Below are positions 1 through 21,404 of a stretch of DNA of 21,404 bases, piece after piece. The notes beneath the pieces are model-generated. The model was given only the letters and a program-made list of their open reading frames with translations. It searched no databases and had not been told where the DNA came from. Each line of letters starts with the position of its first letter. The first letter of the stretch is position 1. A program made the position numbers and the translations under genes. Source of the stretch: a virus. The stretch is taken from IMG/VR virus record IMGVR_UViG_3300044993_000204, positions 1 to 21,404 of that record; one strand, written 5' to 3'.

Positions 1-152
1 TAAGTAAAAACACATTTTCTTTAATCCCACATATAGATTTTTCGAAATTAGAAAAAGTAGATGATGAGAATATTTACAAATATCTAAACTTAACAGAGGA
101 AGACATTCAAACGATTGAAGGGAGATGTGAAAGATTAAAATTATTAGGATAG
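1..152 (+). CDS. DNA methyltransferase, C-terminal end (partial)
   Basis: Reading frame 3 is open from the window edge to a TAG at 150-152 and gives about 49 residues, including SKNTFSLIPHIDFSK and YKYLNLTEEDIQTIEG. From memory of the family, this pattern (SK-T-F-L-P, D-F, then a Y-K-F/L-LTEEEI-IE helix) closes many adenine-specific DNA methyltransferases of the Eco57I/N6-MTase kind in phages and giant viruses. The catalytic and SAM-binding parts lie outside the window or are missing. Only three bases separate its stop from the ATG of the next gene, which carries a methyltransferase SAM motif, so the two are probably co-translated. The identification rests on a short tail, so confidence is moderate. 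Confidence 0.6.
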   Translation, partial: SKNTFSLIPHIDFSKLEKVDDENIYKYLNLTEEDIQTIEGRCERLKLLG

Positions 153-155
153 TTC

Positions 156-557
156 ATGGACTACAAAGAAATTGAAAGGATAAAAGGGGAAATAAACAAA
201 CTCACCAAATATGAAAAGGAAAAAGCGGATACTTTTGGTGAAGTATTTACAGATTTCTATCTTATTGAAGAACATGTGGCAAATATTGATCCCCAATTAT
301 TTAAGGATCCAAATTCAACATTTCTTGATCCTTGTGCCGGTTTTGGCTCATATGCGATAATTCTAATAGAGAAATTAATGGAAGGGCTTAAAGATTGGGA
401 ACCAGATCCAGAGAAAAGGTGGAAACATATACTCGAAAATCAGATTTTTATGATTGAAATTCAACGAGAGTCTTGCCAAATAATTGAAAGATTGTTCAAT
501 CCATCTGGAAAATTGAAATTAAATTTGTATAATCAATCATTTTTGGATTTTAACTAA
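156..557 (+). CDS. SAM-binding half of an N6-adenine DNA methyltransferase
   Basis: The protein has 133 residues. After a charged helix comes FGEVFT (about 27-32), then LDPCAGFGS (57-65), which fits SAM-binding motif I of amino-methyltransferases, then a region like LMEGL...R..HILEN..FMIEI (about 74-101) that follows motif I in Eco57I-type enzymes. The protein stops at NQSFLDFN, just where family members continue into catalytic motif IV (NPPY/F). No NPP or DPP tetrapeptide is present and motif IV does not appear in the bases downstream. Alone it should bind SAM at most. It starts three bases after the stop of a gene that ends like the C-terminus of the same family, so it may be a degraded duplicate or one subunit of a split enzyme. 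The start ATG at 156 has no Shine-Dalgarno sequence. Confidence 0.7.
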   Translation: MDYKEIERIKGEINKLTKYEKEKADTFGEVFTDFYLIEEHVANIDPQLFKDPNSTFLDPCAGFGSYAIILIEKLMEGLKDWEPDPEKRWKHILENQIFMIEIQRESCQIIERLFNPSGKLKLNLYNQSFLDFN

Positions 558-573
558 AATATAAATAAAAATC

Positions 574-1086
574 ATGATACGTTTATTTTTTACAATTATT
601 GTTTTAACCCTTACAAGTTGTGTAACAGAAAAGGCTTGTAATAAAAAGTTTCCTCAAATATTCACAATAAGAGATAGCGTTATAATCAAAGACAGCGTTT
701 CTTTATTGGTAAATAATGTTGTTGAAGTAAAGCAAAAAGACAGCATTGTAATAGTAAAAAGACAATCCGGTGAAACGGAGTTTAAGGATAGGGGAGATGA
801 TTTTAATCAAACATTTACGGTAGGCGGTAATAAATTTTATATTTCTCGCACAAATGGAATAGTTAAGTTCAGCTATGATTTAGAGGGTTACATAAGCCAG
901 TTTAAAGACAAAGAAAAAACCTACCTATCTGAAATAAAAAATCTTCAAAAAAGATATAGCGAACTAAAATCATCAAAACAAGAGGTAAGAGTTTCAGTCA
1001 TAAAACATATTCCTAAATGGATATGGTATTTAATTGCGTTTCTTTCCATTCCTTGGGTATGGTATATCATTAGAAACTATTTGTAA
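574..1086 (+). CDS. Lipoprotein with C-terminal membrane anchor, candidate unimolecular spanin
   Basis: The protein has 170 residues. It opens with a short hydrophobic signal ending in lipobox LTSC (Cys16), so the mature end should be lipidated and reach the outer membrane. The middle is soluble and charged, with a predicted helix near 105-140. The C-terminus (about 147-170, rich in Trp, Ile and Leu) is a single transmembrane segment that would sit in the inner membrane. An N-terminal lipobox plus C-terminal membrane segment in one small protein is the architecture of u-spanins such as phage T1 gp11, which span the periplasm and fuse the two membranes at the end of lysis. Bacteroidota phages often carry such proteins. 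It lies on the strand opposite the virion genes and its last ten bases overlap the end of the convergent tail gene. No holin or endolysin is adjacent in the window. Function is inferred from architecture. Confidence 0.65.
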   Translation: MIRLFFTIIVLTLTSCVTEKACNKKFPQIFTIRDSVIIKDSVSLLVNNVVEVKQKDSIVIVKRQSGETEFKDRGDDFNQTFTVGGNKFYISRTNGIVKFSYDLEGYISQFKDKEKTYLSEIKNLQKRYSELKSSKQEVRVSVIKHIPKWIWYLIAFLSIPWVWYIIRNYL

Positions 1087-2825
1087 TTGGTTCTACTCAA
1101 TCTAAAATTAAATCTTGCTTCTCTATTTTCAAATCCAGTATTCCAACTATAATCAAATCCTATGATGGTGATTGGAATCAATTCCGCTCCCCTAATCCAA
1201 TATACCTCAGTAGAAGTCGCAAGCTCAGCTAACCATTCACTTGTTTCATCATCTAATATATCACTCACGACTGTCCATTCATTATAATAATCTAATTTAT
1301 ACGTAGATAATGATCTATCTCTCTTTGTTGAACCATAGTTTAAATTTTTATTATAATTATTTCTAACTAATCTTATATTATTAGATTCGATGAATCTAAA
1401 AGTCCAATAATCTATACCACCTAATCGGTTTAACCAAGCTAACCTAATTGAATCAGTAAAAGATCTGAGACATTTTATTTCATAGCAAAATTTCTCACTT
1501 GAAGCTGTTAAACCAATTATAGCATTTCCACTTGTTGTTGCTAAACTAAATAAATTGGCACCACCACTTATGTTTAAATTTGTGAAATTAAAATTTGATC
1601 CTGGATTTTTAGCTGTCAAGGTGAATGTTAAAGAAGCATTATCACCAGTAAACGATATATTGTAATCATTTTTTATCAATGAGTTGGTTACTTCATTATA
1701 AGAATATAAGATAACGTTATTATATAAACTAATTGGTGATGGATAAGTTGTTGGATCAGCAAAAATTATAAAATTGTATGAACCCCAAATTATATTATAG
1801 TTATTAGTAATTTCCCAATTTCCACCAGAATCTGTTACTAAGAACTCAGCAGAAGCCCATTGTGGTATATTATGGGTTTTTTGAAGTTGGACGCAATAAG
1901 ACTTAGCATTTGGATTTAATTGAGTTAAATTAGCAGTCCCTGTTGGTATATCTACTTTTATACTTTGACTTAATCCAATCAAACTTTTACTAAACGTAGC
2001 TCCAAGATTATCGGTATACAAAACACTATGTATACTTTGAGTTGTTGACATAAGAAAAGTTAAAGTAGAGTATTCATTAGCTTGTATTGGTTGAGTTCTT
2101 GGGGAATTTGTTAAGAACTTACTTGTAGATTGACCCATGATATACCCATCAAAATTGTTACTTTCATTATAATCTAAATAATCTATGTTAGCAAGTATAG
2201 CTCTTTTAGAATCAGTTGAAAAAGTAGCCGCATTGGTATAGATGTTATAATTGGATAAAATCATATATCCAGATGAATTATTACCAATTGAAGCGGTTAC
2301 TGGAATAAAAGTATTTGAATTTGTTGATAAATTTATATAATTTACATATCCATTGGAAGCAGTTCCATAATTTATAGCCCATACTTCAGGGGAAGTAACA
2401 TTACCGCCAACAAAATCTATATCGCTTACGGTGCTTGGGGTAGCAAATGAAGTCAAATAATTATTGTTTACAACACTTACTGTTCCGAGTTTACCCCCAC
2501 TTGAAGTTCCAAAAATCCACAAACCTTCAAAAGTTTCTTGTAAATCAATTTTGTAAGTCTTAAATGATTTCGATTGAGTTGGATTGGTTATAAAACAATT
2601 AAAATCCGGCAAAACATAATCTCTCATCACGTTCTTTATATCAAGAACGCTTAGATTATTTGGTGATGTTGGTAATAAAAGAGTATTATATATTACAGAT
2701 CCATCACGAATAGTAGCTCTTATATTGAATCTTGGAGCAAATCTCATGTTGCTCTCAAAACTCCACCAATTTGTATTTAATGAACTATGAAACCCATTTG
2801 GTTGTTTTATTAATGTTATACTCAT
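1077..2825 (-). CDS. Putative tail-tip/baseplate structural protein
   Basis: The protein has 582 residues, is rich in Asn, Ser and Thr, and has no signal peptide or membrane segment. It begins MSITLIKQPNGFHSSLN and ends with a segment (W-T-V-V-S-D...E-T-S-E-W-L-A-E-L-A-T-S-T-E-V-Y-W, then a short beta-rich tail) that resembles the C-terminus of large tail proteins in many Bacteroidota phages. The middle looks like irregular beta-structure, as expected of a tail-tip or host-contact protein. It is the last gene of the long leftward virion cluster and its ATG overlaps the stop of the HK97 gp10-like gene by four bases, so it is translationally coupled. Its 3' end overlaps the convergent spanin candidate by ten bases. 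A tail role is supported by context; the exact position in the tail is unknown. Confidence 0.55.
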   Translation of the reverse strand: MSITLIKQPNGFHSSLNTNWWSFESNMRFAPRFNIRATIRDGSVIYNTLLLPTSPNNLSVLDIKNVMRDYVLPDFNCFITNPTQSKSFKTYKIDLQETFEGLWIFGTSSGGKLGTVSVVNNNYLTSFATPSTVSDIDFVGGNVTSPEVWAINYGTASNGYVNYINLSTNSNTFIPVTASIGNNSSGYMILSNYNIYTNAATFSTDSKRAILANIDYLDYNESNNFDGYIMGQSTSKFLTNSPRTQPIQANEYSTLTFLMSTTQSIHSVLYTDNLGATFSKSLIGLSQSIKVDIPTGTANLTQLNPNAKSYCVQLQKTHNIPQWASAEFLVTDSGGNWEITNNYNIIWGSYNFIIFADPTTYPSPISLYNNVILYSYNEVTNSLIKNDYNISFTGDNASLTFTLTAKNPGSNFNFTNLNISGGANLFSLATTSGNAIIGLTASSEKFCYEIKCLRSFTDSIRLAWLNRLGGIDYWTFRFIESNNIRLVRNNYNKNLNYGSTKRDRSLSTYKLDYYNEWTVVSDILDDETSEWLAELATSTEVYWIRGAELIPITIIGFDYSWNTGFENREARFNFRLSRTNYK

Positions 2826-3268
2826 TTTATTAATCTTCTTTTTAATTGTTCTTCAAGCTCATTATAAATGTCTTGACCCCATACTTCTTTAATCTCCTTC
2901 TCAAAATCCCTTTCAATTTGATTTACAGCTTCTTCTAAAAAGAATATACCTTTATATCCCTTTAGAGCTATCTTTCTTGATATAGGGAAAGCTAAATTTT
3001 CAGGTATTCCTTTATATCGTAACCATTCTTTAATTTTATTTAAGGGTGGAAATTTACCAGGTTTCCTACCCCAATTAACAAAATACCAATAATCCTCCAT
3101 AAAAAGGTCTATAAATAATTGACCATTTTTCGCACCAGTTAGAACCTCTATTGAACTAATTAGGTTACCGGAAGCTACTTTATTGTTTATAGCAAGAATT
3201 TTAATTATTCTTGCTCTAAGGTTCTTACCAATAGCTTCATATAATTGTAAAAGAGAATTATTAATCAT
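2822..3268 (-). CDS. HK97 gp10-like head-tail/tail completion protein
   Basis: The protein has 148 residues. The centre reads VNWGRKPGKFPP, then IKEWLRYKGI, then AFPISRKIALKGYKG, and the C-terminus is a charged helix. This order (aromatic-x-G-R/K-x-P-G-K-x-P-P, a helix with W, A-x-x-I-x-R-K-I-x-x-x-G) is characteristic of HK97 gp10-type proteins, which act at the head-tail joint or at tail completion in siphoviruses. The length fits the family. It is packed tightly: its ATG overlaps the upstream 81-residue gene by eight bases and its stop overlaps the next start. It lies far from the capsid gene, downstream of the fibre gene, which is unusual for this family. Confidence 0.6.
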   Translation of the reverse strand: MINNSLLQLYEAIGKNLRARIIKILAINNKVASGNLISSIEVLTGAKNGQLFIDLFMEDYWYFVNWGRKPGKFPPLNKIKEWLRYKGIPENLAFPISRKIALKGYKGIFFLEEAVNQIERDFEKEIKEVWGQDIYNELEEQLKRRLIK

Positions 3269-3506
3269 TGTTCAATTGTTCAAATTCTATTTGGTCAAAA
3301 TTAACACAGTCGTCTACATCTACCAAACTAACTACTTCGGGGTTTACTACAAACCAGTAGTTGCCGTGTTTGTCAATGATAGGTTTAGCGTACTGTTCCG
3401 TGTCTTCATTAGGCATACCAAGTAATTGCCCAGCTTGTTGGTTTAACTGATTAAATTCAGCTTGAGTTGAACATTGATAGAATAGAGGGTAATTAACTTC
3501 ATTCAT
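3261..3506 (-). CDS. Small acidic protein of the tail-fibre cassette, unknown function
   Basis: The protein has 81 residues, is acidic and rich in Gln, Asn and Val, and has no membrane segment or motif I recognise. It starts MNEVNYPLFYQCST and ends FDQIEFEQLNND. It begins four bases after the fibre gene stops and overlaps the next gene by eight bases, so it belongs to the same transcript. Its DNA is visibly less AT-rich than the flanking virion genes and matches the composition of the fibre gene, which suggests the two travelled together. A fibre-assembly chaperone or a small tail component is possible, but nothing in the sequence proves it. Confidence 0.6.
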   Translation of the reverse strand: MNEVNYPLFYQCSTQAEFNQLNQQAGQLLGMPNEDTEQYAKPIIDKHGNYWFVVNPEVVSLVDVDDCVNFDQIEFEQLNND

Positions 3507-3510
3507 AATT

Positions 3511-5295
3511 TTACAAGTTAAATTTTGTTTTCAATAAATTGTAAATTGCGTTGCGTTCTGCTGTGGTTAATATACCACTTATTACTATATCTCCTAAAAA
3601 TAGGGTATTACTCCAAACTGAACCTGCATTATTTCGGGCTAATATATTGTAGCTTGTTCCGTTCATATTACCTGTATTATCATCATTTGCAAATTGCTGA
3701 ATAGTTGTTGCCTGTACATTATTACTATACAATAATGTTTCAGGATGGGGCCTTGAAAAATCCCAATCTCCCATAATTATTTGAACATTTAAATTAGAGT
3801 TGTTGTAAGAACCTACATTTTGACCTACATTTGCCCTTGTCCCAAATGATAAGGATGAATTATTAAGGTCGTTTATACCAGCAGAAAAACCTTGATTTGA
3901 ATTAAAGTTATTAGACAATTCTGTTAATACCCCAATAGCACTGTTTGAATTGCTGAATTTTTTGAATATAACAAAATTAGTAAAAGCCCCTTCATTTATA
4001 TTTAAACTTGGTGCTTGCATACCGTATGATGTTCCATCTCCTTGTATCATCGTCTTATCAACAACAGTAGCCTTTAACCCTGTTGTATTTGTATTTGTGC
4101 TTATTGTCCATGTTTCACCAGTAGCACTTACCCAACTATTTTGATTGTTGGCTCTGTTGTATTCATTCGGATTGAAGTCAACTAATACCGTGCCGTTAAA
4201 ATCTTCACTTAACACAACTCTATAAATATATCCGCCTAATAATCTTGTGACTGAATTAACATTCATTAAAGCTCCTATACATAGAACATCTGGAGTTGCG
4301 TGAAGTGTTGGCACGGGAAATTGCGCTACTCCACTTTCATTTGTTGTCCAATTAATTGAATTAATATCGGTATCTACACTGTCATTAGATAATCTGAACG
4401 TGTAATTGCCTGAAACTGTATCAAACGTAAACCCAACCCAACCTGTATATACAGTACCGAATGTGGGTAACAAGTTGCTTGATGTTATTACCCGAACAAC
4501 ACCAGCATTAATATCCCTATACACAAATCTTATTGTTCTATCTTGAAAACCTAATACATAATTGTCATTATTCCCCACATTACATTTACCAAGAATACAT
4601 TTAGTAAATCCGATTGTGTTCCTTGACAGATAAGATACATAAGCAACAATGTTTATTTTGTTTGTAAAAGTATTTGCGGCTGAACTTGGTGTGGTAAAGT
4701 GATTAAAGCCAGTGGTAAAATCTGGTATGTAAGCATAATTTTGCCCTGTATGTCTTAATAATAGGGGTTGAGCAGTAGCTGTATTTTGAACCACATCACC
4801 GACCGCCCCACACAAGTTGTATATCTTTGAACAAGCCCTACCGCCGGCAGTCTGACCAGTTCCGGTAGCATTTTTGTTACCCCAATGGGGTATTAACATA
4901 CTCTTGACACGCGAATGGATATCAGTAGTGCCAAGGATTGTTTTAAGTTGTTTGATTGTTTTATTAATGTCCGCTTTAACGCTATTGCTTATAATAGCTC
5001 CATCTGCTTCCATTCGATCAATAAACGCCTTTGCTTGTGGATCTGTGCCTTCTATAATCGCTTGAATCCAATTCCCATTAATAGTTTCTGTAGCTCCATT
5101 CTCAAAAGCTATGGCTTGAATCCAGGATCCATTTATAGTTTCAAATCTATTTATTTTATAAGAAATAGCTTGTAACCAAGATCCATTTACAGCCTGAGTA
5201 GCTCCATAGTATTCAGCGATAGCTTGAATCCAGGATCCATTTTTTGGTTGTGTTATGCCTAAGCTCTCAGCCCATGATTGTATAAAGGTTTTCAT
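3511..5295 (-). CDS. Tail fibre / receptor-binding protein with 18-residue N-terminal repeats
   Basis: The protein has 594 residues. Residues 1-90 are five 18-residue units; units 2-5 begin NG(S/N)W(I/L)QAI, and unit 1 (MKTFIQSWAESLGITQPK) is a divergent copy. A short helical linker follows, then a long beta-rich part with two lectin-like stretches (about 195-360 and 390-580) that look like concanavalin/LamG-type sandwiches, and the end LTTAERNAIYNLLKTKFNL common in fibres of Bacteroidota phages. The likely role is host recognition, with the repeats serving to dock onto the tail or as a helical stalk. The gene lies within the leftward virion cluster. From about 3260 to 5000 its base composition is richer in G+C than its neighbours (33 of 60 bases in 4801-4860), hinting at recent acquisition. 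The fold assignments are by eye only. Confidence 0.65.
   Translation of the reverse strand: MKTFIQSWAESLGITQPKNGSWIQAIAEYYGATQAVNGSWLQAISYKINRFETINGSWIQAIAFENGATETINGNWIQAIIEGTDPQAKAFIDRMEADGAIISNSVKADINKTIKQLKTILGTTDIHSRVKSMLIPHWGNKNATGTGQTAGGRACSKIYNLCGAVGDVVQNTATAQPLLLRHTGQNYAYIPDFTTGFNHFTTPSSAANTFTNKINIVAYVSYLSRNTIGFTKCILGKCNVGNNDNYVLGFQDRTIRFVYRDINAGVVRVITSSNLLPTFGTVYTGWVGFTFDTVSGNYTFRLSNDSVDTDINSINWTTNESGVAQFPVPTLHATPDVLCIGALMNVNSVTRLLGGYIYRVVLSEDFNGTVLVDFNPNEYNRANNQNSWVSATGETWTISTNTNTTGLKATVVDKTMIQGDGTSYGMQAPSLNINEGAFTNFVIFKKFSNSNSAIGVLTELSNNFNSNQGFSAGINDLNNSSLSFGTRANVGQNVGSYNNSNLNVQIIMGDWDFSRPHPETLLYSNNVQATTIQQFANDDNTGNMNGTSYNILARNNAGSVWSNTLFLGDIVISGILTTAERNAIYNLLKTKFNL
5026..5295 (-). 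repeat. Five tandem 54-bp coding repeats in the tail-fibre gene
   Basis: The first 270 bases of the fibre gene consist of five units of 54 bp, each encoding 18 residues. Units 2-5 share the core NG(S/N)W(I/L)QAI; the first is diverged. At DNA level the string TTGAATCCAGGATCCATT (plus-strand reading) recurs almost unchanged at about 5116-5133 and 5224-5241, with degenerate copies near 5062 and 5170. Confidence 0.9.
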
Positions 5296-5303
5296 TTATA
5301 TTT

Positions 5304-5759
5304 TTAATTTTTTAATGGAATCTCACAGGTTCCTACATTCTCTGCTGTCTGTATAGCTATTTCGCAAAAGTATCCAATCAAATCCTCACCAAATCTATCA
5401 GCAAAAGGAGTTAAAATTGGTTGATTGGTAATCTTATAATCTTTACTACCAAAATTAAATTGCCTAATTATATCAATCAAAATAGCTTCAGTTTGATTCC
5501 AAACGCTAATTTCATTCAAATCATCTCCTCTTTTAAAATCATAACACCATAAAATAAATCTTCTATCATTAAAAACATTATTCCTACCAAGAATCACTTG
5601 TGTGTTGATTGGTTGAATAAAAAATTGACGCATATTTTGGTTTTTTTGGAGCTGATTTGTGATCTTGAACTCAAATCCATAATCCCAAGAATCGATCTCT
5701 AAATGATCATCAGCTATTTGACCAAAGGTATTAATAATTTTTTGTAAAGAATATATCAT
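5304..5759 (-). CDS. Putative tail terminator / neck protein
   Basis: The protein has 151 residues, is soluble and of mixed alpha/beta character. The pattern of an N-terminal helix, a central strand ending in CYDFKRGDDLNEI, a helix (WNQTEAILIDIIRQF), strands, and a final C-E-I-P-L resembles a small family found between connector and tail genes in Bacteroidota phages, where tail-terminator or neck functions are expected. Its ATG overlaps the stop of the upstream small membrane gene by four bases (ATGA), and the fibre gene starts eight bases after its stop. The assignment rests on resemblance and position, so it remains tentative. Confidence 0.5.
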   Translation of the reverse strand: MIYSLQKIINTFGQIADDHLEIDSWDYGFEFKITNQLQKNQNMRQFFIQPINTQVILGRNNVFNDRRFILWCYDFKRGDDLNEISVWNQTEAILIDIIRQFNFGSKDYKITNQPILTPFADRFGEDLIGYFCEIAIQTAENVGTCEIPLKN

Positions 5760-6010
5760 TTTTTATCGTGATCTTTTTTTAAATAATCTAATTCAGCTTT
5801 TAATTCAGCATTTTCTTTAATTAAATCCTTAATTACTATAGTTTGTTGATCTATTCTACCTTCAAGTATATTGATTCGATCCATTAAAGTATCGATCAAA
5901 ATTTTATCAGCTTCTCTTTCTTCCCTTTTTGGTATTAATTTAGAGGAAATAATATATTGACCTAATCCTCCACCAAACATAGATAATATAGCTATAATTA
6001 CTTCACTCAT
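5756..6010 (-). CDS. Small membrane-anchored coiled-coil protein
   Basis: The protein has 84 residues. A hydrophobic N-terminal segment (about 3-25, including AILSMFGGGLGQYII) is followed by a basic patch (KREER) and a heptad-like helix to the C-terminus (ILIDTLMDRINILEGRIDQQ onward), ending in charged residues. Proteins of this plan are frequent in Bacteroidota phages and are often called holin-like or XhlA-like, but no function is proven. It sits between the connector gene (four bases between them) and the tail terminator-like gene (four-base overlap). A lysis role is possible, though it lies among structural genes and far from the spanin candidate. Confidence 0.6.
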   Translation of the reverse strand: MSEVIIAILSMFGGGLGQYIISSKLIPKREEREADKILIDTLMDRINILEGRIDQQTIVIKDLIKENAELKAELDYLKKDHDKK

Positions 6011-6014
6011 ATTA

Positions 6015-6581
6015 TTAGTATTTTTTATAATTTATTGTTTTTAAAATTAAATCTCTATCACCTAATCCATATGAATTAGATTTATAAGTCATAAATCCAC
6101 CAAAATCATATGGTTGATAGTAATTTTTATCATTTAATGGATTTGAATCGCTATATTCAGGATATAAATTTGAATATAAACATAACCAATCTTCAACTTT
6201 CTTCATAAAAAAGCCGGACATTTGTAAAAATTCTTGACGTAAATCAAGCATTTCTTGTTTAGTAACAGTTTGTATAAACTGGTCAGCATTTCTAATTACA
6301 CCAGCTCTTCTAATTTTGGTTTGTAAAAAAGGTAAAGCTAAATATACAGTATAATATGCGACTGCGGGTCTAATTAATTTAATTAACTCTAACTCATCAT
6401 TATTATAATCCCCATTTTCAATAGATTCTAATAATCTATCATATAAAGATTTGCCAATACGATTCTTAATTAATTGTTCCTGAGCTGGAATTATAAAAGG
6501 TTTTATATCTTGGTAGTCTACATTATTTGATATAGCTGTATTAGCTTTAATCCAATTTTCACTAAAAAAATAAGCACTCAT
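6015..6581 (-). CDS. Putative head-tail connector (DUF6712-like)
   Basis: The protein has 188 residues and is mostly helical. The opening (FFSENWIKANTAISNNVDYQ, then IIPAQEQLIKNRIGKSLYDRLLE) matches the pattern of the Bacteroidota-phage family I know as DUF6712: a short lead, a run of polar residues, then aqe-x-x-I-x-x-x-(I/L)G-x-x-L-Y. Those proteins sit directly after the portal or capsid genes and are thought to be head-tail connectors (adaptors). Here it starts one base after the portal stop, which fits. The middle carries a helix with A-V-A-Y-Y-T-V-Y and the C-terminus is Tyr/Asn-rich. No catalytic motif is seen. Confidence 0.6.
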   Translation of the reverse strand: MSAYFFSENWIKANTAISNNVDYQDIKPFIIPAQEQLIKNRIGKSLYDRLLESIENGDYNNDELELIKLIRPAVAYYTVYLALPFLQTKIRRAGVIRNADQFIQTVTKQEMLDLRQEFLQMSGFFMKKVEDWLCLYSNLYPEYSDSNPLNDKNYYQPYDFGGFMTYKSNSYGLGDRDLILKTINYKKY

Positions 6582-6582
6582 T

Positions 6583-7734
6583 TTAATCGGTTATTTTTAT
6601 TTTTACATCTAATCCATGTGTCTTTAAAACATCTTGTAAAGTTTCTTCAAGCATTAACCTACTTGGTTCAATAACAAATTTATTAAACTGGTCTTTGCTA
6701 AAATTTAATTCATCCGGATTTACACCACCTAATTTACCGCTTGTTTGTAAACCAACTAAAGCTCCATTCGTGATTCTATGGGCAAAAATTAACTCCTGTA
6801 AAATAAATTCACCCAAAGCGATTAATTGTGAATCAAAATTAGGAACATCTACTTTTTCAATCTCCCATGTATGTTCACCATTCTTAGCAAGAATTAAAGG
6901 ATTTTTATTGTTTTTCGCACCTCTATAATGATTCATAAACTCATTTATGAATGCTAACTTTTCTTCATTGCTTTTAAATTGAAAAGGGACTTTAAAAATC
7001 AATCCTGGATTCAATCCATTTTGAATATGACTTAAATTAAATAATCCTAATTCGCTATCCAAATTGATATATGTTAATCCACCTATATAAGAAGGTTCGG
7101 TATAGTATTCTAAATCTGGGTTATATTCCTTTTTATAAATTATTTGATTATATGATTCATTATTTTCATAAGAAAAAACAGGTATTCTAATTATATCTTT
7201 GGTATTCCATCTATTCCAATCTCTACTAAAATAGTAACACTCAATCTCACCATTTTTATTCATAATGCCAGATCTAATCTTAGATGTATCTAAATGTTTT
7301 AAGATTTTAATATACTCAAAATTGCTACTCCAAATTACTTCCGAACTATAAGCTCCAAATATCTCAAAATCTTTAGCAGTTCTTTTAATCCAATCTCTTA
7401 AAGGGAACTTCGTATTAAAGAATAGATTTTGGACTCTAATAGCTGTTGGGCCATTTAATGTCTTTATCCAATCTTTAAGTGGTAATTCATTTACTGTTAA
7501 TCCCGAACCAGCTACTAATTTAGATTTATTTTCAATGATAGTTCTATGTAACGCAGATGTTCTGGTTAATTTGACTAAGTATTGTGGATAGAGATTATCC
7601 TCACCATAATTAATAAACTTATAGTTAGGTAATTCAGTTAGTCTTGGTAATTCAATTCTATCCAAATTCAAACTGGCTATAAAGTCATTCGGATTTATAT
7701 TTTTTTCTTTTTTATCATTATTGAACAAAGCCAT
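6583..7734 (-). CDS. Phage portal protein
   Basis: The protein has 383 residues, in the range of compact portals. The N-terminal signature NYKFINYGEDNLYPQYL (about 37-53), followed by HRTIIENKSKLVAGSGL (63-79), is the classical start of Bacteroidota-phage portals: Y-G-x-x-N-x-Y-P, then a conserved helix and 'G-x-G-L'. The C-terminal part (about 330-383) has FSKDQFNKFVIEP followed by helix and strand, consistent with the stem and crown side. The portal forms the dodecameric ring at the capsid vertex through which DNA is packaged. It is followed directly by the connector gene, but it lies downstream of capsid and tail-tube genes instead of next to the terminase, which is unusual. Confidence 0.8.
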   Translation of the reverse strand: MALFNNDKKEKNINPNDFIASLNLDRIELPRLTELPNYKFINYGEDNLYPQYLVKLTRTSALHRTIIENKSKLVAGSGLTVNELPLKDWIKTLNGPTAIRVQNLFFNTKFPLRDWIKRTAKDFEIFGAYSSEVIWSSNFEYIKILKHLDTSKIRSGIMNKNGEIECYYFSRDWNRWNTKDIIRIPVFSYENNESYNQIIYKKEYNPDLEYYTEPSYIGGLTYINLDSELGLFNLSHIQNGLNPGLIFKVPFQFKSNEEKLAFINEFMNHYRGAKNNKNPLILAKNGEHTWEIEKVDVPNFDSQLIALGEFILQELIFAHRITNGALVGLQTSGKLGGVNPDELNFSKDQFNKFVIEPSRLMLEETLQDVLKTHGLDVKIKITD

Positions 7735-7763
7735 AATTATTGTTTTATATTATTTTATTGTGA

Positions 7764-7865
7764 TTATTCATCAAATATGCTAAAAACATCCCCATCTTCA
7801 TAATCAAACGAAGTATTTGTTTGATGTTGATCAAAAACATATTCTTTGTCATCTTCATTTAATTC
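7764..7865 (-). other. Out-of-frame acidic C-terminal extension of the upstream gene
   Basis: Directly after the T11 run that ends the 7864-8229 gene, the frame one base further on stays open for 33 codons to a TAA at 7764-7766. It encodes a very acidic peptide (starting ELNEDDKEYVFDQ, ending VFSIFDE) that continues the acidic character of the preceding NDEYEDFFF. If read through by slippage or a one-base sequence correction, the gene would end 29 bp before the portal ATG, normal spacing for this cluster, whereas the annotated stop leaves an otherwise empty gap of about 130 bp. Confidence 0.55.
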
Positions 7866-8229
7866 AAAAAAAAAAATCTTCATATTCATCATTCTTAAAA
7901 ATAGCTATACCGCTATCTAAAACCACATCAGTTGGATTTAATGAATAATTAGTGGTTTGGTATACTTTATATAAGTAGGAACCACCATATCCTAATTTAA
8001 TTTTAGGTATGCTTGCTGTTAGAGCTATTGGTATTGATGTGTTTGAAACTTCATACACTTTAAAACTATTGAATCGTGTTGTGGTAGATAAATCTTGAGC
8101 TGTGAAATAGAATTTTTCATTTGATTGAACAGAAGTTAGTTCAAATAAAAAAATAGGATTATTGATAGTTAAATTATCATTTAACCTTAAACTAAAAGAA
8201 TTGGTAGCTCCTACTGATATGTTAATCAT
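7864..8229 (-). CDS. Putative head-tail or capsid accessory protein (adaptor-like)
   Basis: From the ATG at 8229 the protein has 121 residues: MINISVGATNSFSL, then mostly beta-strand patterns with FELTSVQSNEKFYFTAQDLS, FNSFKVYEV, GGSYLYKVYQTTNYSL and a final acidic NDEYEDFFF. This all-beta plan with F-x-x-(F/Y)-x-v, G-x-Y-x-Y-x-V-Y and a closing e-x-G is familiar from small virion-cluster proteins of Bacteroidota phages, whose function is undefined. A TTG at 8280 would give a longer reading, but it lies inside the hairpin of a terminator, so the ATG at 8229 is preferred. That ATG sits four bases after the element ATTACAATAT. The gene ends in a T11 run followed at once by TGA; a one-base slip there opens a 33-residue acidic extension. 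Confidence 0.55.
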   Translation of the reverse strand: MINISVGATNSFSLRLNDNLTINNPIFLFELTSVQSNEKFYFTAQDLSTTTRFNSFKVYEVSNTSIPIALTASIPKIKLGYGGSYLYKVYQTTNYSLNPTDVVLDSGIAIFKNDEYEDFFF

Positions 8230-8233
8230 ATTT

Positions 8234-8243
8234 ATATTGTAAT
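8234..8243 (-). promoter_or_regulatory. ATTACAATAT start-proximal element, copy 1
   Basis: On the minus strand the sequence reads ATTACAATAT-AAAT-ATG, the ATG being the start of the 7864-8229 gene. Exactly the same ten bases with the same four-base gap precede the starts at 11243 and 16822. TACAAT resembles a -10 box, and this copy lies only about 23 bp after a terminator, where a new promoter would be useful. A translation-enhancing role is equally possible. Confidence 0.5.
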
Positions 8244-8266
8244 CAAAATTGAAATTGTTTTCGCAT

Positions 8267-8307
8267 AAAAAAAAAACCAATCCGCAATGGGACTGGTCTT
8301 TTTTTTT
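8267..8307 (-). terminator. Intrinsic terminator after the tail-tube gene, leftward
   Basis: In leftward RNA an A-run leads into ACCAGUCC-CAUUGC-GGAUUGGU followed by a U-run: an 8-bp stem, including one G-U pair, and a six-base loop. In the rightward RNA the same position is an A-C mismatch, so the hairpin suits leftward transcription. It lies about 20 bp beyond the stop of the tail-tube gene and separates the capsid/tail-tube transcript from the portal block. Confidence 0.8.
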
Positions 8308-8329
8308 AATTATACTATGGAACTTGAAA

Positions 8330-8851
8330 CTATGGAGCTACAGGTATAACAGACTTACTTGAAACCTCATAAGGAAAATTAGTTTCACGAGCAGTAAATT
8401 CTACGGTATAGATGTTATCATCATTTCTATCTGCTCCGGTTGTTACTTCTATATTAGTTACTCTAACACCAAATTTCCTACCACTTAACCATAATTGACC
8501 ATTTGAATCTTCGTAAATAACAATTAATTTCTTACCCCTTAATAGATTAATAGCTGAATTTTTAATGGTTGATAGTTTTGGAAAAACCAAAGTTCCTATT
8601 TGACTTACCAAATCAGCGCTAAGAGTTGGTGTGTTTTTTATATCAAGTTTTGAAGTGTCTTCGCGAACATTAAATTTATAAAAATATGATGCTGTAGAAC
8701 CCATAGTAATTGAGTTGATTACCGTATTAGATGCGGTAAAACCATATGATGAGACCTTATCAAAGTCAGCTACATAAGCATTTATAATCCCACCTAAATT
8801 AATATCGCAAAAGGTCTCTAATCCTCTATCTATATCATCGCAATAAGCCAT
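8330..8851 (-). CDS. Probable major tail (tail tube) protein
   Basis: The protein has 173 residues and is beta-rich. It starts MAYCDDIDRGLETFCDINLGGI, a Cys-containing start with a G-G turn followed by YVADFD, then strands and a helix, then LIVIYEDSNGQLWLSGRKFG and a closing strand series. This plan (early C...GG, then V-x-v-x-D-x-d, D-x-N-G-x-x-x-x-G-x-x-x-G near residue 115-130, and a 'tG-x-x-x-D-x-N-x-Y-x-v-x-f' strand) matches tail-tube-type proteins of Bacteroidota siphoviruses. It follows the capsid gene by about 30 bp and is followed by a strong terminator, fitting an abundant virion protein. The role is inferred from resemblance and position. Confidence 0.6.
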   Translation of the reverse strand: MAYCDDIDRGLETFCDINLGGIINAYVADFDKVSSYGFTASNTVINSITMGSTASYFYKFNVREDTSKLDIKNTPTLSADLVSQIGTLVFPKLSTIKNSAINLLRGKKLIVIYEDSNGQLWLSGRKFGVRVTNIEVTTGADRNDDNIYTVEFTARETNFPYEVSSKSVIPVAP

Positions 8852-8880
8852 TTTATTTTTTTAATTTTTTTTTTTGGTGA

Positions 8881-9780
8881 TTAGTTGTATAGAACTACCT
8901 CAGCACCAATACCATAAGAAGGAGTATATTTAAATTGCATGGCTAACCTTGATTTTGGTTCAGCAGTTGTATTTGTCATATCCACTACGATTAATCTTTG
9001 TTCATCTGAACCTAAGTCATTTATATTCCAAAGGTTAGAAATATTAGTAGCAAACATTTGTTTAGCATTCAAACCTGGGGTTTCTTTAAGCTTATATCCA
9101 TTATAGGCTAATTCAGGTTTTTCACCAGCTTTAAAATAAGGAATGGTTAAAGCTCCGATAGCTTGACGGAAAGAAAAAGCAATTTGACGAGATACATAGA
9201 TCACGTAGTCATCTCTTTCTCTTACTTTAGCAGGAGTAGCTACAAGAACTTTTTCTATTTCACCCAATACATTTGAAGCAGTAATAGTTGAAGCTGTAGC
9301 AGTTACTTTAATAGTAGTAGGATCCGATAAAGCTTGATTTACCAAACCACCAGAACAAGAGCTTGTAGCTCCATTCCAAGTTTGAACTTCTAAATCATAG
9401 TTAACTTGATCTTTAACATATGAAATTAAAAAGTCGGTCATTTCATTTGGTCCCCACTCACCATTTAATTGACCAGCATTCATTCTTTCAGATAGGAATG
9501 TTGGTTCAATATCTTTTTTACAAATCTCAAGATTCACATAAATAGGACATACCTTTACTGATTTTCTTGATAATGTTACAGAACCAGTAGCTCCAAAATC
9601 ACAAAATTCACCAGTTTTAGTAATTCCTGATAGAGAAATTTGTGGAACCAATACTTCATTTTTTATTGAAGAAAGATTTTTCCATTCGCTTCTTGAAGAA
9701 AACTCAGCATCAATAATAGATGCGTAAAATTCAAAAGCTTGTTTACCTGAATATGTGGTATTGTTTACGAATGAACTCAT
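8881..9780 (-). CDS. Major capsid protein (HK97-like fold)
   Basis: The protein has 299 residues. The pattern VCPIYVNLEICKKDIEPTFLSERM (about 78-100), a helix with SYVKDQVNYDLEVQTWNG (around 120-137), the dimer/E-loop style alternation of strands and helices, and the final SRLAMQFKYTPSYGIGAEVVLYN are typical of major capsid proteins of Bacteroidota tailed phages with an HK97 fold. The gene follows the protease-scaffold gene by about 40 bp and precedes the tail-tube gene, the normal local order. Its leader is pure A/T (about 40 bp) with no Shine-Dalgarno sequence, as expected for Bacteroidota translation. The fold is inferred from pattern and neighbours. Confidence 0.75.
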   Translation of the reverse strand: MSSFVNNTTYSGKQAFEFYASIIDAEFSSRSEWKNLSSIKNEVLVPQISLSGITKTGEFCDFGATGSVTLSRKSVKVCPIYVNLEICKKDIEPTFLSERMNAGQLNGEWGPNEMTDFLISYVKDQVNYDLEVQTWNGATSSCSGGLVNQALSDPTTIKVTATASTITASNVLGEIEKVLVATPAKVRERDDYVIYVSRQIAFSFRQAIGALTIPYFKAGEKPELAYNGYKLKETPGLNAKQMFATNISNLWNINDLGSDEQRLIVVDMTNTTAEPKSRLAMQFKYTPSYGIGAEVVLYN

Positions 9781-9821
9781 TTTTTATATTTTATTTTTTT
9801 TTATCCTTTTTGGATTGATTA

Positions 9822-11243
9822 TTAGAACTTTTTATTCATTTTTGTAATTAAATTGTAATCAAGAGTTCTCTTTTTATTTTCAATATCACTCTGATTAATT
9901 TTATTTTTTGAATCTACAGTGTCAACTAATTTCATTTCAGCTTCCACTGTTAGTTTTTCTAATTTTACTTCGAGGTTTTCTATTGATTGTTTAACTTGGC
10001 TCATTTGTGAACCAATAAGAGAATCAATTTTTAAATTAAGGTTTTCAATCATGACCTTTAAAGCTTCAAATTGTTCAGCTAACATAGGATCTAACTCCAT
10101 TTTAGTTTCTTTTTGCTCATTTTCTTTTTGGTTTTCGGACTGGAGATTTTCGCTTTCATTTGATTTGATGTCAGCGATTTTACCACTTTCATCAACCAAG
10201 ATAGTAGAACCATCTTCTAAAACATATTCTCCAGCTTCTGGTTTAACTTTTTCTTCACCATTCATAAAATAAACATCGACACCCACTTGAATAGATTCAG
10301 CATCTGTATAAAGTGTCGAACCATCTTTTAAAATAGCACTTACCATATTTACATTTTTATTTTTTGTATCTTTTTGTAGATTTAATTCATTATGATCTAA
10401 AACAACTTCTTCTTGGAATGTAGCTCCTTTGGTATAAGATTTACCAGTGTTAATTAAGTATTCCCAAACCGCAGCTCCTACGCTTGGACTTTTCCCTACA
10501 TACCACTCACCCCATTTATTCTTACCTTCGGTTTTACACTCAGCAAGCCCATCAATTACTGATATAAACTCTGAAAAATTAACATCAAAATAAGTATATT
10601 TTGATCCATCATTAAATTGAACAACCAATTGATTATTTTCATCATTAAATAAGACTCTATCTACATTAGAAGATTTAATGTCTCTTTTACTCCATTTCTT
10701 TTGTTTAATCAATTTAGAGCTTCTTTTAAACTTAAATAATCCTTCAATGCTAAATCCCTTATATTTACCACTTTTTACACCATCCCAAATTTCATCATCA
10801 TCTACTTTCATAGATATCATCCAAGTTCCCTGTGGTAAATCAAATCCTAAATCTTTACTTTTGTCATTTTGACCAACAATCCAAGATTCATAGATATAAA
10901 CATTATTAACATCAGTTTTATGATCTTTATTTACTGAAAATTGGTCTTTAGCTTTAAAAAACTTTTGTGTAATTTTTTCAATTTGTTCTTCATTATATTT
11001 AATATAATATGGTTCACCATCATCGTCCTTTCTAAGAATCTCTAAATTTGGAATCAAAACGGGACCAGTAATGATTCTCCTATCTTCACTCAAAAAAACT
11101 TGTTTGTAAGAATCATGTTGTTCTTCTTCACTAAGATAAATAAAATCGGTTAAAATAGCTGGTTTTTTAACCAATGAGATTTTATCAACACCTAATTCAG
11201 ATTCTTCATCTATATAAACATCAAAAGTTGTTACTTCTTTCAT
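9822..11243 (-). CDS. XkdF-like prohead protease fused to KTSC domain and scaffold
   Basis: From the ATG at 11243 the protein has 473 residues; an ATG two codons upstream (11249) is the alternative. Three parts are seen. Residues 1-170 are an XkdF-type (Peptidase U35-like) prohead protease, with GPVLIPN, the candidate catalytic His in NKDHK (about 108) and the candidate Ser in KGFSIEG (about 165). Residues 190-270 fit a KTSC domain, beginning SSNVDRVLF and continuing LVVQFNDGSKYTYFDV. Residues 300-473 resemble a scaffold: MVSAILKDGSTLYTDAESIQ, an acidic linker, then long coiled-coil helices. The protease matures the prohead and the scaffold guides shell assembly before being cleaved. The start at 11243 is preferred because ATTACAATAT then lies exactly four bases upstream, as at two other genes. 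An internal ATG at 10346 could give the scaffold alone. Confidence 0.75.
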   Translation of the reverse strand: MKEVTTFDVYIDEESELGVDKISLVKKPAILTDFIYLSEEEQHDSYKQVFLSEDRRIITGPVLIPNLEILRKDDDGEPYYIKYNEEQIEKITQKFFKAKDQFSVNKDHKTDVNNVYIYESWIVGQNDKSKDLGFDLPQGTWMISMKVDDDEIWDGVKSGKYKGFSIEGLFKFKRSSKLIKQKKWSKRDIKSSNVDRVLFNDENNQLVVQFNDGSKYTYFDVNFSEFISVIDGLAECKTEGKNKWGEWYVGKSPSVGAAVWEYLINTGKSYTKGATFQEEVVLDHNELNLQKDTKNKNVNMVSAILKDGSTLYTDAESIQVGVDVYFMNGEEKVKPEAGEYVLEDGSTILVDESGKIADIKSNESENLQSENQKENEQKETKMELDPMLAEQFEALKVMIENLNLKIDSLIGSQMSQVKQSIENLEVKLEKLTVEAEMKLVDTVDSKNKINQSDIENKKRTLDYNLITKMNKKF

Positions 11244-11247
11244 ATTC

Positions 11248-11257
11248 ATATTGTAAT
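11248..11257 (-). promoter_or_regulatory. ATTACAATAT start-proximal element, copy 2
   Basis: The minus strand reads ATTACAATAT-GAAT-ATG ahead of the protease-scaffold gene. The spacing to the ATG at 11243 is four bases, identical to the other two copies. The upstream ATG at 11249 overlaps the element, which is why 11243 is favoured as the true start. A promoter for a nearly leaderless mRNA or a translation-start element are the two readings. Confidence 0.45.
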
Positions 11258-11275
11258 TTTAGTCCATCTTTTTAT

Positions 11276-13435
11276 TTAAAACTGGGCGTTGGAGTTAGAC
11301 TCTATCACCCTTACTCTTTCTTGGGTTTTTGTTATATCAGATTCAAGAACATATACTCTTTGATTAGATGGATTTCTATTTGAAATTCCTTCTGGAACAA
11401 TCACTCTTGAAGCTTCTGGTGGATTTATGAAAGGATTGAATGATCCAGATCTTTCACCGGATGAAACCGATGAATCGTTTGACCCACCAAATCCACCTTG
11501 AAGCGTTGTTGATTTAATTTTTGCTACTCTTGCGAGACCAGCAGCTATTGATAAACCAGCAGCTATTTTTGCTCTAATAAGCGATGTTGGATCACCAGGT
11601 AAAATTTGTGATGTGTAAGCTTTTTGAGCCGCAAAATAAGTAGAAATTAATGTTTCAGCTATTTGTATCTTTTTATTGTTTTCAAATGCCTTTTTAGCAT
11701 TATTTTCACTCTGATTAGCAAAAGTAGCATTGATATCATTTAATATACCAAATGTTGAATCGGCTGAGTTTATCTTAAACTCATTTAATTTTGTTTCTCT
11801 TTCTTTATCCTTATCTTCTAACTCCTTTTTTTTGTTATTATATTTTTCATTTAAGGATAATTTAGCTTGTAAGTATTCTTCTTCTGTAATTAATTTAAGA
11901 TCATATTGTTCTTTAAAAATTTGAATCTCCTTATCATTTAATTCTTTAAGTTTGTCTAAACTTAGAGTCTGATTTTCGATCTGTTTAAGTTTTTCAGCTC
12001 TAATTAAACTAAGTTGTTCGTCAAATTTCTTTTTAAGATCTTCTTTTTCTTTCTGTTGCTCCTGTTTTCTCTTATCTTCAGCTTCTTTAGCCTGTCTATC
12101 TATGATTTTTTGCCTTTCAACTAAATGAGCAGCTTGTAATTTTTCAATTAATTGAAAATTTCCTTTAGCAGATTCAATCTCCTTTTTAGCCTTTTCATCA
12201 AAAGCTGCCAATTCTTGTTGATTTTTATCATTTATAGCTCTAATTTCTGCTTCACGAATAGATTCAGCAGTTTTTTTAGCCTCTTCCGCTTCTTTTTTTA
12301 TCCTCTCTTGGCGTTCTTTGAAGGATTTATTATCAATTTCTTTGGCCGCCAATTCAAATCCAGCTAATTCATTCTTTAATTTGTTCAATGTTTCTTGTTG
12401 AGCAGCTACTTCTTCATCACCTTTTTTCTTTGTCTCTTCTGGATCAAAAATAAGATTAGCTACTCTATCTTTAAATCCCTCTCTTAACCCAAAATTCTTA
12501 CCAAAAGCTTTACCAACTTGATCTACTGTTTCTAAAATTAGAGTCAATGGTATGGATACAAAATCTAAAATACCTTTTAAGATCTCTTTATTTCTTTCAG
12601 CAGCTTTTATTTGGGCATCTCTTTGGTTTTTAGTTGTTTGTAAAACTATTTCTTGTTCTTTTATAGCCCCTTTGACCGCATTTATCTTCAGTTCTAAAAT
12701 TTCCCTTTGTGTTTTGCCTTGTCTCTTTAATATATTTTCGCTATCACTTATATTTTTTAATTCCTTTTCACTCGCATCTACTTTGGCTTTAGCACTTTCT
12801 AATAAATTTTTATCGGTTTTTGAAACACCATTTAATACCGATTTAAGTTTCTCAAAATTAGCTATCAATAGTCCCAAAGCTACAACCGCAGCTCCTATAC
12901 CGGTGGCTATTAAAGCTGTTCTAAAAACTCCCAAACTTACTGCTGTCTCTTTTATACTAAAATTAAGAACTTTATTAGCAGCGGAATATAAAGCTGCCCC
13001 AGTAGCACTGTTCTTATTAAGGGTATTTGAAACTTGTTGAATACCATTTAATATAGCTAAGGAAGAAGTTACGGTAGCTATTGTTTTTTGTAGATCCTTA
13101 TTTTCACCTGATAATAGACCAACCGCCCCAGCTGTTGAAGCAAAAGCCCCTGCGATGCCTTGAACTGCCCCTATAGCTACGTCTAATTTTCTTGTATCGG
13201 ACGCAAAATTATTAATCTCCTTTCTTGTATCGCCAATAATATCTTTAAGTTGACCAGCAGCTTTAGCAAATTTTTCACTCAAAGCCGCATTACCATTCAA
13301 GGAAGCTTCAATAGCTGCTTTTTCTAACTCTTTTAATTTAATTTTAGCAGAACTGGTTGAAGTTAAAAAATCTTCTATACTCTTTTGCGCATCACCTACA
13401 TTTAAATTTAAATCAAATACTAACTTTTTAGACAT
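11276..13435 (-). CDS. Tail tape measure protein
   Basis: The protein has 719 residues. The N-terminus (MSKKLVFDLNLNVGDAQKSI) leads into helices, then small-residue-rich stretches (about 85-200, including GAFASTAGAVGLL and a hydrophobic segment ALIATGIGAAVVALGLLIANF that can cross a membrane). A long charged coiled coil (about 365-560, rich in Lys/Glu/Gln) follows, then an Ala/Gly-rich helix (AAQKAYTSQILPGDPTSLIR, AKIAAGLSIAAGLARVAKI) and a Gly/Ser tail. This is the usual make-up of tape measure proteins, which set tail length and help DNA pass the host membrane. With the known rule of about 0.15 nm per residue the tail would be at most about 108 nm. The gene is followed by the protease-scaffold gene, which is not the usual neighbour. 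Confidence 0.8.
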   Translation of the reverse strand: MSKKLVFDLNLNVGDAQKSIEDFLTSTSSAKIKLKELEKAAIEASLNGNAALSEKFAKAAGQLKDIIGDTRKEINNFASDTRKLDVAIGAVQGIAGAFASTAGAVGLLSGENKDLQKTIATVTSSLAILNGIQQVSNTLNKNSATGAALYSAANKVLNFSIKETAVSLGVFRTALIATGIGAAVVALGLLIANFEKLKSVLNGVSKTDKNLLESAKAKVDASEKELKNISDSENILKRQGKTQREILELKINAVKGAIKEQEIVLQTTKNQRDAQIKAAERNKEILKGILDFVSIPLTLILETVDQVGKAFGKNFGLREGFKDRVANLIFDPEETKKKGDEEVAAQQETLNKLKNELAGFELAAKEIDNKSFKERQERIKKEAEEAKKTAESIREAEIRAINDKNQQELAAFDEKAKKEIESAKGNFQLIEKLQAAHLVERQKIIDRQAKEAEDKRKQEQQKEKEDLKKKFDEQLSLIRAEKLKQIENQTLSLDKLKELNDKEIQIFKEQYDLKLITEEEYLQAKLSLNEKYNNKKKELEDKDKERETKLNEFKINSADSTFGILNDINATFANQSENNAKKAFENNKKIQIAETLISTYFAAQKAYTSQILPGDPTSLIRAKIAAGLSIAAGLARVAKIKSTTLQGGFGGSNDSSVSSGERSGSFNPFINPPEASRVIVPEGISNRNPSNQRVYVLESDITKTQERVRVIESNSNAQF

Positions 13436-13444
13436 ATAAACTCT

Positions 13445-16400
13445 TTAATTTTTTAATTTAACAACAGTCATATTAGAACCTGAATAGAGAGTTTTACTAA
13501 ATCCAGTGCTTTGTAATTCTAAAGAAACACTTGATGTGAAAAAAGCATACCAAGTTCCACTAATCTGTGTTTTTTTACCAGATATCACCCATATAGAACC
13601 AGAATTATAATCATTCCCATCAATAACCAATTTGTAATTTATATAATGATTCATTCCACCGTCATTACCCCCACTAATATTCGCTTGATAAGCTATGATT
13701 CCCCAACCAGAAGCTGTTGGAGAGACTGTCATTACAGTATCCCAATCATTAGAAGCTCCAAAATCAGCATCACCAACTTGGGTATAATCCCAATTATTAA
13801 TCAAATCAGATCCGGATGTTCCTGAACTACCACTTGATCCGGATGTTCCCGAACTACCCGAACTACCACTTGATCCGGATGTTCCCGAACTACCCGAACT
13901 ACCACTTGATCCGCTGATCCCACCAATCCAATTTGAACCATCCCAAACCATTATACCTTGTGTCGCACCAGCATAAGCTATCATACCTTCTTCCGGATTA
14001 CTAATTGAGTATGGGTTTTTCTTGGTTAAAACTGGATTGTAATTATTAAATAAAAAAACATTGGGATTAGAAAATGTCTTACCGATGCCACCAAAAGAAA
14101 CAACATTATTAGTAGTTATATTTAGATTTCGACCACCAAAAAGGTAAAAATCTTTTAAACCATCAGATACAACTATATTATCACCTATTATAAAAAAATT
14201 CTTATTATTGCCAATTACTAAGTCACTACCAGCATAAACTCCGTTTAATGAATCATCTCTAAGTATAATACCATTATTACCACCTATTATGCCACCACCA
14301 TCACTAAAAAAATCACCACCAAAATTGGGATTAGGTAAATCTCCCACACCGCTCACACCACCGCTAAATATAAACCGACTTCTTTTTGGTTTAGAATCTC
14401 TATAGTCAATATAATTTAAAAACTTCATTGTGGTCAAACTATTAACACTTGGATCAAATCCTTCAATACTCAATAATGTATAGTATGCCCCATTACCATC
14501 AATCTCGAAATAATATAAATCGTTAAAATCTATTCTTGAATATAAATTAGAATTCAATCTGACTTTTAAAGTTAAGATATGTGAATTTTTATCAATATAA
14601 GTTTCAATCTCGTTTTCCCAATAATTATAATATAAACTCAGTTCTTTTAGAGTAGAATCATTTGAAGCAAATAATATAGAATCGCTTGATGGATTATTAA
14701 AATCAATAAAATTACTAAATCCTGGATACCAAGACTGGGTTACTGTTACTGATTGAGTTGCGGTAGTCCAGTAAGTATATTTGAAGGTATTATTAGTTTC
14801 TATCTTACCATTATAAAATAAAAATCTGGATTTACTATTCTTACTACCATTTTCTATGCTTGGTAAGAATATATTATTAGATGAATGAGCTGGTCTTATA
14901 ATTGTAGGGACTGCCTTTAACTCAATTATTTTCTCATTCTTAAAACAATCATTTTCAGATTCAATTAAAGCATCCCCAAAAATTCTACCTCTGGTTAAGC
15001 TGGTAAATTGTTTATTAGCGTCATCATCACCTGATGAATAGGTAAATTTATATTTCTTAGCAGCTATATCAATTAAATAATTTATATTTACATCATCTCT
15101 ATCATAGTCTAAAAAATCAACCACCTTACCCTTTTTATAAAAATCATCTCTTGGTTCAATTAAAAACTTCCTCGAGTTGTATTTATCTGGTTTGATATAG
15201 AGGTTAAACATCTTAACGATATCACCAATAAAATCAGCTTGTTTAATCTTATTAAAAAGAGGAGCAGGATTTACCAAATCTTTATCACCAACCAGGGAAA
15301 TAAAATTAACTTCATCATCTGGAAATAAATCAGCTTTATTTGGAACGACATTTTGAACTTTTTTACCTGTAACAGTAAGCGCACTAAAATAGCTATCTGG
15401 ACTCAACTTGGCATAAAATTTCAAAACATCACCACTTTTTAAATTTATTCCTAAGGGAGCTTCTTTGATTTGTAATCTACTTTGACTATTTATAATATAT
15501 CCTATTACACCGGAGTTATTACTAAAAATTGGCTTCAAAGATCCAGATTGTTTAAACCAATTCTCATTTCTCCAAATCTCCACACCTCTTCTATAAACTA
15601 CTGGAACTATAGTTAAATTATCTAATTTTTTTTCAGCATTATTTGGACTAATAAGTTGGGATACCTGTGAATTAAAATTTAACATCATATTAACTGAAAA
15701 TGCCCCATCATATGGAATCACGAACTCCCATGTAACAGGGTTATAAGATGAAAAGGGATCATGAACTAAGGTAGTAAAGGGTAAATTATTATAAATCGTA
15801 TTTGATGGTGTTGATCTATTTATATTATATGAATAACTTGGTGGGTTTCCTATACTCCATTTAACAACATCAGAACCAGGGGCATCTAATAAATTTGGTA
15901 ATATAGTAAGGTTTTTGAAAATCTTACTATTTAAAAAGTCTGATTCATATTCCCATCCCCATTTTTTAAAAATAGCATCTAAAATAGCTTTAGCTCTAAT
16001 ATAAACTTTCCATCTTTTAGGTTCAACTCCTTGGGTATGTATACCTTGACCGGTCATATACTCTAAAGTATAGATATCTGTTTCAGTAGAAATCAAACCA
16101 TATACCCAGTCCCTATTCCCATTCCAGGAATCCATCATTTCACTTTGATATTTATTATGTATCAAAAAATTCAAATCTAAATCATCATTCCAATTTCTAT
16201 TACCAAAAATAAACTTATCCCCAATATCATCGAATAAATTTTTATTATCACCAAAGAAAACACACTTGTATATTTTATTTGGCAAATCTATATCTTGTAT
16301 TTGTAGATATCCACTCAATAATAAAATACCACCATCAGTAATTAGGGCACCACATTTTTTCTTTGGGTTGAATCCGGTATCTATATTAACATTATAGATT

Positions 16401-16822
16401 TGACTAAAAATCAAATTATTATTTTCACTAAATGGGATATCAATTGTCTTACTAAAAGCTGAACTTCGTTTTAATTCCTTTAAATCAAAAATCCTTATAT
16501 TAAGGTCTATTGAAAATTCACCATCAAGTTCATTGACCGTAAAGTCGACTTGTTTTTGAACACTAACTATATTAGATAAATCACTTATACCGTAATAAAT
16601 CTTAATAAAAATGACCCAACGATTCCCAGTTGGATATTTATCATATACTTTACCTACCCAATCGGTGTTTGATTGTCGAACTCTGAGTATCTCATTGATT
16701 GGTATATCAATCGAACTCCAAATGGTTATTTCATTTCCACTTACATTTTGATACACTGAAAAAGTCCCATTGATAATTTCCCATTGATCTGAACTCCAAT
16801 TTGGTTTAATAATTAACTCCAT
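13445..16822 (-). CDS. Giant baseplate/tail protein with C-terminal fibre module
   Basis: From the ATG at 16822 the protein has 1125 residues. A TTG at 16945, inside the end of the terminase gene, is the longest possible start (1166 residues); the ATG is chosen because it has ATTACAATAT four bases upstream. The first ~850 residues are beta-rich, with a segment (LNIRIFDLKELKRSSAFSKT onward) that I recognise from large baseplate proteins of Bacteroidota phages. A Gly/Asn-rich repetitive part (about 860-930) looks like a beta-helix, then GMIAYAGATQGIMVWDGSNW resembles a fibre motif, then a Gly-Ser-Ser/Gly-Thr-Ser linker (about 972-1005), then a compact ~115-residue beta domain that may bind the host surface. 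It lies between terminase and tape measure, so a tail-tip role is likely. Residue positions are counted from the ATG start. Confidence 0.65.
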   Translation of the reverse strand: MELIIKPNWSSDQWEIINGTFSVYQNVSGNEITIWSSIDIPINEILRVRQSNTDWVGKVYDKYPTGNRWVIFIKIYYGISDLSNIVSVQKQVDFTVNELDGEFSIDLNIRIFDLKELKRSSAFSKTIDIPFSENNNLIFSQIYNVNIDTGFNPKKKCGALITDGGILLLSGYLQIQDIDLPNKIYKCVFFGDNKNLFDDIGDKFIFGNRNWNDDLDLNFLIHNKYQSEMMDSWNGNRDWVYGLISTETDIYTLEYMTGQGIHTQGVEPKRWKVYIRAKAILDAIFKKWGWEYESDFLNSKIFKNLTILPNLLDAPGSDVVKWSIGNPPSYSYNINRSTPSNTIYNNLPFTTLVHDPFSSYNPVTWEFVIPYDGAFSVNMMLNFNSQVSQLISPNNAEKKLDNLTIVPVVYRRGVEIWRNENWFKQSGSLKPIFSNNSGVIGYIINSQSRLQIKEAPLGINLKSGDVLKFYAKLSPDSYFSALTVTGKKVQNVVPNKADLFPDDEVNFISLVGDKDLVNPAPLFNKIKQADFIGDIVKMFNLYIKPDKYNSRKFLIEPRDDFYKKGKVVDFLDYDRDDVNINYLIDIAAKKYKFTYSSGDDDANKQFTSLTRGRIFGDALIESENDCFKNEKIIELKAVPTIIRPAHSSNNIFLPSIENGSKNSKSRFLFYNGKIETNNTFKYTYWTTATQSVTVTQSWYPGFSNFIDFNNPSSDSILFASNDSTLKELSLYYNYWENEIETYIDKNSHILTLKVRLNSNLYSRIDFNDLYYFEIDGNGAYYTLLSIEGFDPSVNSLTTMKFLNYIDYRDSKPKRSRFIFSGGVSGVGDLPNPNFGGDFFSDGGGIIGGNNGIILRDDSLNGVYAGSDLVIGNNKNFFIIGDNIVVSDGLKDFYLFGGRNLNITTNNVVSFGGIGKTFSNPNVFLFNNYNPVLTKKNPYSISNPEEGMIAYAGATQGIMVWDGSNWIGGISGSSGSSGSSGTSGSSGSSGSSGTSGSSGSSGTSGSDLINNWDYTQVGDADFGASNDWDTVMTVSPTASGWGIIAYQANISGGNDGGMNHYINYKLVIDGNDYNSGSIWVISGKKTQISGTWYAFFTSSVSLELQSTGFSKTLYSGSNMTVVKLKN
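13809..13907 (-). repeat. Tandem 36-bp Gly-Ser-Ser/Gly-Thr-Ser coding repeat
   Basis: Two identical 36-bp units lie at 13836-13871 and 13872-13907, and a third copy at 13809-13835 differs at one base and lacks nine bases. Each unit encodes SGSSGSSGTSGS-type residues. Copy number could change by recombination or slippage without changing the frame, since every unit length is a multiple of three. Confidence 0.9.
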
Positions 16823-16826
16823 GATT

Positions 16827-16836
16827 ATATTGTAAT
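16827..16836 (-). promoter_or_regulatory. ATTACAATAT start-proximal element, copy 3
   Basis: The minus strand reads ATTACAATAT-AATC-ATG ahead of the giant baseplate gene at 16822. The gap of four bases is the same as at 8229 and 11243. If translation instead starts at the TTG at 16945, this string would be coding (Asn-Tyr-Asn-Ile), so this copy is less certain than the others. Confidence 0.4.
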
Positions 16837-16926
16837 TTATTCTAAATTCAATTTTTATTTGATTAGATGGATCATTTTTTGAAAGTTGATATAATACATC
16901 ACTTGAATTATTATTTTCGTTTTGGG

Positions 16927-18096
16927 CTAAAATAATAATCTCCAATCTTTAACACCAGAACCCTTTAAACCCATCAATGCGTATCTTGAAGCATCAATAG
17001 CGTGATTGTAGGCGTCTACTGGAGTATCTGTAACTTTATCCTCAATTTTCTTAAATTTATAGTTTCTAAACTCTTTAATCAAATTTTCACTCCCTCTATG
17101 TAAATAAATCTTACAATCTTTCATACTCATTATACCACTAATTATATTTTTATTAGCTGGTTTTATATTCCATTCCCTTAACATTTCAACATATTCGGGC
17201 CTATGATCGCAATATATTTCGGTATATTTGTCAATTCTATCAAATCTATTCAAAATATCCTGTGGTGTTAGATGAGTTTCATATAAGATTTCTCTTAAAT
17301 ATAATTCCCATCCACTCACCCCATCATAGAGCTGAGCTTTTATGATAGTTGTTGGGTCTTTAAATCCCCAATCCACACCATAAGCTACAGAACCCAACAA
17401 ATTACCCTCACTATCTATCGGTTCATCATCGTAATAATACCAGGTATCAAAAACTAATTCAGGGGATTCACCAATCTCACCTAATCCCATGACTCTCCAT
17501 CTCCATGGATCGGTTACTTTATAATGTTCTATTTCTCTAATTAACTCTTCGGATAAAAAGGGATTATCTAAATAATTTGATTTTATTAATTTAGTCTCTT
17601 TTCTTGAATACAAATCATAAATATAGCTATAGAAATCACTTGGATTAAAATCAATAAAGATAGCTTTTCTGGTTCTTTGATTTAGTTCACTAAATATATC
17701 CCAATTTAACTCATTAGCTTCATTGATCCATACTATATCATGTGATCTACCTCTTAATTTCAAATCATTATCAGCACTAAAAAAGCATATCTCGCTACCA
17801 TTTGGGAAATAATAAGTCCATTCTGTTTTTTGATGGTATTCTTGATTGTATAAACCCCAATCTTTTAAGATACCAATCAAATCCTTCATCACCGAAGCTC
17901 TAAGAGCTGGACCAGTTCTTCTAACAATGCTAATTACCGTCTTTGGTTCGGATAGAGCTATAGAAATCATTAATTGGCACAAAGAATAAGTCTTTGAGCT
18001 ACGAGTCCCACCCATATTTATAATGAATCTAAACTTATCTTCATAAGCTTTTAGGTTGCGATCAAAAACATTAGTAGCTTTAATCTTCAGATTCAT
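16927..18096 (-). CDS. terL: Terminase large subunit
   Basis: The protein has 389 residues. The N-terminal ATPase has Walker A GGTRSSKT (29-36; a variant with SSKT for SGKT), Walker B DIVWINEANE (120-129, with Glu126 as catalytic glutamate candidate) and a coupling motif FIDFNPSD (148-154). The C-terminal RNase H-like nuclease has GVDWGFKDP (240-248, Asp242), CDHRP (296-300, Asp297) and VDAYNHAIDASRY (360-372, Asp361 and Asp368), giving the acidic triad. It drives DNA translocation through the portal and cuts the concatemer. Its start lies inside the last 17 bases of the small subunit gene. This is the most secure call in the window. Confidence 0.93.
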   Translation of the reverse strand: MNLKIKATNVFDRNLKAYEDKFRFIINMGGTRSSKTYSLCQLMISIALSEPKTVISIVRRTGPALRASVMKDLIGILKDWGLYNQEYHQKTEWTYYFPNGSEICFFSADNDLKLRGRSHDIVWINEANELNWDIFSELNQRTRKAIFIDFNPSDFYSYIYDLYSRKETKLIKSNYLDNPFLSEELIREIEHYKVTDPWRWRVMGLGEIGESPELVFDTWYYYDDEPIDSEGNLLGSVAYGVDWGFKDPTTIIKAQLYDGVSGWELYLREILYETHLTPQDILNRFDRIDKYTEIYCDHRPEYVEMLREWNIKPANKNIISGIMSMKDCKIYLHRGSENLIKEFRNYKFKKIEDKVTDTPVDAYNHAIDASRYALMGLKGSGVKDWRLLF

Positions 18097-18466
18097 CTAA
18101 ATCTAAATCTTCTTTTTTTCTATTAACTATTTCAAAAGTTATGTTCTTAATAGCTTCACCACCGGAAGTTACATCTACGCTATCGCTATATCCCCTTTTT
18201 TTGCCTCTATACCTCATGTAAAAAAGTATAGATTTTTCACTACCTTCTTTAATCTTTTCGAGTAATTGACTCTCAACAAAATCTAAGGTAATATCTTGAA
18301 TTTCATCAACAGATTTTTTAAACTCTTCATCTGTTCTACAATATTCATAAAATTGTTTTTTGCTTATTCCTACTAATTTACAAGCTGTAGTAACGATTCC
18401 CAAGGTTTTTTCTAAAGCTATTAGTAATTTTTTCTTATGATAAGCTGGATTTTTTCTTTTAGTCAT
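18080..18466 (-). CDS. terS: Terminase small subunit
   Basis: The protein has 128 residues. Residues about 12-45 form a helix-turn-helix (KKLLIALEKTLGIVTTACKL then VGISKKQFYEYCRTDEEFKK), followed by a helix with FVESQLLEKIKEGSEKSILF and RYRGKKRGYSD, the usual oligomerisation part, and an acidic C-terminus. This is the architecture of TerS proteins that bind the packaging site and feed DNA to TerL. The gene overlaps the start of the large subunit by 17 bases and starts about 40 bp after the tail-chaperone extension ends. Confidence 0.8.
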   Translation of the reverse strand: MTKRKNPAYHKKKLLIALEKTLGIVTTACKLVGISKKQFYEYCRTDEEFKKSVDEIQDITLDFVESQLLEKIKEGSEKSILFYMRYRGKKRGYSDSVDVTSGGEAIKNITFEIVNRKKEDLDLDESED

Positions 18467-18509
18467 ATATTTAAGTTAATTTTTTCTATTATAGTCACGT
18501 TAATGACCA

Positions 18510-18809
18510 TTATTTTCTATTAATTCGGCTCAATTCACGTTTTAATTCTAAGTTTCTACGTTCCACCAATATAATATGACTGAAAACTACTTGATGATTA
18601 TATTTCAAATACTTCATTACTTTTTCTAAATCATAATCAGTTACTTGGTGTAAAATGTTAAACCAAACCGCTTCATTGCTTGGTTTATTTTTTTGCTCCA
18701 ATAAACCACTCTCTCCACCTTTTTTGCCCTTTGAATCATCTGTTCGGAATAAAGATTTATAGCGATCTCTAATGACTTTTGAATAAAAAAAAACTGCGAA
18801 ATTGTCCAA
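18510..18809 (-). CDS. Frameshift-accessed C-terminal domain of the tail-chaperone-like gene
   Basis: This open frame overlaps the end of the 19285-18641 gene by 169 bp in the -1 frame. Its only upstream start is a TTG at 18809, in the body of the other gene, so independent translation is doubtful. Downstream of the T9 run at 18785-18793 it encodes 91 residues, including NEAVWFNILHQVTDYDLEKV and a basic C-terminal helix (RNLELKRELSRINRK). A W-x-x-(I/L)-x-x-x-x-x-x-D helix pair near the end resembles the shifted (T) part of tail-assembly chaperones as I remember it. A -1 slip on T-TTT-TTT joins it to residue 167 of the upstream frame and gives a 258-residue fusion. Its coding character looks as good as that of the zero-frame tail. 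Confidence 0.55.
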   Translation of the reverse strand: MDNFAVFFYSKVIRDRYKSLFRTDDSKGKKGGESGLLEQKNKPSNEAVWFNILHQVTDYDLEKVMKYLKYNHQVVFSHIILVERRNLELKRELSRINRK

Positions 18810-19285
18810 AACCCAACATGAGCGGGAGACCTATCTAACCAATCAGCAATCTTTTCTTGTTCTATATTATTATAATCATTAGCATTTAAATAAAATATAC
18901 TGATCAACTTATGACAATCTTCTATATCTGTCCATTTTTCGGCATCTATCCATTGTTCTAAACTCATATTTTTAAAATGGTTGAATCGGTATGTTTTACC
19001 ATCTACAATGATTTGTTTCTGGTTTTCTTTAACTGGTTGTTCTAAATCTAAAAATTGAATTGATTTAAAATAATCTGTCAATTGGGATAAACTCAATCTT
19101 TTAAGTTCGTCTTCGGTAACATCTGGATTTAAAATATGTAATTGAGCTATTCTCATCTTATATAAGTCTAACTCATTTTCTATTTTAGATTCCATTTGTA
19201 ATTTCAATAATCTCTTCCATTGATTCAAGGTTATATCATCAAAAGATTCTGGAACATTAAGATTTATTTTTTGTCTTACCGTCAT
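18641..19285 (-). CDS. Putative tail assembly chaperone, zero-frame product
   Basis: The protein has 214 residues. The start MTVRQKINLNVPESFDDITLNQWKRL.. fits the 'pesfddl-t-x-x-Q-(W/Y)' opening of a family common in Bacteroidota phages in tail-chaperone position. Helices follow, then a strand pair (KQIIVDGKTYRFN), then LEQWIDAEKW and a helix with AHVGFWTISQFFFIQ. The three Phe codons 165-167 are the T9 run where a -1 slip can replace the last 47 residues by a 91-residue extension. In siphoviruses such a pair (G and G-T in lambda) helps load the tape measure during tail assembly. The start ATG at 19285 lies inside the last 29 bases of the preceding gene. Against this reading, the gene lies upstream of the terminase genes and not between tail tube and tape measure. 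Confidence 0.5.
   Translation of the reverse strand: MTVRQKINLNVPESFDDITLNQWKRLLKLQMESKIENELDLYKMRIAQLHILNPDVTEDELKRLSLSQLTDYFKSIQFLDLEQPVKENQKQIIVDGKTYRFNHFKNMSLEQWIDAEKWTDIEDCHKLISIFYLNANDYNNIEQEKIADWLDRSPAHVGFWTISQFFFIQKSLEIAINLYSEQMIQRAKKVERVVYWSKKINQAMKRFGLTFYTK
18785..18793 (-). promoter_or_regulatory. Candidate -1 ribosomal frameshift site (T9)
   Basis: In the zero frame the run reads CAG TTT TTT TTT ATT. It contains T-TTT-TTT in the correct X-XXY-YYZ phase, so both tRNAs could re-pair after a one-base backward slip, and the next codon becomes TAT in the frame that stays open for 91 residues. I did not find a convincing stem-loop downstream by eye. RNA polymerase slippage on T9 is an alternative route. 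Confidence 0.5.
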
Positions 19286-19577
19286 GATTTTTATTTTTCT
19301 TTTTTGTTGGTTCCCAATTTATCAATTCTTTACCTAAATTATCACCATAATTTAGGAAATCTAATAATTTTTGGTATATTGTCATCTGACAGGAAAAACA
19401 ACCCCATCTACCAACATAGGAAGTATCACCGGATGAATCTTGATATAATTTATACATATAAGCCAATAATTCTTGACTCAATCCCCATTTTGGTGATAAT
19501 CCATATGAAAACCACTTTTGGACTTTATCTCTATTCCATTTTAAAGATTCACATTCTTGAATAATTTTATGACTCAT
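19257..19577 (-). CDS. CxxC-containing protein of unknown function
   Basis: The protein has 106 residues and no membrane segment. It has an N-terminal helix with many Lys and Trp (ESLKWNRDKVQKWFSYG), a helix at about 33-46, the stretch YVGRWGCFSCQMTIYQKLLD (Cys60 and Cys63, a CxxC pair that could bind metal or form a disulfide), and a very basic tail (KKKNKNHDGKTKNKS). I do not recognise the family. It starts three bases after the small membrane gene ends and overlaps the tail-chaperone-like gene by 29 bases, so the three are cotranslated. The basic tail suggests nucleic-acid contact, but that is only an inference. Confidence 0.6.
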   Translation of the reverse strand: MSHKIIQECESLKWNRDKVQKWFSYGLSPKWGLSQELLAYMYKLYQDSSGDTSYVGRWGCFSCQMTIYQKLLDFLNYGDNLGKELINWEPTKKKNKNHDGKTKNKS

Positions 19578-19580
19578 AAT

Positions 19581-19859
19581 TTATCTTTTTATTTTTTCTA
19601 TGACAGCATATAAAAACATCGCTATAAGACCTGTTTTTATCGCTTCTAATAAACCCAAACCGATTAGTAGACTAATTATCCACCCAATATGAAATGAAGC
19701 ACACGAGGGACAAGAAATCAAGTCAAAAAAGAACCTTTTAGATTTCGACCAATAAATATAATTTTCTATATCATAGATTTTGATTATTTGATCTCTAATA
19801 ATTTTTTGTTCTGTTATTAAATTAGCTATAGCTAAAACAATTAAATATAATTCAATCAT
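19581..19859 (-). CDS. Small membrane protein with CPSC motif (DUF1360-like)
   Basis: The protein has 92 residues. There is a hydrophobic N-terminal helix (about 2-17), a polar middle, then CPSCASFHIGWIISLLIGLG (50-69) where a CxxC pair leads directly into a membrane segment, and a last hydrophobic stretch (about 72-87). A Cys-x-x-Cys-x-x-(F/W)-x-x-G entry into a membrane helix is the hallmark of DUF1360-type proteins, which phages and bacteria carry without known function. Its ATG overlaps the stop of the sigma-like gene by four bases (ATGA). Confidence 0.6.
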   Translation of the reverse strand: MIELYLIVLAIANLITEQKIIRDQIIKIYDIENYIYWSKSKRFFFDLISCPSCASFHIGWIISLLIGLGLLEAIKTGLIAMFLYAVIEKIKR

Positions 19860-20383
19860 AGTTCCTTTTTTATTTTTTCTATTAGTTCTTTTCTCATTTT
19901 ATATATGAAAGATTGTGAACAACCAGTAATCTCTCGGATCTTTGATATACTCAAACCATCTATAAAAACATATTCAAAGAGTATTTCTTCAAAAAAATCT
20001 AAATTAATTTTTCTACCATAGATCGCATTATAGATTTTTAACCATTTTTCATTATTATAATTGTTAATTAGAAAATCTACTATTATTTCGTCATTTAAAT
20101 CTATCATTAAATCAATTTTAGTATCTATATCAATATCGGGTATATCGAAATCATCAGGAGCTGAATTTTTTAAAACTGATGGGATATAGTTTATTTTTGA
20201 ATTGGGTAATTTTAGATTTCGCATGAACCAATATGTATGAAATTTGCTTTGTGGAACTTTGTTTTTTTCTATCATAGTAATATAGTATTCACTTATTCCT
20301 TCGCGAAATCTATCTCCCAATATATCCTTAGCTACTCGCTGTATCATATCCCAATTTTCAGTAAACCATTCATTCACCGTCAT
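19856..20383 (-). CDS. Sigma-like / helix-turn-helix transcription regulator
   Basis: The protein has 175 residues. The N-terminal half is helical and polar (NEWFTENWDMIQRVAKDIL, then DRFREGISEYYITMIEKNK), the middle is acidic (DDFDIPDIDIDTKID), and the C-terminus reads YVFIDGLSISKIREITGCSQ then SFIYKMRKELIEKIKKEL, a clear helix-turn-helix of the sigma-70 region 4 type: 'eGlS-x-x-x-I-x-x-x-t-G-x-S-x-x-x-(I/V)'. Proteins of this plan stand near the terminase genes in many Bacteroidota phages and are thought to control late transcription. Its ATG follows the stop of the upstream gene without a gap. It could be the factor that reads the ATTACAATAT elements, which is speculation. Confidence 0.6.
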   Translation of the reverse strand: MTVNEWFTENWDMIQRVAKDILGDRFREGISEYYITMIEKNKVPQSKFHTYWFMRNLKLPNSKINYIPSVLKNSAPDDFDIPDIDIDTKIDLMIDLNDEIIVDFLINNYNNEKWLKIYNAIYGRKINLDFFEEILFEYVFIDGLSISKIREITGCSQSFIYKMRKELIEKIKKEL

Positions 20384-20665
20384 CTATTGAGTCAGTATTT
20401 TTTCAAGATCCTCGATGATTTCCATGATTTCATCGGAATTTAGATCCTCAGGAACCAGATAATGGACTTTTTCATCAGACATGATCATACAAAAGTGGAT
20501 TTTATCAAAAACCCAAATTCGCATGATCCTGAATGATAGCCTCGGAATATCCTTTTTGTATTCAATGGTATTTTCCGCGTCCTTTAAAACATTACACAGC
20601 CTTTTTAACCTCTGTATTTTTTGCTCCAATTCTTTCAAATTTAATTTTATCAAGCATTTCAGCAA
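20384..20665 (-). CDS. Small helical protein of unknown function
   Basis: At its longest the protein has 93 residues. The first part is a coiled-coil-like helix (LKELEQKIQRLKRLCNVLKD), followed by a strand region (RIMRIWVFDKIHFCMIMSDE) and an acidic helix (LNSDEIMEIIEDLEKILTQ). No family is recognised. There is no ATG before residue 48, so the start is uncertain: a TTG at 20665 or other non-ATG codons nearby, all within the end of the preceding gene, which it overlaps by up to 74 bases. It stops directly against the ATG of the sigma-like gene. The DNA is less AT-rich than in the virion genes. Confidence 0.5.
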   Translation of the reverse strand: MLKCLIKLNLKELEQKIQRLKRLCNVLKDAENTIEYKKDIPRLSFRIMRIWVFDKIHFCMIMSDEKVHYLVPEDLNSDEIMEIIEDLEKILTQ

Positions 20666-20783
20666 TATAATGATTTAAGATGAGATTTAAGCTCTCAATA
20701 GACTTGTAATCACCATCTAAAATTGCCCTTGTCAACTGATAGTTGTATTTGATAAATTCTTTTTTTAACTCTGCGTATTCCAT
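20592..20783 (-). CDS. Small helical protein of unknown function
   Basis: The protein has 63 residues, begins MEYAELKKEFIKYNYQLT and appears to be two or three helices (RAILDGDYKSIESLNLILNH; EMLDKIKFERIGAK). No signal, membrane segment or motif is recognised. The ATG follows an A/T-only leader of about 38 bp. The last 74 bases overlap the next gene, which is read in another frame; a single-base change in an A6 run at 20617-20622 would join the two into one protein, so the split should be verified. Confidence 0.5.
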   Translation of the reverse strand: MEYAELKKEFIKYNYQLTRAILDGDYKSIESLNLILNHYIAEMLDKIKFERIGAKNTEVKKAV

Positions 20784-20822
20784 TTTATTAATTTTTTTTT
20801 ATTATATATTATATTTAAAAAG

Positions 20823-21053
20823 TCATTTTTTTCCATTTAGGTTTTTTATGGACCTGCGCAGGATTAGTTCTTTGGACAACAGGGATTTAACCGTCCATTT
20901 GACGTAATTGAACTCCCTGTCGTTCAACTCAATGAACAACTCATCCGCATAATGTAAAATCAATTTGTCCATTAAAGGAAAATCAAGTAAATTTGGTTTG
21001 TGGTGTTTCAAAATGTATTTAATTAACCTATTCAATTCTTTAATTCTTTCCAT
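20823..21053 (-). CDS. Small helical protein of unknown function, first gene of the leftward cluster
   Basis: The protein has 76 residues and is basic and helical: MERIKELNRLIKYILKHHKP, a middle with LLDFPLMDKLILHYADELFI, and a C-terminal helix (VKWTVKSLLSKELILRRSIK) ending NLNGKK. No family is recognised. It is the first leftward gene after the repeat-rich non-coding region, the place where phage regulators or small early proteins often lie. It is less AT-rich than the virion genes (47 of 120 bases G or C in 20821-20940), so it may have a different history. Confidence 0.5.
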   Translation of the reverse strand: MERIKELNRLIKYILKHHKPNLLDFPLMDKLILHYADELFIELNDREFNYVKWTVKSLLSKELILRRSIKNLNGKK

Positions 21054-21267
21054 GTTAATTATATATATATTATATGAAGAAGTTTATTTTTTTTTTTAAA
21101 AATTTTACTTTAAAAATGCTATTTTTTTTGGTTTTGGTGAACTTTTAATGATTGAGTGATGTATTATATCAACTCCAAAAAAATAATTCGTCCAATCAAA
21201 AATAAATAGGGTTTTAAGAGGAAGATAGATAGAAGAGAGAGTTTGTTGCGTTGGATGACCTGATTAT

Positions 21268-21291
21268 TTGGACCACCGGACCACCGGAATC
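21268..21291 (+). repeat. 24-bp direct repeat, copy 1 (GGACCACC units)
   Basis: This 24-base string matches the copy at 21381-21404 at 22 of 24 positions. It is itself built from two tandem GGACCACC octamers (21270-21285), so the structure is iteron-like. It stands out as G+C-rich in an A/T-rich surround. Confidence 0.9.
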
Positions 21292-21295
21292 CGGT
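21283..21295. repeat. 13-bp palindrome ACCGGA-A-TCCGGT
   Basis: Two perfect six-base arms surround one central base. It overlaps the end of the first 24-bp repeat. Dyad symmetry of this size is typical of a protein-binding operator. Confidence 0.8.
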
Positions 21296-21299
21296 AGAA

Positions 21300-21320
21300 G
21301 AGGGAGCGTTAAGCTCCCTC
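21300..21320. repeat. Hairpin with 8-bp perfect stem (GAGGGAGC / GCTCCCTC)
   Basis: The arms are 21300-21307 and 21313-21320 with loop GTTAA; allowing one bulge the stem extends by three more pairs (GAA with TTC). No T-run follows on either strand, so a simple intrinsic terminator is less likely than a structural or binding element. Confidence 0.8.
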
Positions 21321-21360
21321 GTTCTAAAGCATTAAAGAAATTCATGTAACATCATGATAT

Positions 21361-21379
21361 ATTAATATTTAATATTAAT
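21361..21379. repeat. AT-only 19-bp palindrome
   Basis: ATTAATATT and AATATTAAT flank a single T. It directly precedes the second 24-bp repeat. An A/T-only palindrome next to iteron-like repeats could be a DNA-unwinding element. Confidence 0.75.
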
Positions 21380-21380
21380 A

Positions 21381-21404
21381 TTGGACCATTGGACCACCGG
21401 AATC
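21381..21404 (+). repeat. 24-bp direct repeat, copy 2, at the window end
   Basis: It carries GGACCATT and GGACCACC octamers in tandem and differs from copy 1 at two bases. The distance from the start of copy 1 is 113 bp. The window stops exactly at the last base of this repeat, so more copies may follow. Confidence 0.85.

Follow-up and report, generated by a model that had tools for sequence, protein, structure and literature searches.

A conserved T-run and a predicted -1 frameshift in a putative tail assembly chaperone gene beside the phage terminase genes

The G/GT tail assembly chaperones of phage lambda were reportedly treated by Xu, Hendrix and Duda in 2004. We compared with this pair a locus on the minus strand of a viral DNA of 21,404 nucleotides (IMG/VR record IMGVR_UViG_3300044993_000204; hereafter the window, meaning this whole stretch). 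Lambda-type G/GT chaperones are recognised by overlapping reading frames and by position because their sequences diverge (PMC2147016; PMC5009743). Like lambda G/GT (reviewed in PMC5009743), the window locus is predicted to give two products with a common N-terminal part, the longer of which requires a -1 shift into a second, overlapping frame, and the phage has a tape measure protein. In contrast to lambda G/GT, it is separated from the tape measure gene by three genes, the terminase among them, has a plain U9 run and a longer overlap (47 codons of zero-frame tail), and shows no similarity to the lambda proteins that could be detected in sequence or fold. Since the frame feature is present and the position feature is not, we describe the locus as one that would function as G/GT pairs do, without asserting that it descends from that family. 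The tail chaperones of Bacillus phage 0305phi8-36 are also a G/GT-like pair away from the tape measure gene, by one gene, but are encoded by two full genes without a frameshift (PMC2147016). Cellulophaga phage phi18:1 was considered as a parallel in the usual position and rejected, as its A9 run lies before the tape measure gene but the -1 shift meets a stop.

The predicted recoded gene spans positions 18510-19285 of the minus strand and would encode a 258-aa GT-like fusion. Its zero frame (18641-19285) encodes a G-like product of 214 aa, made up of 167 aa ending with the T-run and a 47-aa tail, and contains the T9 run (18785-18793) within CAG TTT TTT TTT ATT (18796-18782). The -1 frame extension, T-like, occupies 18510-18785, begins with the codon TAT and consists of 91 codons and a stop at 18510. 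These frames and the 258-aa fusion were reproduced as the first-pass annotation had described them, as was its statement that the -1 frame has a TTG as its only own start; this TTG (18809) is the sole -1-frame start codon at or before the junction. The emphasis of that annotation on the exact phase of the heptamer carries less weight, as T TTT TTT is indeed in the zero-frame phase but any T9 run holds one in every phase. Its view that the -1 frame is more protein-like than the zero-frame tail holds in relative terms (+0.10 versus -0.25 bits per codon by codon usage) but is weak in absolute terms, and all 91 codons of the -1 frame score 0.03, slightly below the lowest true-gene value. Upstream of the T9 run, 18 of 163 codons in the -1 frame are stops, so that the open stretch of 91 codons (p ~2e-5) is no chance product of composition. 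Within the window, this is the sole locus at which a slip on TTTTTTT joins overlapping -1 frames; one further slip candidate, A AAA AAG, lies in a gene-end overlap. An identical T9 run is present in a separate IMG/VR contig, 3300044994_000229, which equals the window over ~13.3 kb (window 7867-21214). The original observation holds, and a genuine frameshift is very probable.

Relatives of the locus were reached through other genes of the phages and through profile searches. A direct tblastn search of the phage collection with the zero frame gave no match, and genome contigs likewise gave none. The closest relative, G004 (IMGVR 3300047557_002182), was reached via its portal gene (portal 74%), eight IMG/VR phages (L004, L005, L018, L019, L024, L025, L026, and L028) via TerL and profile searches, and the isolate Nonlabens phage P12024L via its major capsid protein (MCP), giving, with the window, eleven distinct genomes. 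G004 encodes the zero frame of the window (42%, E 2e-46), and the -1 extension of the window is matched in a separate overlapping G004 frame (42% by search, E 7e-20), with AGT TTT TTT TTG (T9) at the junction and an extension of 99 codons. Aligned directly, the two -1 extensions are 48% identical over 85 residues (Z 28.9 versus shuffles), as expected of a conserved frame, and the first 167 aa are 44% identical (Z 56), whereas the zero-frame tails reach 21% identity (Z 2.6). In the eight IMG/VR relatives, the gene measures 208-216 aa, a T8 or T9 run lies close to codon 165, and the -1 extension stays open for 85-90 codons. The N-terminal part of the window product is more weakly related to this group (hhalign score 30.6, against a best of 20.2 in 100 shuffles), and the window extension alone, compared with those of the eight relatives or of P12024L, stayed within noise, so that only G004 bridges the extensions. 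In P12024L, gp40 and gp41, annotated as two hypothetical genes, share with the window a T9 junction (ATA CTT TTT TTT TAT), an 81-aa -1 extension, a TerL neighbour, and the permuted order terminase ... tape measure - protease - MCP - portal; they differ in that the gene follows TerL rather than precedes TerS, and their pairwise sequence similarity to the window is weak.

All eleven genomes have a T8 or T9 run at the equivalent junction (nine T in nine genomes, eight T in two), after which the -1 frame stays open for 81-99 codons, and none of them has the two parts as a single in-frame gene. The predicted fusions of the ten other genomes are 231-265 aa long. The frame overlap that holds the run measures 94-202 nt in ten genomes and 313 nt in L024, and T-runs of at least eight occur elsewhere in these genomes roughly once in every 14 kb of each strand. 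The phase of the run is 0 in the window, 2 in G004 and the eight relatives, and 1 in P12024L, and an in-phase T TTT TTT is present in all eleven, which is automatic within a T9 run. One relative (L026) keeps the run at 48% GC (52% A+T). The retention of the run in all three phases and at this GC content suggests that the nucleotides rather than Phe residues are selected; it is the run itself that seems to be conserved. The second zero-frame heptamer of the window, A AAA AAG at 18725-18719 of the minus strand, lies in the overlap at a position that is not conserved. We rejected it as the true slip site because the T-run is common to all genomes and because similarity to G004 in the -1 frame is already present over the first 20 codons after the T9 run (p 0.002; the zero frame is weakly similar too, p 0.009); it may serve as a minor slip site.

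Selection on each frame was assessed by Nei-Gojobori counts in the eight relatives, whose pairs are not independent, so that the values are descriptive. The upstream zero frame had a pN/pS ratio of 0.43. The -1 frame had 0.40 where the frames overlap and 0.28 past the zero-frame stop, whereas the zero-frame tail gave 1.12. As judged from these counts, purifying selection acts on the -1 extension but not on the zero-frame tail of the eight relatives, an outcome that bears out the first-pass expectation for a genuine -1 frame. The window-G004 pair gave 0.36 beyond the zero-frame stop. Within the overlap alone, where the linker aligns poorly, this pair showed no clear difference between the -1 frame (0.79) and the zero-frame tail (0.88). 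Taken at the level of sequence, these results support conserved recoding into the -1 frame at the T-run.

The gene order around the locus is shared by the window and G004, in which a 106- or 109-aa gene is followed by the recoded gene, TerS, TerL, a large tail protein, the tape measure, the protease, and the MCP. In the window (all minus strand), the 106-aa gene (19257-19577) lies just upstream and overlaps the zero-frame start; just downstream are the terminase small subunit (18080-18466; phrog_4044, E 3e-9) and large subunit (16927-18096; phrog_2, E 3e-36). A 1166-aa tail protein in the hub or tip position (13445-16945), with collagen-like repeats (GSSGSSGTSG) close to its C-terminus, then separates TerL from the 719-aa tape measure protein (11276-13435; phrog_24676, E 2e-16, and others). 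The next product, of 475 aa (9822-11249), combines an XkdF-type protease (PF14550) with a KTSC domain (PF13619) C-terminal to it. G004 has a GIY-YIG endonuclease gene between TerS and TerL (contig positions 23247-22948) that is absent from the window. The sister phages and P12024L show the order TerS - TerL - recoded gene - tail genes - tape measure - protease - MCP; in the eight relatives, wherever the upstream side is seen, TerL precedes the recoded gene, with one small gene between them in L018, and the tape measure lies ~5 genes beyond. Neither the window nor G001 has the gene immediately upstream of the tape measure or one gene removed from it: TerS, TerL, and the 1166-aa gene intervene in the window and five genes in G001; the recoded gene is always at least three genes from the tape measure. 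The reported location upstream of TerS instead of before the tape measure thus holds in substance, but is not unique to the window, given the same order in G004. One of the two positions is a move of the recoded gene across the terminase pair.

PHROG tape measure matches were obtained in the window, G004, G001, and P12024L, and these phages carry tape measure, portal, and protease genes. Searches for annotated chaperone families in Pfam and PHROGs gave no match, such proteins often being too diverged to match, and a PDB fold search gave no significant match. The structural model of the window N-domain is poor (pLDDT 61) and gave no fold match; the L019 N-domain model is good (pLDDT 88.8) and matched only unnamed phage proteins in BFVD, among them the zero-frame protein of P12024S (E 2e-4). 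The first-pass assignment to the tail assembly chaperones is therefore backed by the -1 fusion architecture and by a tape measure in the phage, but by neither a sequence or fold match nor a place beside the tape measure gene. From architecture and context, a lambda G/GT-like tail assembly chaperone is the best reading, and we consider it likely that the locus is one recoded gene for such a pair.

Long homopolymers are prone to error, and the T9 run could in principle reflect a sequencing or assembly artefact, or a broken gene, with the true gene being one frame. The same layout in eleven divergent genomes, one of them an isolate, the identical T9 run in another contig from this virus, and the change of the selected frame at the run make this extremely improbable. 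It also seems very unlikely that the locus comprises two separate genes with the -1 frame translated from its own start. The TTG of the window and the annotation of P12024L gp41 from an internal ATG would suit such an arrangement; the eight IMG/VR relatives, however, have no -1-frame ATG before codon 75, none appearing until the last ten or so codons, and the lack of an early ATG argues against an independent start. Their few GTG and TTG codons, from codon 44 or later, are not shared, and the conserved residues start right at the junction. A genuine recoded gene may instead have another role, for example in packaging or head assembly, as its terminase neighbour might suggest: TerS or TerL adjoins the gene wherever the flank is seen, and homology to known chaperones is lacking. 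Against this, the next genes in the sister phages are tail-completion-like (HK97 gp10-like position) and are followed by tail genes up to the tape measure, and no second chaperone candidate was found in the window, so that we regard another role as quite unlikely.

The same fusion would arise if RNA polymerase added one U at the run and the altered mRNA were translated in the ordinary way. The signal is a bare homopolymer of 8-9 T, exceeding the seven that a ribosomal heptamer needs, its phase varies between genomes, and slippage on T or A runs is established in bacteria according to references given in PMC3711429. No consistent downstream RNA structure accompanies the run: a search for stimulatory structures other than pseudoknots found none beyond chance (folding z-scores -1.7 to +1.2), and an SD-like GGAGGTG was seen by eye in some relatives only. 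Because no stimulatory structure stands out, slippage by RNA polymerase is a possible, if somewhat unlikely, source of the fusion. Every run also holds an in-phase T TTT TTT, however, two are only T8, and the chaperone recoding known so far is ribosomal (PMC5009743). By analogy with those systems, we prefer ribosomal -1 slippage on U UUU UUU. A G/GT-like pair of a separate fold family, moved beside the terminase and making its long form via RNA polymerase slippage on the T-run, appears doubtful as a combined reading.

Under the preferred ribosomal slippage, most ribosomes would read the zero frame and make the 214-aa G-like protein, and a minority would slip back one base on U9, with tRNA-Phe re-pairing on UUU UUU, to give the 258-aa GT-like fusion with its 91-aa C-terminal domain from the -1 frame. 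By the lambda analogy, the N-terminal part common to both products is expected to bind the tape measure protein, with the -1 domain recruiting the tail tube protein. We infer the chaperone function, the product ratio, and slippage by the ribosome rather than by RNA polymerase. P12024L gp40 and gp41 belong to phrog_32199 and phrog_38404, two PHROG families of unknown function, and the analysis links these as halves of one probable recoded gene. If the chaperone assignment is correct, rules that seek the chaperone right before the tape measure would miss a whole phage group. These T8/T9 sites, a natural series lacking obvious stimulators, offer material for comparing ribosomal and polymerase slippage.

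Outside these genes, a 133-aa ORF of the window (156-557, plus strand) has no Pfam match and contains a DPCAGFG motif that makes it methyltransferase-fragment-like by eye. The last ~190 bases of the window (21215-21404) differ from contig 3300044994_000229, which may represent a real breakpoint or an assembly end. Upstream of the common part, that contig encodes a 456-aa protein (133-1503, plus strand) with an IPHLFIHDSV motif, polymerase-like by eye.
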